The notes beneath the pieces are model-generated. The model made no database searches, was not told where the DNA came from, and saw only the letters and a list, made by a program, of their open reading frames with translations. A stretch of 64,000 bases of DNA, taken from assembly GCF_030295995.1 (NCBI RefSeq), contig NZ_AP027365.1:186001-250000 (forward strand), written 5' to 3'. The DNA is from Thalassotalea hakodatensis (GTDB lineage: Bacteria > Pseudomonadota > Gammaproteobacteria > Enterobacterales > Alteromonadaceae). The position numbers and the translations under genes were made by a program. Shown in pieces: positions 1 to 64,000 of this stretch. Each line of letters begins with the position of its first letter. The stretch's first letter is position 1.

Positions 1-678
1 GGTACGGTTGTTGCCATAATGGTTTAGCCAACTTTCTTTATCTTGATGTACTAAAACTGCGCGTGCAGCCCAGCTTCCAGAGTCTGTTAAAGGTGTAGAT
101 ACATCAACAACGGCACGCATATTTGACCATCGACCTAAGGTAAATGCGGTACTAACTTGTAGATCATTAGTTGGACGTTTCCTGACATAATTGACAGTTC
201 CCGATGGATTACCTAAGCCAGTAATTAGCCCGTTAGAGCCTCGGATAAATTCAATTTTTTCATAGATAGCAGTATCAAGATCGCCGACAAAAATATTGCC
301 AAATGGAATACCTGCGCCATCAACATGCATACTGGTTATGTCGAAGCCACGAGCATTAAAGTAGGTTCGGTCAGTTTCGGTTTGATCTATATTTATACCG
401 GTCACTTGTTTAAACAAGCTATTAATGTCACTGAGATTATATTTTGAAATGGTTTCATTTTCGATAATAGACAATGATTGTGGCGTATCAAAACTGTCAA
501 GCCCTAGGCCAGTTGCCCCAGAGCTAATACGTTGTACACGGTTCCCGAGTATGCGAATAACTTCTATTTCTTTTTCAGTAATACGTTGTGCTTCTTTGTT
601 ACTTAATTCAGCGGAATGAACAGTAGAGCTTAGAGCCAAAATAATTGGCGATAATACGAAGGTGTAAGGGGATTTCAT
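1..678 (-). CDS. TonB-dependent siderophore receptor, N-terminal part (runs off the window)
   Basis: The minus-strand frame opens with ATG at 678 and stays open to base 1, so only the first 226 codons are present. It begins with a signal peptide (MKSPYTFVLS, hydrophobic stretch, VHSAE) and continues into a plug domain: IRILGNRVQRISSGATGLG, SLSIIENETI, DINSLFKQVTGIN, FNARGFDI, EFIRGSNGLITGLGNPSGTV. These plug motifs are typical of the ferric-siderophore receptor subfamily (FhuE/FoxA/FpvA type), an outer-membrane beta-barrel energised by TonB-ExbBD. A Fur-box-like palindrome lies just upstream, which fits iron repression. The barrel and the ligand specificity lie outside the window. Family call is secure, substrate unknown. 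Confidence 0.9.
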   Translation of the reverse strand, partial: MKSPYTFVLSPIILALSSTVHSAELSNKEAQRITEKEIEVIRILGNRVQRISSGATGLGLDSFDTPQSLSIIENETISKYNLSDINSLFKQVTGINIDQTETDRTYFNARGFDITSMHVDGAGIPFGNIFVGDLDTAIYEKIEFIRGSNGLITGLGNPSGTVNYVRKRPTNDLQVSTAFTLGRWSNMRAVVDVSTPLTDSGSWAARAVLVHQDKESWLNHYGNNRT

Positions 679-740
679 ATTATTCTCGTAATAGTTGATG
701 TTAAAAACAAGCGCAGTATAAATACTTAATAATAGTAATG

Positions 741-762
741 CAAATAACAATTGTTATCATTA
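741..762 (-). promoter_or_regulatory. Fur-box-like operator upstream of the siderophore receptor
   Basis: The stretch reads AATGATAACAATTGTTATTT on the minus strand. It is an inverted repeat centred on AACAATTGTT and resembles the classical GATAATGATAATCATTATC Fur box. It sits about 65 bases before the receptor ATG, where a repressor site is expected. Fur binding is inferred from similarity and from the iron-uptake gene it precedes. Confidence 0.6.
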
Positions 763-1018
763 AGTTTCAGTAAGGGGGCGATCATTTTAAAACAGTTGGC
801 AATAGCTGATGAATTTACTGTTATTTTTGAATACGCTAACGATAAATTAATCTGAACAATCTGATTTAATAGAGTTGGTATAAGTATCCATGAGGGCTCG
901 AATAAATGATTTAAATTCTTGAATAGTAAGCAGTAGAGAAAGCGGTTTGGTCACGTGGTAAATGCGATGATAGTTGCAAATATAGAAGGTAGTGCAAAAA
1001 AACGTGAAGTAATAATGG
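763..1018. other. Intergenic stretch without recognisable gene
   Basis: Between the Fur-box-like site and the tRNA I see no ORF with coding character, no RNA gene and no convincing terminator hairpin. A T-run on the minus strand just beyond the tRNA 3' end may take part in tRNA transcript ending, but no stem precedes it. Confidence 0.5.
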
Positions 1019-1095
1019 TGGCCCACCCGGCAGGAGTCGAACCTGCGGCCTCGCCCTCCGGAGGGGCGCGCTCTATCCAGCTGAGCTACGGGTGG
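1019..1095 (-). tRNA. tRNA-Arg (anticodon CCG)
   Basis: The minus strand reads as a complete 77-nt cloverleaf. The acceptor stem is CCACCCG paired with CGGGTGG, the D arm is GCTCAGCTGGATAGAGC, the anticodon stem-loop is CGCCC-CTCCGGA-GGGCG with anticodon CCG, the T arm is GCAGGTTCGACTCCTGC, and the 3' end is discriminator G plus encoded CCA. The anticodon reads CGG codons, so it charges arginine. It matches the E. coli tRNA-Arg(CCG) layout closely. It stands alone, not in a tRNA cluster. Confidence 0.97.
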
Positions 1096-1311
1096 ATTAA
1101 CTTTTTAGCCTTAATGTTATTGTTTTGTTCAAACTACACGATACCCGAAATGTTTTCTATTTCTTGCTGCTATGCAGTATCAGTATTAAGGCGGCGCAAT
1201 ACTAATACCTATCGTTTTTGTTGTCTACCGCTAAAAACGAAAAACGTGGAATAGAGAGGTAAATAAGCGATGGAATAAACGCGTAAAAATGATGAAATTA
1301 ATGTACTTTCA
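1096..1311. other. Intergenic stretch between tRNA-Arg and the RND operon
   Basis: No coding or RNA feature is supported. An open frame across this part (955-1254) only reads through the tRNA and gives the usual tRNA-derived false peptide. The tRNA promoter must lie here on the minus strand, but I cannot place its hexamers with confidence. Confidence 0.5.
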
Positions 1312-1341
1312 GTGACTAGCAGCTTAAAGTATCACTATAAT
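1312..1341 (+). promoter_or_regulatory. Putative sigma-70 promoter of the RND-prsKR operon
   Basis: A perfect -10 hexamer TATAAT (1336-1341) is preceded after 18 bases by GTGACT (1312-1317), a 4/6 match to the -35 consensus. Transcription would begin near 1348. That places the ATG at 1344 at or before the start of the transcript and supports translation from the ATG at 1383. Confidence 0.45.
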
Positions 1342-1382
1342 TAATGCGGGTTGCAACAACAAGACAGTACATTTGTAATTTT

Positions 1383-2375
1383 ATGAAGCTACTTTTCCTC
1401 TTTTTCATCAGCTTTCTATTGCTTGGTGCGATAAATACCAATGCGCAGCAATATGCTACGCAAGAAATTGACGCGACTACGTTTGAAAAAAACATCGTGC
1501 GAGCTGGTAAAACGCGCTTTAAGAAAACACATGTTTTATCGTTTAAAAGTCAGGGTTATTTAACCTCTCTTACCGTTGATGAAGGCGATCGTTTTTCTGC
1601 TAAATCAGTATTAGCGAGTCTTGAAACAACCGAACTAAAAGCGTTGAAAAATGCTAACTATACTGAGTTATTGCAGGCAAAACGTGATGTTAACCGAGTT
1701 AATAAGTTAATCAAAAACGGCTTAAGTTCTCAGCAAGCCTTAGAAATGGCAAAGTTCGCTGAAGATAGCGCACGAGAGCGCTATCGAATTTCCTATTATA
1801 ATCTTGATAAATCTGAAATAGTTGCACCGTTCAACGGGGTGGTTTTGTCACGCTTTACACGGGTAAATGAATTGCAATCTCCCGGAACACCAGTACTTGA
1901 AGTGGCATCGACTGAAAATAATTTCGTCGTTGAAGTGGCAGTGACCACCGATGAAATTAGGTTTTTAACGCGTGGGCAGCCAGTTGAGGTGGAAGTCATG
2001 GGGGTTCAAGGTATTGCAGGAATGGTTAGCAAAGTGCCAGTGAAAGCAAATAGTGCCGCTAATATGTATTTGGTAGAGGTAGCATTAACAAATCTACCGT
2101 CCACGTTAAAGCCTATTGCTGATCAACTTGCTACTGTACACGTGCCCTTATCGACCCAAGAAGCTGTTTTTGCAGTGCCTAATAGTGCATTAATCGAAAT
2201 GGATAATAATGGTCATGCAGTTGTACTTGTTAAGCACCTCGATACTTTAAAACGTCAAGCGTTTATGGTTATTGGCCTAGATAGAGATTTTATTTATTTA
2301 CATGCTGACGATTTATCATCAAATCTTTCTGTGGTAACCCAAGGCTGGCAACAATTTGAGTTGAGCGAGTTATAG
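1383..2375 (+). CDS. RND efflux periplasmic adaptor (membrane fusion protein)
   Basis: This protein of about 330 residues should bridge an inner-membrane RND pump to an outer-membrane channel. I chose the ATG at 1383 because it opens directly into a signal peptide (MKLLFLFFISFLLLGA, then NTNAQQ) and because a TATAAT box just upstream would start the mRNA after the alternative ATG at 1344. The lipoyl-like halves are visible: LTVDEGDRFSAKSVLASLET near the N-terminus and SEIVAPFNGVVLSRF after a short helical hairpin. Beta-barrel and membrane-proximal domains follow. The hairpin is short, as in HlyD/AcrA-type adaptors. The permease gene starts three bases after the stop, so the two are co-transcribed. 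No outer-membrane TolC-like gene is adjacent. Confidence 0.88.
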   Translation: MKLLFLFFISFLLLGAINTNAQQYATQEIDATTFEKNIVRAGKTRFKKTHVLSFKSQGYLTSLTVDEGDRFSAKSVLASLETTELKALKNANYTELLQAKRDVNRVNKLIKNGLSSQQALEMAKFAEDSARERYRISYYNLDKSEIVAPFNGVVLSRFTRVNELQSPGTPVLEVASTENNFVVEVAVTTDEIRFLTRGQPVEVEVMGVQGIAGMVSKVPVKANSAANMYLVEVALTNLPSTLKPIADQLATVHVPLSTQEAVFAVPNSALIEMDNNGHAVVLVKHLDTLKRQAFMVIGLDRDFIYLHADDLSSNLSVVTQGWQQFELSEL

Positions 2376-2378
2376 GGT

Positions 2379-5300
2379 ATGCGTTTACCTAAAGTTGCGA
2401 TTAACAATAAACAGTTTACGTTAACGATTGTACTGCTATTGGTATTGGTAGGTACAATTTCTTATTTTACTATTCCTCGTTCAGAGGATCCGCAATTTGA
2501 TATACCGATTACGCTCATTGAAGTGATTTATCCTGGTGCCTCACCACATGATATTGAAACCTTAGTAGTAAACCCGCTTGAAGAAGCTTTTAATAATATT
2601 GAAGGGATCAAGACTATTGAGTCACAAATTAAAAGTGATGGTGCGCGTGTTAAAGTTACGTTTTTATATGGTACCAATATTGATTTAGCTTTCAGTGAAT
2701 TAAAGCTCGCTGTAGCTTCTGTTAAGCCTAATTTACCGGCTGGTGTGCAAGACGTTTTAGTGATCAAAGCAACACCAACCAGTGTCGCGGTAGTACAAAT
2801 GGCTTTATGGAGTGAGCCAACCGACTATAAAGCAATGGAGTTCTATGCGAAACAACTTGAGAAACGTTTAGAAGCAATTTCAGCGATTAAAAAAGCTGAT
2901 ATTTGGGGTTATCCACAGCAGATTGTCGCGGTGGATGTAAATGTGGCCAAGTTACAGCATTTTGGTTTAGGTGTTAACGATGTATTAAATACGCTCAATA
3001 AGCGTGCGATGAATATTACCCCTGGTTTTATTGATGCTAATACCCGTAGGTTTAATGTGAAATCGAGTGGTAATTATAAAGATTTAGCACAGTTAAATGA
3101 CACCGTTATATTGGCTAATGAACACACTGCAATCAAACTTTCTGACATTGCTCGCGTGAGCTTTTCTGGGGTTAAACCAAGTTATTTAGCTTATTTCAAT
3201 GAACACCCTGTTATTTTCATTACTGCTGAACAGCGCGCAGATACCAATATTTTTGAATTAACCAAAGCAATAGAACAGCAGGTAGTTGATTTTAAAGGGT
3301 TGCTGCCAGAAAACATAAAGCTTGATGTATTTTTTAAACAGGCAGAAAGTGTTGAAACCCGTGTAAATGGCTTTTTTGATAACCTTTGGTATGGTTTAGT
3401 TTTAGTGGGTGTCATGGCGTTATTATTTTTAGGACTGCGTGAAGCGTTAGTTGTTATTGCAGTGATCCCATTATCATTTTTGATTGCTATTGGGTGGTTA
3501 GACTTTGCCGGTTTTGGTTTGCAACAAATGTCGATTGTCGGGTTGATTATTGCGCTGGGTTTGCTCGTTGATAACGCCATTGTTGTGACGGAAAGTATTC
3601 ACCGACATAAAGACCCGAGTAAACCAATGCAAATCGCAGCTGCTCAAGGGGCAAGTACGGTAGGCTGGGCGATTAGCAGTGGTACAATTACTACCTTGTT
3701 TGCTTTTTTACCTATGCTGATGCTAGCAAGCAGTACGGGGGATTTTCTTCGTTCAATGCCGATTACCGTTGTACTTGTATTACTAGCCTCGCTACTATTA
3801 GCGCTTACCTTCACGCCGCTGTTGGCGAGTCTATTATTTAGTCAAAAACCGAGTAAAATTATTACTTTACAAGTGGTGATAAATCGTTTTTCATCAACGG
3901 TCTATGCGAAGGTGTTAACATGGTTTATCACGAAAAAAACACTGCTAATTTCAGTCTTTGTTATCGCATTAATTGCGATGTTTTCATTGTTTAATAACGT
4001 TGGGTTAAGCTTATTTCCAAAAGCTGAAAAACCAATGATTTTAGTCGATGTTCAAGCGCCGCCTAATTCATCACTAGCCTATACAAAAAAAGTAATGGAT
4101 AAGGTAACTGTTTTATTAAAGCAGCAACCAGGTGTTTCACACGTTGCGCAAAATATTGGTAATTCAAACCCTCGTATTTACTACAATGAGATCCCAAAAC
4201 GTGGGGTTGCATCGTTTGGCCAAGCGTTAGTGTTACTTGATGAATACAATGCAAACGATGCTCAAGCGCTGATTGATAAACTTCGCAAAGAGTTTTCTTC
4301 GTGGTCTCAAGCACAAATAACCGTCAAAGAGTTTACCCAAGGCCCGGTAACCGATCAGCCTGTGACCATTCGCTTAATGAGTGAATCGTTTGATGATTTG
4401 TCGCAAGTAGCAGATGATCTAGCCATGTATATGGCAACACTTGATGGCTTAATTAATATTGAAAATCCCATTGGAGTGGCAAATACAGAACTTGCCTTGT
4501 CAGTAGATTATGAAAAAGCAGGTATGCTTAATATCGATATTCAAGGGTTAGATTTAACCATACAAACGTTAGTAACAGGTAATACAGCTGGCGTTTTTAG
4601 TGATGCTAACGGGGAAAGTTATCCATTAGTGATCAGAGGGGATAAACAAGACATTTCGTTGTTTGAACAAGCCTTTATTTCAACACGAGAAGGCGCGTTA
4701 GTACCTCTAAATCAAATTGTTAACGTGTCATTGCAAAAAGGTCATACAGAATTTTATCATTATCAAAAACAGCGTATGGCGAAAGTATCTGCAGATGTAG
4801 CTACAGGTAAATCAACGGCGGTATTAACCCAGCAAGTTGTTGATTATATTGAACAGTATAACTTGCCAGCAGGCATGTACTATTCGTTAGGGGGTGAAGA
4901 AGAGTCGAGACAAGAAAATTTCGCGGGCTTGTTTCAGATTATGATCATTACCGCCATTGGCATTTTTGCGGTGTTAGTCTTGCAGTTTAAATCCTTTTTA
5001 CAGCCGTTAATCATCTTTACATCTATTCCTTTCGCTATGGCGGGATCTGTTATTGGGTTGTATTTGTTTGACCTGTCTTTTTCGATGATGGCGTTTATAG
5101 GGTTGATCAGTTTATTTGGTATTGTGGTAAATAATGCGATAATTCTCATTGATACTGCGAATAAGAATTTAACACAAAATGCCGATAAACAAACGGCAAT
5201 AATAGAAGCTGCTGTGGTACGCTTTACCCCTATTTTACTCACCACGATTACTACGGTGGGTGGCTTACTTCCTTTAACGCTATTTGGTGGCGGTCTATGG

Positions 5301-5420
5301 CAACCATTAGGTGTTGTATTAATTTCTGGGTTATGTGTTTCAGCCATTGCGAGCTTCTTATTAGTGCCGATATTGACTGAAATATTTACACGTTCTTCAC
5401 CACAATTGCGAATAGAATAA
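2379..5420 (+). CDS. RND superfamily efflux permease (AcrB-like inner-membrane pump)
   Basis: The 1013-residue protein has the full RND plan: a TM1 helix after residue 10, a large periplasmic loop, TM2-6, a second periplasmic loop and TM7-12. Family motifs include FTIPRSEDPQFDIP near the N-terminus, GLIIALGLLVDNAIVVTES in TM4, and LFGIVVNNAIILIDTAN in the second half. The TM4 proton-relay pair of AcrB (Asp-Asp) is Asp398-Asn399 here, a variant found in many RND pumps. It would extrude drugs, bile-like or hydrophobic compounds using the proton gradient together with the preceding adaptor. The substrate cannot be told from sequence. It is followed after two bases by prsK, an unusual partner. 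Confidence 0.93.
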   Translation: MRLPKVAINNKQFTLTIVLLLVLVGTISYFTIPRSEDPQFDIPITLIEVIYPGASPHDIETLVVNPLEEAFNNIEGIKTIESQIKSDGARVKVTFLYGTNIDLAFSELKLAVASVKPNLPAGVQDVLVIKATPTSVAVVQMALWSEPTDYKAMEFYAKQLEKRLEAISAIKKADIWGYPQQIVAVDVNVAKLQHFGLGVNDVLNTLNKRAMNITPGFIDANTRRFNVKSSGNYKDLAQLNDTVILANEHTAIKLSDIARVSFSGVKPSYLAYFNEHPVIFITAEQRADTNIFELTKAIEQQVVDFKGLLPENIKLDVFFKQAESVETRVNGFFDNLWYGLVLVGVMALLFLGLREALVVIAVIPLSFLIAIGWLDFAGFGLQQMSIVGLIIALGLLVDNAIVVTESIHRHKDPSKPMQIAAAQGASTVGWAISSGTITTLFAFLPMLMLASSTGDFLRSMPITVVLVLLASLLLALTFTPLLASLLFSQKPSKIITLQVVINRFSSTVYAKVLTWFITKKTLLISVFVIALIAMFSLFNNVGLSLFPKAEKPMILVDVQAPPNSSLAYTKKVMDKVTVLLKQQPGVSHVAQNIGNSNPRIYYNEIPKRGVASFGQALVLLDEYNANDAQALIDKLRKEFSSWSQAQITVKEFTQGPVTDQPVTIRLMSESFDDLSQVADDLAMYMATLDGLINIENPIGVANTELALSVDYEKAGMLNIDIQGLDLTIQTLVTGNTAGVFSDANGESYPLVIRGDKQDISLFEQAFISTREGALVPLNQIVNVSLQKGHTEFYHYQKQRMAKVSADVATGKSTAVLTQQVVDYIEQYNLPAGMYYSLGGEEESRQENFAGLFQIMIITAIGIFAVLVLQFKSFLQPLIIFTSIPFAMAGSVIGLYLFDLSFSMMAFIGLISLFGIVVNNAIILIDTANKNLTQNADKQTAIIEAAVVRFTPILLTTITTVGGLLPLTLFGGGLWQPLGVVLISGLCVSAIASFLLVPILTEIFTRSSPQLRIE

Positions 5421-5422
5421 AG

Positions 5423-7462
5423 ATGGAATTTATTGGATTTGTTGGTTTTGTCTTAAGCTTTATTGCTTATGTTATTTTTACTTTCCTATTAGTTGCGGCA
5501 CGTAACACACAGCTGCTTGCTCGTTGGACAATTGTCTCCGTATTAACGACCACGGTTGCTTCTGCCTTGGCGGCTTTGCAAATTAAACTTGGCTTTGGTT
5601 TACAGTGGGTATTGTTAGCTGACGGCTTAAAAGTGGCCTCTTGGGCGATTTTGGTGCTGATATGTAATACTGAGCTAACTTCAATTCGCCAGTTATTATC
5701 AAATTACCATATTAGGCAATATGTTAGCGTTTGGTCAGCATTAATGTTGGTCTGTTGGTTAGCGTCTTTCTTATTAAACTATTCTTATGAATACATTTAT
5801 CTACTGTTCATTGTACTAAACCTTTGGAGCTTAGTGCTGATGGAGCAGTTATATCGCAGTGCTGATGATCAAATTCGCTGGGCAATATGGCCGTTAATTA
5901 TCGCGCTAGCGAGTATCGCGATATTTGATTTTGTTATGTATGCCCAAGCAACAATGGTGGGGAGTATTGATTTCGATTTTTGGTTTAGCCGTGGTTATAT
6001 TGCGGTAGCTGTGTTGCCGTTATTATTGGTTAGCACCAGAAGAATCAAAAATGGCTCTGTACGTATTTTTGTGTCAAGACAAGTTGTTTTTTATAGCTCC
6101 ATTTTAATGATGGCCGGGGTATATTTATTGATCATGGCGCTTGCCGGCTATGTGATTAATTATGTTGGTGGCGAATGGGGTAGTGTCGTTAGTATTGGCT
6201 TTTTAATGCTCAGTGGTATTGTATTAGTCGCGCTATTGATCACAGAATCACTTAGACGAAAGCTTAAAGTTTTTATTGCGAAAAACTTTTTTGCTAATCG
6301 TTATGAGTACCGTGATGAATGGCTAAATCTCATCGAAAAAATAGAAACAACCAACGCAGAAAGTTATTATCAAATGGCAACATCTATTATGATGTCAAAA
6401 CTCAATGCCCATAGCGGTGCCATTGTTAAACGTAAAAGCGATTTACATTTCGATAATAAATACTCTCACGGTTTAAAACTGACCGAAGCATTTGATTTAC
6501 AACTGACGTTTATTAGCCAATTTTGTCAGAAAAAAGGTTGGATTATTGATGTTGAAGAGTATGAAATTACCCCGACAATGTACCCAGAATTGAACCTTGA
6601 TTTAGATTTATGCCAAAGCTTTGATGTACGCTTTATTATCCCAATTTTTATTGGTAAAGCCTTTTATGGTTTGTTTTTAATTGGCGATATTAACGAAATG
6701 AAGCAACTTAATTGGGAAGACAGAGACTTGCTTTTTGCCGTATCTAAACAATTAGGCAATTTTATTTCTTTGAATGAAGCAAATGACGAGCTGGCAGAAT
6801 CAAAACAGTTTGACGCATTTAACCGAATGTCAGCCTTTTTAGTGCATGATTTAAAAAATGTGCAAGCGCAATTAGCATTAATCACCACAAATGCAGAAAA
6901 ACACCGAGATAACCCTGAGTTCGTTGACGATGTGTTTGAAACAGTTGAATCTGCAACAGATAGGCTGGGTAAAGTACTTTCTCAATTGCGTAATAAGCGC
7001 GTAGAAAAATCTAGAGATTCAGAGATTGATCTGGTTGAGTTACTTGAAAAAGTTGTGGAACAACGTAATGTAGAAAAACCGTTAGTGATAATTAAACAGG
7101 CGGTGCCAACAAAGCTGGCAACTAATGAAGAAAAATTACATTCGGTATTAAATCACTTGGTTCAAAATGCGCAAGAAGCAAGTAGCGAAGACACAACCGT
7201 AGAATTATCACTAAATAATAATAAAAATATTGTCACCATCACTATCACTGATCAAGGTTCTGGTATGAGTGAAGACTTTATAAAGTACCGATTATTTAAG
7301 CCGTTTGATACCACAAAGGGCAATGCTGGTATGGGAATTGGTGTGTATGAAGCGAAACAGTTTATTGAGAGTGTGTCTGGCACGATAGCGGTCAAAAGTA
7401 CCGAACATTCAGGCACAACATTTACTATTCAATTACCTATTAATGCAACAGATAATGAATAA
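5423..7462 (+). CDS. prsK: PEP-CTERM system sensor histidine kinase PrsK
   Basis: The 679-residue protein matches the PrsK architecture. About eight to nine hydrophobic segments fill the first 280 residues, then comes a GAF-like region (about 300-450), then a kinase core with the H-box SAFLVHDLKN (phospho-His about residue 475), N-box NHLVQNAQEAS, and G-boxes DQGSGMSEDF and GNAGMGIGVYEAKQ. It should autophosphorylate and pass phosphate to PrsR, encoded 24 bases downstream. In known XrtA systems PrsK/PrsR control genes for PEP-CTERM proteins. Here it is the third gene of an apparent operon with an RND pump, and the main XrtA genes start about 19 kb further on. The signal sensed is unknown. Confidence 0.92.
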   Translation: MEFIGFVGFVLSFIAYVIFTFLLVAARNTQLLARWTIVSVLTTTVASALAALQIKLGFGLQWVLLADGLKVASWAILVLICNTELTSIRQLLSNYHIRQYVSVWSALMLVCWLASFLLNYSYEYIYLLFIVLNLWSLVLMEQLYRSADDQIRWAIWPLIIALASIAIFDFVMYAQATMVGSIDFDFWFSRGYIAVAVLPLLLVSTRRIKNGSVRIFVSRQVVFYSSILMMAGVYLLIMALAGYVINYVGGEWGSVVSIGFLMLSGIVLVALLITESLRRKLKVFIAKNFFANRYEYRDEWLNLIEKIETTNAESYYQMATSIMMSKLNAHSGAIVKRKSDLHFDNKYSHGLKLTEAFDLQLTFISQFCQKKGWIIDVEEYEITPTMYPELNLDLDLCQSFDVRFIIPIFIGKAFYGLFLIGDINEMKQLNWEDRDLLFAVSKQLGNFISLNEANDELAESKQFDAFNRMSAFLVHDLKNVQAQLALITTNAEKHRDNPEFVDDVFETVESATDRLGKVLSQLRNKRVEKSRDSEIDLVELLEKVVEQRNVEKPLVIIKQAVPTKLATNEEKLHSVLNHLVQNAQEASSEDTTVELSLNNNKNIVTITITDQGSGMSEDFIKYRLFKPFDTTKGNAGMGIGVYEAKQFIESVSGTIAVKSTEHSGTTFTIQLPINATDNE

Positions 7463-7486
7463 ACAGGAAGAGCAAGGATTTATTTC

Positions 7487-8839
7487 ATGGAAAAGCTACT
7501 AATCGTCGATGATGATAAAGGAATACAAAAACAATTAAAATGGAGCTTGTCTGATTACGAATCAATTTTAGCAGCGGATCGTGAAAGCGCGATAGCAGCT
7601 GTACGTCGCCATGAACCTAAAGTTGTGACATTAGATTTAGGCCTACCGCCTGATGCTGCAAATGCATCAGAAGGGTTAGCGGCATTAGATGAAATATTGC
7701 GTATAGCGCCGCATACTAAAGTAATTGTTATTACTGGCAATGATGATCGAGAAAATGCCCTTAAAGCGATTTCAATGGGAGCATATGATTTTTATCAAAA
7801 GCCGATAGAGCCAGAAGTTATTAACGTGATTGTTGCTCGCGCATTTAGTGTGGCGTCGATAGAAGAAGAAAACCGTCTAATGCGGGCTGTTGGTGGTAAT
7901 GACATTGGTATTGTTGGCAATAGCAGCAGTATTGAACGATTACGTACCATGGTTAAACGTATCGCTCCAACGCAAATTACGGCCTTATTATTAGGTGAAA
8001 GTGGTACCGGTAAAGAAGTCACCGCCAACGCGATACATATTGCTAGCGAACGTAGCAAAAAGCCTTTTATTGCGATTAACTGTGCGTCAATTCCTGAAAC
8101 ACTCCTAGAAAGCGAGTTGTTTGGTTTTGAAAAAGGAGCTTTTACTGGAGCAGTACGCACCACAAAAGGTAAAATTGAATGTGCAGAAGGCGGCACCCTC
8201 TTTTTAGACGAAATTGGTGACATGCCCTTTAACTTGCAAGCGAAACTCTTGCGGTTCCTACAAGAAAAGAAAATAGAACGATTAGGTGGTCGACAAGAGA
8301 TAGACGTTGATGTACGTGTGGTATGTGCGACGAATCAAAACCTTGAAGAAATGGTTGCTGAAAAACAGTTTCGTGAAGATCTGTTTTATCGGGTGAGTGA
8401 AATTACCTTAAATATTCCGCCATTGAGAGAGCGCGAGGAAGACACCTTAATATTGGCTCAGTTTTTTCTGCAACGCTATGCGCAAGAGTATAAATCTAAC
8501 GTAAAAAGCTTTGCTGATGATGCGTTAGATGCAATCAGACATCATAGATGGCCAGGCAATATTCGTGAGTTACAAAATAAAGTAAAAAGCTCTGTGATCA
8601 TGGCAACAGGCACACAAGTCACCGCAATTGATTTAGGCTTTTTTGATCATGACGGACAAGCATTACAGTTAGATTTAAACTTACGCAAAGTACGTGAACA
8701 AGCAGAATCTATTGCGATTCAAAAAGCACATGCGTTGACTGAAGGAAATATGTCTAAATGCGCTGAACTGTTGGGGGTTACAAGACCAACGCTGTACTCG
8801 TTAATTGAAAAATATTCATTAACTATTGGCGCAGAATAA
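7487..8839 (+). CDS. prsR: PEP-CTERM-box response regulator PrsR (sigma-54 activator)
   Basis: The 450-residue protein is an NtrC-class regulator. The receiver domain (1-125) has Asp8-Asp9, phospho-acceptor Asp50 in VVTLDLGLPP, and Lys105 in YQKPIEP. The AAA+ domain carries Walker A GESGTGKE (170-177), the sigma-54-contact loop GAFTGA (217-222), GGTLFLDEIGDMP, and an arginine-finger region. A Fis-type HTH ends the protein (NMSKCAELLGVTRPTLYSLI). In the established model it activates sigma-54 promoters carrying a PEP-CTERM box when phosphorylated by PrsK. I could not recognise such a box or a GG-N10-GC promoter between the divergent XrtA arms. A strong hairpin follows. Confidence 0.94.
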   Translation: MEKLLIVDDDKGIQKQLKWSLSDYESILAADRESAIAAVRRHEPKVVTLDLGLPPDAANASEGLAALDEILRIAPHTKVIVITGNDDRENALKAISMGAYDFYQKPIEPEVINVIVARAFSVASIEEENRLMRAVGGNDIGIVGNSSSIERLRTMVKRIAPTQITALLLGESGTGKEVTANAIHIASERSKKPFIAINCASIPETLLESELFGFEKGAFTGAVRTTKGKIECAEGGTLFLDEIGDMPFNLQAKLLRFLQEKKIERLGGRQEIDVDVRVVCATNQNLEEMVAEKQFREDLFYRVSEITLNIPPLREREEDTLILAQFFLQRYAQEYKSNVKSFADDALDAIRHHRWPGNIRELQNKVKSSVIMATGTQVTAIDLGFFDHDGQALQLDLNLRKVREQAESIAIQKAHALTEGNMSKCAELLGVTRPTLYSLIEKYSLTIGAE

Positions 8840-8855
8840 CAAGTAAACGTGTTAT

Positions 8856-8890
8856 AAAAGGGTAGTATCAAATATTGATACTACCCTTTT
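8856..8890. terminator. Bidirectional rho-independent terminator between prsR and the phytase gene
   Basis: A perfect 16-bp stem with a 3-base loop: AAAAGGGTAGTATCAA (8856-8871) and TTGATACTACCCTTTT (8875-8890). The stem ends in A and T runs on either side, so it gives a U tract in both directions. It lies between two convergent genes. Confidence 0.9.
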
Positions 8891-8940
8891 AACTCTCGCT
8901 AAGTGACTAAATACTTAATTGAGTTGGTATTAGCCCTGTT

Positions 8941-10833
8941 TTACTGAGCAGCTACTTTTGAGTTTATCCACTTTTTAAGTAATGACCCATCTACAAATTT
9001 GAAGTTTTGCGGCCTTTTTGGCATAACATTATGACCATCTTGCACGACAAGTAACCCATCTGGATGTTGACTACCCAAAGCGACGCTAGTAACAGCTAAT
9101 CCATCGGTTTCCGATGCACCATCTATCTGATTGTTTAGATCTGCTGAAATACGAAATACGCCCAAAAAGCTGTTGTTTTGATTAATAGCATAAACAGCGT
9201 AACGGTTATTTCCTTGGCTAGATACAATCAAGTAATGGTTACCGGCAACTGTATATAGCCCCATACCTTCAATATCAGCCTTTACACCGCTATTTAAACC
9301 AATAATGAACTCGCTCTTTTGCGTTGAGCCGATGTGTTTTAGCCAAACACCCGTTGCTTCTTCACCATAAAATAACCGCGCTGTTTTATCATCAACTACA
9401 CACCCCTCAGGTTGAGAAGGTACACGCCATTCCGTCACCTTTTTGCCTTTTATCATAGGTGAATCGAAGCTTAGTTGATATTGCTGAAAGCGGCCATCAG
9501 TATCATTAATCCAAACAGAGACCTGTTCATTTATGTTGCTCATACATAAGCCATAAGGATCTGTTAAATCAGTTTTAATGTCGTTAATAAAGGTAGCGTG
9601 TCCCGTTGTTTTATCTATGGCAAAAAGGCTGATGCTATTAGTGGTGCGATTACTTGCAGCCGCGATATCAACACGTTTACCTGCAAATTGTATATCGTAT
9701 CGAATATCAATATTATTAATACGACCAATAGGGATGCTTTGTTTACGTTTTCCTGTTAGATCATAAGTATTTAAGCCAAACTTTTTATCGGTTGTAAAGA
9801 TGATACTTTGCGCTGAATTTTCACTATTTACCCAAATTGCGGGGTCGTCTGCCGCATCACCATAAGCGTTTACGGGTTGTGTTTGTGCGAAAGGTGTCAA
9901 TGATTCAATAACGTCTGTTTCGTGTAAAACAGGTGGCATGATAGTGTGCCACTGCGATGCAACAATTGAGCTACTTTTGTCATCAAACATAAATGCCTGT
10001 AACTTATCGCCGTTACGATACAGCTGTATCGTTTTTGGTGAAATGTCCTTGGGTAAAGGCTTTTCGATAAGTATTTGGTTTCTACTATGATAATACCAAA
10101 ATGTATTTACATCAGGGGAAACTATAGCAATATCACCTTCTGAGGTAGTGTCAATATACTCGACTTCTAACCCTTGTGGTAAGGCTATCAGTTCACGTAC
10201 AACTTCATGCTCAGGATCTGTGGAGTATTGCCACACCCCAATGTTTTCTTCTGCTATTAGTAGTGTTTGTTGCTGATCATCAACTGCACAAGCGTTAATA
10301 TTAGGCCCAACAGCGAATTGATTTATCTCAATGGGGGCTAACAAGCGACTTTTATTATATACGTTGTAATGTGTTGCTATTCCTTGGGAATCGACAGTAA
10401 ATAAATCGATTTGTGAACGATTTCTTTGTAAACACATTGCTTCGAATGAAGTCATTAAAGGCTTAAATTGTTGTTTAATGGTTAACAACGGGGTATTGAG
10501 ATTAACACTTATTAGCAGTATCTCACCGCTATCAACATCGAGTGTTGCTATGATACCCTCGCTATTTTGAGACGGTAACCATCGAAAATCTAAATGTTCA
10601 GCGTTTCGTGAAATAATACTCAATGCTTGATAGTTTTCATCTAATAAAGCAATACCTTGAGACTCATTAATGGCTAAAAAGTAGTGAGTGTTACTATTTG
10701 ATTTAGCAATTTTTGTGAAGAACTGAGAGCTTTTAGCCCAATTATTTTGCTCAGCTGATAAACAATGAGGCGTGATTAACAGCACAAAAGATAATATGCA
10801 TAGCGTATAAAAAAACTTTATGTAACTTGCCAT
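8941..10833 (-). CDS. Secreted beta-propeller phytase (3-phytase family), two-propeller form
   Basis: The 630-residue protein has a signal peptide (hydrophobic stretch ending HCLSAEQ). Its C-terminal half carries the beta-propeller phytase motifs in order: YGDAADDPAIWV, RINNIDIRYDIQF, DLTDPYGLCM, SQPEGCVVDD, FYGEEATGVW, DIEGMGLY, SSQGNNRYAVY, GASETDGLAV. These acidic residues bind Ca2+ and phosphate in Bacillus-type enzymes. The N-terminal half (about 30-320) looks like a second, degenerate propeller, as in tandem phytases where it helps substrate binding. It would release phosphate from phytate in the periplasm or outside the cell. The metallophosphoesterase gene ends two bases before its start, and a TonB receptor lies further upstream on the same strand. 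Confidence 0.92.
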   Translation of the reverse strand: MASYIKFFYTLCILSFVLLITPHCLSAEQNNWAKSSQFFTKIAKSNSNTHYFLAINESQGIALLDENYQALSIISRNAEHLDFRWLPSQNSEGIIATLDVDSGEILLISVNLNTPLLTIKQQFKPLMTSFEAMCLQRNRSQIDLFTVDSQGIATHYNVYNKSRLLAPIEINQFAVGPNINACAVDDQQQTLLIAEENIGVWQYSTDPEHEVVRELIALPQGLEVEYIDTTSEGDIAIVSPDVNTFWYYHSRNQILIEKPLPKDISPKTIQLYRNGDKLQAFMFDDKSSSIVASQWHTIMPPVLHETDVIESLTPFAQTQPVNAYGDAADDPAIWVNSENSAQSIIFTTDKKFGLNTYDLTGKRKQSIPIGRINNIDIRYDIQFAGKRVDIAAASNRTTNSISLFAIDKTTGHATFINDIKTDLTDPYGLCMSNINEQVSVWINDTDGRFQQYQLSFDSPMIKGKKVTEWRVPSQPEGCVVDDKTARLFYGEEATGVWLKHIGSTQKSEFIIGLNSGVKADIEGMGLYTVAGNHYLIVSSQGNNRYAVYAINQNNSFLGVFRISADLNNQIDGASETDGLAVTSVALGSQHPDGLLVVQDGHNVMPKRPQNFKFVDGSLLKKWINSKVAAQ

Positions 10834-10835
10834 GA

Positions 10836-11798
10836 TTATAGTGCCTTATTACGTTGATAACGGTAGATAATTTTGCCTTGATGATCGATAAACTGGACTA
10901 AAAGTGCTTTTTTATTTATGGCTACAGCAGCAAATCCACCTGTGGCTTTTGCAAATTTAGTGAATTTTCGTTGCGCAACGGGTCGCACCTCTGAGCCGCC
11001 ACCAGAAATGAAATGATCAACGGTAGTATGTTGTGGTTTATTGTGTTGCATGTCATGTTCGTGACCTGCGAAATATGCATCTACCTGATACTTTTCTAAT
11101 ATTGGTTCCAGTACTTGCTGAATTTCACTGGTTTTTCCAAAACGTTTACCGCTTGAGTAGAGTGGATGATGGCCGATGACTACTTTCCAATCGGCGGTCG
11201 TCGTAGCAAGCTGTTGGGCTATCCAGTGTAGCTGTTTTGCCGCATCCTGCTTCTGTGTTTCAGCATACTTAGCTTCGTTTTTATAAGCGGGGTTCAATGG
11301 GCTAGTATCAATGAATAAGTAAAGGATTTCTGTACCGTCCTTCAATACGGTGGTTTTCGCGTAGTATTGCTCAGGCATTTGCCAGCGACGGCTAACGTCA
11401 GAGTAATCAATTTGTGCTTGCCAGTTGCCACGATAGTCATGGTTTCCTAGCGTTGGATACCAATCAACGAATAAATGTGGGCCATGATAAATATTCTCAA
11501 AGGCGGTTACCCAGTAAGGATCCTGTATTGAAGCTATACCATTATCATAAAAATTATCGCCTGTCGTTGTGATAAAATCAGGATCAATTTGATAAGCGGC
11601 GATGTCCATCCATTTTGCAACATCACGTTGATAGAAGTGGCCGTTTCGTCCCCAGTCGCCTAACACAAAAAAGTGTTGACCTTTTTCAAATGCAGCAAGT
11701 TGCGCTATATGGTTGCGCTGGTAATGTTCACTGTTATACACATCGGCATAGGCACTAAGGCTTAATAGGAACAATACACTAAAAATAACGTTTTTCAT
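10836..11798 (-). CDS. Purple-acid-phosphatase-like metallophosphoesterase
   Basis: About 320 residues. The ATG at 11798 is preferred over a TTG four codons earlier because it leads straight into a signal peptide (MKNVIFSVLFLLSLSAYADV) and is preceded by AGAGAAG. Metal-ligand motifs of the calcineurin/purple acid phosphatase fold are all present: LGDWGRNG, TTGDNFYDNG (with the Tyr that colours purple acid phosphatases), TLGNHDYRG, VIGHHPLYSSG and FAGHEHDMQ. It should hydrolyse phosphomonoesters in the periplasm with a dinuclear metal centre. Its position directly before the phytase suggests it finishes dephosphorylation of inositol phosphates; this is inference. Confidence 0.9.
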   Translation of the reverse strand: MKNVIFSVLFLLSLSAYADVYNSEHYQRNHIAQLAAFEKGQHFFVLGDWGRNGHFYQRDVAKWMDIAAYQIDPDFITTTGDNFYDNGIASIQDPYWVTAFENIYHGPHLFVDWYPTLGNHDYRGNWQAQIDYSDVSRRWQMPEQYYAKTTVLKDGTEILYLFIDTSPLNPAYKNEAKYAETQKQDAAKQLHWIAQQLATTTADWKVVIGHHPLYSSGKRFGKTSEIQQVLEPILEKYQVDAYFAGHEHDMQHNKPQHTTVDHFISGGGSEVRPVAQRKFTKFAKATGGFAAVAINKKALLVQFIDHQGKIIYRYQRNKAL

Positions 11799-11836
11799 TT
11801 CTTCTCTCAAAAAGTAAAAAGGGGCTAAGCCCTTTA

Positions 11837-12008
11837 GGGTCTGTTGATCTTTCGAGATTAAATTTAGTTGAACCCCGAGGGCAGCGTTTTATGTTATTTA
11901 TACGTCGTTATTGCTCTCTCATGTGGAATAACCACACTTTTAATCGCAATACCTTGTCTAAATACCCATAAACTGCTGCAAAAATAAACACGAAAAATCA
12001 ACAGATCC
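11837..12008. mobile_element. MITE-like element with imperfect terminal inverted repeats and TA duplication
   Basis: The left end reads GGGTCTGTTGATCTTTCG and the right end, on the other strand, GGATCTGTTGATTTTTCG: 16 of 18 bases match. Both ends are flanked by TA (11835-11836 and 12009-12010), the target duplication typical of IS630/Tc1-mariner-derived miniatures. The 172-bp interior has no coding frame. It lies between the TonB receptor and the metallophosphoesterase, so it may affect transcription of the phosphatase and phytase. The transposase family is inferred from the TA target only. Confidence 0.65.
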
Positions 12009-12032
12009 TAGAATTTTATAAACAGTTAACAA

Positions 12033-14720
12033 TTACATTTGCCAACGAAAGCCAAGCTCTAAAGTTCGGCCATATTCTTCATATTGCGCATTTCTATTTC
12101 GTTTATCAAAATAGTTATAGAATGGTTCATTGGTTAAATTAACAATATTAAAATACAGTGTGATTTGTTCGTTTAGATAATATTTTGAAGTGAAATCAAG
12201 TTGTTGATGTTCGTCTTCCATACGCAACATTTCACCATCAATTTCTTCAAAATTTTCACTTTTATGTGCCATGGTTAAGCGTAGATTTACTGTGTCAGTT
12301 TCATAACCCAAAGTGAAATTCATGATAGTGTCTGATTGATTAGGTAAACGTGTTTCGTAACGTTCGCCATTTAAAAAAGTAACCGCATCGGAATCAGAAA
12401 ATGTACCGTTTGCAGCCAGTAATAAGCCATTGTCAAAGGCTTTTACCCAAGATAACTCAATACCTTTTAAGTTGGCGCTTTCACCATTTATTGGCTGTAT
12501 TACTTCGTCAAAACCTTGCCATGCAGGTGTGTCAGATACATCTGCGAATACAACGAAGTTATCAATTTCTTTATAGAATATTCCTGCCGACATAATGCCA
12601 ATATGGCCTGGGTAGTATTCGACAGTGAAATCAAGGTTGGTTGATTCGTATGGCTTTAAGTCAGGGTTACCCACCTCTGCTTCGCGCTCAGTTACGATGT
12701 CACCATCGTCTTCTTCTGTTTTACTTTCAATAATTTGAAAGGCTGCTGCATCTTCAAAATTAGGACGAGAAATTGTTTCGCTAAAGGCCGCCCGTGCGAT
12801 GAGCTTATCTGAAAACTCATAACGTAAGTTTATGCTAGGCAGTAAATGTGAATAATCTTTGTCGACGTGCCAATCGGTATTAACCACTTGTTCAATATCT
12901 GATATTTCATCTTCAATGAGTTCTACACGCATCCCTTGAGTACTGAAATCGGTATTTTCGTAACGTAAACCCGCAACAATGCGCAATTTATCTATATCGA
13001 CTTTTGTCATTAAATAGGCGGCAAAAATATCTTCATTTGAGACATAAGAGGCGCCGTTAGATTCTAATTCAGAGTCGAGTTCAGCTCGTGATAATGAGCT
13101 ACGATTATCGTTAAAATAAAGGCGCAACGCTTCACGACTAAGAGCCGGGCCAAATTGACCTAAACCCCAATCGGGTGATTTTCCTTGAAAGTCACTACCT
13201 AACAGGTCATCAAAGTCGCCATCAAAAATAGCAATGTTTGCATCTGCTGTTTTTTCACGACGACGGTATTTAGCACCCGTTTTGACCTCACCAATATATT
13301 GGCCAAAAGAGACTTGGCGGCTAAGGTCAAACTTAACGCTTACTTCTGTATCTTCTGCTTGATTATCTTCAAATGCGACTTCATCTAATTCATAAAGTGA
13401 CAAATCTGTCGCTGAGCTATCTTGATTCACGATGGGAATTTGAGTCTCTAAGTCGGCACTTATGCTGCTGTTTTCAGTTACAAAGTCATAATAAAGTGCA
13501 CTTGGTTCATTTTCATCAGACTTTGCATAGCCAAATTGATAATCTACGTTCCATAAATCAATAATATGTTCACCGCCAGCGGCGACACTTAATATGGTTT
13601 GAGTTTCTTTTCTATCTTTAGTATCTGCGACAATTTCAGAGTCTTCTTCATCGAAGGTAAAAGTATTCGCTAAGCGAAATTCATCGTCTGAGAATTTGCT
13701 GTACATAGTGCGAAGAAAGTAAGAATGATTAAAGTCTGGGCGATAATCAATATTGACGGCACTGCCAAGGCGTTCACGTGTGATATCATAAAAACGTTGT
13801 TCTACTTCATCTTCACCATTCGACTCGATATTGTCAGATCCAAACTCGCGATTTTGCCAAGACACTGCAGCTGCAACACCTAGCGTATCATTGAAAAGAC
13901 GAGTGAAACTGCCAGATAATTTGGGGCTATTGTCATCACGTAAGTTATTTTGGCTGAGTTGGCCGCTGATGGTAGCGCTATCGCCATTACGATCAAAGGC
14001 ACTAACACTACGCACTTCCACGGTACCACCTATAGCGTCGCCGTCCATATCGGCAGTAACAGATTTCGAAACAGCCAGTGTTTGGATTAGCTCTGATGGA
14101 ATAACATCAAGTGCTACTGAACGAACGCCACCCTCAGGTGAAGGAACATTCAAACCATTAATTGTGACATTATTCAGGTTAGGGTCTATACCGCGAATAC
14201 CGACAAAGCGTCCTTCACCTTGATCTCTTTCAATCGACAAGCCTGGTAAACGTTGCAAAGATTCAGCGGCATTTTGATCGGGAAATTGACCGATAGCGTC
14301 TGCTGACACGATCGAACGAATGCTGTCAGCCACACGCTTTTGGTTAATAGCACTTGCTTGACCTGAACGTTGTGCTCGCACGTACACTTCTTCTATACCT
14401 GTATTTGATAAGGTTAGTGTTAGTGGTGCATTGTCGCCGGCTGTTACATTAATCACTTTAATTAACGGTTTTGCGCCGACATAAGTCACTTTTAGTGTGT
14501 ACTGGCCAACGGGTAATTGTTTAAAATTAAAACTACCACTTAAGTTGGTTTGAGTTTTTACGTTAAGTTCTTCAATTTCGATGCTTGCGCCAGCAAAAAC
14601 TCGGCTATTGGCTGAGTCTGTCACCTTACCAACAATGGTTGATGATAATTGCTCAGCAAAAGCATTCGCTGAAAGCGCTGCTGCACAGGCAAGCGCTAAA
14701 ACAGAAAGTTTGGCTTTCAT
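12033..14720 (-). CDS. TonB-dependent receptor with carboxypeptidase-regulatory-like domain (phytate cluster)
   Basis: The 895-residue outer-membrane receptor has a signal peptide (residues 1-22, ending NAFAEQ), a beta-sandwich regulatory domain (about 28-112; TDSANSRVFAGASIEIEEL), a plug with SIRSIVSADAIGQFPDQNAA and RLPGLSIERDQGEGRFVGIR, and a barrel ending in the aromatic C-terminus LELGFRWQM. It belongs to the large TonB receptor family common in Caulobacter, Xanthomonas and Alteromonadales (TIGR01782-like). It shares strand with a purple-acid-phosphatase-like enzyme and a phytase, so its cargo is probably a phosphorylated compound such as phytate or its products. This is inference; no ligand residues can be assigned. 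No convincing Pho box was found upstream. Confidence 0.9.
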   Translation of the reverse strand: MKAKLSVLALACAAALSANAFAEQLSSTIVGKVTDSANSRVFAGASIEIEELNVKTQTNLSGSFNFKQLPVGQYTLKVTYVGAKPLIKVINVTAGDNAPLTLTLSNTGIEEVYVRAQRSGQASAINQKRVADSIRSIVSADAIGQFPDQNAAESLQRLPGLSIERDQGEGRFVGIRGIDPNLNNVTINGLNVPSPEGGVRSVALDVIPSELIQTLAVSKSVTADMDGDAIGGTVEVRSVSAFDRNGDSATISGQLSQNNLRDDNSPKLSGSFTRLFNDTLGVAAAVSWQNREFGSDNIESNGEDEVEQRFYDITRERLGSAVNIDYRPDFNHSYFLRTMYSKFSDDEFRLANTFTFDEEDSEIVADTKDRKETQTILSVAAGGEHIIDLWNVDYQFGYAKSDENEPSALYYDFVTENSSISADLETQIPIVNQDSSATDLSLYELDEVAFEDNQAEDTEVSVKFDLSRQVSFGQYIGEVKTGAKYRRREKTADANIAIFDGDFDDLLGSDFQGKSPDWGLGQFGPALSREALRLYFNDNRSSLSRAELDSELESNGASYVSNEDIFAAYLMTKVDIDKLRIVAGLRYENTDFSTQGMRVELIEDEISDIEQVVNTDWHVDKDYSHLLPSINLRYEFSDKLIARAAFSETISRPNFEDAAAFQIIESKTEEDDGDIVTEREAEVGNPDLKPYESTNLDFTVEYYPGHIGIMSAGIFYKEIDNFVVFADVSDTPAWQGFDEVIQPINGESANLKGIELSWVKAFDNGLLLAANGTFSDSDAVTFLNGERYETRLPNQSDTIMNFTLGYETDTVNLRLTMAHKSENFEEIDGEMLRMEDEHQQLDFTSKYYLNEQITLYFNIVNLTNEPFYNYFDKRNRNAQYEEYGRTLELGFRWQM

Positions 14721-14991
14721 TGTATGTTCCCAGTTATTGTGTTGTTTTTAAGTTGCCGACAATATAGGAAGTGAAAATGACAGTTTGGTTACGGACCTTT
14801 CGGAAGGCCGCTGAATTTAACTCAATACCGCATAATTTAGGCCTGTTTAATACTTTTTAGAGCCAATTGTACCTTTGGTTAATCTATTGATTTTTATGAT
14901 GTATTAACAACTAACTATGTTGTTGTCATTAAACTTTAACCGTTTTCTTTATTTGTGTGAGCTAAACTGACCTGCAAAAATTGAGTGGTTC

Positions 14992-15963
14992 ATGTTAACA
15001 GCGTTTACACTCGAACTTTTATCAACCAAGAATAAAGTGAACGAAATGAATGTTTCTTTGATTTTTCGTCATCGAGGCTTACTGGCCTTTTTTTTCATAT
15101 GTTTAATGATTCCAATATGGTTGAGCCTATATTTAGGTGAGCCTAAAGTAGAATCTGATTATAAATGGACCGATATTATTGGTGAAGGTAGCGTAACATT
15201 GCTGACGACCTTTTGGCTTGTTGCTGCTTTAGTGAGTAGACCACCTGGTAAGGTCACTCGTTTACTTGTGCTTGGTCTTGCTTGTTTTATGTTTTCTAGT
15301 TTATTGGACGTACTCGATGAATTTTTTGCATACCATCCAAGTGCGAATTGGCTTTCAGTGGTAGAGTCATTTCCTGCTGCTGTCGGTATGATTATAATGA
15401 CGGCCGCTCTTTATTATTGGCACTTAGAACAGGTGGCTTTAAATAAACAATTACAACGTCGAGAGCTGCAATACCGTGCGGTAGAAAAAATAGACATTAT
15501 TACACAATTATATCGAGCGGATTATTGGCGTGAACGTGTTTTAGGCCTTCAACAACAAAAACAAACGGCTGCGATTATTGCGCTTGATATTAATAATTTC
15601 ACGCAATTGAATGCACAGTTAGGAAATCGAGAAGGTGATCGTTTTTTACATGAAATCGCACATCTGATTTTAATGAATTTACGACCTTCTGATTTAGTAT
15701 GTCGTTATGCTGGCGACCGTTTTATTGCACTTTTACCTGATGCAGATAATGCTTTCGCTGAAGATATAGCTAAGCAAGTTGAACGCAGTATTGAGCATGT
15801 TGCGTTTCGTTGTAATGAACATAATATGGCAATTTTTCAAAGCATTAGAACTGCTTCGTTAATTTTAACTCCCACGGATGATTTACAGGTACAACTGAAA
15901 AAAATAAATACTCAACTAGATCAGAAGAGTGGCTCTATGCATCAGGTGGTTGATGCAGCATGA
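14992..15963 (+). CDS. Membrane GGDEF-domain protein with degenerate active site
   Basis: The 323-residue protein has four or five membrane segments (about 27-145), a short coiled linker (150-168) and a GGDEF-fold domain (170-320). Fold motifs are present (ITQLYRADYW, IIALDINNFTQLN, REGDRFLHEIAHL), but the signature reads AGDRF at 240-244 instead of GGDEF/GGEEF. The catalytic Glu is replaced by Arg, so synthesis of c-di-GMP is unlikely and it may act as a sensor or scaffold. Its stop overlaps the start of the AraC-type gene (ATGA), implying translational coupling. A start at 15046 is also possible. Confidence 0.82.
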   Translation: MLTAFTLELLSTKNKVNEMNVSLIFRHRGLLAFFFICLMIPIWLSLYLGEPKVESDYKWTDIIGEGSVTLLTTFWLVAALVSRPPGKVTRLLVLGLACFMFSSLLDVLDEFFAYHPSANWLSVVESFPAAVGMIIMTAALYYWHLEQVALNKQLQRRELQYRAVEKIDIITQLYRADYWRERVLGLQQQKQTAAIIALDINNFTQLNAQLGNREGDRFLHEIAHLILMNLRPSDLVCRYAGDRFIALLPDADNAFAEDIAKQVERSIEHVAFRCNEHNMAIFQSIRTASLILTPTDDLQVQLKKINTQLDQKSGSMHQVVDAA

Positions 15964-17000
15964 GTAAAACGACTTATTTAAGTTATCAAGATAAGTGTTT
16001 TCCATTACAGCATTTTGCGACGCCTATTATTGAAGTTTGTGGTGCCAGAGGCGTGGATCCACAAAAATTGCTAAGGGGGACAGGAATTTTTATTGCTGAT
16101 ATTGTCGAAGGGCGACAAGCCAGCGCAAAACAATTATTGCTTCTATTCGCTCACGCCCAAAAGATGACGCCAGGTTATGATTGTGCATTTCAAATTGGCC
16201 ATCAGTTAATCGCGAACCAGCAAAATAGTGTTTTGCAGGCGATTCAATATAGCCGAAATATTGAAGAAGTTTTCCGTTTAATAGGGATATTTGAGCATAT
16301 TTTCACCCCTTTTATCGGTGCCAGCTTTATCAAAGAAAAAAGTAGGGGGTATTTTTTACTAAGACAAAAATTTGGCCTTAATAAACTCACACCTTTTATT
16401 ACTGAAATATTCATAACAGCCCTTGTCAGCCTTAGCCAGCAGTTAATTGGGCGTAAACTTCCTTTCCATTTTGGTTTTGAGTGGCCGCAACCTAGCTATA
16501 TACAAGAATATGAAGAAAACCTCGGTTTTGACATTCAATTTTCACAACCTACCGCATTTATTGCGTTCGACCTATCGTGGTTGAAACTGCAAAATAAACA
16601 ACGTAATGATCTACGGAAGTGGCATGCCGTTCACCAAGCAAAAGCTGAATATGTATTTCAACCGACACTACTAGAACTTATTCGCCTTCAATTTAAATCA
16701 ACACCGGATATCACCTTGCCAGATATCGCACGTACATTAAATACAAGTCCTGCTACGGTTAAACGTAAACTTAACGAATTGACTGTGAGCTATAGGCAAT
16801 TACATCATGAAATGCGTAAACATTTAGCGATTGAATGTTTATTAGTACGAGACTTAAATAATGAGCAAAGCGCATCGGTTATGGATATTTCAGATCCAAC
16901 GAACTTTCGTCGCGCGATCAAAAAGTGGACAGGGTACACACCAACAGAGCTTAAAAAAATATACACATTACTATTACGTACTGAAGCCTCTATTAACTAA
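15960..17000 (+). CDS. AraC-family transcriptional regulator (arabinose-binding-like N-terminal domain type)
   Basis: The 346-residue protein has an N-terminal effector domain of the OruR/VirF-like type (about 15-205, with PQKLLRGTGI and LIANQQNSVLQAIQYS) and a C-terminal double HTH (about 240-335: DITLPDIARTLNTSPATVKR, then SVMDISDPTNFRRAIKKWTG, TPTELKK). In family proteins the second HTH contains the PSxFxRxFKRWTG pattern, matched here by PTNFRRAIKKWTG. It overlaps the GGDEF-like gene by four bases, so the pair may form one signalling unit. Its target genes are unknown; the neighbouring phosphonate genes have their own repressor. Confidence 0.88.
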   Translation: MSKTTYLSYQDKCFPLQHFATPIIEVCGARGVDPQKLLRGTGIFIADIVEGRQASAKQLLLLFAHAQKMTPGYDCAFQIGHQLIANQQNSVLQAIQYSRNIEEVFRLIGIFEHIFTPFIGASFIKEKSRGYFLLRQKFGLNKLTPFITEIFITALVSLSQQLIGRKLPFHFGFEWPQPSYIQEYEENLGFDIQFSQPTAFIAFDLSWLKLQNKQRNDLRKWHAVHQAKAEYVFQPTLLELIRLQFKSTPDITLPDIARTLNTSPATVKRKLNELTVSYRQLHHEMRKHLAIECLLVRDLNNEQSASVMDISDPTNFRRAIKKWTGYTPTELKKIYTLLLRTEASIN

Positions 17001-17118
17001 GGTCTGTTGAACCGATTTCTCATGCTCAAAGCATTAATTTTTCCATTACTGAGATTGTTACACGTAGGTGTAAGTCGGTCTGTATATGACAATTTAATGA
17101 AATTTATCCTACACAGCT
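17001..17118. other. Intergenic region between the AraC-type gene and phnW
   Basis: No gene is supported. A 6-4-6 inverted repeat TTACACGTAGGTGTAA (17058-17073) is the only notable structure. It lacks a T-run and could be a binding site or a weak terminator of the preceding gene. The first bases (GGTCTGTTGA) repeat the outer end of the MITE at 11837, but no second end is present. Confidence 0.4.
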
Positions 17119-17147
17119 TGTTTCCTCTATAACGCTCCATTATTATC
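17119..17147 (+). promoter_or_regulatory. phnW core promoter
   Basis: TTGTTT (17119-17124) and TATTAT (17142-17147) are separated by exactly 17 bases, close to the sigma-70 consensus. Initiation would fall near 17154, inside the palindromic operator that follows. Confidence 0.6.
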
Positions 17148-17148
17148 T

Positions 17149-17160
17149 GGTCTAGACCAA
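17149..17160. promoter_or_regulatory. PhnR (GntR-type) operator in front of phnW
   Basis: Perfect 12-bp palindrome TGGTCTAGACCA. It begins one base after the phnW -10 hexamer and covers the expected transcription start, 24 bases before the ATG, so a bound repressor would block initiation. The same 12 bases occur upstream of the TonB receptor at 26193, the other end of the 2-AEP gene set, which encodes a GntR/UTRA regulator. Assignment to PhnR is inferred from form and context. Confidence 0.75.
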
Positions 17161-17184
17161 AATAAACAACCTTGAGATCTAAAG

Positions 17185-18276
17185 ATGGAACATTATTTAC
17201 TTCTGACACCAGGCCCCTTGACTACATCTACGTCAGTTAAGCAGGCTATGCTGAGAGACTGGTGTACTTGGGACGATGATTACAATATTGAAATTGTTGA
17301 AAGTATCAGAAAAAGCTTAGTTGAACTAGCAACTAAGAAAGCAGGTTATACTTGTACTTTAATGCAAGGAAGTGGTACCGCATCAGTTGAATCGGTGCTT
17401 GGAAGCGCAATTAGTGAGCATGACAAAGTGCTTATTATTGACAATGGCGCTTACGGCCTTCGTATGGCGGAAATTTGCACGTTAGCGGGTATAAATCATA
17501 CCGTGGTTTCCTTTTCAGAAACAGAAATGCCTGATGTAGCCGACATTAAAAAACGTATCATCGAAGATGGTAATGTTACGCATTTAGCAATGGTGCATTG
17601 TGAAACAACTACAGGTATGTTGAATCCTATAAAGCAAGTTGCGCAATTGTGCCAAGAACAGAATCTGGTGTTTATTTTGGATGCCATGTCTAGCTTTGGA
17701 GGCTTAACATTTGACATTGGTGAATTAGATATTGGCTTTATGATCAGTTCTGCAAATAAATGTATTCAAGGTGTGCCAGGCTTTGGGTTTATTATTGCAA
17801 AACAAACACTGATGGAACAGTGCAAAGGAAAGGCACATTCACTCAGTTTAGATCTGTATGATCAATGGCACACCATGCAAACCTCAAATGGTAAATGGCG
17901 TTTTACTTCTCCTACCCATGTTGTCAGAGCCTTTTATCAAGCTTTGCTTGAACTTCAACAAGAAGGTGGAATCAATCAACGTGCTGAAAGGTATGAAAAA
18001 AATCAGAGAGTATTAGTTGATGGTATGCGCAAGTTGGGCTTTAGTACCTTACTACCTGATGAAATGCAATCACCGATTATCACTTCGTTCATCTCGCCAA
18101 CGTCTGAACGTTACAATTTTAAATCGTTTTATCAACGATTAAAGGCAGAAGGGTTTGTTATTTATCCTGGTAAAGTTTCAAATGCTGATTGCTTTAGAAT
18201 CGGTAATATTGGAGAGGTGTATCCTGAGGATATTTCCAAACTACTTAATGCAATAGAAAAAGCTATGTATTGGTAA
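17185..18276 (+). CDS. phnW: 2-aminoethylphosphonate:pyruvate transaminase
   Basis: The 363-residue fold-type I PLP enzyme moves the amino group of 2-aminoethylphosphonate to pyruvate, giving phosphonoacetaldehyde and alanine. Family motifs include [10 protein letters not shown] at the N-terminus, [12 protein letters not shown] (PLP phosphate binding), [10 protein letters not shown] with Asp166, and [15 protein letters not shown] with Schiff-base Lys192. Length agrees with known PhnW. It is monocistronic, runs towards phnR, and is separated from it by a hairpin. A GntR-type operator overlaps its promoter, so it should be induced by 2-AEP or a related metabolite. The product feeds PhnX, encoded at 21083. 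Confidence 0.97.
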
Positions 18277-18286
18277 TTATTATTCA

Positions 18287-18313
18287 CGATAAGGCGAAAA
18301 TTTCACCTTATCG
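18287..18313. terminator. Terminator between convergent phnW and phnR
   Basis: CGATAAGG (18287-18294) pairs with CCTTATCG (18306-18313) and the inner GAAAATTTC is itself self-complementary. The plus strand continues ATTTTT, giving a U tract for phnW transcripts. The two genes converge here. Confidence 0.7.
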
Positions 18314-18320
18314 CTGATTT

Positions 18321-19025
18321 TTAATAACTATCAACTTTAATTTCTATGGCGCCATGTACCCAATATTCAATGTTATAGTCTACTAACGCTTTGTGCTGTG
18401 AAAAGCGTTGGCGAATTATTTTTAAACATGATGCGCCACTGTTTAAATGTAATAATTTGGCGACGCTTTCAGGTAAGGCGGTTACATGGATACTGCTACG
18501 TTCAGCAGTCACATTAACATTGTAATCATCCTTGAATATAGCAGTAATTGAACCTGTTAACTCTTTTTCTGCTAAACCATGGAAATGCTCAGCTTGGCAA
18601 TAAATTTCTTCCACCATCACAGGTCGATCATCTAAAGAGCGAACACGACAAATTTGATAAAATTCAGCATGACTATTTAAGGAAAATGCCGACGTTATGG
18701 CTTGAGATTTTTCACCGACAAGCGCAGAGCAATCAATGGATACTAAACGAGTATCTGCATCAAAGCTTTGTTCTTTGGCTAATTGATAAAAATTTACTTT
18801 ATTAACTGGGTTCCATTCTAATCTGGGAGGGCAAATAAACCAGCCTTTTCTGTTTTGTCGATAAATTATGCCTTCCACTTCTAACCGCATGAGTGCTTCT
18901 CTAACGGTAATTCGCGTTGAATTAAAATGCCCCTGTAATTCACGCTCTGAAGGTAATTTCTTCAAGGTGTTGTCTTGTGCAATTAATGTAAACAAATAAT
19001 CGCGAATTTCTTGGTAAAGTAACAT
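18321..19025 (-). CDS. phnR: GntR/HutC-family regulator of 2-AEP utilisation (PhnR-like)
   Basis: The 234-residue protein has an N-terminal winged HTH of GntR type (LPSERELQGHFNSTRITVRE, then LMRLEVEGIIYRQNRKGWFI) and a C-terminal UTRA effector domain (about 75-230; EFYQICRVRSLDDRPVMVEE, with ending VDYNIEYWVHGAIEIKV). HutC-subfamily proteins bind short palindromes and release them on ligand binding. It is the last gene of the minus-strand 2-AEP operon; its ATG directly abuts the TAA of the HD gene. Two TGGTCTAGACCA palindromes, before phnW and before the receptor at 26193, are its probable targets, making it auto-regulated through the operon promoter. The ligand is presumably 2-AEP or phosphonoacetaldehyde. 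Confidence 0.9.
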   Translation of the reverse strand: MLLYQEIRDYLFTLIAQDNTLKKLPSERELQGHFNSTRITVREALMRLEVEGIIYRQNRKGWFICPPRLEWNPVNKVNFYQLAKEQSFDADTRLVSIDCSALVGEKSQAITSAFSLNSHAEFYQICRVRSLDDRPVMVEEIYCQAEHFHGLAEKELTGSITAIFKDDYNVNVTAERSSIHVTALPESVAKLLHLNSGASCLKIIRQRFSQHKALVDYNIEYWVHGAIEIKVDSY

Positions 19026-19649
19026 TTACCTGTTGTACTCCAATGTTGAACTTGTGCCTACTTCTTCTTTAAGAACTTGGATGATCAAAGGTAGCCAAGG
19101 CTTAAGCGTGGTGAAGCTTTTTAGTGAAACATGCAAGTTTGGCTTACCTAAATCGTCATATTGTCTTAACGTCAATGCTGTAGAAAAACAAGCGAGACGT
19201 TCAAAGTCTTTCAGTTCGTCGTTCGACATTTTTCCACCTTGTTGCTGCAATGTGTGTTGACTTGCTAAAGACAAGTGAGCCGTTTTTTCGTTTTGGTTAA
19301 TTAACGTCACTAAATATCGTTTCGCTTGAACATGATAACGAATTGGCTGATAAACGCTAGCAGGAAAACCGCGATCTTTAAGCCAGTTTGCCCCTATGCT
19401 GGCATGCTCTTTATGACCGAAGTCATCAACACCCGTAAATTTCTGCTTGTCTGCGATAAAATGACCAATGTCATGCAGTAGTGCTGCGGTGATTAAAGTG
19501 GCACTGGCATTATCTTGCTGTGCATGCCATGCGCAGCTTACCGCATGGATGAGTTGACTGCATTGTTCACCATAGTGTAAATGCCCATACTCTGTGAATA
19601 ATTGTTCAATGTCGTGAATAGTCGACATTATTTTACGCTCGTTCATCAT
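19026..19649 (-). CDS. HD-domain protein of phosphonate operons (PhnZ-related)
   Basis: The 207-residue protein has the HD signature HDIGH (59-63), an upstream His35 and FGHKEH further on, the ligand set of an HD di-iron centre. It belongs to the phosphonate-operon HD family that includes PhnZ, a mixed-valence di-iron oxygenase cleaving 2-amino-1-hydroxyethylphosphonate to glycine and phosphate. PhnZ needs PhnY to hydroxylate 2-AEP first; no PhnY-like Fe/2-oxoglutarate enzyme is in this window. Near the N-terminus it reads HYGE (25-28); as I align it, the Tyr of the PhnZ lid is shifted by one residue relative to the Glu. Activity is therefore uncertain. An internal ATG at 19628 is a possible alternative start. 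Confidence 0.82.
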   Translation of the reverse strand: MMNERKIMSTIHDIEQLFTEYGHLHYGEQCSQLIHAVSCAWHAQQDNASATLITAALLHDIGHFIADKQKFTGVDDFGHKEHASIGANWLKDRGFPASVYQPIRYHVQAKRYLVTLINQNEKTAHLSLASQHTLQQQGGKMSNDELKDFERLACFSTALTLRQYDDLGKPNLHVSLKSFTTLKPWLPLIIQVLKEEVGTSSTLEYNR

Positions 19650-19655
19650 CTGCTC

Positions 19656-21056
19656 TTATTTATCAGCTTTGCCTGCAGCTGCAGCGAATTTTGCTAACTG
19701 AATATCAAACCACGTTGGCTGCTGTTCTAGCGCTTCTGCTTGTTCTTTACGCATAATCGAGCGCTTGACTAATTGTGCTCCTAGATAACGGATGGGTTCT
19801 GGTGGAAATTTAGAAATAGGGCCTTTCGCCATCGGTGAACGGGTCCATTCATTATCGATACCTAATATCATAGAAGATAAAATATCGCCGCCAAGATAAC
19901 TTTGCACAACGCCATTACCCGAATAACCTAACCCATAATACACATTTTTTTGACCTGCCAGAGTGCCAAAAAAAGGTAAGCCCGTGGTGGAACGATCAGA
20001 TGCACCAGTCCAACTTGTGGTGAAATCACAAGGCAAACGAGGGAAAAACTGTTTAAATGCATTGGTTAATTGTTGTTGGTAACGGCTTGGTTGATCAAAC
20101 GCCGGCAACATTCGGTTGTTAAATGCAAAGAGGTTCCCGCCTTTACCTAACATTAAACGGCCATCGGGCGTGCTTCGATAATAATGCACAAAAATACGTG
20201 AATCTGCGATCGCTTTACCATGGTCTAGTCCCACATTTGCTAATAATTTAGGCATGGGTTTGGTGATCACCATATCAGAAGATACTAAGGTGTAATAACG
20301 GTTAAAGTCGTTAAATAATTGTCCCATCCAAGCATTAACAGCAAACACTAATTTTTCAGATATTATTTCCCCTTGAGGGGTTTTTACCTGAATGTTCTGT
20401 TCTGTAGCTTTATGCGATAGATAAGGGCTTTGTTGATAAATGAAAATACCCATCGATAAGGCATGTTTAACCAGCCCTAATACAAGTTTCCCTGGGTGAA
20501 GACTACCAGCAGCAGGTGATTCAATGCCACTAATGGCATGTTTTGATCCTGTTACTTGGGATAAGTAGTCTTTTGTTTTCTGTTGCCATCGGTTTATATT
20601 GTGGGCTTTTAGTAGAGGAAGTGGTTGTGTCACTATTGATTGTTGTGCTGAATTTGTTGCTGTATAAATGGCACCATCAGTTCGTATATCCGCATTAATA
20701 TGGTGCTGTTTACAAAAGTTAGCAATATCAAACACTGCTTGTTCTGACGCTTGTACCAAGCGCTTTGCTTCATTAATACCAAATAATTGTATTAATGAAG
20801 CAAATTTAGTTGAAAAAGTCAGCATACAACCACCATTACGGCCAGATGCACCTTGTCCGCATACCCCTTTTTCAACAATAACAACCTGTAAGGTAGGGTC
20901 TTGCTGCTTGATTTTTATTGCTGTCCACAATCCCGTATATCCACCACCTATAATACAGACATCGGCTGTAATTTTTCCTTGTAAAATAGGTATGTTGGGT
21001 ATTTCACATGATGTTAATGCATCGTTAAACCAAAATGCTTGGTGTTGATTGCTCAC
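19656..21056 (-). CDS. FAD-dependent amine oxidoreductase of the 2-AEP operon (DadA/DAO family)
   Basis: The 466-residue protein starts with GTG. It carries the FAD-binding motif VCIIGGGYTGLWTA (about 34-45), followed by VVIVEKGVCGQGASGRNGG and a C-terminal YYGLGYSGNGVVQSYLGG segment, as in the D-amino-acid oxidase superfamily (DadA, glycine oxidase, gamma-glutamylputrescine oxidase). Related enzymes in phosphonate clusters (the Pbf group) oxidise 2-AEP or its N-methyl derivative to phosphonoacetaldehyde, which would feed PhnX without the transaminase. Substrate here is inferred from the operon: phnX lies 26 bases upstream and the HD gene follows after 6 bases. Confidence 0.87.
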   Translation of the reverse strand: MSNQHQAFWFNDALTSCEIPNIPILQGKITADVCIIGGGYTGLWTAIKIKQQDPTLQVVIVEKGVCGQGASGRNGGCMLTFSTKFASLIQLFGINEAKRLVQASEQAVFDIANFCKQHHINADIRTDGAIYTATNSAQQSIVTQPLPLLKAHNINRWQQKTKDYLSQVTGSKHAISGIESPAAGSLHPGKLVLGLVKHALSMGIFIYQQSPYLSHKATEQNIQVKTPQGEIISEKLVFAVNAWMGQLFNDFNRYYTLVSSDMVITKPMPKLLANVGLDHGKAIADSRIFVHYYRSTPDGRLMLGKGGNLFAFNNRMLPAFDQPSRYQQQLTNAFKQFFPRLPCDFTTSWTGASDRSTTGLPFFGTLAGQKNVYYGLGYSGNGVVQSYLGGDILSSMILGIDNEWTRSPMAKGPISKFPPEPIRYLGAQLVKRSIMRKEQAEALEQQPTWFDIQLAKFAAAAGKADK

Positions 21057-21082
21057 GCTTGCCGCCTATTAGTTTAACTATG

Positions 21083-21892
21083 TTAAGGGCGTAAATGCCT
21101 AACTCTTGCTGCAGTAATTTTTTGAATAACTGGAATGGCATCAGCTAAAGAGTCGACCACATAATGTGCGCCAGCTTGATACAAGGTATCATAAGCTTTT
21201 TGTTTTAATGCGGCTTGTTCTGGCGTTGTTAATGCTTGCCATTCTGACTCTGTAAGACCTACTGCATTGCCTGTTAATGCAAGCCCTACGGTCCACATAC
21301 CTGCGGTTAAGCCTTCTGTAATACCTGGTGCAGAATCATCAAACTTAATACAGTTTGCTACATCTGTTACGCCAAGCTCAATAACATTCTGTAAAGCCAT
21401 CCATGGGCCAGGTCGAGAGCCCGCGGGTAGATCGTCACTTGCTACCCATGCATCGGGTTGATAGCCATAATCGGCTGCCACAGGTACTAATATTTCCATT
21501 ACTTCACGCGGGTAACCAGAGCAAGAACCCACTTTGATATCGTGTGTTTTTAACCATTCAATTGTGCGTAAAGCACCCGCGATGGGTTGTGCATGATCAG
21601 CTACTTTTGCTTTTTGTAGGGGCATAAATGTTTGATAAATTTCATCAACAACGGTATCTGTCATCGATTGACCAAATTGCTTTTTCCATCGCGCATCTAC
21701 ACTGGATAGTTGGCCTAAGGTTTTAATATGATCCCATTTCCCCATACCCATCGGCACACGAGCTTCGTCAAGCGACACCTCAAAATTAAACGCTTGTTTA
21801 AAGGCTTCAACAAAGATGGTTGTTGGTGCAACTGAACCATAATCAACTACGGTGCCAGCCCAATCTAATACTACGGCTTCTATCTTAGACAT
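21083..21892 (-). CDS. phnX: Phosphonoacetaldehyde hydrolase (phosphonatase)
   Basis: The 269-residue HAD-superfamily enzyme cleaves the C-P bond of phosphonoacetaldehyde to acetaldehyde and phosphate. The nucleophile loop [14 protein letters not shown] contains Asp10 and the following Ala12; Lys52 in [12 protein letters not shown] corresponds to the Schiff-base lysine of Bacillus cereus PhnX. Later HAD motifs are [12 protein letters not shown] and the acidic [15 protein letters not shown] good ribosome site (GAGGAACA) precedes the ATG. With PhnW this completes the 2-AEP degradation pathway. It is in the minus-strand operon behind the transporter, with a 28-base gap. Confidence 0.97.
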
Positions 21893-21920
21893 TTTTTTGT
21901 TCCTCTGTTTAAATGTTTAT

Positions 21921-23264
21921 TTACGCATTTGAGTTGACTGAGTAATGGCTTGCATTGCTCTGCATGACAACATCCACTGTTTTTTTGGCGTTGTGTTGGC
22001 GTAAACGAAATGAAAAATAAATTAATGAAGTGATAACTAACAATGCACCTGCACAGGCAACGAAGTAACACAAAAAAATAAAAAATTGTAACCAGCTTAT
22101 TTCTGGCGTCGCAAAGGTGCGGTAAAGCAGCATGCCAACACTGCCAACGTATCCGGCAGAATCAGCTAAATAAATCAGAAACCCTGCATTGGCGGTAGAA
22201 CCCACTGCAGAAATCATGCGGTCGAATAAAAAGCAATTATAGGGAATATAGGCAATATATAAGCCTGCACCTAACCATACCATCCAACTTTTACCGTCGA
22301 TCCACTGTTGTTGAAACGCAAAAGTAGTCGCGCCAAGTAACAAGCAACCAAAGCAAATAAAGCCATGGTTAGTGAGAAAAGCTTTGCGATTGTCTTTTAC
22401 TAATACCATGGCAGCTAACACCACTAAGACTACTCCAGCAATTCGTATACCTGCGTAAGTAAATATGGCAGGTTCTTCTCCATACCCAAGTGCATGCCAA
22501 ATTTCAGCAGAAAAATTATCGCGAAAATCTCGAAGTCCAGTGAATAATAAAAAGCTGAAAATAAGGAGTAAAATACCAGGGGCGTATTGCGTAAAAAACT
22601 GCCAACGCTGTTTTCCTGTCATTGGTTTCCTGGCTTGACGAGCGAATTTATCACTTGCCGAAGGTGCCGGTGTTTGTGCAAGAAAATACACTGAGATAAA
22701 TAAAGGAATTATAAATAACGCACCCGTAGCTGCTGGCATCCAGTATTCAGTTACTTGTAAATCTGTTAATAACCATTGTCCAACCGTTCGAACTAAACCC
22801 GATGCAACAATGAAAGTAACGCTGAGAAAGGCCCCGAGTATTTCAGATGTTTTTCGACCTTCTAAAAAGCTAAAAACAATCCCCCAAATCATGCCTAGAG
22901 GTATACCATTTGCAAACATCATTAAGGGCTTCCAAGGTTCTGGTACCACTGCAAATAGCATGAGCGCACATTGTGCTAGCATGACTAAGCTCAGCAACAT
23001 AAAGGCGCGTCGCGCGGCTGGCAGTTCAGATACTACTTTTATGCCAATGAATTTAGATAACATATACCCTAGTACTTGCGCTAGAACGATCGCGACTTTG
23101 AAATCTAATGCGCCAAAAATATCGCCGCTTTCTTGGTAGGTAGCAACTGAAAAGGGCTTACGAAAGGCATACATGCAAAAGTAAGTCATGAATGCTGCTG
23201 AAGAAGCATAAATTACGAATAACAGAGTATGGCAGCGTTGAAGATAATTATGTACAGCAGACAT
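21921..23264 (-). CDS. MFS-like inner-membrane transporter, DUF5690 type (candidate 2-AEP permease)
   Basis: The 447-residue protein has about twelve hydrophobic segments and an N-terminal FMTYFCMYAFRKPFSVATY stretch. That stretch recalls the organophosphate:phosphate antiporter branch of the major facilitator superfamily and is typical of the DUF5690 family. It lies between the TonB receptor and phnX, and no PhnSTUV/PhnCDE-type ABC transporter is present. The simplest reading is that the receptor brings a phosphonate across the outer membrane and this protein across the inner one. That role is inferred from position. A 9-bp-stem hairpin precedes the gene. Confidence 0.82.
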   Translation of the reverse strand: MSAVHNYLQRCHTLLFVIYASSAAFMTYFCMYAFRKPFSVATYQESGDIFGALDFKVAIVLAQVLGYMLSKFIGIKVVSELPAARRAFMLLSLVMLAQCALMLFAVVPEPWKPLMMFANGIPLGMIWGIVFSFLEGRKTSEILGAFLSVTFIVASGLVRTVGQWLLTDLQVTEYWMPAATGALFIIPLFISVYFLAQTPAPSASDKFARQARKPMTGKQRWQFFTQYAPGILLLIFSFLLFTGLRDFRDNFSAEIWHALGYGEEPAIFTYAGIRIAGVVLVVLAAMVLVKDNRKAFLTNHGFICFGCLLLGATTFAFQQQWIDGKSWMVWLGAGLYIAYIPYNCFLFDRMISAVGSTANAGFLIYLADSAGYVGSVGMLLYRTFATPEISWLQFFIFLCYFVACAGALLVITSLIYFSFRLRQHNAKKTVDVVMQSNASHYSVNSNA

Positions 23265-23292
23265 TGATCACTTACCTGTAATATTGAATAGA

Positions 23293-23315
23293 GCCACCTG
23301 AGGTGTTCAGGTGGC
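23293..23315 (-). promoter_or_regulatory. Intercistronic hairpin between the 2-AEP TonB receptor and transporter genes
   Basis: GCCACCTGA (23293-23301) and TCAGGTGGC (23307-23315) form a perfect 9-bp GC-rich stem with a five-base loop in the 91-base gap between the two genes. There is no U tract, so it is more likely an attenuating or 3'-protecting structure than a full terminator. Confidence 0.5.
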
Positions 23316-23355
23316 ACATTAACGTGAAGACTACTCTCCACAGGTGACAATCACA

Positions 23356-26193
23356 TTAAAAGAAATCGTACTTAATGCCGATTTGACCACGGATACCGTA
23401 GTATTCAATTTGATTTGGTCGCTGCTCTGAACCGGTAAAATATTGTAATGGTTCATCGGTTAAGTTATTGAGTTCGAGATAAATCATGGCATTGTCTGAA
23501 ATGTTATATGAGGCTGTGGCATCAACACTGGTGTAATCACCGTAGTAAGTGTCTAAACTGGTATTACTGCCATGGTCTTCAATGTATTCGCCTTTATGGT
23601 TCACAGCTACACGCGCGGCAAAATCTCCATTATCGTAATAAACTGCAAGGTTATACAGCATGTCCGCTTGTCGTGATATTTTAACGTTATCTTCACGACC
23701 CGGGATCTCCATTTCAGAATCCATCAGGGTAAAGTTGAATGAAAGGCCAAAATTATCAAGTGAATCATCAATGAAACCTAAGCTTGAATTTGTAGCAAAT
23801 TCAATACCATGTAACCATGCATCATCACCATTAAGTGGACTTTTAACGGTCACTGATTGGCCACGATAAGTACCTTGATAACTTTGTGAAAACACGGGAT
23901 CAATAATTTGTTTGTAGAAATAACCTAAGGTAATCACACCAGCATCATCAAAATAGTATTCATACATCAAGTCTAAGTTGTTCGCATAGGTTGGATCTAA
24001 GTCAGGGTTACCAGACTTGAGTTGATTTTCCATTTCTAGATAGGTTGCTCCTGGCGAAAGTTGGCCAAAATCAGGACGTGCAAAACTACGTGTTAATGCT
24101 AATCGAATATTGCTTAAGTCACTTTGATGATAAGTAATGTGTAGAGATGGCAATACCGACCAATAATCTTTGCCGCCTTTTTCTTGCTCGACTGATGTGC
24201 CGTCATCATTTTGAACCGCAACATAACCGTTAACATCGGTTTTAGTTTGCGTTGCTCTGATCCCACCTAAGACTGTCCATTGGTTTGAAGGCTTATACGT
24301 AGCCATACCATAGAAAGAAGTGTGGGTTTCTTCCAGATCAAAATTTCGGCTTAAACCACCACCATTTTCAACAACTTCAGAATCGCCTGATAAAAAGGTA
24401 AGTTTGTGCTTGTTATCAACCCACCAACGTTTAAGTTCTTTTACAGGAATCACCTGCGAAAAGTGCTGTTGATAATCAATGTTAAAATTATTTAAATAAT
24501 CAGAGCGACCAGGCTGGTCAGTAAGGCTTACCCCTAGTTCATTGGCGACATCTGCTAGTGTTGGTGTTGCGCCATATTCTGCTTCATTCCAACCATAAAA
24601 CTTGTCATAAAAGCTCGCGTTACGTTCTTTACTTCGGTATTTTGCCCCAGCTTTAATTTCGAGTTGTTCACTGGCCTGATGATAAATATCAAATTGAGCA
24701 ACAATTTTATCTCGCTCTTTGATATCAATGCCGTAAAGCTCTACATCTGCTAACACTGCTTGTGTTGGATCCATTACCCAGTTATTAGGTAAATGCATAC
24801 CAATGTCTAAGGCAGGATCAGTGCCGCCATCTATCTCGTTATAAATTAATCCGCTGCCCGTATCGACACCATTCCTGACACCTACATCACCGTCAAAATC
24901 TACACCTTGCTTAAATTTAACAACGTAGTAAGCGTTATCTTCGGCATTTGGTATATCACCGTATTCAAATGTATTTTCGTAGGTGCTTAATTTCCATTCG
25001 AGGCGTGTGTCGATATTAAAATCATGCTCACCACCTACTTCAAATCCTTGCATTTCGGTAATCAGTTCATCGTAGATATGTTGAAGTTCAACACGATTTT
25101 TGTTGTAACGGACACGGTGTTTATAATGGGTTTCTTCGTCTGATAAGGTGCCGTACATTGCTTTAGCATACACAAGACCGCTATCTAATAGGTATTCGCC
25201 AGCTAAATTCAGACCGTACGTTGCACGAGTACCGGTATAATCTCTAAGCTCTAATCGGTGAATACCAGCCACACCATCTTCATCTATTTCACGTCTAGGT
25301 TCGTAATTGTCTGTCGCCCAATCTCGTTCCCAGGCGGTAGCGTTGACTAAAAAGCCAAACTTTCCGTCATCTGAACGATCACCATAAAGTACATTGAACG
25401 AGTGGCTACCACCTTCGGCTTTTTCTGAATCACCAACCCCAATGTTTACTGAAAGTAGCTGTTCATCAGGAGCACGACGCGTAGTAAAATTAATATTACC
25501 GCCTATAGCATCGCCTTCCATATCCGGTGTTATGGCTTTTGATACTTCTACCAGTTCAATCATATCAGTGGGGAAAAAATCAAATGCAACTGCACGACTT
25601 GTTGTTTCCTCTTCTGCTGTCGGTAACCGATCGCCGTTAATTGATGTTGAGTTCCATTGAGCAGGAAGGCCACGAACAGCAACAAATCGCCCTTCACCTT
25701 GGTCACGTTCAATCGATACGCCGGGCATACGCTGTACCGCTTCAGCTGCATTTCGGTCAGGTAATTTGCCAATTCCATCAGCAGACATTACATTTTTAAT
25801 GTTGTCTGACTCTTTTTGCATGTTCATTGCCTTCATTTGGCCACGACGCATGTAGCCAACGGCAACTACTTCTTCGAGCGTGGTTTTATCGACATTTAAA
25901 GTTAAGTTACCTAATTGAGTTAACTTATCGTCAATCACACTGATACTGAATTCAGCCGAAGGGTAGCCTAAGTAGTCCACACGAATTGTATGCTCACCAG
26001 CAGGTAAACGGTTTAAGGTGAATTGCCCCTGATTGTTGGTGGCTGTTTTGCCGTCGCTGCCAATTAATGTAATTTTAGCTCCGGATAAAGCACCTGTTTT
26101 ATCCATGACAGTTCCAGAAATAGAACCATCGGCAAAAGCACTTAAACTAAAGCAGGCAAGTAAGCTGGCTGCAATTGGTGTAAGTTTTGTCAT
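23356..26193 (-). CDS. TonB-dependent receptor of the 2-AEP operon
   Basis: The 945-residue outer-membrane receptor has a signal peptide (ending LSAFADG), a carboxypeptidase-regulatory-like domain (about 25-110; SGTVMDKTGALSGAKITLIG), a plug with MSADGIGKLPDRNAAEAV and MPGVSIERDQGEGRFVAVRG, and a barrel ending IGIKYDFF. It resembles the receptor at 12033 in layout and in the plug, so they are paralogous family members. A GntR-type operator 46 bases upstream and the genes that follow (transporter, phnX, oxidoreductase, HD protein, phnR) tie it to 2-AEP use. It probably imports a 2-AEP-containing molecule too large or too dilute for porins; this is inference. Confidence 0.92.
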   Translation of the reverse strand: MTKLTPIAASLLACFSLSAFADGSISGTVMDKTGALSGAKITLIGSDGKTATNNQGQFTLNRLPAGEHTIRVDYLGYPSAEFSISVIDDKLTQLGNLTLNVDKTTLEEVVAVGYMRRGQMKAMNMQKESDNIKNVMSADGIGKLPDRNAAEAVQRMPGVSIERDQGEGRFVAVRGLPAQWNSTSINGDRLPTAEEETTSRAVAFDFFPTDMIELVEVSKAITPDMEGDAIGGNINFTTRRAPDEQLLSVNIGVGDSEKAEGGSHSFNVLYGDRSDDGKFGFLVNATAWERDWATDNYEPRREIDEDGVAGIHRLELRDYTGTRATYGLNLAGEYLLDSGLVYAKAMYGTLSDEETHYKHRVRYNKNRVELQHIYDELITEMQGFEVGGEHDFNIDTRLEWKLSTYENTFEYGDIPNAEDNAYYVVKFKQGVDFDGDVGVRNGVDTGSGLIYNEIDGGTDPALDIGMHLPNNWVMDPTQAVLADVELYGIDIKERDKIVAQFDIYHQASEQLEIKAGAKYRSKERNASFYDKFYGWNEAEYGATPTLADVANELGVSLTDQPGRSDYLNNFNIDYQQHFSQVIPVKELKRWWVDNKHKLTFLSGDSEVVENGGGLSRNFDLEETHTSFYGMATYKPSNQWTVLGGIRATQTKTDVNGYVAVQNDDGTSVEQEKGGKDYWSVLPSLHITYHQSDLSNIRLALTRSFARPDFGQLSPGATYLEMENQLKSGNPDLDPTYANNLDLMYEYYFDDAGVITLGYFYKQIIDPVFSQSYQGTYRGQSVTVKSPLNGDDAWLHGIEFATNSSLGFIDDSLDNFGLSFNFTLMDSEMEIPGREDNVKISRQADMLYNLAVYYDNGDFAARVAVNHKGEYIEDHGSNTSLDTYYGDYTSVDATASYNISDNAMIYLELNNLTDEPLQYFTGSEQRPNQIEYYGIRGQIGIKYDFF

Positions 26194-26238
26194 GTTAATC
26201 CCTAAAATTTTTATGATATGTATTCACTAAACCTTTTC

Positions 26239-26250
26239 TGGTCTAGACCA
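26239..26250. promoter_or_regulatory. PhnR (GntR-type) operator in front of the 2-AEP TonB receptor operon
   Basis: Perfect palindrome TGGTCTAGACCA, identical over 12 bases to the site before phnW. It lies 46 bases upstream of the receptor ATG. An AAATAAT stretch directly before it on the minus strand may be the -10 element, the same spacing as in the phnW promoter, though no good -35 is visible. Confidence 0.75.
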
Positions 26251-26342
26251 ATTATTTGATACACATTCTATTAGGAGTTTGTGACAGTAATATTTCAGTA
26301 AATTGAAACAATCGTGACGGCGTTGTATTAATACGGAGAGTA

Positions 26343-26483
26343 ATGGCTAAAAAAGTATTTGAGAGTTTGGTAGGCCGCTACTACGCTTTAGGCGACGGTC
26401 TTAACATGGAAGATACTGGGTGATGGGGTTCAACGCGATTAATGATGTTATCAACAATCATGAAGTTAGATAAAGCCACATAA
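26343..26483 (+). pseudogene. Short coding remnant with in-frame TGA
   Basis: A plus-strand frame starts ATGGCTAAAAAAGTATTTG and encodes MAKKVFESLVGRYYALGDGL followed by NMEDTG, then an in-frame TGA (26421-26423), and continues in the same frame for 19 more codons (WGSTRLMMLSTIMKLDKAT) to TAA. The two halves read as one protein-like stretch interrupted by a single stop. I do not recognise the family. It may be the tail or head of a gene lost when neighbouring blocks were joined. A chance frame remains possible. Confidence 0.3.
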
Positions 26484-26511
26484 CTCTATTGAGCATATTT
26501 AATTCTGTGGC
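26475..26511 (-). terminator. Possible terminator of the minus-strand XrtA arm
   Basis: On the minus strand GCCACA (26511-26506) pairs with TGTGGC (26480-26475), extended by A-T pairs past one mismatch, and is followed by TTTATCT. It lies just downstream of the last gene of the minus-strand polysaccharide arm. The loop is long, so strength is doubtful. Confidence 0.35.
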
Positions 26512-26522
26512 GTAAAGTTTAA

Positions 26523-27557
26523 CTATTTATTTTCAGAAACGTTTTCAGCGGCATATTGTTTACTTTTTTGCTTTAACAGCTTATCAACATAACGGGCCAT
26601 TTTTACTTTTTGCTTAATCGATGACTCTAAAATTTCTTCAACATCTCTAAGTACTTCTTTCATGTTTTCAACATTTTCTGTTGAATTGACGACAACTTGT
26701 TTGTTGGGCTCTTGGCTAGCAAGTGTTTTATTGTTTAACGAACCTGTTAACTCAACGTCCATTTCTTCGGCTACTGCTAAAATGGCAGCTGAGTTAATAA
26801 CCTCAAGCTCTTCTAAAAAGCCAAATAACAAAAGACGGTCGACAAAAATGTTAATTTTACGGGGCACACCTAGCGTTTTTTCATGGATTAGCTCAAAGGC
26901 ATCATCAGAGAACACATCATCTCGTTCACAGCCTGCTTGGTGAATACGGTGGTTAATATATTCTTTTACTTCTTCAACTGATAATGGTCTTAAATGTGCA
27001 GAAGCGATGATACGTTGTCTAAACTGCTCCATATTAGGTGCTTGAATAATCGGCTTTAATTCCTCTTGACCCAATAAAAAACTTTGAATAAGGGGTTTAT
27101 TATCTAATTGAAAATTAGATAGCATGCGTAGTTCTTCAACGGTTTCTGAAGGCAGGTTTTGTGCTTCATCAACAATTAGCAGTGCGCGTTTTCCTTGCTT
27201 ATTCAATGAAATAAGAAACTCTTCAATCGATTGAATTAAGTCTGCTTTACTTTCGCCTTTTGCTTTAATTTGAAATTCAGATACCACAAGGGCAAGTAAT
27301 TCGTGAGGATCTAATTTAGTAGTCACTAACTGCGCAGCAACAATGCTTTCATCACCGAGTTGATTTAATAAGTTTCGTGCAATCGTGGTTTTCCCAGTGC
27401 CAATAGGACCTGTGATCACAATAAAGCCTTCGCCTTGATCCAAGCCGTACTGTAAGTATGACAAGGCGCGTTGATGATGATTAGAAGCAAAGAAAAAACG
27501 CGGATCAGGGCTTAACTGAAAGGGCTTTTCCGTAAACCCATAATGACTTTCGTACAT
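26523..27557 (-). CDS. XrtA/PEP-CTERM system-associated ATPase (ExeA-like)
   Basis: The 344-residue AAA ATPase begins with the family opener MYESHYGFTEKPFQLSPDPR. It has Walker A GPIGTGKT (50-57), Walker B ALLIVDEAQ with Asp130-Glu131, and a sensor-like region MLSNFQ. It belongs to the general-secretion ATPase/ExeA group whose PEP-CTERM-locus subfamily (TIGR03015-like) accompanies exosortase A. Many members end after about 270 residues; this one has a C-terminal extension (about 270-344) rich in Lys and Glu. It follows the barrel protein gene after five bases and is the last gene of the minus-strand arm. Its exact role in polysaccharide secretion is not established. Confidence 0.93.
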   Translation of the reverse strand: MYESHYGFTEKPFQLSPDPRFFFASNHHQRALSYLQYGLDQGEGFIVITGPIGTGKTTIARNLLNQLGDESIVAAQLVTTKLDPHELLALVVSEFQIKAKGESKADLIQSIEEFLISLNKQGKRALLIVDEAQNLPSETVEELRMLSNFQLDNKPLIQSFLLGQEELKPIIQAPNMEQFRQRIIASAHLRPLSVEEVKEYINHRIHQAGCERDDVFSDDAFELIHEKTLGVPRKINIFVDRLLLFGFLEELEVINSAAILAVAEEMDVELTGSLNNKTLASQEPNKQVVVNSTENVENMKEVLRDVEEILESSIKQKVKMARYVDKLLKQKSKQYAAENVSENK

Positions 27558-27562
27558 GGTGG

Positions 27563-29155
27563 TTAAAAATCCTTGGTGATTTTTAAGGTCACTCGACCTT
27601 CTTCATAATTAAACTGGGATGTAGAGCTACGATTCAAATGACGTAAATCTACAGAGAATGTTAGTGATTTATTCAGTGTTTTTGTATACGTGATAGTATG
27701 CGTACGATATCTATCTTCACGCTCATTACTACTACCTACCTGATATTTTCGTTCAGAATATGATGATTTAAACGCAAAAGTAGAGCGTGCGCCTACTTTT
27801 CGTGAGATTTCGAAAGATGTGGATAGATATTCATCTATTAGGCGAGTATCTAAATCTTCTCGTTCATTAGCTCTTAAATCAAAAGTAAAAGTAGTTCTGG
27901 GTAGTGCAAGTTCAGAAGTCCAGCTACCACCTTTGTTTAACGAGAATACATTGTCTTCGATTAATTCATAATCTGAGATATTCACAAGTTGATAATCATC
28001 AAAAGAAATATCGCCTGCAGAGGGTAAGTAACAGTTCTCTATGCTACCCGTATCACCATTAGGACACCAAAAGAAACCAAGATTGATAAAGTTATAATTA
28101 TCACGGGTGAATGTTTGTAATTGCTCTGAGTAGTTAATGGTATTTGTTAAACGGCGATTCTTATGTGTAAAACTAAAATCATAACTATCACCAAAGAAGC
28201 GTTGTGAATAACTAGCGGAAAGATTTGTTCTGATTGTAGGTTGCCATTTAACTGAGACTGCTACATATTCTTCTTGTTCATTGCCATCAATATCAAGATT
28301 ATCGCCTATTGGCTCATTATAAGAAAAATCCATATTTAATCGTGGTGTAACTTCCCATCGAAAGCCAGCACCAATTGAATTTGATTCAGTAATTTGTCCT
28401 TGATTTAAGTTGCCTTCATTATCTTCGTCGTAATAACGGATAAAAGGATTGAACTTCCAAGCAGTTATAACGCCAATCTTTATTTCGCTTTGGTACATTT
28501 TGCTGGTGCGATTATTATTTTCTTGATCCTGATAACTTCCTTGAGCGTCCCAAAAAACTGTGCGAGCGCCTGAGCCATTAGATGTCGTGATATTAGCAGA
28601 ATAGCCATCACGCTCACCGATACGATCTTCTGTTTCAGTGGTACTGTATGAAATTGAACTATCAATCTTGAAGTCAGAGTTTGTAACACTGTAGCCCAAT
28701 CCTCCAACATAGTTTTCGACTTGAACTAAATCACCTGAAACAATGTCTGCAAGTGAGTTTCGTGCGCTATTTCTTGCTTGATTGTCAATTGTTGCGCTAC
28801 CAAAAAGATACAAACCACGTTCACCTAGTTTCAACCGGACATTCGAAGCTAGTGAATGGAAATCGTCATCTAGGTCATGATCATGACTATACCAAGCGTA
28901 TGTACTTTTTGCTTTGAGATCAAAGGTTAATAATTGAGCTTGGTAGGAAGTGTCGAGCAAAAGTGCAGCTTGGCTAACTAAGCTGTCAATTTCACTATCA
29001 TTAGCTAACTCTACATTATCAGAATAAGTTTCATCGAGTGATATTTTTGGCGTAAATTCCCACTCCCCTGCAACGCTTGGTAGCGTTGCTAGGCAAATAC
29101 TTATCGCAACGGCGAGTTTATTCTTTTTCACCGTATCCGTAGCCATAATAGCCAT
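27563..29155 (-). CDS. XrtA/PEP-CTERM system-associated outer-membrane beta-barrel protein
   Basis: This 530-residue protein of the TIGR03016-like family has a signal peptide (NKLAVAISICLATLPSVAGE) and then alternating beta-strand sequence with many aromatic residues, ending VTLKITKDF, as expected for a barrel. In XrtA loci it sits beside the tyrosine kinase and ATPase and may form or assist the outer-membrane exit for the polysaccharide. The frame opens 38 bases inside the preceding kinase gene. Starts at 29146 (ATG) or 29131 (GTG, giving VKKNKLAV) would shorten the N-terminus and place the signal peptide better, so the exact start is open. Confidence 0.88.
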   Translation of the reverse strand: MAIMATDTVKKNKLAVAISICLATLPSVAGEWEFTPKISLDETYSDNVELANDSEIDSLVSQAALLLDTSYQAQLLTFDLKAKSTYAWYSHDHDLDDDFHSLASNVRLKLGERGLYLFGSATIDNQARNSARNSLADIVSGDLVQVENYVGGLGYSVTNSDFKIDSSISYSTTETEDRIGERDGYSANITTSNGSGARTVFWDAQGSYQDQENNNRTSKMYQSEIKIGVITAWKFNPFIRYYDEDNEGNLNQGQITESNSIGAGFRWEVTPRLNMDFSYNEPIGDNLDIDGNEQEEYVAVSVKWQPTIRTNLSASYSQRFFGDSYDFSFTHKNRRLTNTINYSEQLQTFTRDNYNFINLGFFWCPNGDTGSIENCYLPSAGDISFDDYQLVNISDYELIEDNVFSLNKGGSWTSELALPRTTFTFDLRANEREDLDTRLIDEYLSTSFEISRKVGARSTFAFKSSYSERKYQVGSSNEREDRYRTHTITYTKTLNKSLTFSVDLRHLNRSSTSQFNYEEGRVTLKITKDF

Positions 29156-29999
29156 ACAAATCCTTATGAGATCTTATTGCTTTATTCAGAACAAGGCCGA
29201 CAGCTAAATCTTCATTTAAAGACTCAGTTGCTTCTTTAATGCTAGTGATACTAGTTTTAGACTCTTCTACTACCACTAGTGCTTGCCCCATTAAGTTTGC
29301 TAATACTAACGTTTCGGTTACGCCGACAAGTGGCGGGCAATCGAATATAACGACGCGATCAGGGTAACGATTCGCTAATTCATTTGCCAATGCTGCCATT
29401 TTTTCACTAGCAAGGAGTTCGTTTGACAAGTGATGAGGGTTACCCGCAGGAATCATTTTCAATTTATCGATATTAGTATTAAAAATAACATCGCTAACGT
29501 CTTTATCTGGGTCTAATAAAAACTCTATGAGTCCTTCTGTTTGTTCTACACCTAGCTCTCTATTGATACTTGGGCGTAATACGTCAGCATCAACGAGTAA
29601 AACGGTTTTGTCTTGCTCTAAAGCGATACTTAGTGCCAAGTTTATTGAAACAAACGTTTTACCTTCATTTGGCTTTGCACTGCTTATCATGATCAAGTTA
29701 GGGTGGTTCAATAGCTTAGACGGTGGTCCAAAAGCATTATTGAGTAACTTCCGTTTAATTTGACGAAATTCATCTTTAATACTTTTTCGCGAGCCTGTAT
29801 CGATTAAGTAACCTTTGTCAGCTAAGTTGACTTTATCAATTTCAAGTACGTTGTTGTCTATTTTTGCATTAGTTATTGCTGTTTTAGGTATCGCAGGTTG
29901 CGTTACTTCTGTTTGCGTTGCTACTTTTTTATCGGTGGTTTTTTCTGTTGTAGCAGCATCGCCTTTTTTCTTAGCTAAAGCTTTTTCTATGGTACTCAT
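29118..29999 (-). CDS. XrtA-associated tyrosine autokinase (BY-kinase)
   Basis: The 293-residue cytoplasmic kinase has a variable N-terminus (1-60, rich in Lys, Thr and Ala), Walker A ISSAKPNEGKTFVSINLA (about 105-122), Walker A' TVLLVDADVLRP (132-143), and Walker B VVIFDCPPLVGVTE. It ends in a Tyr cluster, DLYGYYGYGYGEKE, the autophosphorylated tail of bacterial tyrosine kinases. It is encoded directly after the chain-length protein (two-base gap), which normally activates such split kinases. Phosphorylation cycles control polymer length and export. It belongs to the TIGR03018-like PEP-CTERM kinase group. Its 3' end overlaps the barrel gene. Confidence 0.95.
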   Translation of the reverse strand: MSTIEKALAKKKGDAATTEKTTDKKVATQTEVTQPAIPKTAITNAKIDNNVLEIDKVNLADKGYLIDTGSRKSIKDEFRQIKRKLLNNAFGPPSKLLNHPNLIMISSAKPNEGKTFVSINLALSIALEQDKTVLLVDADVLRPSINRELGVEQTEGLIEFLLDPDKDVSDVIFNTNIDKLKMIPAGNPHHLSNELLASEKMAALANELANRYPDRVVIFDCPPLVGVTETLVLANLMGQALVVVEESKTSITSIKEATESLNEDLAVGLVLNKAIRSHKDLYGYYGYGYGEKE

Positions 30000-30001
30000 G
30001 A

Positions 30002-31582
30002 CTACAGCAATCCTCTTATCGGTGCCTGTATTTGTTCTGGGAACATGGCATATAAAATGAATAAGAATAATAACCCGATTAATACAGTATTTGAGGCGAT
30101 GAAAATCAGTGTTTTCTTTTTATGCCATCTTTGTAAACCTAAGTTTTCTGTAGCAGACACGACACCAAAAACAGGAATACCTGTTTCACGAGTTACCTGT
30201 CCTCTTGAAGTTACTACGGGATTAATTTGGCTAAAGAGAAGAGATAACGCAATACCTAAGCCAAAAGCAAAGATGGTACTACCAATTAAAAACAGTATAC
30301 GAGGTGGTCCGCTAGGATCTTTGGGTGCTCTAGGTTGATCGATTACACGGAAATTTATTTTACTCGTGGTTTCATCAGCTTGTTTGGCTAATTGAGCCGT
30401 TTCTTTACGTTGTAATAACTCTTCGTATTTAGTTTTAGTGATTTCATAGCCACGATTCAAACCGGTAAGTTCAGCTTCAATTTCAGGTAAAATGTGAATT
30501 TTATTTTCTAAATCTTCAACTTCTTTTGCATAGTTATCACGACGCACTTTAATGGAAGCAATTTGATTTTCTAACTGATTAATTTGAATTTGTAAACTTT
30601 GAATGACTGGGTTTTGAGAAAGTGAAATCGTTGACGAACTATCCCGAGCAGCAAGGTATTCTTTGATTTCTTTGTCTCGTTGACCAGTTAAATGAGCTAA
30701 ACGATTTTGTACTTCTATTACATCTGGGTGTTTTTCAGTATATTTTAGTAATAATGAATCAAGCATTGATTCGAGTTCTTCTATACGTTCATCGAAGCTG
30801 GTTGTGACTGTATTCGAATCAACAATCGAATTTGATTGTTCTTGTGTCTCAGACTTATTTTGCCCTAATTGCGTTAACGCATTTTTGAGCTGAGACTGCG
30901 TTTCTGAAAGAATAAGTTCTATTGACTTTAAATTTTCCTTCGAATTATTTAATTTCTCATAATATCCCCCAAATTGGTTGGGGAGTACGTTACTGTATTT
31001 TTGCTTAAATTCCGTTAATTTCGCTTCATCAGCTAATAAACGATTTTCGTATTCTTTAATTTGAGTGTCTAAAAACTTTTGTGCTGTATCAGATTCACTA
31101 CGGTTTTCACCCAGAGTATTTTCAATAAAAACCGTTAGCGCCGATTGCACAACATTTTTAGCCATTTCGGGATCTTTATTACTATATGAAATGGTGAAAT
31201 AGTTTTCACGGCCTGCTTTTTGAATCTCTATATCGTCTTTCAACGAAATAATTAAGTTTTCGTATTCATCAGATGTTTGCACTTGCACATCTAGATCAGT
31301 CATGCGAGTAATGCGCTCTAAGTTTTCTCGAGAGAGCAACGTTCTTACCATATATGATATTTGCTCATTAGGATTGGTTTCCACAGTTAATCCACGTAGT
31401 AGTGGTCTCAAAATTGATTGTGTATCTGCATAGACTTTTGCCTCAGACTCATATACATCATCCATTTGAGAGATAACAACCCATGCGAATGGGCATATTA
31501 TCCAAGTCGCTACAATAATGTAACGACGTTTTAGCCAAATTCCTTTTAAGTAATCTAAGGCTTGTTCTATAATTTCTTGCAT
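30002..31582 (-). CDS. XrtA system polysaccharide chain-length determinant (Wzz/PCP family)
   Basis: The 526-residue inner-membrane protein has an N-terminal TM (about 20-38; YIIVATWIICPFAWVVISQM), a long periplasmic region with coiled coil (about 170-400, rich in Glu, Lys and Gln), a Pro-rich segment RVIDQPRAPKDPSGPPRILF before a TM, and a final TM near residue 495. The Wzz domain opens with DVYESEAKVYADTQSILRPL. It matches the PEP-CTERM chain-length family (TIGR03007-like). It sets polymer length and works with the tyrosine kinase downstream and the Wza-like exporter encoded 46 bases upstream. Confidence 0.94.
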   Translation of the reverse strand: MQEIIEQALDYLKGIWLKRRYIIVATWIICPFAWVVISQMDDVYESEAKVYADTQSILRPLLRGLTVETNPNEQISYMVRTLLSRENLERITRMTDLDVQVQTSDEYENLIISLKDDIEIQKAGRENYFTISYSNKDPEMAKNVVQSALTVFIENTLGENRSESDTAQKFLDTQIKEYENRLLADEAKLTEFKQKYSNVLPNQFGGYYEKLNNSKENLKSIELILSETQSQLKNALTQLGQNKSETQEQSNSIVDSNTVTTSFDERIEELESMLDSLLLKYTEKHPDVIEVQNRLAHLTGQRDKEIKEYLAARDSSSTISLSQNPVIQSLQIQINQLENQIASIKVRRDNYAKEVEDLENKIHILPEIEAELTGLNRGYEITKTKYEELLQRKETAQLAKQADETTSKINFRVIDQPRAPKDPSGPPRILFLIGSTIFAFGLGIALSLLFSQINPVVTSRGQVTRETGIPVFGVVSATENLGLQRWHKKKTLIFIASNTVLIGLLFLFILYAMFPEQIQAPIRGLL

Positions 31583-31628
31583 TCCTGACCTCTGTACAAC
31601 AGGTAACTAATTATCAAAAACGGTTCAG

Positions 31629-32264
31629 TTAAAACCAGGTTTCAGGGATGACAATAATATCACCGGGTAATACATCAACGTTAGCTGAGATTTCGCCGTT
31701 TTTAATTAAGTCTTCAATTTTGATGTTATACTGCTTTTGTTGGCCGCTTTCTACACGTACTAGTTTTGCGTCATTACCATCAGCAAATTCCGTTAAACCA
31801 CCCACTTGAATCATCACATCAAGTAAGGTCATATTCTTTTTATAGTTTATTGATTGTGGTTGTGTTGCTTCACCTATCACACGAATTTGCTCGCTAAATG
31901 GGCCAACAAAATCATTGACAGTTACCGTAACAACGGGATCTCTCAAATAGGTTGACAAAATTTCTTCGATAGAGCGGGCCAGTTCAGTTGGCGTTTTACC
32001 TGAAACCGGAATATCTTCCACTAATGAGGTAGTGATCATACCGTCTGGTCTCACAACAAATGAACCCGAAACTTCAGGGTTACGCCAAACAAAAATGTTT
32101 AGCACATCACCTGAACCAATAAGGTATTTATAAGAGGCTACGTCACTTGTTTCAGATTGATGTAATGTTGCAGGAGGGAGCGAAGTAGAGCTACATCCAT
32201 TTAAAATATACATCGCACTTAATACTAATATTGCTTTTATTTTCACGAAGGCTTTGTTTTCCAT
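31629..32264 (-). CDS. XrtA system exopolysaccharide export lipoprotein (Wza-like)
   Basis: The 211-residue protein has a lipoprotein signal peptide with Cys24 in YILNGCSS, then a Poly_export domain (YLIGSGDVLNIFVWRNPEVS) and SLBB-type repeat (VIGEATQPQSINYKKNMTLL), ending DVLPGDIIVIPETWF. It corresponds to the PEP-CTERM export family (TIGR03027-like), shorter than E. coli Wza. It should form the periplasmic/outer-membrane export ring for the polysaccharide. It is the first gene of the minus-strand arm and divergent from the sugar transferase at 32509. Confidence 0.94.
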   Translation of the reverse strand: MENKAFVKIKAILVLSAMYILNGCSSTSLPPATLHQSETSDVASYKYLIGSGDVLNIFVWRNPEVSGSFVVRPDGMITTSLVEDIPVSGKTPTELARSIEEILSTYLRDPVVTVTVNDFVGPFSEQIRVIGEATQPQSINYKKNMTLLDVMIQVGGLTEFADGNDAKLVRVESGQQKQYNIKIEDLIKNGEISANVDVLPGDIIVIPETWF

Positions 32265-32508
32265 GGCTTCAACCTTGAGTTAGGGTTAGTCGATACTTAA
32301 GTTAATTGCTAAGCTAACAGATTTTTAACACTTTTTACAGACTGTAAATTTAATTTTAACATCTGTCATAAAATAATGAATTTTGGTATATTCTCGTCTT
32401 CTATTGTATTTGTTGATTTTAATGCAAAAGAAATTACATGGTTAATAACAAAAAACACAGATATTTTTAGCTATTTAAAGCGCTTTTTTCAGGGATTGTT
32501 TTTACTTT
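32265..32508. promoter_or_regulatory. Divergent control region of the XrtA polysaccharide locus
   Basis: These 244 AT-rich bases separate the two arms of the locus and must hold both promoters. I looked for GG-N10-GC sigma-54 promoters, which PrsR would need, and found none convincing on either strand. A CTGTCATAAA half-site (near 32365) resembles half of a Pho box but lacks the second repeat. No hexamer pair is good enough to name. Confidence 0.4.
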
Positions 32509-33915
32509 ATGTCTAATAGTAATTTTCGTAATTTATCAACGGGAAGTAAATCATTAGTTATTATTGAACTAATACTTTTTGCTGGTGCTTTTCTCAGTGC
32601 TTATACGCTAAACCAGTATTTTTCTATCGTGAGTCACTATCCGTTAGAAAGTAATGTCATGTTTATTTATGCCATTGTGTATGCACTAGTCATCCAACTT
32701 TCCTTTCTCGCATTAGGGCTTTATAACACCAAATTACGAGAAAGTTTTCGTGGTTTAGTTAGACGCATACTAATGTCAGTCGCCATTGGTTTTTTTGTGG
32801 TTACTTTGCTTAACCCTTTTTATCCTAATGGCGGCATTGCCACTGAATTATTAGCAATCGCGTCTATTATTAGTTTTATTTTTAGCTGTATTTTCCGTTA
32901 TTACACCTTGAAGATAGACTTTTTTGGTCTAAATAAGCGCAAAGTGTTAGTACTTGGTGCAGGTGAAAGAGCCTCTATTATTGAAAAGCGTATGCGCCGT
33001 GATGTAGACAGGCAAGGTTTTTCTATGCATGGCTTTTTGGTCATGAATGGTGATGCTGATATAAACGGTATCGTGAATGAAAATCGTATCGAGCTCGATG
33101 GTGCGTTAGTCACCTATGCTATAGAGCATGAAATTGATGAAATAGTAGTTGCTAGTGATGAGCGACGCGATAACTTGCCCGTTGACGAACTTTTTGCCTG
33201 TAAAATTCGCGGTATTGAAGTTACTGAAATTTTAGATTTTATTGAACGTGAAACGGGACAAATAGCCGTTAACTTAATTTATCCAAGCTGGGTTATATAT
33301 TCAAACGGTTTTGCCAGCAGCAACCATTTACGTAATACGTTAGATTGGGTGTTTAATGCGAGTATTGCGTTTGTACTCTTCTTAATTACTTGGCCGGTTA
33401 TGTTGATTACAACCTTATTGATAAAACTTGACGAAGGCTTTAAAGCACCTGTTTTTTACTTTCAAGAAAGAGTCGGTTTAGATGGCCAAGCATTTAAAAT
33501 ATACAAATTTAGAAGTATGCGTGTAGATGCTGAAAAAAATGGTGCGCAAATGGCATCAGAAAATGACGATAGAACGACACGTATTGGTAAATTTATTCGT
33601 AAATATCGTATCGATGAATTACCGCAAGTATATAATGTGATGCGTGGTGATATGGGCTTTGTAGGTCCTCGCCCTGAACGCCCTGAATTTGTGCAGCAAT
33701 TAATTAAAACGATTCCCTATTATAATGAACGTCATAATGTAAAGCCGGGCTTAACCGGTTGGGCACAATTAAAATATCCATATGGGTCTACGGAAGAAGA
33801 TTCATTAGAAAAATTGAAATACGATCTTTATTACATTAAACATCGCAGTTTCATGTTAGATTTATTAATTTTAATCCGCACTGTGGAAATCGTATTGTTT
33901 GGAAAAGGCCGTTAA
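32509..33915 (+). CDS. XrtA system undecaprenyl-phosphate sugar transferase (initiating glycosyltransferase)
   Basis: The 468-residue protein has an N-terminal group of four or five TM helices, a nucleotide-binding-like middle domain (KVLVLGAGERASIIEKRM) and a C-terminal bacterial sugar transferase domain. The latter has FQERVGLDGQAFKIYKFRSM, RIGKFIRKYRIDELPQ, MGFVGPRPERPEFV and NVKPGLTGWAQLKYPYG. This is the polyisoprenyl-phosphate hexose-1-phosphate transferase family (WcaJ/PssZ type; TIGR03013-like in XrtA loci). It loads the first sugar phosphate on the lipid carrier at the inner membrane. It is the first gene of the plus-strand arm; the deacetylase follows after two bases. Confidence 0.94.
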   Translation: MSNSNFRNLSTGSKSLVIIELILFAGAFLSAYTLNQYFSIVSHYPLESNVMFIYAIVYALVIQLSFLALGLYNTKLRESFRGLVRRILMSVAIGFFVVTLLNPFYPNGGIATELLAIASIISFIFSCIFRYYTLKIDFFGLNKRKVLVLGAGERASIIEKRMRRDVDRQGFSMHGFLVMNGDADINGIVNENRIELDGALVTYAIEHEIDEIVVASDERRDNLPVDELFACKIRGIEVTEILDFIERETGQIAVNLIYPSWVIYSNGFASSNHLRNTLDWVFNASIAFVLFLITWPVMLITTLLIKLDEGFKAPVFYFQERVGLDGQAFKIYKFRSMRVDAEKNGAQMASENDDRTTRIGKFIRKYRIDELPQVYNVMRGDMGFVGPRPERPEFVQQLIKTIPYYNERHNVKPGLTGWAQLKYPYGSTEEDSLEKLKYDLYYIKHRSFMLDLLILIRTVEIVLFGKGR

Positions 33916-33917
33916 TT

Positions 33918-34769
33918 TTGACACAACTTAACAATGTAAACGCGATGACGGTTGACGTAGAAGACTATTTTCATGTCTCTGCTTTTGAAAACATCATTAC
34001 TAAAGATAACTGGTCGCAATATGAAATGCGGGTTGAACAAAATACCTTTAAATTATTAGAATTATTTGCCAAGTATGATGCTAAATCTACATTTTTTACT
34101 TTGGGATGGGTTGCTGAGCAATGCCCGAACCTGATTAAAGAAATAGTCGCACAAGGGCATGAACTGGCAAGTCATGGATATGCACACAAACGTGCATTAG
34201 AAATGACGAAAGAGGAATTTTTTCAAGACGTAGACCGTTCTAAAAAAGCATTAGAAGATATTTCGGGGACGGCAATTAAAGGCTATCGCGCGCCAAGTTT
34301 CTCAGTCAAAGACCAAAATACCTGGGTATACGATGTATTAGTTGAGCTTGGTTTTCAATACAGTTCAAGCACCTACCCCATTGAACATGATTTGTATGGC
34401 GTACCTGATTGGCCCAGGTTTATTTATCAGCGGCCTGAAGGTATTACGGAAATTCCTATTCCGACAATTCGACAAAATGGCGCCAATACAGGCATTGGCG
34501 GCGGCGGTTATTTCAGGCTTTATCCGTATTGGATGTCGAAAAAACGTATTGAAAAATATTTATCGGTAGAACAACAACCTTATAGTTTTTATTTCCACCC
34601 TTGGGAAATAGATGCGCAACAGCCCAAAGTGGCGGGCGCATCTTTCAAATCGAAAGTAAGGCACTACATTAATTTGTCACGTATGGCAGGTAAAATTGAG
34701 CGTCTTTTACAAGATTACCAGTGGGATACCATGGAAAATGTATATCTAAAAGGAAATCGCACTCAATAA
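33918..34769 (+). CDS. XrtA system polysaccharide deacetylase
   Basis: The 283-residue protein shows the NodB-type motifs: MTVDVEDYFHVSAFE near the N-terminus (metal Asp), LASHGYAHKRAL (His pair), GYRAPSFSV, and the DUF3473-type C-terminus with PYSFYFHPWEID. It matches the TIGR03006-like family tied to exosortase A. It likely removes N-acetyl groups from the polymer or its precursor. The start is a TTG two bases after the upstream stop; an ATG at 33945 would give a shorter protein beginning MTVDVEDY. No signal peptide is seen, so it may work on lipid-linked intermediates in the cytoplasm. Confidence 0.93.
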   Translation: MTQLNNVNAMTVDVEDYFHVSAFENIITKDNWSQYEMRVEQNTFKLLELFAKYDAKSTFFTLGWVAEQCPNLIKEIVAQGHELASHGYAHKRALEMTKEEFFQDVDRSKKALEDISGTAIKGYRAPSFSVKDQNTWVYDVLVELGFQYSSSTYPIEHDLYGVPDWPRFIYQRPEGITEIPIPTIRQNGANTGIGGGGYFRLYPYWMSKKRIEKYLSVEQQPYSFYFHPWEIDAQQPKVAGASFKSKVRHYINLSRMAGKIERLLQDYQWDTMENVYLKGNRTQ

Positions 34770-34782
34770 CGAGGATTGAAAA

Positions 34783-35817
34783 TTGGTTGCACGCGTAATA
34801 ACAATAACAGAGCAAGATTTTACCCGATGGGATAACTATGTAAGAGCGCATAAACAAGGCTCATTTTTTCATTTATCTGGTTGGATGTCAGTTATTTCGA
34901 AAAGCTTTGGTCATCCTTGCTATTACTTAATGGCGGAAGATGACAAGCAGGTATTAGGGATATTACCTTTAGTAGAAGTTAAAAGCGCATTATTTGGTCA
35001 TGCGCTTATTTCAACACCTTTCTGTGTTTATGGCGGAGCAATTGCTGATAACGATGATGTGCTTCGTGAACTAGAGTCACATGCGAAACAGTTAAGTGAA
35101 TCGCTACAGGTTGATTACCTTGAATTACGCTACCGTCATGCTCAAAACAATGGCTTATTACTGAAACAACAACACAGTACGTTTGGTTGTGAATTAGCGG
35201 AAGATAGCGAAAAAATACTTGCTAACGTGAAGAAAAAGCAACGTGCTGTTATTCGACACTCATTAAAAAATGAATTGCAGCATCAGGTGACGCAAGATAT
35301 TGATCAGTTTTATCAGCTGCTTTCAGAAAGTTATCGAAATCTTGGTACGCCGATTTTCAGTAAACAGTACTTTGAACACTTAATAAATGAATTTTCCCAA
35401 CACGCCGACATACTTGTCGTAAGTGATAGTGAAGGTAATCCATCAAATGCAGTAATGAACTTTTACTTTAACGATCAAGTTTTACCTTATTACGGCGGGG
35501 GTAATAGTGCTGCTCGTGCCATTAAAAGTGCTGACTATATGTATTATCAAGTGATGTGTCATGCCAACGAAAATAAAGCGAGCAAATGGTATGACTTTGG
35601 CCGCAGTAAGCACGATAGTGGCCCTTATAAATATAAGAAAAATTGGGGTATGGCACCAGAGCCTCTCCATTATTATTATCACTTAGTTAATGCTAAAGAA
35701 TTACCTAACTTAAGTCCTAATAATCCTAAATATAAAGTGTTTATTAATCTTTGGCAGAAGCTGCCGTTAAAGGTCAGCCAATATTTAGGCCCATTTCTTT
35801 CAAAATACTTAGGATAA
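34783..35817 (+). CDS. FemAB-family XrtA/PEP-CTERM system-associated protein
   Basis: The 344-residue protein starts with TTG behind a GAGG ribosome site (34771-34774). It has a GNAT/FemAB double fold: RWDNYVRAHKQGSFFHLSGW near the start, LPLVEVKSALFGHALISTPF, KKKQRAVIRHSLKNEL, and YDFGRSKHDSGPYKYKKNWG near the end. Members of this TIGR03019-like family occur in XrtA loci. FemAB folds transfer amino acids or acyl groups, so it probably modifies an amino sugar in the polymer. The exact reaction is not known. It follows the deacetylase after 13 bases, and a deacetylase would produce a free amine for such a transferase. Confidence 0.92.
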   Translation: MVARVITITEQDFTRWDNYVRAHKQGSFFHLSGWMSVISKSFGHPCYYLMAEDDKQVLGILPLVEVKSALFGHALISTPFCVYGGAIADNDDVLRELESHAKQLSESLQVDYLELRYRHAQNNGLLLKQQHSTFGCELAEDSEKILANVKKKQRAVIRHSLKNELQHQVTQDIDQFYQLLSESYRNLGTPIFSKQYFEHLINEFSQHADILVVSDSEGNPSNAVMNFYFNDQVLPYYGGGNSAARAIKSADYMYYQVMCHANENKASKWYDFGRSKHDSGPYKYKKNWGMAPEPLHYYYHLVNAKELPNLSPNNPKYKVFINLWQKLPLKVSQYLGPFLSKYLG

Positions 35818-35823
35818 GCAATT

Positions 35824-37023
35824 ATGAACAAGGAACCGTTACTTTATCTTTGCCATCGTATTCCTTATCCGCCAAATAAAGGCGATAAGATCCGCTCGTT
35901 TAATATTTTGAAAAAATTGAGTGAAAGTTATGATGTGTACTTAGGCTGTTTTATTGATGACCCCTTCGATAAGCAATATGTATCGGCACTCAATAAGTAT
36001 TGTGTAGATGTGTGTGCCATTGATCAAAATAAAACCCTATCTAAAATTAAAGGGCTAAAAGCTTTTTTTACCGGGCAAGCCATTACATTACCTTATTATG
36101 CTGATATGGCCATGAAGCATTGGGTTAATCGCACTTTCCACCAACAAAACATTAAGAATATTTTTGTCTATTCGTCATCTATGGCGCAATATTGCCAAGA
36201 TGATGCGTTTTCGTTAGCAACACGGGTGATTGACTTTGTTGACGTAGATTCTGACAAGTGGCGTCAATATGCTGAGAAAAAATCAGGAATTGCTAAGTGG
36301 GTTTTTCAACGGGAACATGAAAAGCTCGCACAATATGAAGCTGAAGTAACAGAAACGTTTACTCATAGTTTATTTGTATCACCTGACGAAGCGGCACTCT
36401 TTAAATCCCTGCAAGCCGAACATGTACAAAACAAAATACATGGTGTACTCAATGGCGTTGATGTCGAGTTTTTTGATCCAGAAGCTGAAATGTCTAATGA
36501 ATCTTTACCTGAAGGTCCTTTCATTTCTTTTACAGGCGCAATGGATTATTGGGCGAATGTTGACTCAGTGCTGTGGTTTGCTGAACACGTGTGGCCAAAA
36601 ATACAAGAACAAGCACCTAATTGTTTATTCTACATCGTTGGTGGTAACCCTTCCGCAGAAGTAGAAAAGCTTGCAGAGCAATCAGGTATTATTGTGACCG
36701 GACGAGTACATGATATTCGACCCTATATTGCTCACGCGGCGTGTGTCGTTGCACCGATGCAAATCGCTAGGGGCATACAAAATAAAGTATTAGAGGCGAT
36801 GTCTTTAAATAAACCTATTGTTACTACAACGATGGGCATGGAAGGCATTAACGCGCCAAGTAATGAACATTTAGTTATTTCAGATGATCCCGTAGAGTTT
36901 ACTAATGCATGTGTTAATTTCTTGGCGGATAAAGCCCAGCCGGCGAATAGACAGTGGGTGATTGATAACTTTACATGGCAAGCAACACTGGCAAATTTGC
37001 CAGACTATTTTAGCGGTAAGTAA
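35824..37023 (+). CDS. XrtA system glycosyltransferase, TIGR03087-like
   Basis: The 399-residue GT-B enzyme opens with PLLYLCHRIPYPPNKGDKIR, the hallmark of the PEP-CTERM/XrtA glycosyltransferase family in this position. The C-terminal half has the group 1 features NGVDVEFFDP, FTGAMDYWANVDSVLWFAEH, and VAPMQIARGIQNKVLEAMS with the donor-binding Glu. It should add a sugar to the lipid-linked repeat unit at the cytoplasmic face. Sugar donor unknown. It lies six bases after the FemAB gene and 14 before xrtA. Confidence 0.93.
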   Translation: MNKEPLLYLCHRIPYPPNKGDKIRSFNILKKLSESYDVYLGCFIDDPFDKQYVSALNKYCVDVCAIDQNKTLSKIKGLKAFFTGQAITLPYYADMAMKHWVNRTFHQQNIKNIFVYSSSMAQYCQDDAFSLATRVIDFVDVDSDKWRQYAEKKSGIAKWVFQREHEKLAQYEAEVTETFTHSLFVSPDEAALFKSLQAEHVQNKIHGVLNGVDVEFFDPEAEMSNESLPEGPFISFTGAMDYWANVDSVLWFAEHVWPKIQEQAPNCLFYIVGGNPSAEVEKLAEQSGIIVTGRVHDIRPYIAHAACVVAPMQIARGIQNKVLEAMSLNKPIVTTTMGMEGINAPSNEHLVISDDPVEFTNACVNFLADKAQPANRQWVIDNFTWQATLANLPDYFSGK

Positions 37024-37037
37024 TTAGGACGAGAGAA

Positions 37038-38465
37038 ATGCAAAGTAGAAATGCGAAGGTTTTGCTGAGTTTTAGTCTACTGATGTTATGTTGGGGTTGG
37101 CTTTTTGCTGACGCGTTAATGGGCATGGAAGCAATATGGCGACGTTCTGACACATTTGCACATGGCTATTTTATTTTACCGATTGCCATGTGGTTAGTAT
37201 GGCGCAATAGAGCGCCTTTATTAATTGTTCCGTTAAGTACGAGTTGGCAAGCACTCGTTGTATTGTTAGGGTCTGTAGGTTTAGGGTTAATAGCTGCCGT
37301 AGCCGACGTTAATGTGGTCAGCCAACTTGCAGCGGTTGTTGCCTTAATTGCTATTTTCTGGTTAGTGATTGGTAATAAGTTAGCTCGTGTTTATAAGTTT
37401 CCACTGATTTACCTTTTATTTCTCGTGCCGATGGGAGAGAACTTGATCCCATGGCTGCAAGACGTAACGGCATGGTTTACCGTATTTTTTCTGCAGTTAA
37501 CTGGCGTACCTGTATTTCGAGATGGTCTTTATATTCAAACGCCGTCTGGTCTTTTTGAAGTTGCTGTAGCTTGCTCAGGTATTCGTTATTTAATCGCCTC
37601 AGCAGCTGTTGGCGCTTTATTTGCCTACTTAAATTACACCAAACTTAAAAAACAAATTATTTTCTTCTTGTTCGCGTTGATCTTACCGATATTAGCGAAT
37701 GGCATTCGTGCCTATTTGATTGTGGCGATCGCCCATTATTCCGATATGAAATACGCAACAGGCGCCGATCATCTTGTGTATGGTTGGTTGTTCTTTGGTT
37801 TTGTCATCATGATGATGTTTTGGGTTGGCGGTAAATTTGTTGATGAAGAACAAAAAAATAAGACTGACTTGCCAACACAAACCGGTAGTTACCAAATGAC
37901 AAGTATCATCAGTGCAAGTGTTTTGATGATCATTGCAGTATTATTATTAAGACAAATTCCAGTGGTTGAAACACCAAACACCCCACAACCTATGCTAAAT
38001 GGTACTGTTGTTAAGCAATCTAATTGGGGTATCACCTTTTCAAAACCCATTGCCCATTCGTTTATTACTGACGGCACGTTTGAAGTATTTGCCGCAAAAT
38101 ATGCCAATAAACAAACCGAAGGTGAGTTGATTTCATTCACTAATAAATTGCACGATGCAGAACGTTGGACTGTTATTGAACAGCAAGAAATTAAGAATGA
38201 ACTAGGGCAATTGCAATTTGTGTTGTTACGTAACACCTCGGGCAAAACGCGTAGTTATGTTTACCAATATGTTATTGGTCAGTATTCAAGTGTGTCTTCA
38301 ATGTGGGCGAAGTTGTATCAGGTAATGTCGTCGTTAACCGGTAGCGCTCATGTCAGTTATGTTATTGCAGTATCGTTAGCACCAAGCAATGAAACAGAGC
38401 AAGATAAGCAAAAACTGATCGAAAAACTGAGTGTCGAGAAAAATCGTTTGGGATTGCCTTTGTGA
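37038..38465 (+). CDS. xrtA: Exosortase A (XrtA), with EpsI-like C-terminal domain
   Basis: The 475-residue protein is a multi-pass transpeptidase. The exosortase core (about 10-265) has the triad Cys179 in EVAVACSGIRYL, Arg224 in ANGIRAYL, and His245 in ADHLVYGW, plus RRSDTFAHGYFILP near the start. After a TM near 285 it continues into a periplasmic domain (about 310-470; ending VEKNRLGLPL) of the EpsI/DUF3485 type that is fused to XrtA in proteobacteria. Exosortases cleave PEP-CTERM proteins at the inner membrane and are thought to join them to a carrier. No PEP-CTERM protein is encoded in this window. The next gene overlaps by four bases. Confidence 0.96.
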   Translation: MQSRNAKVLLSFSLLMLCWGWLFADALMGMEAIWRRSDTFAHGYFILPIAMWLVWRNRAPLLIVPLSTSWQALVVLLGSVGLGLIAAVADVNVVSQLAAVVALIAIFWLVIGNKLARVYKFPLIYLLFLVPMGENLIPWLQDVTAWFTVFFLQLTGVPVFRDGLYIQTPSGLFEVAVACSGIRYLIASAAVGALFAYLNYTKLKKQIIFFLFALILPILANGIRAYLIVAIAHYSDMKYATGADHLVYGWLFFGFVIMMMFWVGGKFVDEEQKNKTDLPTQTGSYQMTSIISASVLMIIAVLLLRQIPVVETPNTPQPMLNGTVVKQSNWGITFSKPIAHSFITDGTFEVFAAKYANKQTEGELISFTNKLHDAERWTVIEQQEIKNELGQLQFVLLRNTSGKTRSYVYQYVIGQYSSVSSMWAKLYQVMSSLTGSAHVSYVIAVSLAPSNETEQDKQKLIEKLSVEKNRLGLPL

Positions 38466-39559
38466 GTAAACCAAAGATCATCGCGCATTTAATTTTACAG
38501 CTTGATATAGGCGGGCTAGAACGTGTCATGCTAAATTGCATTCGTCAGATGCAGCAACAAAGCGATGTTAAGCATGTCATTATCTCATTGACTACGGCGA
38601 ATGACTTTTCTCAAGATGACCTGCGCGAAAAGGTGGCTGTTCATTGTTTAAATAAAAAAGCTGGCAACGACTGGAAGTTACATTTTCGCTTGTTTCAGCT
38701 ATTAAGAGAAATTAAGCCTGATATCTTACATACCTACAACTTGTCGACTATTGAATATCACCCAATTGCGATGTTAGCAGGCGTGAAAGGCAGAATACAT
38801 GCAGAGCACGGACGAGATATAAATGATCCAAAAGGTTTAAATAAAAAGCATAATTTTTTGCGAAAGCTGATGTCCTTTTTTATTCATCGATATGTTGCAG
38901 TCAGTGATGAATTGTTTCAATGGTTGAATACAACCGTGGGCATTTCAAAGACTAAAACGCAGTTGATCACAAACGGGATCAATACCGAGTTTTTCAATCT
39001 ACCTAAACAGCCTAGCGAAAATATACGTTTTGCTAATATAGCCCGTTTGTCACCGATTAAAGACCATAAAAACTTGCTTCAAGCCTGCCAGTTGCTTCAA
39101 AAAGAGCATGACGAACTACCATGGACGCTGACAATCATTGGTGATGGACCGCTTCGTGAAGAGCTCGCCTTATTAACGCAAGAATATCAGCTTAACGAAC
39201 GGGTAAATTTTCTTGGTGCACGTGATGATATTGCCGAGCTTTTAACGGAAGTTGATGTGTTTGTCTTATCATCAATTGCCGAAGGGATCCCCATGACTAT
39301 TTTAGAAGCTATGTCAGCGTCAACCGCCATTATTGCAACGGAAGTTGGCGGTATACCTCAAGTCATTGAGCAGCACAAAGAAGGGGTTCTCGTGGAAAAA
39401 CAAGATGCAATCGCGCTTGCGCAAGCGATGGCGTTTTATCTAAAAAATGTAGAAAAAGCAAAAGAGCATGGGAAACAAGCACGCGATAAAGTGTTGAATT
39501 CATATAACGAACAACGCATGGTGAAAGATTATTTAGCATGCTACGAGCAGCTGCTATAG
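38462..39559 (+). CDS. XrtA system glycosyltransferase, TIGR03088-like
   Basis: The 365-residue GT4-type enzyme starts with GTG inside the xrtA stop (GTGA overlap). Motifs: HLILQLDIGGLERVMLNCIR at the N-terminus, AEHGRDINDPKGLNKKHN, NGINTEFFNL, FANIARLSPIKDHKNLLQA, and LSSIAEGIPMTILEAMS, with the acidic donor-site residues. It resembles the glycosyltransferase that follows exosortase A in many XrtA loci. It adds a sugar to the growing lipid-linked unit; specificity is unknown. Confidence 0.94.
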   Translation: MSKPKIIAHLILQLDIGGLERVMLNCIRQMQQQSDVKHVIISLTTANDFSQDDLREKVAVHCLNKKAGNDWKLHFRLFQLLREIKPDILHTYNLSTIEYHPIAMLAGVKGRIHAEHGRDINDPKGLNKKHNFLRKLMSFFIHRYVAVSDELFQWLNTTVGISKTKTQLITNGINTEFFNLPKQPSENIRFANIARLSPIKDHKNLLQACQLLQKEHDELPWTLTIIGDGPLREELALLTQEYQLNERVNFLGARDDIAELLTEVDVFVLSSIAEGIPMTILEAMSASTAIIATEVGGIPQVIEQHKEGVLVEKQDAIALAQAMAFYLKNVEKAKEHGKQARDKVLNSYNEQRMVKDYLACYEQLL

Positions 39560-39575
39560 AAAAGGTAAACGAAGA

Positions 39576-41465
39576 ATGTGTGGTATTACGGGTTATTTAA
39601 AATTAGATAAGCAAGCACAAGTTGATGATGCATTACTCGCTAAAATGAACCAAGCGCAGTTTCATCGTGGACCTGATGAAGGAGATCAATATGTTGACGA
39701 GTATGTTGGCCTAGCACACCGACGTTTATCGATTATTGATTTATCATCTGGCCAACAACCGATGAAGAGTAATTGTGGTGATTATGTTATTGTGTTTAAT
39801 GGTGAAGTGTATAATTTCCTTGAAATAAGAGCACAACTCATCTCGCTTGGTTATACCTTTAATACGCATTCCGACACAGAAGTTATTTTAAATGCCTACA
39901 TAGAGTGGGGGCCACAAAGCGTTGAACGACTTAACGGTATGTTTTCTTATGTGATCTGGCAAAAATCGACAAATGCTTTTTTTATCACCCGTGATCGCCT
40001 TGGTATTAAACCGCTTTTCTATACGGTGATTGATCAAGTTTTTTATTTTGCATCAGAGCTGAAAAGTTTAAAACTCATCCCTAATCTTGATAAAACAGTT
40101 GATGTAAAAGCGCTAGAGCAATACTTTGCATTTGGCTACGTTGCTGAACCAAGTACCATTTATCAATCTGTTCAAAAACTACAGCCTGGTCATACTATCT
40201 ATTTTGAAACGCCGCAAAGCCCAATGAAGATTAATCAATATTGGGATGTGAGCTATGCCAAACAAACTGATCTATCTGAACAAGAATATATTGAACAAGC
40301 GGTGACGCAGTTAAAGAAATCTGTTGATAGTCATATGATGGCAGAAGTACCTTTAGGTTCGTTTTTATCAGGTGGGGTTGACTCAAGCGCTGTGGTAGCA
40401 ATGATGTCGCAAGTCAGTGAACAAAAAGTAAAAACTTGTTCAATCGGTTTTGATGTAAAAGATTATAATGAAACTGACTTTGCGCGTATGGTTGCTAAAC
40501 GCTACAACACAGATCATCAAGAAAACATCGTAAAAAGTGATGACTTTGATCTGTTAGATATGTTGGCCGAGCTTTATGATGAACCCTACGCAGACAGCTC
40601 AGCAATGCCAACATATCGCGTATGTGAACTCGCTCGTAAAAAAGTCACCGTTTGTATGTCAGGTGATGGTGCTGATGAACTTTTAGCGGGCTATCGTCGC
40701 TACGCATTAATGATGAATGAACAAAAAGTTCGCGATAAAATACCAGCGGCAGTGCGTAAGGCCATTTTTAAACCATTAGGGAAGTTATACCCTAAGCTTG
40801 ATTGGGCTCCGCGCTTTCTTCGGGCGAAAACCACTTTTCAATCGCTTGCCATGGATATTGTAGAAGGTTATTTCCATGGTGTTTCGATTATGAATGATGA
40901 ACAACGTAAGGCGTTGTTTTCTCCACAAGTTCACGAACAATTAGCGGGCTATCATGCACTTGAAGTATTTAGAGAACATGAAGCTAATTTTGATGGTGAT
41001 GACCCACTCTCTTTAATCCAATACCTAGATATTAAAACCTATTTAGTAGGGGATATTTTAACCAAAGTAGACCGCGCGAGTATGGCGCATAGTCTAGAGG
41101 TACGGGTACCCTTTTTAGATCACGAATTTGTCGAGTGGTCGGCGAAGGTTCCACCACGGATGCGATTAAAAGCAGGGCAAGGGAAATACGTGTTGAAAAA
41201 AGCCATGGAAGATCACTTGCCGCACGATGTACTGTATCGCAGTAAAATGGGGTTTAGAGTGCCTCTTACCGATTGGTTTAGAGGCCCGTTGAAGCAAAAA
41301 CTAAGAGACGCATTATTAAGTGAAGAAATGCACGAATCAGGATTATTTAATATGAATACTATTCGTCAATGGATAGATGATCACCAGTCAGGCAGAAAAG
41401 AATATAGTGCTCCACTTTGGACCTTACTAATGTTTGCCTCTTTTTATCGTCAAGCAACGAGTTAA
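39576..41465 (+). CDS. XrtA system amidotransferase (asparagine synthase-like)
   Basis: The 629-residue protein has a class II glutaminase domain with catalytic Cys2 (MCGITGYL), HRGPDEGDQY, LAHRRLSIIDL and FNGEVYN, then a PP-loop ATP pyrophosphatase domain with LSGGVDSS (264-271) and MSGDGADELLAGYRRY. It is the TIGR03108-like amidotransferase of XrtA loci. It would use glutamine ammonia to amidate a carboxylate, probably a uronic acid or an amino-acid substituent of the polymer; the substrate is inferred. It lies 16 bases after the glycosyltransferase. Confidence 0.94.
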   Translation: MCGITGYLKLDKQAQVDDALLAKMNQAQFHRGPDEGDQYVDEYVGLAHRRLSIIDLSSGQQPMKSNCGDYVIVFNGEVYNFLEIRAQLISLGYTFNTHSDTEVILNAYIEWGPQSVERLNGMFSYVIWQKSTNAFFITRDRLGIKPLFYTVIDQVFYFASELKSLKLIPNLDKTVDVKALEQYFAFGYVAEPSTIYQSVQKLQPGHTIYFETPQSPMKINQYWDVSYAKQTDLSEQEYIEQAVTQLKKSVDSHMMAEVPLGSFLSGGVDSSAVVAMMSQVSEQKVKTCSIGFDVKDYNETDFARMVAKRYNTDHQENIVKSDDFDLLDMLAELYDEPYADSSAMPTYRVCELARKKVTVCMSGDGADELLAGYRRYALMMNEQKVRDKIPAAVRKAIFKPLGKLYPKLDWAPRFLRAKTTFQSLAMDIVEGYFHGVSIMNDEQRKALFSPQVHEQLAGYHALEVFREHEANFDGDDPLSLIQYLDIKTYLVGDILTKVDRASMAHSLEVRVPFLDHEFVEWSAKVPPRMRLKAGQGKYVLKKAMEDHLPHDVLYRSKMGFRVPLTDWFRGPLKQKLRDALLSEEMHESGLFNMNTIRQWIDDHQSGRKEYSAPLWTLLMFASFYRQATS

Positions 41466-41469
41466 TGGC

Positions 41470-42684
41470 ATGAAAGCATTACACGTATTAGACCACTCAA
41501 TACCCTTACATAGCGGGTATACCTTTCGTACACGTTCGATCTTAAAAAAACAACACCAGTTAGGGATTGAAACTTGTCATGTCACTAGCCCCAAACATGG
41601 TAATAGCGTAAAAGAAATAGAAACGGTCGATGATCTAGTGTTTTATCGTAGTGCGCCACCAAGTGGCGTGTTGTCAAAATTGCCTGTATTGAATCAGTTA
41701 GCATTTATCGAACCCATGGTTGAGCGCATATTAGAAGTAATAGCGATAGAGAAGCCCGATGTAATTCACGCTCATTCACCAGCCTTAAACGGTTTAGCAG
41801 CGCTAAAAGCCGGTAAAAAATCGGGCTTGCCTGTGGTTTATGAAATTCGTGCCTTTTGGGAAGATGCTGCCGTTGATCATGGTACGTGCAAAGAAGATGA
41901 TTTACGTTACAAGTTAACCCGTGCAATGGAAACACACGTGGTAAAGCATGCAGATGCGGTAACAACAATTTGCCAAGGGTTAAGAAAAGACTTAATCGGT
42001 AGAGGGTTTAACGAAGATAAGTTTACCGTTATTGCTAATGCGGTAAATGTTGAGCAATTTGATGTGATTACCGAGAAAAATCAAGCATTAGAACAAGCGT
42101 TATCATTAACGAATAAAACGGTGCTAGGCTTTCTAGGTTCTTTTTACGCTTATGAAGGGTTAGATTTAGCCATCAATGCATTAGCGGAAGTGGTAAAACA
42201 ACGACAAGATATACATTTACTGTTGGTTGGTGGTGGTCCACAAGAAGACAACTTAAAGGCGCAAGTAGCAGAATTAGGGCTAACTGATTATGTGACTTTT
42301 ACTGGCCGAGTGCCACACAGTGAAGTTGGGCGTTATTACAGCTTAGTTGACCTGTTGGTATACCCGCGTAAATCGATGCGTTTAACTGAACTTGTAACTC
42401 CGTTAAAGCCATTAGAGGCAATGGCTCAAGGAAAGCTGTTGTTAGCGTCTGATGTCGGTGGTCACCATGAATTGATCACAGATCATAGCAATGGTTATTT
42501 GTTCAAAGCGGATAATGTCGATAACTTGGTTGAAAAAATACAACAAGTATTAACAGAAAAAGCACAATGGCCAGAAGTGATTGCCGAAGGAAGGCGCTAT
42601 GTAGAGCAAGTCAGGAACTGGCAGAATAGTGTTGAAAACTATATTGACATTTATCAAAAATTAACAGGGCAGTTAGTTAAGTGA
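41470..42684 (+). CDS. Exosortase A system-associated glycosyltransferase, TIGR04063-like
   Basis: About 404 residues from the ATG at 41470, which gives the family start MKALHVLDHSIPLHSGYTFR. The open frame extends 12 codons further upstream into the amidotransferase gene, but that start would have no reason. Motifs: HAHSPALNGLAALKAGKKSG, VYEIRAFWEDAAVDHGT, NAVNVEQFD, LLVGGGPQEDNL, YPRKSMRLTELVTPLKPLEA. The last motif is characteristic of this GT4 subgroup. It acts in assembling the XrtA polysaccharide. Next gene overlaps by four bases. Confidence 0.93.
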   Translation: MKALHVLDHSIPLHSGYTFRTRSILKKQHQLGIETCHVTSPKHGNSVKEIETVDDLVFYRSAPPSGVLSKLPVLNQLAFIEPMVERILEVIAIEKPDVIHAHSPALNGLAALKAGKKSGLPVVYEIRAFWEDAAVDHGTCKEDDLRYKLTRAMETHVVKHADAVTTICQGLRKDLIGRGFNEDKFTVIANAVNVEQFDVITEKNQALEQALSLTNKTVLGFLGSFYAYEGLDLAINALAEVVKQRQDIHLLLVGGGPQEDNLKAQVAELGLTDYVTFTGRVPHSEVGRYYSLVDLLVYPRKSMRLTELVTPLKPLEAMAQGKLLLASDVGGHHELITDHSNGYLFKADNVDNLVEKIQQVLTEKAQWPEVIAEGRRYVEQVRNWQNSVENYIDIYQKLTGQLVK

Positions 42685-43766
42685 GTACATTAAAGCGCGT
42701 AGCGATTGTTGGGCCTTTACCGCCACCTGCTGGCGGGATGGCGAACCAAACAAGAAAGCTTGGTGAGTTTTTAACCGAAGAAGGGCTTGAGGTTGATATT
42801 ATTCAAGTCAACCCTGCTTATTTTCCAGCGTTCATTGGCAAAGTACCTGTTATTCGCGCTGGTTTTCGGTTAATTCAGTATCTTGTTTCACTGAAACGAC
42901 AACTTAAACACGTAGATGTCGTACATATAATGGCGAATTCTGGTTGGTCTTGGCATTTATTTGCCGCACCAGCAATTTGGGTTGCTCATCGCTTAAACAA
43001 ACCAGTAGTGTTAAATTACCGTGGTGGATATGCGCAAACGTTTTTCGAAAAATCATGGTTTTGGGTCAAACCAAGTCTTCGTAAATGCCAACAAATATTA
43101 GTTCCTTCTGCTTTTTTACAGCAAGTCTTTGAACAGTTTGAATTACACGCTGACATTGTACCGAACGTATTGGATCAAACGAAGTTTTATCCAATGGAAC
43201 AAAAGGTTGTTAATGAACAGCCGCATATTATTGTGACCCGGAACCTAGAAGACATTTACGATGTGGCTACGGCTATTAAGGGCTTTGCGCTTGTTCAAGA
43301 GCACTTTCCGCAAGCAAGATTATCTGTTGCGGGGACCGGGCCAGAACTTAACAATTTACAAGCGTTAGTGTCACAGCTAGGTATTGAAAGTCAGGTAACT
43401 TTTGTCGGAAGACTATCTCCAAATGAGATTGCAGATTTATATCGCGCAGCAGATGTGATGGTCAATACCAGTATTGTTGATAATTCGCCAAACTCGATTA
43501 TTGAATCGTTAGCGTGTGGCACACCCGTTGTATCAACAAATGTAGGCGGTATACCAACCTTAGTAACAGATCAGCACGATGCAATTCTGGTAGGTATAGA
43601 AAATGAACAAGCCATTGCTGATGGTGTGATTAAGCTCTTGCAAGATGACGCATTTCGCGTGACACTGATTAAAAATGGTCAAAACACGATCAGTAAATTT
43701 TACTGGGAAAATGTCTGGCGTAACTTACAACAGCATTATTTAAAGGCTATTGCAGAAAAAGGATAA
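42681..43766 (+). CDS. Glycosyltransferase family 4 protein
   Basis: The 361-residue GT-B enzyme starts with GTG overlapping the previous stop. It carries VAIVGPLPPPAGGMANQTRK near the N-terminus, LNYRGGYAQTFF, NVLDQTKFYP, AGTGPELNNLQALV and NTSIVDNSPNSIIESLACG, all typical of GT4 retaining transferases. Donor and acceptor are unknown. Tight coupling to neighbours on both sides marks it as part of the polysaccharide assembly operon. Confidence 0.92.
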   Translation: MSTLKRVAIVGPLPPPAGGMANQTRKLGEFLTEEGLEVDIIQVNPAYFPAFIGKVPVIRAGFRLIQYLVSLKRQLKHVDVVHIMANSGWSWHLFAAPAIWVAHRLNKPVVLNYRGGYAQTFFEKSWFWVKPSLRKCQQILVPSAFLQQVFEQFELHADIVPNVLDQTKFYPMEQKVVNEQPHIIVTRNLEDIYDVATAIKGFALVQEHFPQARLSVAGTGPELNNLQALVSQLGIESQVTFVGRLSPNEIADLYRAADVMVNTSIVDNSPNSIIESLACGTPVVSTNVGGIPTLVTDQHDAILVGIENEQAIADGVIKLLQDDAFRVTLIKNGQNTISKFYWENVWRNLQQHYLKAIAEKG

Positions 43767-43776
43767 GCGCCTCGTT

Positions 43777-45120
43777 ATGTATACTAAAATTGTTTCGTCA
43801 TTGTTGTTTCCATTGCATGAAAAATTAAAAAAGCATGATACGGTGACGATAAAAAACGCCTTAGAGAAATCGCAATGGCAGAGCAAAACAGAAATTTTAG
43901 CGCAACAGGAAAAGCGCTTACATAGCTTCCTAAAGACAGCTGTTGAGCAAGTGCCTTACTATCGTCAGTTGTTTAAACGTTTGGGCCTTAGTGCGCAGGA
44001 TATCAAGAGTAAAGCTGATTTAACAAAGCTACCTTTTTTAGATAAGCCTGTTATACGTGAGCATTTCGAACAATTAAAGGCTGATAATGCCGGCCCTGTC
44101 AGCCCCTTCACTACGGGTGGTTCTAGCGGTACACCGTTAACGTTTTTGCTGAGTAATGAACGCGTAAGTCATGATGTCGCTGAAAAGTGGCGTGCAACTC
44201 GTTGGTGGGGAGTCGATATAGGTGATAAAGAAATTGTTGCATGGGGCTCGCCAATTGAATTGGGCGCTCAAGATAAAGTTAGATTGTTTCGCGACAAATT
44301 ATTCCGTTCCACCTTAGTACCAGCTTTTGATATGAATGACACTAAGCTGTTGAATTTTATTGACACGATAAAAGCTGAAAAACCCAAAATGCTATTTGGT
44401 TACCCGTCGGTGTTTAGTTTGATCGCAAAAACAGCGCAAAAACATAATATACGGGTAGACAACCTTGGCATAGAAGTGGTGTTTGTGACGTCTGAACGTT
44501 TATATCCCTATCAAAGGGAAACCATTGAAACAACGTTTGGTGCGCCTGTAGCCAACGGTTATGGTGGTAGAGATGCGGGGTTTATTGCGCATCAATGCCC
44601 TGACGGTAAAATGCATTTAAGTGCTGAAGATATTGTGGTTGAAATCATCGATCGTGAGGGTAACCCAGTACCTGATGGTGAAAAGGGGGAAATAGTGGTA
44701 ACCCATATGGCGACATCTGACTTCCCTTTTATTCGTTATCGTACAGGCGATGTGGCGGCTATTGACCCAGAGCCATGTTCGTGTGGTCGTGGTTTACCGT
44801 GTTTAATGGATATTGAAGGTCGAACAACAGATTTTGTTATCGCGCAAGACGGCACGGTCATGCATGGCCTTGCACTTATTTACGTATTGCGAGAGCTCCA
44901 GGGTATTGGTGAATTTAAAATAATTCAAGAATCTAAATTGTTGACTCGTATTCAAGTTGTGCCGATCGAAAAGGATTTACCAGACGCATTAAAAGAAGAA
45001 ATTATTGTTGGTTTCAAAAAACGTTTAGGTGATAACGTGGAAGTTGAACTGGAAGTCGTTGAGAAAATTGAGGCTGAAAAGTCAGGCAAATTTAGATACG
45101 TAATCAGTAAGGTGTCATAA
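43777..45120 (+). CDS. CapK-like AMP-ligase (phenylacetate-CoA-ligase family)
   Basis: About 447 residues from the ATG at 43777; an earlier TTG at 43750 would add nine residues inside the preceding gene. Motifs of the adenylate-forming family: PFTTGGSSGTPLTFLLS (ATP loop), PKMLFGYPSVFSLIAKTAQK, ANGYGGRDAGFIAHQCP, FPFIRYRTGDVA, CSCGRGLPCLMDIEGRTTDF. Such proteins (CapK/PaaK-like) are common in polysaccharide clusters, where they are thought to activate a carboxylic acid for attachment to the glycan. Together with the FemAB-like protein and the amidotransferase this suggests amino-acid or acyl decoration; that is inference. Confidence 0.9.
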   Translation: MYTKIVSSLLFPLHEKLKKHDTVTIKNALEKSQWQSKTEILAQQEKRLHSFLKTAVEQVPYYRQLFKRLGLSAQDIKSKADLTKLPFLDKPVIREHFEQLKADNAGPVSPFTTGGSSGTPLTFLLSNERVSHDVAEKWRATRWWGVDIGDKEIVAWGSPIELGAQDKVRLFRDKLFRSTLVPAFDMNDTKLLNFIDTIKAEKPKMLFGYPSVFSLIAKTAQKHNIRVDNLGIEVVFVTSERLYPYQRETIETTFGAPVANGYGGRDAGFIAHQCPDGKMHLSAEDIVVEIIDREGNPVPDGEKGEIVVTHMATSDFPFIRYRTGDVAAIDPEPCSCGRGLPCLMDIEGRTTDFVIAQDGTVMHGLALIYVLRELQGIGEFKIIQESKLLTRIQVVPIEKDLPDALKEEIIVGFKKRLGDNVEVELEVVEKIEAEKSGKFRYVISKVS

Positions 45121-45121
45121 A

Positions 45122-45259
45122 GTGATTGATTCGCTATTTTACATTGCTGATATCGTATGTTTGATTTACTTGTTTCATTGGGCAATAAAAAAAGACGCTG
45201 AAACTGACTCTTCAGATAATCCTAAACATTCAAAACGTAAAAAAAATAGGTTTAGATAA
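45122..45259 (+). CDS. Small single-pass membrane protein (45 aa) of the XrtA locus
   Basis: A GTG at 45122, one base after the ligase stop and eight bases after an AAGGTG ribosome site, opens 45 codons ending with TAA two bases before the next ATG. The product has a hydrophobic helix (about 4-22; SLFYIADIVCLIYLFHWAI) and a very basic, Ser/Asp/Lys-rich tail ending KRKKNRFR. It fills the gap between two operon genes exactly, which argues for a real gene. I recognise no family. Position before the O-antigen-ligase-like gene and the topology suggest a small subunit or regulator at the inner membrane. Confidence 0.65.
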   Translation: MIDSLFYIADIVCLIYLFHWAIKKDAETDSSDNPKHSKRKKNRFR

Positions 45260-45261
45260 TA

Positions 45262-46578
45262 ATGCGTGATATTGCTGTTCTGATTCTTTTCATCTTTTTA
45301 GTATTCTTTGCTCTAAGAAGGCCTTTTATTGGAGTTTGCGCATGGATATGGGTAGCAATGGCGTTCCCTGCAGGTTGGGCCTGGGGTTTTTCATCGTCTT
45401 TACGCATTAACTTTACTGTCGCAATTCTCACTTTTGTTGGTTATATCTTTTATAAGAATAAAGCCAAGCTGCGGCTCGATGTCATTTCAATACTAATCGC
45501 CTTATTTTGGGTAATTGCTTTAATCAGCACAATAACGACCGAGTCACTTTTACAAGACTTTATTTGGTCAAAGTTCTTTGATGTTTCTAAGATTCTACTT
45601 CTGTATATTGCGGTTATTCTCATCATCGAGAAAAAGCTGCACATTGATACCTTAATTTGGGTTATTGTGCTGTCAATTTCTGCATATGCAGGGATGGAAG
45701 CCGTTAAATTTATTTTGTCAGGTGGTGGTCACCGAGTTGCAGGTCATGCAGGCCATGTACTAGGTGATAGAAATGACTTGGTTGTAGCAATAAATATGGG
45801 CTTACCACTCGTTATTTACCTGATAGGACAAACCAAAAATAAATTGCTTAAACAAGGTTTGATTGGCTTATTTATTTTAAATTTAGTGGCAATTATAGGT
45901 AGCTACTCACGAGGTGGTTTTATCGGTTTAACCATTTTAACCTTGTACTTTTTCCTCAAATCAAATCGTAAGTTTATTTGGACGATGCTCTTTGTTATTG
46001 CTGTTCCCATTGCTGTGCAGTTTGCGCCAAGTGAATGGACGTCGAGAATGAATACGATTGAAAGTGCATCATTAGAAGATAGATCGTTTATTGGACGTTT
46101 ATGGGCTTGGAAGATTTCCACTAAAATTGCTAATGATAACTTTTTTGGTAATGGTTTTTATGCCAGCCAAGATCCTTTGGCTTGGGAGACCTATAAGCAC
46201 CAAATTGATAACTTTGGTCCTATAAAAACGCCGCCAGTTGAAGATAGGATCAAACCTAAAGCTGCGCATAGTATTTACTTCCAAACATTGGGTGATTTAG
46301 GCTATCTGGGTTTAATTGTTGTACTGTTAATATTAAGCCGTTTCTTCTTCCGCTTGAGAAAAATCGCAAAACTAGCACGTGAACAAGGAATAGAATGGGC
46401 TGAAAAATTAGCAACCCTGATGTCAGTTTCTATTGTCGCTTATGGTATTACCGGCGCATCAGTAAGTTTAATTTACTTCGATTTGTTGTTTGTATTGTTT
46501 GGTATCTCATATGTGCTGCTTTATCGCGTAGTAGATAGCTCGAGTAAGGTCGTGATGCGGCCTCGATTCGCCAAATAA
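45262..46578 (+). CDS. O-antigen-ligase/polymerase-like protein, exosortase A system-associated
   Basis: The 438-residue protein has about ten to eleven TM helices with a large periplasmic loop near residues 270-345, the Wzy/WaaL plan. The segment HAGHVLGDRNDLVVAINMGL and SYSRGGFIGLTIL fit the PEP-CTERM-associated O-glycosylation ligase family (TIGR03097-like). It may polymerise the repeat unit or attach glycans to protein. Its gene follows the small membrane ORF by two bases. Confidence 0.92.
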   Translation: MRDIAVLILFIFLVFFALRRPFIGVCAWIWVAMAFPAGWAWGFSSSLRINFTVAILTFVGYIFYKNKAKLRLDVISILIALFWVIALISTITTESLLQDFIWSKFFDVSKILLLYIAVILIIEKKLHIDTLIWVIVLSISAYAGMEAVKFILSGGGHRVAGHAGHVLGDRNDLVVAINMGLPLVIYLIGQTKNKLLKQGLIGLFILNLVAIIGSYSRGGFIGLTILTLYFFLKSNRKFIWTMLFVIAVPIAVQFAPSEWTSRMNTIESASLEDRSFIGRLWAWKISTKIANDNFFGNGFYASQDPLAWETYKHQIDNFGPIKTPPVEDRIKPKAAHSIYFQTLGDLGYLGLIVVLLILSRFFFRLRKIAKLAREQGIEWAEKLATLMSVSIVAYGITGASVSLIYFDLLFVLFGISYVLLYRVVDSSSKVVMRPRFAK

Positions 46579-46592
46579 GGGATTATAAATAT

Positions 46593-47555
46593 ATGACTCA
46601 AAATTTGGAGCGTTGGCTGTTTGGAGTGTTTAGTAAAGCTGTTTCCTACAAGTCTTTGGGAAGAGCAACTATTCTTACATTCCATCGAGTTTCAGATAAC
46701 AATTCTTTGTTTGAGCAAGAAGAAGTCGGCATTTTAGAGTTTCGCGATAAAATGCGTCTATTGAAAAAGCACTTCAATGTGGTTTCGATCGAGGAGCTAT
46801 TAAACGCTAATTTTAACGGTGATCTTAAACCTTACACCGTAGCGATCACTATTGATGACGGCTATGAAGATTGTTATTCAGTTATCACACCTATATTGGA
46901 TGAATTAAAACTGCCCGGCGCATTTTTCATCACGACCGAAGGTATTGAACAAGGTGGTTTGTGGAACGATAAAATTGCCAATGCTTTGTTATTAACTGAG
47001 CAACAGTCCATTCATATTGATGATGAAGAAATCTTTATAGACGATGATGTTAGTAGATGCGCTGCATTTGGAAAAATTCTTGTTAAATGTAAATACAAAA
47101 AATTGCACGAAAGATCTCAGTTTATCGCTTTGCTCAATGAACAATGTAAAACGGAATTTACTGATTACGATTTTTTAACCGAAGATAAAATCAGAGCAAT
47201 GGCCAATGCCGGTATGATTATTGGCGCTCATACTCATTCACATCCCATTTTAGCGGTTGAAGATGAGCAGGTTTGCATCACTGAAATCAAAGAATCTAAA
47301 GATATTTTAGAAAACATTACCGGTACTAGCATCAAGCATTTTGCTTATCCTAACGGTATGGTTGGTCGAGATTTTAATGGTAAACATGAGTCAATGTTGA
47401 AGGAACTAGGGTTCGAAAGTGGGTTTAGTACAACCTGGGGGCATTTTAGCCCAGATAGCAACAGATTTGCTATTCCACGTTTTACCCCTTGGGACAAAAA
47501 CATTTACAGGTTTGCATTTAGACTTGTTAGACATTCGTGTAAAAAATATGGCTAA
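46593..47555 (+). CDS. Polysaccharide deacetylase family protein (second one in the locus)
   Basis: The 320-residue NodB-fold protein has ATILTFHRVSDN, AITIDDGYEDCYSVITPIL (metal Asp pair) and IIGAHTHSHPIL (metal His pair), then FAYPNGMVGRDF. It is of the ordinary deacetylase type with a split loop and differs from the DUF3473-type enzyme at 33918. It probably deacetylates an N-acetylated sugar of the exopolysaccharide. No signal peptide is evident. Its 3' end overlaps the next gene by eight bases. Confidence 0.9.
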   Translation: MTQNLERWLFGVFSKAVSYKSLGRATILTFHRVSDNNSLFEQEEVGILEFRDKMRLLKKHFNVVSIEELLNANFNGDLKPYTVAITIDDGYEDCYSVITPILDELKLPGAFFITTEGIEQGGLWNDKIANALLLTEQQSIHIDDEEIFIDDDVSRCAAFGKILVKCKYKKLHERSQFIALLNEQCKTEFTDYDFLTEDKIRAMANAGMIIGAHTHSHPILAVEDEQVCITEIKESKDILENITGTSIKHFAYPNGMVGRDFNGKHESMLKELGFESGFSTTWGHFSPDSNRFAIPRFTPWDKNIYRFAFRLVRHSCKKYG

Positions 47556-48753
47556 TGTACCTCAACATATATTGATGATTGCGTTTGATTTCCCTCCTAG
47601 GGGGGGATCAGGTGTTGAGCGTACGTTGAAATTTGCTCGCTTTCTGTCAAGTTTTGGCTGGAAGCCCGTGGTACTCACCGTGAATGAATCGACCCACGGA
47701 GATTTTGTTGATCATAGCAATCAACTTGAAAATGACATTATTGTAGAGAGAACATTTTGTTTAGATGCAAGTAGACATTTGGCGTTTCGTGGACGACATT
47801 TTGAGTTTTCAAAAAAACCCGATCGTTATTGGGGCTGGGCTTTTACAGCTGTGCCTAAAGCCATGTCTTTAATCAAGCAATATGACATTAAGTGTTTATG
47901 GTCTACTTATCCAGTGATGACTTCACACATCATAGGTTATGTATTAAATAAATTAACGAAATTGCCTTGGATAGCTGATTATCGCGATCCACTTCAATGC
48001 TATTACGATGAACTGGTTTACAACAACTCTAAAGCAGCACGATTTTTTGACAAATTAGTGGTTGAGAATACAACTAAGCTTGTTTTTGTTACCAACAATG
48101 CATTGTCACTTTATGCCAATATCTATGGGGCAAGGGTATTGGAAAAGAGTACGGTTATCGAAAATGGCTTTGATAGCAAAAACCTAGGAGCGCTTTCAAG
48201 AACCTTAGAAAATGACAAATTTGTGCTTTTTCATGGAGGATCTCTGTACGAGACAGGAAGGCAACCTCAGGTGCTATTTGATGCATTGAAATTGCTTAAA
48301 GTTAAATTAGGTAAGGATTTTGATAAGGTTAAATTGAATTTACTCGGTGCGCACAATCAGCAGTTTAATAAAGTGCGTGCAGAGCAACTTGAAATTTCAC
48401 AGGCTGTAGAGTTTAAATCTCAACAGCCGTATCAACAATGTTTGCAGGCAATGCTTAATGCAGATGTTTTGGTGGTGATACAAGGGCAGGTTTTTGATAA
48501 TCAGATACCCGGGAAAATATATGAGTATCTTAATACCGATTTACCCATAGTGGTTGTTACGCCAAATAACAGCGCAACGGATGTTTTAGTGAAAGAGTTT
48601 CCAGGCGTTTTAAGTTCTGAAGACCCAACAGAAATAGCAGTATTTTTAGTAAGAGCTTTCACTGAAAAAATTCGTTATGTGCGTGATACCGAAAAATTAG
48701 AGCGCAGAGAAAGAACACAAGAGCTGGCACAGCTACTCGATAGCTGTGTTTGA
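47548..48753 (+). CDS. Glycosyltransferase family 4-like protein
   Basis: About 401 residues from the ATG at 47548, giving MANVPQHILMIAFDFPPRGG. The frame is open further upstream, but that part overlaps the deacetylase gene and has no coding logic. Features: GSGVERTLKFARFLSSFGW, WIADYRDPLQCYYDEL, VFVTNNALSLYANIYG, IENGFDSKNL, FHGGSLYETGRQPQVLFDAL, and IPGKIYEYLNTDLPIVVV. This is the GT4 pattern common in capsule and exopolysaccharide clusters. Donor unknown. Confidence 0.9.
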   Translation: MANVPQHILMIAFDFPPRGGSGVERTLKFARFLSSFGWKPVVLTVNESTHGDFVDHSNQLENDIIVERTFCLDASRHLAFRGRHFEFSKKPDRYWGWAFTAVPKAMSLIKQYDIKCLWSTYPVMTSHIIGYVLNKLTKLPWIADYRDPLQCYYDELVYNNSKAARFFDKLVVENTTKLVFVTNNALSLYANIYGARVLEKSTVIENGFDSKNLGALSRTLENDKFVLFHGGSLYETGRQPQVLFDALKLLKVKLGKDFDKVKLNLLGAHNQQFNKVRAEQLEISQAVEFKSQQPYQQCLQAMLNADVLVVIQGQVFDNQIPGKIYEYLNTDLPIVVVTPNNSATDVLVKEFPGVLSSEDPTEIAVFLVRAFTEKIRYVRDTEKLERRERTQELAQLLDSCV

Positions 48754-48780
48754 TTTAAAAATTTCCTAATAGGAACTGAC

Positions 48781-49776
48781 ATGAGTATAACGTCTCTTTT
48801 ACTTACTGGAGGAGCTGAAAAGAGCTCTTCGAAAAATGAATGGACTGGTTTTCAAAGTGCACTAGCTTTAGTGTGTGATGTTAAAACGGGTGACTGTAAA
48901 GAAGCCATCAATTATTTTACACCAGAAGAATTTAGACCACCGATGCCTGATTGTTCTGTATTGTTTAAGTCGGCAGAAATTCAACAAGGTATGTTGGTAG
49001 CAACGACACAAACAGAAGTGTTGCTATACGATATAAAAACATATCAGTTAAAAAGTCGGATTTCTTTGCCATGTTTTAATGATGTACATCATGCTAGGCT
49101 AACCGAGAGTGGTTCATTGCTTGTTTGTGCGACCGGTTTAGATGCTGTTTTTGAATTGGATCTTGAAGGCAATGTGCTTAAAGAGTATCCCGTTTTAGGT
49201 CAAGATATTTGGCACAAGTTCTCGAAAGAGCAAGATTATCGCCAGGTACTTACGACAAAACCTCACGAATCGCACCCTAATTTTTGCTTTGAGTACCAAG
49301 GTGAGTATTTTGTCACGCGTTTCAAGCAAAAAGATGCTATTAGCTTAGCCACTGATAAGGCATTTGATATCGCCGTTGGTGGTCCACATGACGGCTATGT
49401 CTTGGAGGATGAAGTTTACTTTACCACGGTTAACGGTTTTGTCGTTGGTTTTAATATTACCAGTGGTGAAAAAGTACTAGAGTGCGACTTAAACCAAATT
49501 GAAAACCCACAAAAAAAGAACTTAGGCTGGTGTCGCAGCTTATTAATGTTAAATAAAGATGAAGCTATTGTTGGTTTTAGTCGCATGAGAACCAGTAAAT
49601 TCTCAGATTATCTAAGCTGGGTAAAAGAAAAAACAGGGGCTGGCACAGCAAATGCTGAACCGACAAGAATCGTAAAATATAACTTTAAAAATAGCTCGAT
49701 TGATTGGTCAGTTAATATTGAATGCTTCAATATTAATGCTGTTTTTTCTGTATTGGATAATTCTGAGAACATTTAA
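48781..49776 (+). CDS. Uncharacterised beta-propeller-like protein of the polysaccharide operon
   Basis: The 331-residue protein has no signal peptide and no membrane segment, so it appears cytoplasmic. The sequence alternates short beta-strand stretches and turns in repeated blades: EVLLYDIKTYQLKSRISLPC, GSLLVCATGLDAVFELDLEG, FVVGFNITSGEKVLECDLNQ, RIVKYNFKNSSIDWSVNIEC. Conserved-looking points are NDVHHARL, ESHPNFCF, GPHDGYV and GWCRSLLML, rich in His and Asp. I recognise no named family. It lies between a glycosyltransferase (27-base gap) and a flippase (stop and start overlap by one base), so it serves the pathway, perhaps as a scaffold or an enzyme with a His/Asp metal site. Confidence 0.75.
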   Translation: MSITSLLLTGGAEKSSSKNEWTGFQSALALVCDVKTGDCKEAINYFTPEEFRPPMPDCSVLFKSAEIQQGMLVATTQTEVLLYDIKTYQLKSRISLPCFNDVHHARLTESGSLLVCATGLDAVFELDLEGNVLKEYPVLGQDIWHKFSKEQDYRQVLTTKPHESHPNFCFEYQGEYFVTRFKQKDAISLATDKAFDIAVGGPHDGYVLEDEVYFTTVNGFVVGFNITSGEKVLECDLNQIENPQKKNLGWCRSLLMLNKDEAIVGFSRMRTSKFSDYLSWVKEKTGAGTANAEPTRIVKYNFKNSSIDWSVNIECFNINAVFSVLDNSENI

Positions 49777-51203
49777 TGTCTACTATAAAAAGCCAAGTTA
49801 TTTCTGGTGTTAAGTGGTCACTTTTTGCTAAAGGTGCATCGCAGTTATTTTCGTGGATTTCGACATTTTTTGTTATCAGGATTTTAACGCCAAATGACTT
49901 TGGGATCATCGAGTTAGCAACGGCTATTATCAGTTTAGCCATGGCGCTCGGTATCAGTGGTTTTTCTGATGTTATTGTGCAAAAGAAAGTACATGACACT
50001 AAGCTCTGCAACCAAGTGTTTACTATTTCCTTATTGGTAAACCTGTTGTTGTTTATTATCATTTTTAGCAGCGCAGGCGCGGTTGCTCGGTGGTTTGATG
50101 CACCAAATCTTGAACAAGTTGTACAACTACTGAGTGTCAATGTATTAACCATTGCATTTACAGTGGTTCCTTCTGGCATCCTGAAACGGGACATGAAATT
50201 CAAACCATTATCTTTGATCCAATTAGTGATGGCGCTATCTAATGCCGCGATTAGTTTAACGTTTGCACTTAATGGCTTTCAGTATTGGTCGATACCATTA
50301 GGGGCTTTTTTCAGCATGATAATTTTTGCAGTTTTAATTAACTCGCAAGTCAGACAGAAAGTAGCCATCACCTTTGATTTTTCAGGTTTTAGGGCTTATT
50401 TCAACTTCGGTATGTTTACCATTATTAATCGAACGTTGAATTTTATCTTTTTAAAAGCAGACACTTTTATTATTGGTAAGGCACTGGGTATTGCTCCACT
50501 TGGAACCTATTCCGTTGGTAGCCAGCTTGCTAATTTACCGCTGGAGAAGACCGCAGCGACGTTAAACCAAATTAGCTATTCAGGTTACGCCCAAATAAAA
50601 AATGAACCTAACTCGGTTGCTTATTATTTTGTGCAAAGTAACCGAATTTTATCGATATTAGTTTTCCCTGTTTTTTGGGGAATGGCAGCAGTAGCCGAGC
50701 TTATCATTGGTATTTTATTGGGTGAAAAGTGGCTTGGAGCAGTAGTTGTCTTTCAGTTGCTTGCGTTAGCTATGCCATTTCGCATTTTCCAACTTTCGAC
50801 ACATTCGGCAATAGCCGGTCTTGGCAATCCGAAATTCAATACAAAGAACCTATTTGTATTATGTTTGCTGATACCACCAAGCATTGCTGTTGGTGTCAAC
50901 TGGGGAATAGCAGGGGCTGCAATAGCTTGGAGTATTGCTTACTTACTGTTTTTTGTATGGATGATGGGACGAAGCTTTGGTTACCTAAACGTTAAAGTGC
51001 AAGACTTTTTAGCGGCTATCTTTAAACCTATTATTTCTGGTATTTTGATGGTGCTCTGCACATTACAAGTTATCTCTTTTATGGGAGATAGTAGTCTAGT
51101 AACATTAATTTCTGCCATTATCGCTGGTGCAGTGACTTATACCGTTACGTTATTGGTATTGGATAGAGAAGTAATTCAAACGATCAAAAAACTGAAATCG
51201 TGA
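49776..51203 (+). CDS. Lipopolysaccharide/oligosaccharide flippase (Wzx-like, MOP superfamily)
   Basis: The 475-residue protein has about fourteen hydrophobic helices and opens with IKSQVISGVKWSLFAKGASQLFSWIS, followed by FFVIRILTPNDFGIIELATA, typical of Polysacc_synt/WzxC-type flippases. Internal landmarks are PSGILKRDMKFKPLSLIQL and FNFGMFTIINRTLNFIFLKAD. It should turn the lipid-linked repeat unit to the periplasmic side, where the O-antigen-ligase-like protein acts. Its first base overlaps the last base of the preceding stop. Confidence 0.93.
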   Translation: MSTIKSQVISGVKWSLFAKGASQLFSWISTFFVIRILTPNDFGIIELATAIISLAMALGISGFSDVIVQKKVHDTKLCNQVFTISLLVNLLLFIIIFSSAGAVARWFDAPNLEQVVQLLSVNVLTIAFTVVPSGILKRDMKFKPLSLIQLVMALSNAAISLTFALNGFQYWSIPLGAFFSMIIFAVLINSQVRQKVAITFDFSGFRAYFNFGMFTIINRTLNFIFLKADTFIIGKALGIAPLGTYSVGSQLANLPLEKTAATLNQISYSGYAQIKNEPNSVAYYFVQSNRILSILVFPVFWGMAAVAELIIGILLGEKWLGAVVVFQLLALAMPFRIFQLSTHSAIAGLGNPKFNTKNLFVLCLLIPPSIAVGVNWGIAGAAIAWSIAYLLFFVWMMGRSFGYLNVKVQDFLAAIFKPIISGILMVLCTLQVISFMGDSSLVTLISAIIAGAVTYTVTLLVLDREVIQTIKKLKS

Positions 51204-51216
51204 TAAAGGGAGTCGC

Positions 51217-52623
51217 ATGAAAGCAAAGTTATTCATTTATTTCATAATATGTTTAGTTGTGCTGGCATGTTCTGGTGCTTTATTTTTTCAGTATTATTTC
51301 CAAAAGCCATTTAGCGAAGCGATCAATATCAAGCCCTATAAAATGTGGCAATCTGAATTACTTGAAACAAAGCTGCTAAATCCAAATGTACCTTCAGCTC
51401 AATTCTGGTTTGATAAACCTGTGGGTCCTAAAGCGCCAATACAATGGAATCCGACCCACAACAATAGCTTATACGTAAATAGCGAAAAGGAAATAATTGC
51501 TGCGCTCAAAAAGGCAAAAGCAGGTGAAACTATCCATGTATTACCTGGTACCTACCGATTTACTGGGCACAGTTTAAATACTAAAAATTCGGGAACTCTT
51601 AGTCAGCCAATAGTTTTCATGGCGAGTCATATTGGCGATGTTACTTTTGAATTTGATCTAAAAGAAGGGCTGTTAATTGCTCATCCTTTCTGGCGAATCG
51701 GCAATATCCAGTTTAAAGGTGTGTGTGAACAAGACTATAAATGTGAACACGCTCTGCATGTTGTTGGCCAAGGTCACAATACCCATATAGAAAACAACGT
51801 GTTTTTAGACTTTAATTCCCCGATCAAAGTAAACCAGTTTAACGGTGAATATCCCGACAAAGGCCTTATTAAACACAATACATTTATTTATTCTAGGGCC
51901 CGAAAAACAGCATCTCCGGTTACCGCAATTGATATTGTTGCAGCCAACGATTGGCTTGTTAGCCAAAACTTCATCTCAGACTTCACTAAAGCAAAAGGTG
52001 ACCACGTAAGTTATGCCATGTTTTTTAAAGGCAATGGCCAGGGTAATGTTGCAGAGCGCAATGTGGTCTTTTGCGAATGGTTATTCTCTGGAGGTCAGCG
52101 TGTTGGGGTATCCATTGGCGGTGGCGGCACAGGCCATAAATTTTGCCGAGATGGTAGTTGTGCGGTTGAGCAAAGTGATTCTATTATTAGAAACAATTTA
52201 ATTGCTCATTGCCCAAACGATGTAGGTATATATGTAAACAAGGGTAAAAACTCTATTATAAACAATAATGTACTATATAAGACTCGAGGTATGGATATTG
52301 CGTTTGAACAGTCTTCCACCACCTTACTTTTTAATGTATACGACGGTAGAGTTTTTGTAAAACATGGAGCAAATATTGTAGAGCATAATAATGCTGGCAG
52401 CGTTGTTTCAGCGATGCTTTTAAAATCTGAAGTAGAACATCGCTATATAAATCCTGCAAGTGGAAATTTTATTGCGCTTGATGATAATTTACTACCTGTC
52501 CCTAAGGGCTTAGAATATGACCTAGGGTTAGATATTTGTGGTATACAGCGCAGTAAACGCGTATCGCTTTTTGGTATGACAAGTACACTGATGCCCAGTT
52601 GTAAATTAGATTTTACTTACTAA
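51217..52623 (+). CDS. Right-handed parallel beta-helix protein, membrane-anchored
   Basis: The 468-residue protein has an N-terminal hydrophobic anchor (LFIYFIICLVVLACSGALFF). Then comes a solenoid with turns such as LYVNSEKEIIAALKKAKAGE, TIHVLPGTYRFTGHSL, NTHIENNVFLDFNSPIKVNQ, DWLVSQNFISD, NVAERNVVFCEW, SIIRNNLIAHCPNDVGIYV and SIINNNVLYKTRG. This fold is shared by pectate/alginate lyases (PL6 chondroitinase-B type), C5-epimerases and some hydrolases. As the last gene of the polysaccharide operon it may trim or epimerise the polymer in the periplasm. Catalytic residues cannot be fixed by eye. The Cys in the anchor (VLACSG) could be a lipobox. Confidence 0.87.
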   Translation: MKAKLFIYFIICLVVLACSGALFFQYYFQKPFSEAINIKPYKMWQSELLETKLLNPNVPSAQFWFDKPVGPKAPIQWNPTHNNSLYVNSEKEIIAALKKAKAGETIHVLPGTYRFTGHSLNTKNSGTLSQPIVFMASHIGDVTFEFDLKEGLLIAHPFWRIGNIQFKGVCEQDYKCEHALHVVGQGHNTHIENNVFLDFNSPIKVNQFNGEYPDKGLIKHNTFIYSRARKTASPVTAIDIVAANDWLVSQNFISDFTKAKGDHVSYAMFFKGNGQGNVAERNVVFCEWLFSGGQRVGVSIGGGGTGHKFCRDGSCAVEQSDSIIRNNLIAHCPNDVGIYVNKGKNSIINNNVLYKTRGMDIAFEQSSTTLLFNVYDGRVFVKHGANIVEHNNAGSVVSAMLLKSEVEHRYINPASGNFIALDDNLLPVPKGLEYDLGLDICGIQRSKRVSLFGMTSTLMPSCKLDFTY

Positions 52624-52652
52624 TCAAAATGTTTATGTATGCTTGCCTAAGT

Positions 52653-53642
52653 CTAGCTACCGACCAATAACTTGCTGTACTTACCGGAAACCTTTTTAAC
52701 CAATGTTATTATGTATGAACAAGTTAGTAGTGTTGTTATTGCTACTATAAAATATAAAACTAAATTTCCTGTTGCTGGTTCACCATTTACTTTTAGGTAT
52801 AATAATTTTCCTGAAGTTAATAAATATGAGTGAATAAAAAAGACACCAAAACTTGTATCAGCAATTACACTCACAAATTTTGAGTTTAAATACGAATTAA
52901 ATTTTATAAATAATCCCAAGAAGAAGATAGACATACTCAATTTTTGTAGATAATTGATATAAGTCATAGTGCCTTCCAAAAACAAAAATTCACATATAGA
53001 AAAAAATATAATAAGTGAAAACGAAAATACTATAAGTATATTGCGACTAATTATTGGATTTATAACATCTTTAAACTGACTGCAATACATTCCGAGCAAG
53101 TATGCAGAGAAAAAGTGAATAAAGCTTTGAGGAGGAAAGCCTCTGCCAATAAAGCAAGACAAAACGATGAATATAGGTAAACCCAAATAGATTAACTTAT
53201 TTTTATCTGCTTTTATTAAGAGAGGAGCTATTACATAAAAAATAGCGATCATAGGTATAAACCATAGTGGGGCAAGGTGTGCTCCTGTTAGATAGAATAA
53301 ACCTATTTGTTCTAATATTGAATTGTCATAAAATCCATACCAAACGGAACCACGCTTCAATATCGTTACAAAGATCACTATAGCTGGAATAGAAATAATA
53401 AAATAAGGAGCGATTACATTTTTTAGTTTAGATTTGAAGTACTTCTTTGAGTCAAATTTACTTGATAAATGCTGGAAAAGGTAACCAGCAATAAATACAA
53501 AAAGAACACTACCATTGGAAAGAAATATCCTTAGTAATCTTTCGGTATCAATATCATTCCATACAAATACATCTATAGTGTGGCCGGTAATTATGAAAAG
53601 TATAGCTAAAGCTCTAAAATAATGAATGTACCCTAGAAACAA
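52653..53642 (-). CDS. Acyltransferase 3 family membrane protein
   Basis: The 329-residue protein has about ten TM helices and begins with TTG behind a perfect AAGGAG site. The N-terminal segment GYIHYFRALAILFIITGHTI contains the family's conserved Arg and His; SNGSVLFVFIAGYLFQHLSSKF and PLWFIPMIAIFYVIAPL follow. Acyltransferase 3 enzymes O-acetylate or O-acylate extracellular glycans. The gene is richer in A and T than its neighbours, with many ATA and AAA codons, and lies against IS remnants, so it was probably acquired separately. It is convergent with the polysaccharide operon and its target may be that polymer. Confidence 0.88.
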   Translation of the reverse strand: MFLGYIHYFRALAILFIITGHTIDVFVWNDIDTERLLRIFLSNGSVLFVFIAGYLFQHLSSKFDSKKYFKSKLKNVIAPYFIISIPAIVIFVTILKRGSVWYGFYDNSILEQIGLFYLTGAHLAPLWFIPMIAIFYVIAPLLIKADKNKLIYLGLPIFIVLSCFIGRGFPPQSFIHFFSAYLLGMYCSQFKDVINPIISRNILIVFSFSLIIFFSICEFLFLEGTMTYINYLQKLSMSIFFLGLFIKFNSYLNSKFVSVIADTSFGVFFIHSYLLTSGKLLYLKVNGEPATGNLVLYFIVAITTLLTCSYIITLVKKVSGKYSKLLVGS

Positions 53643-53975
53643 TTTATTCTCCTTGGTATTGCAACAAATCTATTTAGGTAGCTAACAATTTAGTTTTTAT
53701 GCGACACGTAGTTTGTGTTACTTTATCGCTTGTTGGTCTGAGGCGCTACCCGCTCGGTGTGTCAGAGGTTTTATGCTATGGACTTTTGCTTTTTAGAAGT
53801 TATAACTCTCATAGCTAATTTAAACGAGCTTAGTTTTGATTATTTAAGCTTTCCCAGCACCACTCAGCGCTTATTATGTATTTATTACACCTAAATTTAG
53901 CCAAATAAGCAATCATCTTTTTCACTCGTACAGTGGCTATCAGTCTGGGTAGTTAAGCAAGATAACTCTTTGATT
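53643..53975. other. Gene-free stretch beside the IS91 remnant
   Basis: I see no coding frame, RNA gene or clear hairpin. Since it follows the 3' end of an IS91-type transposase remnant, part of it may be the terminal region of that element, but I cannot define its border. Confidence 0.4.
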
Positions 53976-54254
53976 TTATTCAGCCCTTGAAGCTGCTAAC
54001 TCGTTCGCTCTGTTATTAGCTGCCACTGGCTTCAAGTTGAACACCCCAATAAACCGCAAGATACCTACTTTACAGTGCTGACAGAGCCAGTGTGGCGACT
54101 GTGGTGTATTCTCTGCCTTTGGCTTGTAACCTTTGCGAACCTGTGACTTTATCAGCGCTAATTTTCGTTTGCGACAGGCATTAGGTAAAAAAACATAGTG
54201 ACGAATACACATAAACCCTTTTGGCAGTAGATGCTGTAAATAACGCAGTAAAAA
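53976..54254 (-). pseudogene. IS91-family transposase, C-terminal remnant
   Basis: The minus-strand frame reads FLLRYLQHLLPKGFMCIRHY, VFLPNACRKRKLALIKSQV, and later SPHWLCQHCKVGILRFIGVF, matching the C-terminal part of IS91-type transposases (the LPKGF-RIRHYG and C-x2-C zinc-like segments). The rest of the transposase, including the HUH-type catalytic tyrosine region, is missing: the frame meets TAA at 54257 and an IS66-like end begins at 54264. It is clearly inactive. Confidence 0.8.
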
Positions 54255-54263
54255 TTATCATTG

Positions 54264-54600
54264 GTAAGCGTCCGGCCAATAGCGCATTTCACTAATTATA
54301 AAATGACTTCGATTTATTTGATTGGAGTAATTCTTGGCTAGTAAAACCTTTGATGATTGGAACCTCTTTGTTGAAACTCATGTAGCCAGCGGCTTGTCCG
54401 TGCCGCAATTTCGCAACCAGCATAATCTAAACCCTAAGTATTTTTATCTCTATAAATCAAAGGTCATTTTATAGCGTAGACAAAGCCCCTCAAAAAGCCA
54501 AAGCAAGTTGGAAGAAAAATCTTAACGATGAACAGGTTGAGTTTCTTTTAGATGTGATTAAAGGCATTAGAGCACAAGCGTTGATGCAGCAATAATTGTC
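54264..54600 (+). mobile_element. Truncated IS66-family element (left end and accessory gene only)
   Basis: GTAAGCGTCCGGCCAATAGCGC at 54264-54285 resembles the terminal inverted repeat of IS66 elements (GTAAGCG start). It is followed by a frame like the small IS66 accessory gene. The tnpB and tnpC genes and the right end are absent. It abuts the broken IS91 transposase, so it probably inserted into that older element. The right border at about 54600 is approximate. Confidence 0.65.
54334..54595 (+). pseudogene. IS66 accessory protein TnpA-like gene, frameshifted
   Basis: A TTG with GGAG six bases before it opens FDDWNLFVETHVASGLSVPQ, then FRNQHNLNPKYFYLYKSKV, the pattern of IS66 accessory proteins (W..fv....SGLS...F...h.lnpk.Fy.w...). 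The frame meets TAG at 54472. The next frame (+1) continues as FYSVDKAPQKAKASWKKNL and ends LMQQ at 54595, so one base was lost or gained near 54465-54472. Inactive copy. Confidence 0.7.
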
Positions 54601-54623
54601 CTAAGCTATCTTTAGTTCACATT

Positions 54624-54654
54624 TTGTCAGTATCTCAATTAGTCATACTGACAA
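54624..54654. repeat. Inverted repeat after the lipoprotein gene
   Basis: TTGTCAGTAT (54624-54633) and ATACTGACAA (54645-54654) pair over 10 bases with an 11-base loop. It lies 20 bases past the stop of the minus-strand lipoprotein gene. No U tract follows on either strand, so it is only a weak terminator candidate. Confidence 0.45.
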
Positions 54655-54673
54655 GATATTCAGAACCTTAATA

Positions 54674-57637
54674 TCAGTCTTCTATTCTGGGTAAAATTGC
54701 CCACTTCGGGTTGTTATCATAAATCGTTTTATGCAACACATTTAGCATCATATATTGCCAAGGAGCCGGTATTTCTCGGTCATAAGCATACGCAGCAGCA
54801 GCCATTCCTATACTGTAGTAACCATGCTCAGTGTCACGGCCCATAATCAAGCGATTATTAATTAACTCAAGGTAACCATCTTGATAAGTATTTGCTATAG
54901 CAAGGACACTATTAAACCATTGATTATCTTGGTTTAATGTTGGCGTAATGTAAGCGGAAAACATATAGTTTGGCAAAGCAGGGTTTTGTAATATTTGACT
55001 TAGATAGCGGCTAGAGTATTGCACTAAGTTATCAGTGTTATAACCTAATTCTTGGGCACGACCTAAGCTAATGGTTACAAAGTTTTGCATCCATGGTGCT
55101 ATCGCTTGGTTAACAACTTGAGTATCAACATAATCATCGCGTACATAGGCTTGACTAGAAACCCCTTCATTCCAAAAGCCAAGAGGCGAAGGTTGCTCTG
55201 AATTTACAAATATACTATCAGCAATAAAGTTTCTCGCATGGTTATAAATGGCAGATTTACTCGGATACGCGTTTGGTAGGTCAAATAACCCTTGAAAAGC
55301 GGTAAATGCATTTTCATTTAAGGTATTAAAGTAACTTTTTTCAGGCCAATCGTCAGGCAATATGTCATAGGTATGAACACGTGTTCTTATTGCCCATGCT
55401 TGGCCTCTGACTTCGCCGGAATACAGTAGACCTTCTGAGCCAGTTTGGCCTCTACCAAGACGTGAATTAAATCCTTTAGCATTATTATTCCCTGTGACAT
55501 AGGCAGCAGAGAACAACATTTGATCAAGATAAAATCTGTCACCGGTTAGTAAAAATTGCAACGAAGAGATATCGGGGTGATGTGCATTATCCGGTCGCCA
55601 ATTGCTTCGGGTAAGTTCTGCAACAGGGACTATTTTGTCAGCATCATTTATTTCATGCCAATCAGGCCTTTCTGTCCAATGTGTTGGCCGTGCCCCTGGG
55701 GCAATTGAAACAATTTTACCTAGTGCATCTATACTCTGATTTAAATCAAACTTAAGGCCATCTTTGCCTTCCCTTAAATGCATAGGCCATGCACTGGCTA
55801 GATCAGCTTGGGTCAAAGCTATCTCGGTTAATCGCCAGTCACCTGAAAACAGCCATTTTACAGCCCAAGAAGGATATAAACCGATATCAGGCCTACCACC
55901 ACCAACGGCCATAACTGGTTGCCATAGTCCGCTGTCGTATAAATCTTTATTTTTAGTTTGCCATATATTCCAATAGGCCTGAATGGTAGCATCAGAAATT
56001 TCACGAGAGACATCAAAATATGGTACGGAATTTGTTTGCACTAAATAACGAATATTGTGGTTGAGATTAAAAGTTGCTGTATCGAAAGTTGAAAATTGCT
56101 TTGTCCACATTGAGCGAGCTTGATGAGGTACATCAGATTTTTCATACACTTTTTGTTTGTCTTTCCCGATGAGTAATTGCAAGTCGTAGATTTGATCTTG
56201 TAAGCTGATGGTATTGGTATTTTCACTCACGTATCTAACGGTATATTGATTTAACTCCTTCCAAAAAGTAACGTGAAAAATAGGGCGGATTGAACGATGG
56301 CTATCAGCACCTAAGTCATAAACACGTTCGCTAGAATGATCTGCCAAGATCAATGTCGTAGCAACAGGGCCATCTATCCATTTAGTGTAGTGATCGTTCT
56401 GTAACATTTCTCTTGCAGATATAGCCGTTACTTGTTCACCTGAAAATGTGTATTCTTGAACGGCATCAAACTGAAAATCATTACTTAACATTTCAGTTTT
56501 AGTTAATGCATTACCCGTTGGTGGTGTGCCATTTTCAATAGAAGCGACAAATTCACCATTTGCTGGTAGTTGATCGAGAACAAAGTTAATAATGGCATGT
56601 TTAACAGAACCATCGTCATGACGTTGTTTAATTGTTGCTTGTGACACGATATTTTGACCAGTGATTTGTATTACAGGGTAATTGGCAATTTCACCTTTAA
56701 TAAAAGGACGTGCAATTTGTATCGGTATATTTGTCCTTTCTTCACCAAGAGGTTCTTTGATTGTGAATGTATTGGTTGCAGGTGGAAGAGGTTCCTCTTC
56801 AAAAAATGCTGAAATGGTCAGTACGTCAGAAATATTTATTGTACATGTTGCTGCTGAAGCAGGACAATTTTCCCAAGCTAAAAAGTCAAAGCCACTGTTG
56901 CCTGTACTTTCAAAGGTTAATTGTGTGTTTTTTTCGACAGAGTATTGGCAGTAATTGGTACAGGTTTCATCTAACTGTTCAATATACACACTACCATTAC
57001 CACTCACATTAAGCCTTACATCAACTTCATTCTGACTTAATGTTTCAAAGTCAGCACGAACAATGGTGTAACCATTTACAGTGACATTGCAGGTTAGTTC
57101 AGTGGTAGTACAGCCCTCACTCCAGCCGGAAAATTCTGCCCCTTCATCGGGTTGTGCAATCACAGTGACGACAGTGTCAGGCGCAAGATCATATTCGCAC
57201 TCAATATCACATGTTTCAGCAAGCTGAGGAATCGATACGCTGCCGTTACCCAATGCTAATACGAGAAGTTGAGTCGCTTCCTTTGGTGCAAATTCTGCTT
57301 TAACGTTTTTATTACTGTTTAGGGTAAGTTTACATTCTTGCTGCTGACAACCTTGCCAACCATTAAATTGGAAGTCATCTGTATTAGGTGTGGCAATCAA
57401 CGTAACGGTTGAGTGTGCTTTAGCGTTAATCGTACAATCTTGGGAGCAGCTTTGGTTTAATTCAACGATGTCAACTTTGCCTTCGCCATCGCCAACAAAC
57501 TGAATATTAATCGAGTAGTCGTCAATTGGCGTAATAATGGCTTTTGAATCGCTGTCACCCCCTCCTCCACAAGCAGCGAGTGTACAGGTGATGAAAATCG
57601 AGAGTATTCGAGACAATTGTTGCCGAATAAAAAACAT
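54674..57637 (-). CDS. Large lipoprotein with three Cys-rich InlB-like repeats and a polysaccharide-lyase-like region
   Basis: The 987-residue protein has a lipoprotein signal with Cys23 (CTLAACGGGGDSD). Three repeats of about 78 residues follow (about 41-118, 119-198, 199-282), each with a beta-sheet pattern, a GW/AW core (FNGWQGC, FSGWSEGC, FLAWENC) and four Cys likely forming two disulfides; this is the divergent InlB B-repeat type. From about 290 the sequence IPIQIARPFIKGEIANYPVI and IKQRHDDGSVKHAIINFVL recalls the RIFT-barrel domain of exo-rhamnogalacturonan-lyase-like (PcRGLX/YetA) proteins. A long helical region with many Trp follows (WRLTEIALTQADLASAWPMH). It likely degrades or binds a glycan at the cell surface; the family call is tentative. 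It follows an AlgJ-like gene after 35 bases. Confidence 0.72.
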   Translation of the reverse strand: MFFIRQQLSRILSIFITCTLAACGGGGDSDSKAIITPIDDYSINIQFVGDGEGKVDIVELNQSCSQDCTINAKAHSTVTLIATPNTDDFQFNGWQGCQQQECKLTLNSNKNVKAEFAPKEATQLLVLALGNGSVSIPQLAETCDIECEYDLAPDTVVTVIAQPDEGAEFSGWSEGCTTTELTCNVTVNGYTIVRADFETLSQNEVDVRLNVSGNGSVYIEQLDETCTNYCQYSVEKNTQLTFESTGNSGFDFLAWENCPASAATCTINISDVLTISAFFEEEPLPPATNTFTIKEPLGEERTNIPIQIARPFIKGEIANYPVIQITGQNIVSQATIKQRHDDGSVKHAIINFVLDQLPANGEFVASIENGTPPTGNALTKTEMLSNDFQFDAVQEYTFSGEQVTAISAREMLQNDHYTKWIDGPVATTLILADHSSERVYDLGADSHRSIRPIFHVTFWKELNQYTVRYVSENTNTISLQDQIYDLQLLIGKDKQKVYEKSDVPHQARSMWTKQFSTFDTATFNLNHNIRYLVQTNSVPYFDVSREISDATIQAYWNIWQTKNKDLYDSGLWQPVMAVGGGRPDIGLYPSWAVKWLFSGDWRLTEIALTQADLASAWPMHLREGKDGLKFDLNQSIDALGKIVSIAPGARPTHWTERPDWHEINDADKIVPVAELTRSNWRPDNAHHPDISSLQFLLTGDRFYLDQMLFSAAYVTGNNNAKGFNSRLGRGQTGSEGLLYSGEVRGQAWAIRTRVHTYDILPDDWPEKSYFNTLNENAFTAFQGLFDLPNAYPSKSAIYNHARNFIADSIFVNSEQPSPLGFWNEGVSSQAYVRDDYVDTQVVNQAIAPWMQNFVTISLGRAQELGYNTDNLVQYSSRYLSQILQNPALPNYMFSAYITPTLNQDNQWFNSVLAIANTYQDGYLELINNRLIMGRDTEHGYYSIGMAAAAYAYDREIPAPWQYMMLNVLHKTIYDNNPKWAILPRIED

Positions 57638-57672
57638 AAAAAATATATCCTAAAATTGCTGAAAAATGTACG

Positions 57673-58872
57673 TCACTGTATAACTATTAATTGTAGTTGC
57701 TCACGCAGTTGATGCCAATGATGAACCGAGTTTTTTAAAGCCTGTATTTCTGTATTCAAATTAGGCGCTAGTGCTTGATTATCAAGGCGCTGACCAAAAT
57801 CAGATGAGCTACCTGAAAAGATACTACTTATCAGTATATTACCGAGCTCCACATTATAATGAGCAGGTTCCCAATACCATTGCATTGCTTGATGTGGCTG
57901 CATTAGTTTTTCGGGTTCTAACGTATATTGATTAAAACCACTAAAATCCCACAACGTTATGTATTGAGATTGATGATCTCGTACCACATTTGCAAGAGTT
58001 GCTTTCCATTGTAAATAGAGTTCAAAGTAACCTTGTTGATCAATAGCATGTAAGTAGCTGTAATGGTAAGGGTTAATGAATAGGTGTAGGGTGATTTTTT
58101 TACTCTGCACCACGTTTATTAATTCAAGTAACTTTTCAAATTTAGGGCTTATAGGCGTGCCCTCGTTACTGGTTAACTGCCATGGCTTTTGGCTTAACTT
58201 TTCTTTTACAAACCCCAGCTTTTGTTTAAAAAGAGGCTTTTTCCCTTCAGATTTAACAATATTAATATACGATTGGGCACTGTTGAGACCGAAAGGTCCA
58301 ATACTGTCCACAACAGAATTTTGCTGGCTCATGGTAAAAAGCGATGAGATGAGCGCATCGACTGAATAGACTAATGCTAAACGTTCTGTATAACGTTTTT
58401 TGGCGTGTTTAAAACCTTCGGCTGAAAATATACGGTGTCCGTAACTCGTTTTGGTGGCATTGGTTTCATTGCCCGTGGGGGTAACCAGAAAATCAAAAAA
58501 ATCTAAACCAAATACAATGGTTTCAAGGTTGGGACTCGTATTAATTGCGTGATAGATGTGATCAATTTGTGAATGCAGCGTAGCGCCAGCTAACCCTAGG
58601 TTATAGACTTTTTTACCTTCAAAAGCAGGGTGGTAGGGCGACAGTCCCATTTCAACTCGGGAATTACCCATCAATAATACATCAGGCTTAACGTGTTCAA
58701 CGCGATAAGGTTTACTGATGCGCACTCGGTTGCTTGCTTCTGGTTTCACTTTATTGATATTTGAAATCGTTGGTGACCAATACATACCAAAGGGATCAAT
58801 AAACCAATTAATACCGCCAACCCCAATGAGCAAAAGAATGGTAATGAAGCTGAATTTCTTTAAATAAGTCAT
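57673..58872 (-). CDS. SGNH/AlgJ-like protein, partner of the MBOAT acyltransferase
   Basis: The 399-residue protein has one N-terminal TM (FSFITILLLIGVGGINWFI) and a periplasmic domain with DVLLMGNSRVEMGLSPYHPA (69-72 GNSR in the place of the SGNH serine block), KVYNLGLAGATLHSQIDHIY and, near the end, LWDFSGFNQYT and PAHYNVELGNILI (candidate catalytic Asp/His). Proteins like this (AlgJ/AlgX/DltD style) receive acyl groups exported by an MBOAT protein and place them on a polysaccharide. The MBOAT gene ends two bases before it. Substrate is unknown. Confidence 0.8.
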   Translation of the reverse strand: MTYLKKFSFITILLLIGVGGINWFIDPFGMYWSPTISNINKVKPEASNRVRISKPYRVEHVKPDVLLMGNSRVEMGLSPYHPAFEGKKVYNLGLAGATLHSQIDHIYHAINTSPNLETIVFGLDFFDFLVTPTGNETNATKTSYGHRIFSAEGFKHAKKRYTERLALVYSVDALISSLFTMSQQNSVVDSIGPFGLNSAQSYINIVKSEGKKPLFKQKLGFVKEKLSQKPWQLTSNEGTPISPKFEKLLELINVVQSKKITLHLFINPYHYSYLHAIDQQGYFELYLQWKATLANVVRDHQSQYITLWDFSGFNQYTLEPEKLMQPHQAMQWYWEPAHYNVELGNILISSIFSGSSSDFGQRLDNQALAPNLNTEIQALKNSVHHWHQLREQLQLIVIQ

Positions 58873-58874
58873 AG

Positions 58875-60443
58875 TTAAAATTGAAAGTATAGAAATTCAC
58901 TTACCTGGTTGAGCGTCAATAACCCTAAAACAAACGCTAACGCAGAAAGAAAAGCAAATTTTGTTGAATACGAAAATTGAAGCTGCTGTGCTATTTTTTT
59001 GGCGGGCCAAATAGCATTAGTAGTATCAAACTGTAGCGTGCTTAAAGTCGCTTTATGTTTGGCAAACATATCTTGTATATTAGGCAGTACTAATACCACA
59101 AGCGTTAATGTGATTATCCAAAGCCAAGTTTTAACAAAAACTGCACCGCCGCCGAGCGTAGGAGTAATAGCTAAAGAATCTAATACTTGATGAAGCGGAG
59201 ATAATTTAACATAAATCGCGTTTGGCATGGATATGCCGTTTAACCCAGCCATACCAGATAACATGTTTAGTGCACCATCTAATGTAACGGCTCTAAAAAA
59301 TACCCAACCGATGATCACGGCAATAATCGTGATAAACCAAGCCAAGTAGCGGTATAACATACTGTTTACAAAAGAAACCCCACTAGACTTTATCATGTGT
59401 TGCCAGCTGTGGTTAATAATTAAGTATGAACCGTGTAAACCGCCCCAAATGACAAAATTCCAACCTGCGCCATGCCATAAGCCACCGAGTAACATGGTAA
59501 TTAATAAATTGGTATAGCGAGAAACTTGGCCTTTTCGGTTACCGCCTAAGGCAATATACACATAATCGCGTAAAAATTTAGATAAGGTCATATGCCATCG
59601 CCGCCAAAACTCTGAAATATTAGCCGCTTTATAGGGGGAATAAAAGTTCAACGGCAACACAATTCCAAAAATTCGTGCCAAGCCAACAGCCATATCTGAA
59701 TAACCAGAAAAATCAAAATATAATTGAAAAGTATAGGCTAGTGCACCTCCCCAAGCAGTAAAAAAATCGATACTTTCACCAGCATCCGCCATTGAGAATA
59801 TTGGGGTAGCATAAATGGCAATGCCATCAGCAATCACCGTTTTTTTGAATAAGCCAATGGCAAAAATAGACAAGCCAATGGCGACATCGTTCGCGTTTAA
59901 CTGAAAGGCTTTATTTCGTTCAAATTGCGGCAACATATCTTTGTGGTGAACGATGGGGCCAGCAATAAGTTGCGGAAAAAATGACACAAATAACGCATAG
60001 TGTAAAAAGCTGTATTCTTTGGTGATACCTTTGTATGAATCAACTAAATAGGCAATTTGTTGGAAGGTGAAAAATGAAATTGCTAGTGGCAGAATAATAT
60101 TGCCAATGGAGTAATCAACATCAAATACACTATTAACATTATTGAGTATAAATCCAGCGTACTTAAAATACGCGATAGCGGACAAATTTACCGCGATACC
60201 GAAAATGAGTAACCCTTTATGTTTTGAGCGACCACCCAACATCCCGCCTAATAGGTAATTAAACCCCATTGAGGCAAGTAACAATAAAAGATAAATCGGA
60301 TTCCACCAACCGTAAAAAAATAAAGAGCACGCCACCAGCACCGCAATTGCAGGCTCATTGCCGTAACGCTTTGCTATTTGTAAAAACAACAAAATGGTTA
60401 ATGGTAAAAAAAAGAAAAGAAATTCAACCGAATTAAATAACAC
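58875..60443 (-). CDS. MBOAT family O-acyltransferase (AlgI-like)
   Basis: The 522-residue polytopic protein starts with GTG behind AGGAAG. It carries the AlgI-type hallmarks: LYFDFSGYSDMAVGLARIFG, ISEFWRRWHMTLSKFLRDYV with His284, and LLGGLWHGAGWNFVIWGGLH with the catalytic His324. It moves acyl groups, usually acetyl, across the inner membrane for O-acetylation of a periplasmic polysaccharide. It heads a three-gene minus-strand unit with the AlgJ-like protein and the large lipoprotein and is divergent from manC. Confidence 0.94.
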   Translation of the reverse strand: MLFNSVEFLFFFLPLTILLFLQIAKRYGNEPAIAVLVACSLFFYGWWNPIYLLLLLASMGFNYLLGGMLGGRSKHKGLLIFGIAVNLSAIAYFKYAGFILNNVNSVFDVDYSIGNIILPLAISFFTFQQIAYLVDSYKGITKEYSFLHYALFVSFFPQLIAGPIVHHKDMLPQFERNKAFQLNANDVAIGLSIFAIGLFKKTVIADGIAIYATPIFSMADAGESIDFFTAWGGALAYTFQLYFDFSGYSDMAVGLARIFGIVLPLNFYSPYKAANISEFWRRWHMTLSKFLRDYVYIALGGNRKGQVSRYTNLLITMLLGGLWHGAGWNFVIWGGLHGSYLIINHSWQHMIKSSGVSFVNSMLYRYLAWFITIIAVIIGWVFFRAVTLDGALNMLSGMAGLNGISMPNAIYVKLSPLHQVLDSLAITPTLGGGAVFVKTWLWIITLTLVVLVLPNIQDMFAKHKATLSTLQFDTTNAIWPAKKIAQQLQFSYSTKFAFLSALAFVLGLLTLNQVSEFLYFQF

Positions 60444-60509
60444 CTAACTTCCTTGCGTTTCGTATTATGTTTCGTGATTGCAATTTAACTATCTGCCTAT
60501 GATTGATAA

Positions 60510-60526
60510 TACATTTAGTAAATGTA
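60510..60526. promoter_or_regulatory. Palindromic site between the MBOAT gene and manC
   Basis: TACATTTAGTAAATGTA is a perfect 8-1-8 inverted repeat. It lies midway in the 149-base divergent region, 67 bases before the manC and MBOAT starts, a good place for a regulator acting on both. No regulator is identified. Confidence 0.45.
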
Positions 60527-60561
60527 CTTTCGAAGCATTAATAAATCACTTATGATGACAT

Positions 60562-60567
60562 TATAAT
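60562..60567 (+). promoter_or_regulatory. Likely -10 element of manC
   Basis: Perfect TATAAT hexamer 25 bases before the manC ATG. The expected -35 region holds only a poor match, so activation by a protein, perhaps at the palindrome upstream, is possible. Confidence 0.35.
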
Positions 60568-60592
60568 TAAATTCATCGTTTATGGAAGACAA

Positions 60593-62008
60593 ATGGATCA
60601 ACCTGTCATAACTCCTGTGGTGTTGTGTGGTGGAAGTGGTACTCGACTTTGGCCATTATCACGTACCTATACCCCGAAACAATTTTTACCGTTAACCTCT
60701 TCTTACTCAATGTTGCAAGAAACAGTTCTTCGATTACCTAAAACGATTAACCAAGGTATTTTTATTTGTAATGAAGAACATCGCTTTATGCTTGCTGAGC
60801 AATTAAGGAAAATTGATGCCAATAACAGCACAATTTTGCTTGAGCCCGAAGGTCGAAACACTGCACCTGCAGTCGCTTTAGCTGCTTTGCAGGCAATCAA
60901 AGATAATCCGCATGCGATGTTATTAGTGCTAGCAGCAGATCATGTAATCTCTGATCATGGCGCATTTCATCAAGCGATTGAACATGCAACAGCAGCAGCG
61001 TTGCAAGATAAATTAACCACCTTTGGTATTGTGCCGGATAAACCTGAAACAGGGTATGGCTACATTCAACATGGCAACGATGGCGAACAATTTCATTCAG
61101 TAAAACAGTTTGTTGAAAAGCCAGCGCTTGATGTCGCTAAACAATACGTCGCTTCTGGTGATTACTTGTGGAATAGCGGTATGTTTTTGTTCAAAGCGTC
61201 ATGCTTCATTGATGAATTAGAGAAATACTGTCCAGAAATATTAGTTGCATGTCAGCAAGCTTTCAGTGGTGCTGAACAAGATTTAGATTTTATTCGACCA
61301 GAAAAGTCTGCCTTTTTATCTTGTGTGAGTGAATCAATTGATTATGCGGTTATGGAAAAAACGTCAAATGCCGCGGTTGTGCCTCTAAATGCTGGCTGGA
61401 GCGATGTGGGTTCATACGGGGCGTTAGCTGATGTACTTGATAAAAGTGACGAGAAATCGAATGTATTTGTTGGTGATGTATTAACGCATGAAACCTCGGA
61501 GTGTTATATCAACAGCCAACATAAATTGGTTGCTACTGTTGGAGTCGAAAATCTGGTTATTGTAGATACGCCAGATGCGGTATTAGTGGCTAATAAAGAT
61601 AAAGCACAAGATGTTAAAGCCATTGTTGAACAATTAAAGCAACAAAGCAGAAGCGAAGTGTCATTTCAGCGAGAAGTGTACCGTCCTTGGGGTAAATATG
61701 ACTCTATCGACATGGGCGAGCGCTTCCAAGTAAAACGCATTACCGTGAAACCAGGGGCAAAACTTTCAGTACAAATGCATCATCACCGCGCTGAACATTG
61801 GATTGTTGTCTCAGGTACTGCGAAAGTGACGATTGGTGAAACCACATCGCTTTTGAGTGAAAATATGTCTACTTATATTCCGATTGGTGAAGTTCACGCA
61901 CTAGAAAACCCTGGAAAGCTCCCCTTAGAAATGATTGAAGTACAATCAGGTAGTTACCTTGGTGAAGATGATATTGTACGCTTTGAAGATAGATACGGAC
62001 GTAGTTAA
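60593..62008 (+). CDS. manC: Mannose-1-phosphate guanylyltransferase / mannose-6-phosphate isomerase
   Basis: The 471-residue bifunctional enzyme has the nucleotidyltransferase motif VVLCGGSGTRLWPLSR (about 10-24), FVEKPALDVAKQYV (FVEKP active-site block), and NAGWSDVGSYGAL. The C-terminal cupin PMI domain has RPWGKYDSIDMGERFQVKRI, KPGAKLSVQMHHHRAEHWIV and GEVHALENPGKLPLEMIEVQ. It converts fructose-6-P-derived mannose-6-P and mannose-1-P into GDP-mannose together with ManB. It starts a plus-strand unit and would supply GDP-mannose to the polysaccharide pathway. Confidence 0.96.
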   Translation: MDQPVITPVVLCGGSGTRLWPLSRTYTPKQFLPLTSSYSMLQETVLRLPKTINQGIFICNEEHRFMLAEQLRKIDANNSTILLEPEGRNTAPAVALAALQAIKDNPHAMLLVLAADHVISDHGAFHQAIEHATAAALQDKLTTFGIVPDKPETGYGYIQHGNDGEQFHSVKQFVEKPALDVAKQYVASGDYLWNSGMFLFKASCFIDELEKYCPEILVACQQAFSGAEQDLDFIRPEKSAFLSCVSESIDYAVMEKTSNAAVVPLNAGWSDVGSYGALADVLDKSDEKSNVFVGDVLTHETSECYINSQHKLVATVGVENLVIVDTPDAVLVANKDKAQDVKAIVEQLKQQSRSEVSFQREVYRPWGKYDSIDMGERFQVKRITVKPGAKLSVQMHHHRAEHWIVVSGTAKVTIGETTSLLSENMSTYIPIGEVHALENPGKLPLEMIEVQSGSYLGEDDIVRFEDRYGRS

Positions 62009-62021
62009 TAGTAGATAAATC

Positions 62022-63395
62022 ATGATGACAAAAGAAAATTTAACCTGTTTTAAAGCTTATGATATTCGTGGCAAGTTAGGCGAAGAGCTTAATGCTGATA
62101 TTGCTTATCGTATTGGCCGAGCGTTTGCTCAACACACCAAAGCGAAAACTGTTGTGGTTGGTGGTGATGTTCGATTAACCAGTGAAGAATTAAAGTTAGC
62201 GCTGGCGAATGGCTTGATGGATGGTGGCACTGACGTTATTGATCTAGGTCTTAGCGGTACTGAACACATTTATTTCGCCACCAGCCATTTAAAATGTGAT
62301 GGCGGTATTGTAGTGACAGCGAGTCATAACCCTATTGATTACAACGGTATGAAATTAGTCAGAGAGCATTCTAAGCCAATTTCTGGTGATACTGGGTTAT
62401 TTGATATTAAAGCGCTAGCAGAAAGTGGTGAGTTTGTTACTCCTGTTTTAAAAGGAACGATAACGCCTCATTATATCTCTGACGCTTATACTGAACACTT
62501 GTTAAGTTATATTGAACTTGAGAATATCAAACCGTTAAAAATTGTCGTGAATGCTGGTAATGGGACAGCTGGCCCCGCGTTAGACTGCATAGAACAAGCA
62601 TTTAACACACGCAATATTCCAATTGAGTTTATCAAGGTTCATCATCAGCCTGACGGTACCTTTCCCAATGGAATACCTAATCCTTTACTGCATGAAAACC
62701 AACCAGTTACGTCAAATGCTGTAAAAACTCATCAAGCAGATATGGGCATTGCATGGGATGGTGACTTTGATCGCTGTTTTCTGTTCGATGAAAACGGTAG
62801 CTTTATTGAAGGTTATTATATTGTTGGGTTACTCGCCGAAAACTTTTTAGCTAAGCAGCCAGGCGGGAAAATTATTCATGATCCGCGTTTAACGTGGAAT
62901 ACCATCGATATTGTTGAACAAAGTGGTGGTCAAGCAATACAGAGTAAAACCGGCCATGCTTTTATCAAAGAGCGTATGCGCGAGGAAGATGCAATATACG
63001 GTGGTGAAATGAGTGCACATCATTACTTTCGAGATTTCGCCTATTGTGACAGCGGTATGATCCCTTGGCTTTTAGTGGCGGAGTTACTGTGTATTAAAAA
63101 ACAACCACTCTCTGCTTTAGTGCAAGATCGCATTGCTAAATATCCTTCCCCAGGCGAAATTAATAGCACCATTGCTGAACCGAAAAAGGCCATTGCTCGC
63201 GTGCTTGAGTATTACCAAGCACAAGCAGTTGAGATTGAGTACGTAGACGGTATAAGTGTGTCATTTGATAACTGGCGCTTTAATCTACGTTCAAGCAATA
63301 CTGAGCCAGTCGTCAGATTAAATGTAGAAACCAAGGGAGATCTTGCGTTGATGCAAATAAAAACTGATGAAGTACTTCAATTATTACGACAATAG
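62022..63395 (+). CDS. manB: Phosphomannomutase (ManB/CpsG family)
   Basis: The 457-residue alpha-D-phosphohexomutase shows all four signature regions: [15 protein letters not shown] near the start, [17 protein letters not shown] with phospho-Ser101, the metal loop [12 protein letters not shown], the sugar loop [19 protein letters not shown], and the phosphate loop [12 protein letters not shown]. It interconverts mannose-6-P and mannose-1-P, the step before ManC. The CpsG subgroup (about 455 residues) fits in length. It lies 13 bases after manC. Activity on glucose phosphates cannot be excluded. Confidence 0.94.
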
Positions 63396-63397
63396 TA

Positions 63398-64000
63398 ATG
63401 AACATGGAATATCGTATTCTATCGCTGAGTGACTTAAGCGAAGAATATTGGCAACAGCGCTTATCACCGCAACTGTTTGAACATTCGCTTGTTTGGTTGC
63501 AAGCTACCGAGCAATATGTAACGAAAAAGCGCTGTAAGTTACATACCTTATGGTGTGATGAACAACTGGTTGCGGCACTACCACTTTATCAAGAGCAAGG
63601 CTTTTTAGGCGCAAAGGTGTTTAAAAATTTAATGAGCTTTTATTCAACAGAAATCAGCTTATTAACTCACAGTGACTTTCCAGAAAGTGGGCAATTACTA
63701 TATGACCACATTATTGAAGCTAATCGTTGGCATTTTTTTGAACTTGGCCCCATCGTTAACAATCGTCTTAAACTTCATTATTTCAATACGGTGGTTGCAC
63801 AGCAAACGAATTGGTTTATTCGCGATGTTGATTCTGAAGAAGCCTATTTTTCAGCAAGGCCAAGTCGATTAAAAAACACGCTTAAACGTAAAAATAAGCA
63901 ACTAACTAAACATAATTATCGTTTTCAAATTGCACAAGATCCAACAAGCGTTAAGCAAATGTTTACTGACTATCAAGCAATTTATCAACAAAGCTGGAAA
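63398..64000 (+). CDS. FemAB/BcsL-like GNAT-fold acetyltransferase, N-terminal part (cut by window end)
   Basis: From the ATG at 63398, two bases after the manB stop, the frame stays open to the window end, giving 201 codons. Recognisable stretches are LSPQLFEHSLVWLQATEQYV, LVAALPLYQEQGFLGAKVFK and FSARPSRLKNTLKRKNKQLT, the last being the Arg/Lys-rich helix typical of BcsL/FemAB-type acyltransferases of polysaccharide clusters. It probably modifies a sugar of the same polymer that uses GDP-mannose. The C-terminal domain is not in the window. Confidence 0.75.
   Translation, partial: MNMEYRILSLSDLSEEYWQQRLSPQLFEHSLVWLQATEQYVTKKRCKLHTLWCDEQLVAALPLYQEQGFLGAKVFKNLMSFYSTEISLLTHSDFPESGQLLYDHIIEANRWHFFELGPIVNNRLKLHYFNTVVAQQTNWFIRDVDSEEAYFSARPSRLKNTLKRKNKQLTKHNYRFQIAQDPTSVKQMFTDYQAIYQQSWK

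Follow-up and report, generated by a model that had tools for sequence, protein, structure and literature searches.

The locus analysed here raises the question of how 2-aminoethylphosphonate (2-AEP) compounds enter a bacterium in which a TonB receptor and a membrane protein of the DUF5690 family stand in one operon with phnX. It lies in a 64-kb window, the whole stretch of Thalassotalea hakodatensis DNA that was analysed. The preliminary description of the locus held that 2-AEP uptake is mostly by ABC systems; such systems are indeed known, but they are not the sole route, since AepP of Pseudomonas putida BIRD-1 is described as an MFS 2-AEP permease related to GlpT (PMC8316502). The word TonB is absent from the main text of the AepP paper (PMC8316502). 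Our answer is that the locus is probably part of a PhnR-type regulon that frees, imports and degrades 2-AEP compounds.

The minus-strand gene order is TonB receptor, DUF5690, phnX, FAD oxidoreductase, PhnZ-like HD oxygenase and PhnR-like regulator, and phnW is convergent to this operon and outside it (Table 1). The 945-residue receptor and DUF5690 were found as open reading frames in the operon with phnX just as first described, together with two genes between phnX and the regulator, the FAD oxidoreductase and the HD oxygenase, that had gone unnamed. The gene originally called phnR does belong to the operon, but we name its product PhnR-like only, because it scores 211.9 bits with TIGR03337 against an equivalog cut-off of 296.75. 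PhnW and PhnX, the hydrolytic 2-AEP pathway, are both over cut-off (TIGR02326 and TIGR01422), and the HD oxygenase scores 173.8 bits with TIGR03276, under the cut-off of 214.6. The receptor has a signal peptide (by reading), a CarboxypepD_reg-like domain, a plug and a barrel, with plug PF07715 and beta-barrel PF00593 over cut-off; its structure model is poor (pLDDT 64). From its sequence and fold, the inverted repeat between phnW and the regulator gene may be a two-way terminator.

Table 1. Features of the phosphonate locus, in coordinates of the 64-kb window.
Feature	Coordinates	Strand	Evidence or remark
Operator palindrome TGGTCTAGACCA, 25 bp before phnW start	17148..17159	.	also kept in relatives
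phnW, 2-aminoethylphosphonate-pyruvate transaminase	17185..18276	+	TIGR02326, 582.5 bits vs 400.8
Inverted repeat between convergent 3' ends of phnW and regulator gene	18277..18320	.	sequence and fold
PhnR-like GntR/UTRA regulator	18321..19025	-	PF00392 and PF07702; top model TIGR03337, under cut-off
HD-domain oxygenase, PhnZ-like	19026..19649	-	PhnZ 4n71/4mlm, E 1e-24; TmpB 6npa, E 1e-19
FAD-dependent aminophosphonate oxidoreductase, Pbf-type	19656..21056	-	TIGR03329, 657 bits vs 632.8
phnX, phosphonoacetaldehyde hydrolase	21083..21892	-	TIGR01422, 321.8 bits vs 220; solved phosphonatases match
DUF5690 membrane protein, 447 aa	21921..23264	-	PF18943, 522.6 bits vs cut-off 25
Gap of 91 bp between receptor and DUF5690 genes, with strong hairpin	23265..23355	-	
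TonB-dependent receptor, 945 aa	23356..26193	-	PF13715, PF07715, PF00593; TIGR01782, 476.7 bits vs cut-off 310
Operator palindrome TGGTCTAGACCA, 45 bp before receptor start	26239..26250	.	also kept in relatives

The linkage of the receptor to phnX is more than chance. Among 295 sampled genomes of the family, our own and another of the same species included, PhnX was found in 13 and a receptor orthologue in 14, namely all 13 PhnX genomes and one other, G149 (hypergeometric P about 9e-22 for PhnX with the receptor, uncorrected for relatedness). A search of relatives for conserved linkage, proposed in the preliminary description, bears it out for the receptor, which adjoins PhnX or stands one gene off on the same strand in all 14 PhnX loci of these 13 genomes. 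In G149 the receptor (53% identity) heads a C-P lyase operon with PhnG, H, I and J by Pfam, and in G570 an orthologue (54%) lies in a cluster of PhnX-like, DUF5690, TIGR03364 and amidohydrolase genes; the Sphingobium context is PhnX, TIGR03364 and DUF5690. Every receptor orthologue whose neighbourhood was read stands among phosphonate genes.

DUF5690 occurs in 20 of the 295 genomes, the same 13 and seven more, and of the 80 DUF5690 loci fetched, 26 repeat the gene order receptor, DUF5690, phnX, FAD oxidoreductase. Against the proposed uptake role, DUF5690 lies outside the receptor-phnX run in 4/14 PhnX loci, and three Thalassomonas-type genomes have the receptor-phnX operon without it. DUF5690 may also have other uses, because 26 of 76 loci had no aminophosphonate enzyme called within six genes, at least one of these (L032) being a miss of the ORF caller.

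The perfect palindrome TGGTCTAGACCA occurs in three exact copies in the complete 4.28-Mb genome, before the receptor, before phnW and before the gene of a lipoprotein phosphodiesterase of PF01663. We propose that the PhnR-like regulator binds it. The operator, with one mismatch at most, stands upstream of the receptor gene in 28 of the 32 orthologue loci; it was not found there, at up to three mismatches, in L126, L032 and L136. Sites of the form TGGWCTAGWCCA number 23 in 12 genomes; 8 stand upstream of the receptor, 7 of phnW and 6 of a PF01663 gene (21 in all), against 10 matches to the reversed control pattern across the same genomes; at one mismatch or less in our own genome there are 6 control and 5 real sites.

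The first account of the locus saw no ABC phosphonate importer, and the genome-wide search with TIGR03261 and PF12974 gave no convincing one. The 2-AEP binding protein model TIGR03261 reached at most 56.4 bits versus 392.75. PF12974 had one partial match (27.9 bits, cut-off 27) in an ORF that fits SBP_bac_3 better (47.9 bits), and no ABC gene was read among ORFs of at least 180 aa in the 11 kb around it. Where an ABC importer under the same operator would have told against the proposed uptake route, the third exact copy stands before the phosphodiesterase gene. No carrier in the genome was over the TIGR00881 cut-off.

The AlphaFold2 model of DUF5690 has an MFS fold (pLDDT 90.1). Foldseek ranked G6PT at positions 1-3, and VIA-align placed SLC37A4 (G6PT) first, with Z 33.2 over 363 residues and rmsd 3.2, other MFS carriers being within about 2 Z units. 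R35, K71 and R245 are invariant in 46/46 sequences; R35 aligns with GlpT R45 in both alignments and K71 with GlpT K80, and R245 pairs with GlpT R269 only when the three-sequence OPA profile is used, being shifted by four against GlpT alone. We take R45 and R269 to be phosphate-binding residues of GlpT. Compared by profile, DUF5690 and GlpT are weakly similar (P 4.5e-4, hhalign probability 33%), and we keep DUF5690 out of the OPA family because it matched nothing in NCBIfam at 1e-3, TIGR00881 included. Conserved Pi-binding residues are mentioned in the paper on AepP and GlpT (PMC8316502). We propose that DUF5690 is an inner-membrane aminophosphonate carrier, which would give a likely function to a Pfam family that has so far had none; the term DUF5690 was found nowhere in the literature search.

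We infer the following order of steps. A phosphodiesterase, secreted or at the cell surface and with its gene elsewhere in the genome, would cut esters to release 2-AEP itself or small fragments that carry it. The receptor, which we propose to be an outer-membrane importer of aminophosphonate compounds, would pump such a compound across the outer membrane, and DUF5690, as an MFS carrier resembling organophosphate:phosphate antiporters, would take the small aminophosphonate through the inner membrane. PhnW (acting on 2-AEP), the FAD oxidoreductase (probably on N-methyl-2-AEP) and PhnX would yield acetaldehyde and phosphate, the PhnZ-like HD oxygenase perhaps serving a 1-hydroxylated analogue, and the PhnR-like protein would control the regulon genes through TGGTCTAGACCA. 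The original reading, a predicted active outer-membrane uptake of a 2-AEP-containing compound, is supported by most of the genomic checks. A bound compound, which may be a phosphonolipid or phosphonoglycan, fits because the third exact operator precedes the lipoprotein phosphodiesterase gene.

It is conceivable, if rather unlikely, that the receptor and DUF5690 import only free 2-AEP or small derivatives at very low concentration and that the phosphodiesterase is accidental or otherwise used. The substrates of the operon enzymes are small free aminophosphonates, no extracellular hydrolase is encoded in the operon itself among the window ORFs, and in G211, of the same genus, the sites before the receptor and phnW are present with no operator-bearing phosphodiesterase found. 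Against this, 8 of the 13 PhnX genomes have a secreted phosphoesterase gene with the palindrome, or a variant of it, upstream (none was found in G211, G305, G406, G297 or G399), and these genes belong to two unlike domain families, PF01663 and PF00149. Moreover, the gene immediately upstream of the receptor in L136, on its own strand, is a PF01663 gene that has PAN domains, and one run in L081 holds a PF01663 gene, SusC, SusD, PbfA and DUF5690. Against the main reading itself, porins admit a molecule as small as free 2-AEP, so its uptake does not strictly call for a TonB pump.

Iron chelates are the cargo of many TonB receptors, and the weak solved relatives of this one include colicin I and iron-transport receptors, which would suit a non-phosphonate cargo such as a metal chelate or a cofactor for the pathway. 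Likewise, TonB receptors of the cyanobacterium Nodularia are reported to rise on methylphosphonate, alongside a response to iron starvation (PMC5955973). Such a cargo is nevertheless very improbable, as the orthologues keep company with phosphonate enzyme sets of three kinds, some of which lack the HD gene, and the operator is common to the receptor and phnW. Scarcely more credible is a DUF5690 that acts as a sensor like UhpC, a protein of the same fold class annotated as a glucose-6-phosphate sensor, or that exports a product, for example phosphate, conceivable because PhnX releases phosphate inside the cell. The models used found no other 2-AEP-type inner-membrane importer in the genome, the regulator encoded nearby is of the GntR type, and in six genomes with DUF5690 outside the operon operator-like sites still lie upstream of it.

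Returning to a regulon for release, import and degradation, this marine bacterium seems to use aminophosphonates as food by way of a switchable gene set. Receptor, carrier, regulator, operator and phosphodiesterase would form a candidate set for recycling bound ocean phosphonates, and no named gene set for that recycling was found in the literature text available to us. A more general proposal, somewhat short of an even prospect, is that Gram-negative bacteria have dedicated phosphonate-ester systems paralleling polysaccharide utilisation loci. Each would combine a secreted or surface phosphoesterase, which would come from one of at least two unlike families and often carry fused domains that bind glycan or matrix; as its TonB pump, either a TIGR01782 receptor (Proteobacteria) or SusCD (Bacteroidota); DUF5690, which may swap 2-AEP for phosphate; and phosphonate-cleaving enzymes that vary from set to set. 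A single GntR-type operator would unite the sets of Alteromonadales-type genomes. If true, these systems would be a main recycling route for 2-AEP bound in phosphonoglycans and phosphonolipids.

Among known inner-membrane systems, the ABC importers PhnSTUV, AepXVW and AepSTU serve 2-AEP uptake in other bacteria. DUF5690 is like the antiporters GlpT, UhpT and G6PT in its MFS fold (G6PT first) and in R35/K71, and only weakly so in sequence. The proposed carrier also resembles AepP, described as a single-protein MFS 2-AEP carrier related to GlpT and adjoining phnWX or phnWAY (PMC8316502). However, AepP is given as 27.75% identical to GlpT (E 9e-37, PMC8316502), whereas DUF5690 has only a 98-residue GlpT match (E 0.001) and its own Pfam family, a comparison made by way of GlpT.

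At the outer membrane, TonB-type uptake of organophosphorus compounds has a Bacteroidetes precedent in Flavobacterium PusCD (PMC8115612). PusCD are described as SusC/SusD pairs induced by phosphate depletion (PMC8115612), in contrast to the lone TIGR01782 receptor and GntR-type operator here, and no SusD was found in the cluster ORFs searched against Pfam; several Bacteroidota DUF5690 loci have the look of a Pus system for phosphonates. Phytate TonB-dependent transporters likewise tie a TonB receptor to organophosphorus use, a link that the present receptor shares, although they are described as serving phytate and not phosphonate (PMC3400609). The window also holds a receptor-phosphoesterase-phytase cassette at 8941-14720, and its two TonB receptors, of this cassette and of the phnX operon, are remote from each other. 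Overall, the regulon resembles the phytate TonB receptors, Flavobacterium PusCD and the MFS carrier AepP.

The operon of the Thalassotalea hakodatensis window lies in a genome (G000; the window is C1:186001-250000) of one 4.28-Mb contig, 100% complete, and is transcribed from the minus strand in the order 945-aa TonB receptor, DUF5690, phnX, TIGR03329 FAD oxidoreductase, PhnZ-like HD oxygenase and PhnR-like GntR/UTRA regulator, with intergenic gaps of 91, 28, 26 and 6 bp among the first five genes. Converging tail to tail on the regulator gene, phnW has a separate upstream region of its own. PhnW and PhnX form the known hydrolytic route for 2-aminoethylphosphonate (2-AEP), and FAD oxidoreductases of such clusters convert N-methyl-2-AEP to phosphonoacetaldehyde (PMC10590968). 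Judged from sequence, the receptor and DUF5690 probably serve aminophosphonate uptake; bound 2-AEP as the target is slightly more likely than not. The gap between the receptor and DUF5690 genes holds a strong hairpin (fold -29.4 kcal/mol), which may set their expression ratio. The window's DUF5690 protein is 100% identical to its counterpart in Thalassotalea sp. PP2-459.

Coordinates of the features discussed (G, sampled genomes; C, contigs; L, fetched loci)
Feature	Location	Strand	Details
TonB receptor	window 23356-26193	-	945 aa
DUF5690	window 21921-23264	-	447 aa, MFS fold
Receptor/DUF5690 gap	window 23265-23355		hairpin
Second organophosphorus cassette	window 8941-14720	-	TonB receptor 895 aa, calcineurin-like phosphoesterase 324 aa, phytase PF02333 630 aa
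Lipoprotein phosphodiesterase	L149:9161-11128 (G000:C1 about 95160-97127)	+	655 aa (lipoprotein by reading), PF01663 62.4 bits vs 23
Loci in the order receptor, DUF5690, phnX, FAD oxidoreductase	L002-L023, L025, L026, L036, L054		broken genes in L018, L036
Colwellia maritima locus	L036:7073-16209		receptor, DUF5690 and FAD oxidoreductase matches each in pieces
G149 receptor-headed operon	L126:507-14470		
Parapedobacter DUF5690 run	L081:186-12390	one strand	
Bacteroidota DUF5690 run	L060:3-14291	one strand	
Bacteroidota DUF5690 run	L067:3403-12764	one strand	
G240 phosphodiesterase gene and its divergent neighbour	L177:3077-7564 (G240:C12)		neighbour a 717-aa ORF resembling another TonB receptor (by reading)
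G307 operator site	G307:C1:107496		inside an ORF; left unexplained
G307 operator site	G307:C18:8584 (L125:8584-8595)		exact palindrome between metallophosphoesterase gene and 193-aa ORF without Pfam match; unexplained

The preliminary description had proposed that the receptor and DUF5690 take up a 2-AEP compound in place of an ABC importer, and their linkage with phnX has turned out to be conserved in relatives. A collection search with DUF5690 found 107 related stretches, of which 80 were fetched, and 26 of these 80 show the order receptor, DUF5690, phnX, FAD oxidoreductase; they come from Thalassotalea, Colwellia, Pseudoalteromonas, Paraglaciecola and one other gammaproteobacterium. The fragmented genes of the C. 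maritima locus reflect either true decay or sequencing error. The family sample comprised 295 genomes: 13 encode PhnX, 14 the receptor (E <= 1e-100) and 20 DUF5690, and all 13 PhnX genomes have both the receptor and DUF5690 (hypergeometric P ~9e-22 for PhnX with the receptor, a figure that ignores relatedness). The fetched loci and sampled genomes overlap and are not independent (for example, L003 lies within G211 and L007 within G240). The 13 PhnX genomes contain 14 PhnX loci. At every one of them the receptor is adjacent to PhnX or one gene away, whereas DUF5690 is within the receptor-PhnX run at 10 of the 14, and so the receptor tracks PhnX more closely than DUF5690 does. DUF5690 lies outside the run in G174, G207, one cluster of G236 and G307 (~10 kb away). 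At the same threshold the receptor was found solely in the window's own genome among 119 sampled genomes of the order; a sample of 369 genomes of the class had it solely there and in G570, and plasmids gave no receptor match at 1e-60.

Comparison of upstream regions revealed that the receptor gene and phnW are each preceded by a perfect 12-bp palindrome, TGGTCTAGACCA, a proposed target of the PhnR-like regulator. With up to one mismatch allowed, shuffling of the window predicts 0.05 sites, and no shuffle out of 100 reached two. With up to one mismatch, the palindrome precedes the receptor at 28 of 32 orthologous loci, a count that gives near-identical strains, as well as L018 and L036 with their broken genes, separate entries and does not include L002, L137-L139 and L141; the four loci missing it are L125 (two mismatches), L032, L126 and L136. 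It precedes phnW at 20 of 24 proteobacterial loci by script, or 21 counting L009, where the called phnW start overruns an exact site. Where DUF5690 lies outside such operons, six genomes (G174, G207, G236, G307, Bowmanella and Steroidobacter) have two operator-like sites upstream of it, in the region it shares with a divergent HD or phnW gene; in all three of these counts, degenerate or mismatched sites are little proof on their own. Of 23 sites across 12 genomes, 8 precede the receptor, 7 phnW and 6 a PF01663 gene (21 in all), and a reversed control pattern gave 10 matches in the same genomes. Two one-mismatch sites in G000 (C1, 109080 and 2223137) were set aside, the genes there being unrelated by reading, and operator-like sites inside the DUF5690 genes of L010 and L056 are read as chance.

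The sole further exact operator of G000 lies ~25 bp before the likely start of the lipoprotein phosphodiesterase gene, which is followed ~330 bp downstream on the same strand by a gene for a 543-aa MFS-like protein. An exact site also precedes the phosphodiesterase in G179, of the same species, and the homologue in G240 (61%), and a more distant homologue in G378 (40%) has TGGACTAGTCCA in front. G174, G207 and G236 carry the exact palindrome 37-43 bp upstream of where the gene for a 729-aa protein is called to start, a protein with PF01663 and LamG-type domains; this gene is divergent from a phnW gene with its own variant site. The G307 variant, TGGTATATACCA, is ~15 bp ahead of the probable start of a gene that encodes a secreted metallophosphoesterase (PF00149) and diverges from the receptor gene. 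Altogether, a phosphoesterase with the palindrome or a variant, start codons having been placed by reading of signal peptides, occurs in 8 of the 13 PhnX genomes, G179 included; a search of the other five with TGGWCTAGWCCA gave receptor and phnW sites only. Motif residues typical of the enzyme superfamily are shared by six of the PF01663 proteins. A PDB sequence search with the Thalassotalea phosphodiesterase gave no match at E 0.01.

The receptor is also found in other phosphonate contexts. No PhnX match was obtained in G149, the 14th receptor genome. There the gene for the receptor (53% identity) is the first of an operon that goes on to encode a GntR protein, a PF12974 phosphonate-binding protein (177.2 bits), an ABC permease and PhnG, PhnH, PhnI and PhnJ; this is a C-P lyase system together with an ABC phosphonate importer. 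G570, from another family of the same class, has a 54% homologue beside a PhnX-like HAD protein, DUF5690 (by reading) and a TIGR03364 FAD oxidoreductase, and its cluster includes a GntR-like gene and an amidohydrolase resembling PhnM (both by reading). A Sphingobium run (L032) comprises TIGR03364, PhnX (302.9 bits vs 220) and DUF5690, followed by a receptor homologue that is split in two. In a tree of 43 receptors (L002, L018, L036, L130, L133, L137-L139 and rows of < 600 aa omitted), these three group with the window receptor with support of 94/90, slightly below the tool's standard, and long branches were flagged among the outlying receptors. The receptor structure model has a pLDDT of 64.

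A wider tally covered the surroundings of DUF5690. From 98 mapped loci, omission of near-copies (L012, L016, L018, L019, L034, L047, L127, L130, L133, L137-L139) and of loci fetched for the receptor (L122-L124, L126) left 82, six of them without a DUF5690 ORF called. In at least 50 of the resulting 76, an aminophosphonate-type enzyme is encoded no more than six genes away. A TonB-type outer-membrane protein is present at 39 of the 50 vs 4 of the 26 others, and a phosphoesterase of clusters c12, c17 or c37 at 15 of the 50 vs 4 of the 26; these figures ignore relatedness. In a separate earlier tally with other rows omitted, SusC was nearby at 13 of 72 DUF5690 loci. Bacteroidota DUF5690 loci include one-strand runs (L081, L060, L067) with SusC/SusD or TonB receptors and with alkaline-phosphatase-superfamily and aminophosphonate enzymes. 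In Parapedobacter (L081) the consecutive genes encode SusC, SusD, a LamG-domain metallophosphoesterase, PbfA (637 bits vs 525), a PF01663 enzyme, a PhnX-like HAD protein, DUF5690 and an FAD-oxidoreductase-cluster protein; in L060 two TonB receptors come before a PF01663 gene whose product bears a secretion tail, and in the second G236 cluster (L136) the gene before the receptor combines PF01663 with PAN domains. Seven mostly Caulobacter loci (L055, L057, L064, L071, L072, L076, L080) have DUF5690 with no nearby match to the window's other phosphonate proteins; there it has either a different role or an unlinked pathway.

The AlphaFold2 model of DUF5690 (pLDDT 90.1, pTM 0.87) matches MFS carriers. 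G6PT (SLC37A4), which moves glucose-6-phosphate, is the top match in Foldseek and VIA-align (Z 33.2, 363 residues, 3.2 A), with other MFS carriers close behind. An alignment of 46 sequences, one from the window and the rest from 45 of the 80 loci (55% mean column identity), has R35, K71 and R245 invariant. Compared as a profile with E. coli GlpT, UhpT and UhpC (P 4.5e-4, probability 33%), these residues lie opposite GlpT R45, K80 and R269. Against single sequences, GlpT (P 0.004) and UhpT (0.0086) lead, and UhpC and seven other E. coli carriers range from 0.079 to 0.64; in this alignment R245 is four residues away from R269. Searched against PDB sequences, the profile found nothing at E 1. On these comparisons we say that DUF5690 would work like an organophosphate carrier, and do not file it as a family member.

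Could another importer do this work? No known phosphonate importer was found in G000. For a hidden ABC importer, the best TIGR03261 match is 56.4 bits vs a cut-off of 392.75, and PF12974 has one partial match (L084; 27.9 vs 27), for which SBP_bac_3 is the higher-scoring family and no ABC gene was read among the ORFs of at least 180 aa in the surrounding 11 kb; L082 and L083 belong to general solute-binding families (SBP_bac_11/6/8/1). Nor does any GlpT-type carrier exceed the TIGR00881 cut-off. The best match, L187, reaches only 127.3 bits vs 407.75, its neighbours resembling a sugar kinase and an alginate lyase by reading, and L188, behind the phosphodiesterase gene, scores a weak 32.6 bits. 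The 895-aa receptor of the window is out as partner of the aminophosphonate set, being remote from the 945-aa receptor and adjoining a phytase; the target of its cassette is probably phytate. Co-occurrence, contexts and operator speak against the receptor and DUF5690 being chance neighbours of phnX.

In the literature, AepP is an MFS 2-AEP permease related to GlpT, and a P. putida BIRD-1 strain lacking aepXVW, aepP and aepSTU is described (PMC8316502). Flavobacterium PusCD systems share their loci with phosphodiesterases and enzymes that degrade phosphonates (PMC8115612), TonB transporters for phytate are on record (PMC3400609), and alkaline-phosphatase-family enzymes have been proposed to free phosphonates from glycans (PMC8931226). 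In the literature found, from a search that had most subscription journals outside it, we saw no TonB receptor named for 2-AEP in Proteobacteria. In contrast to AepP, PusCD and the phytate TonB transporters, the present system is proteobacterial, with a lone receptor and a DUF5690 carrier, and one operator joins uptake, breakdown and, in many genomes, a secreted phosphoesterase.
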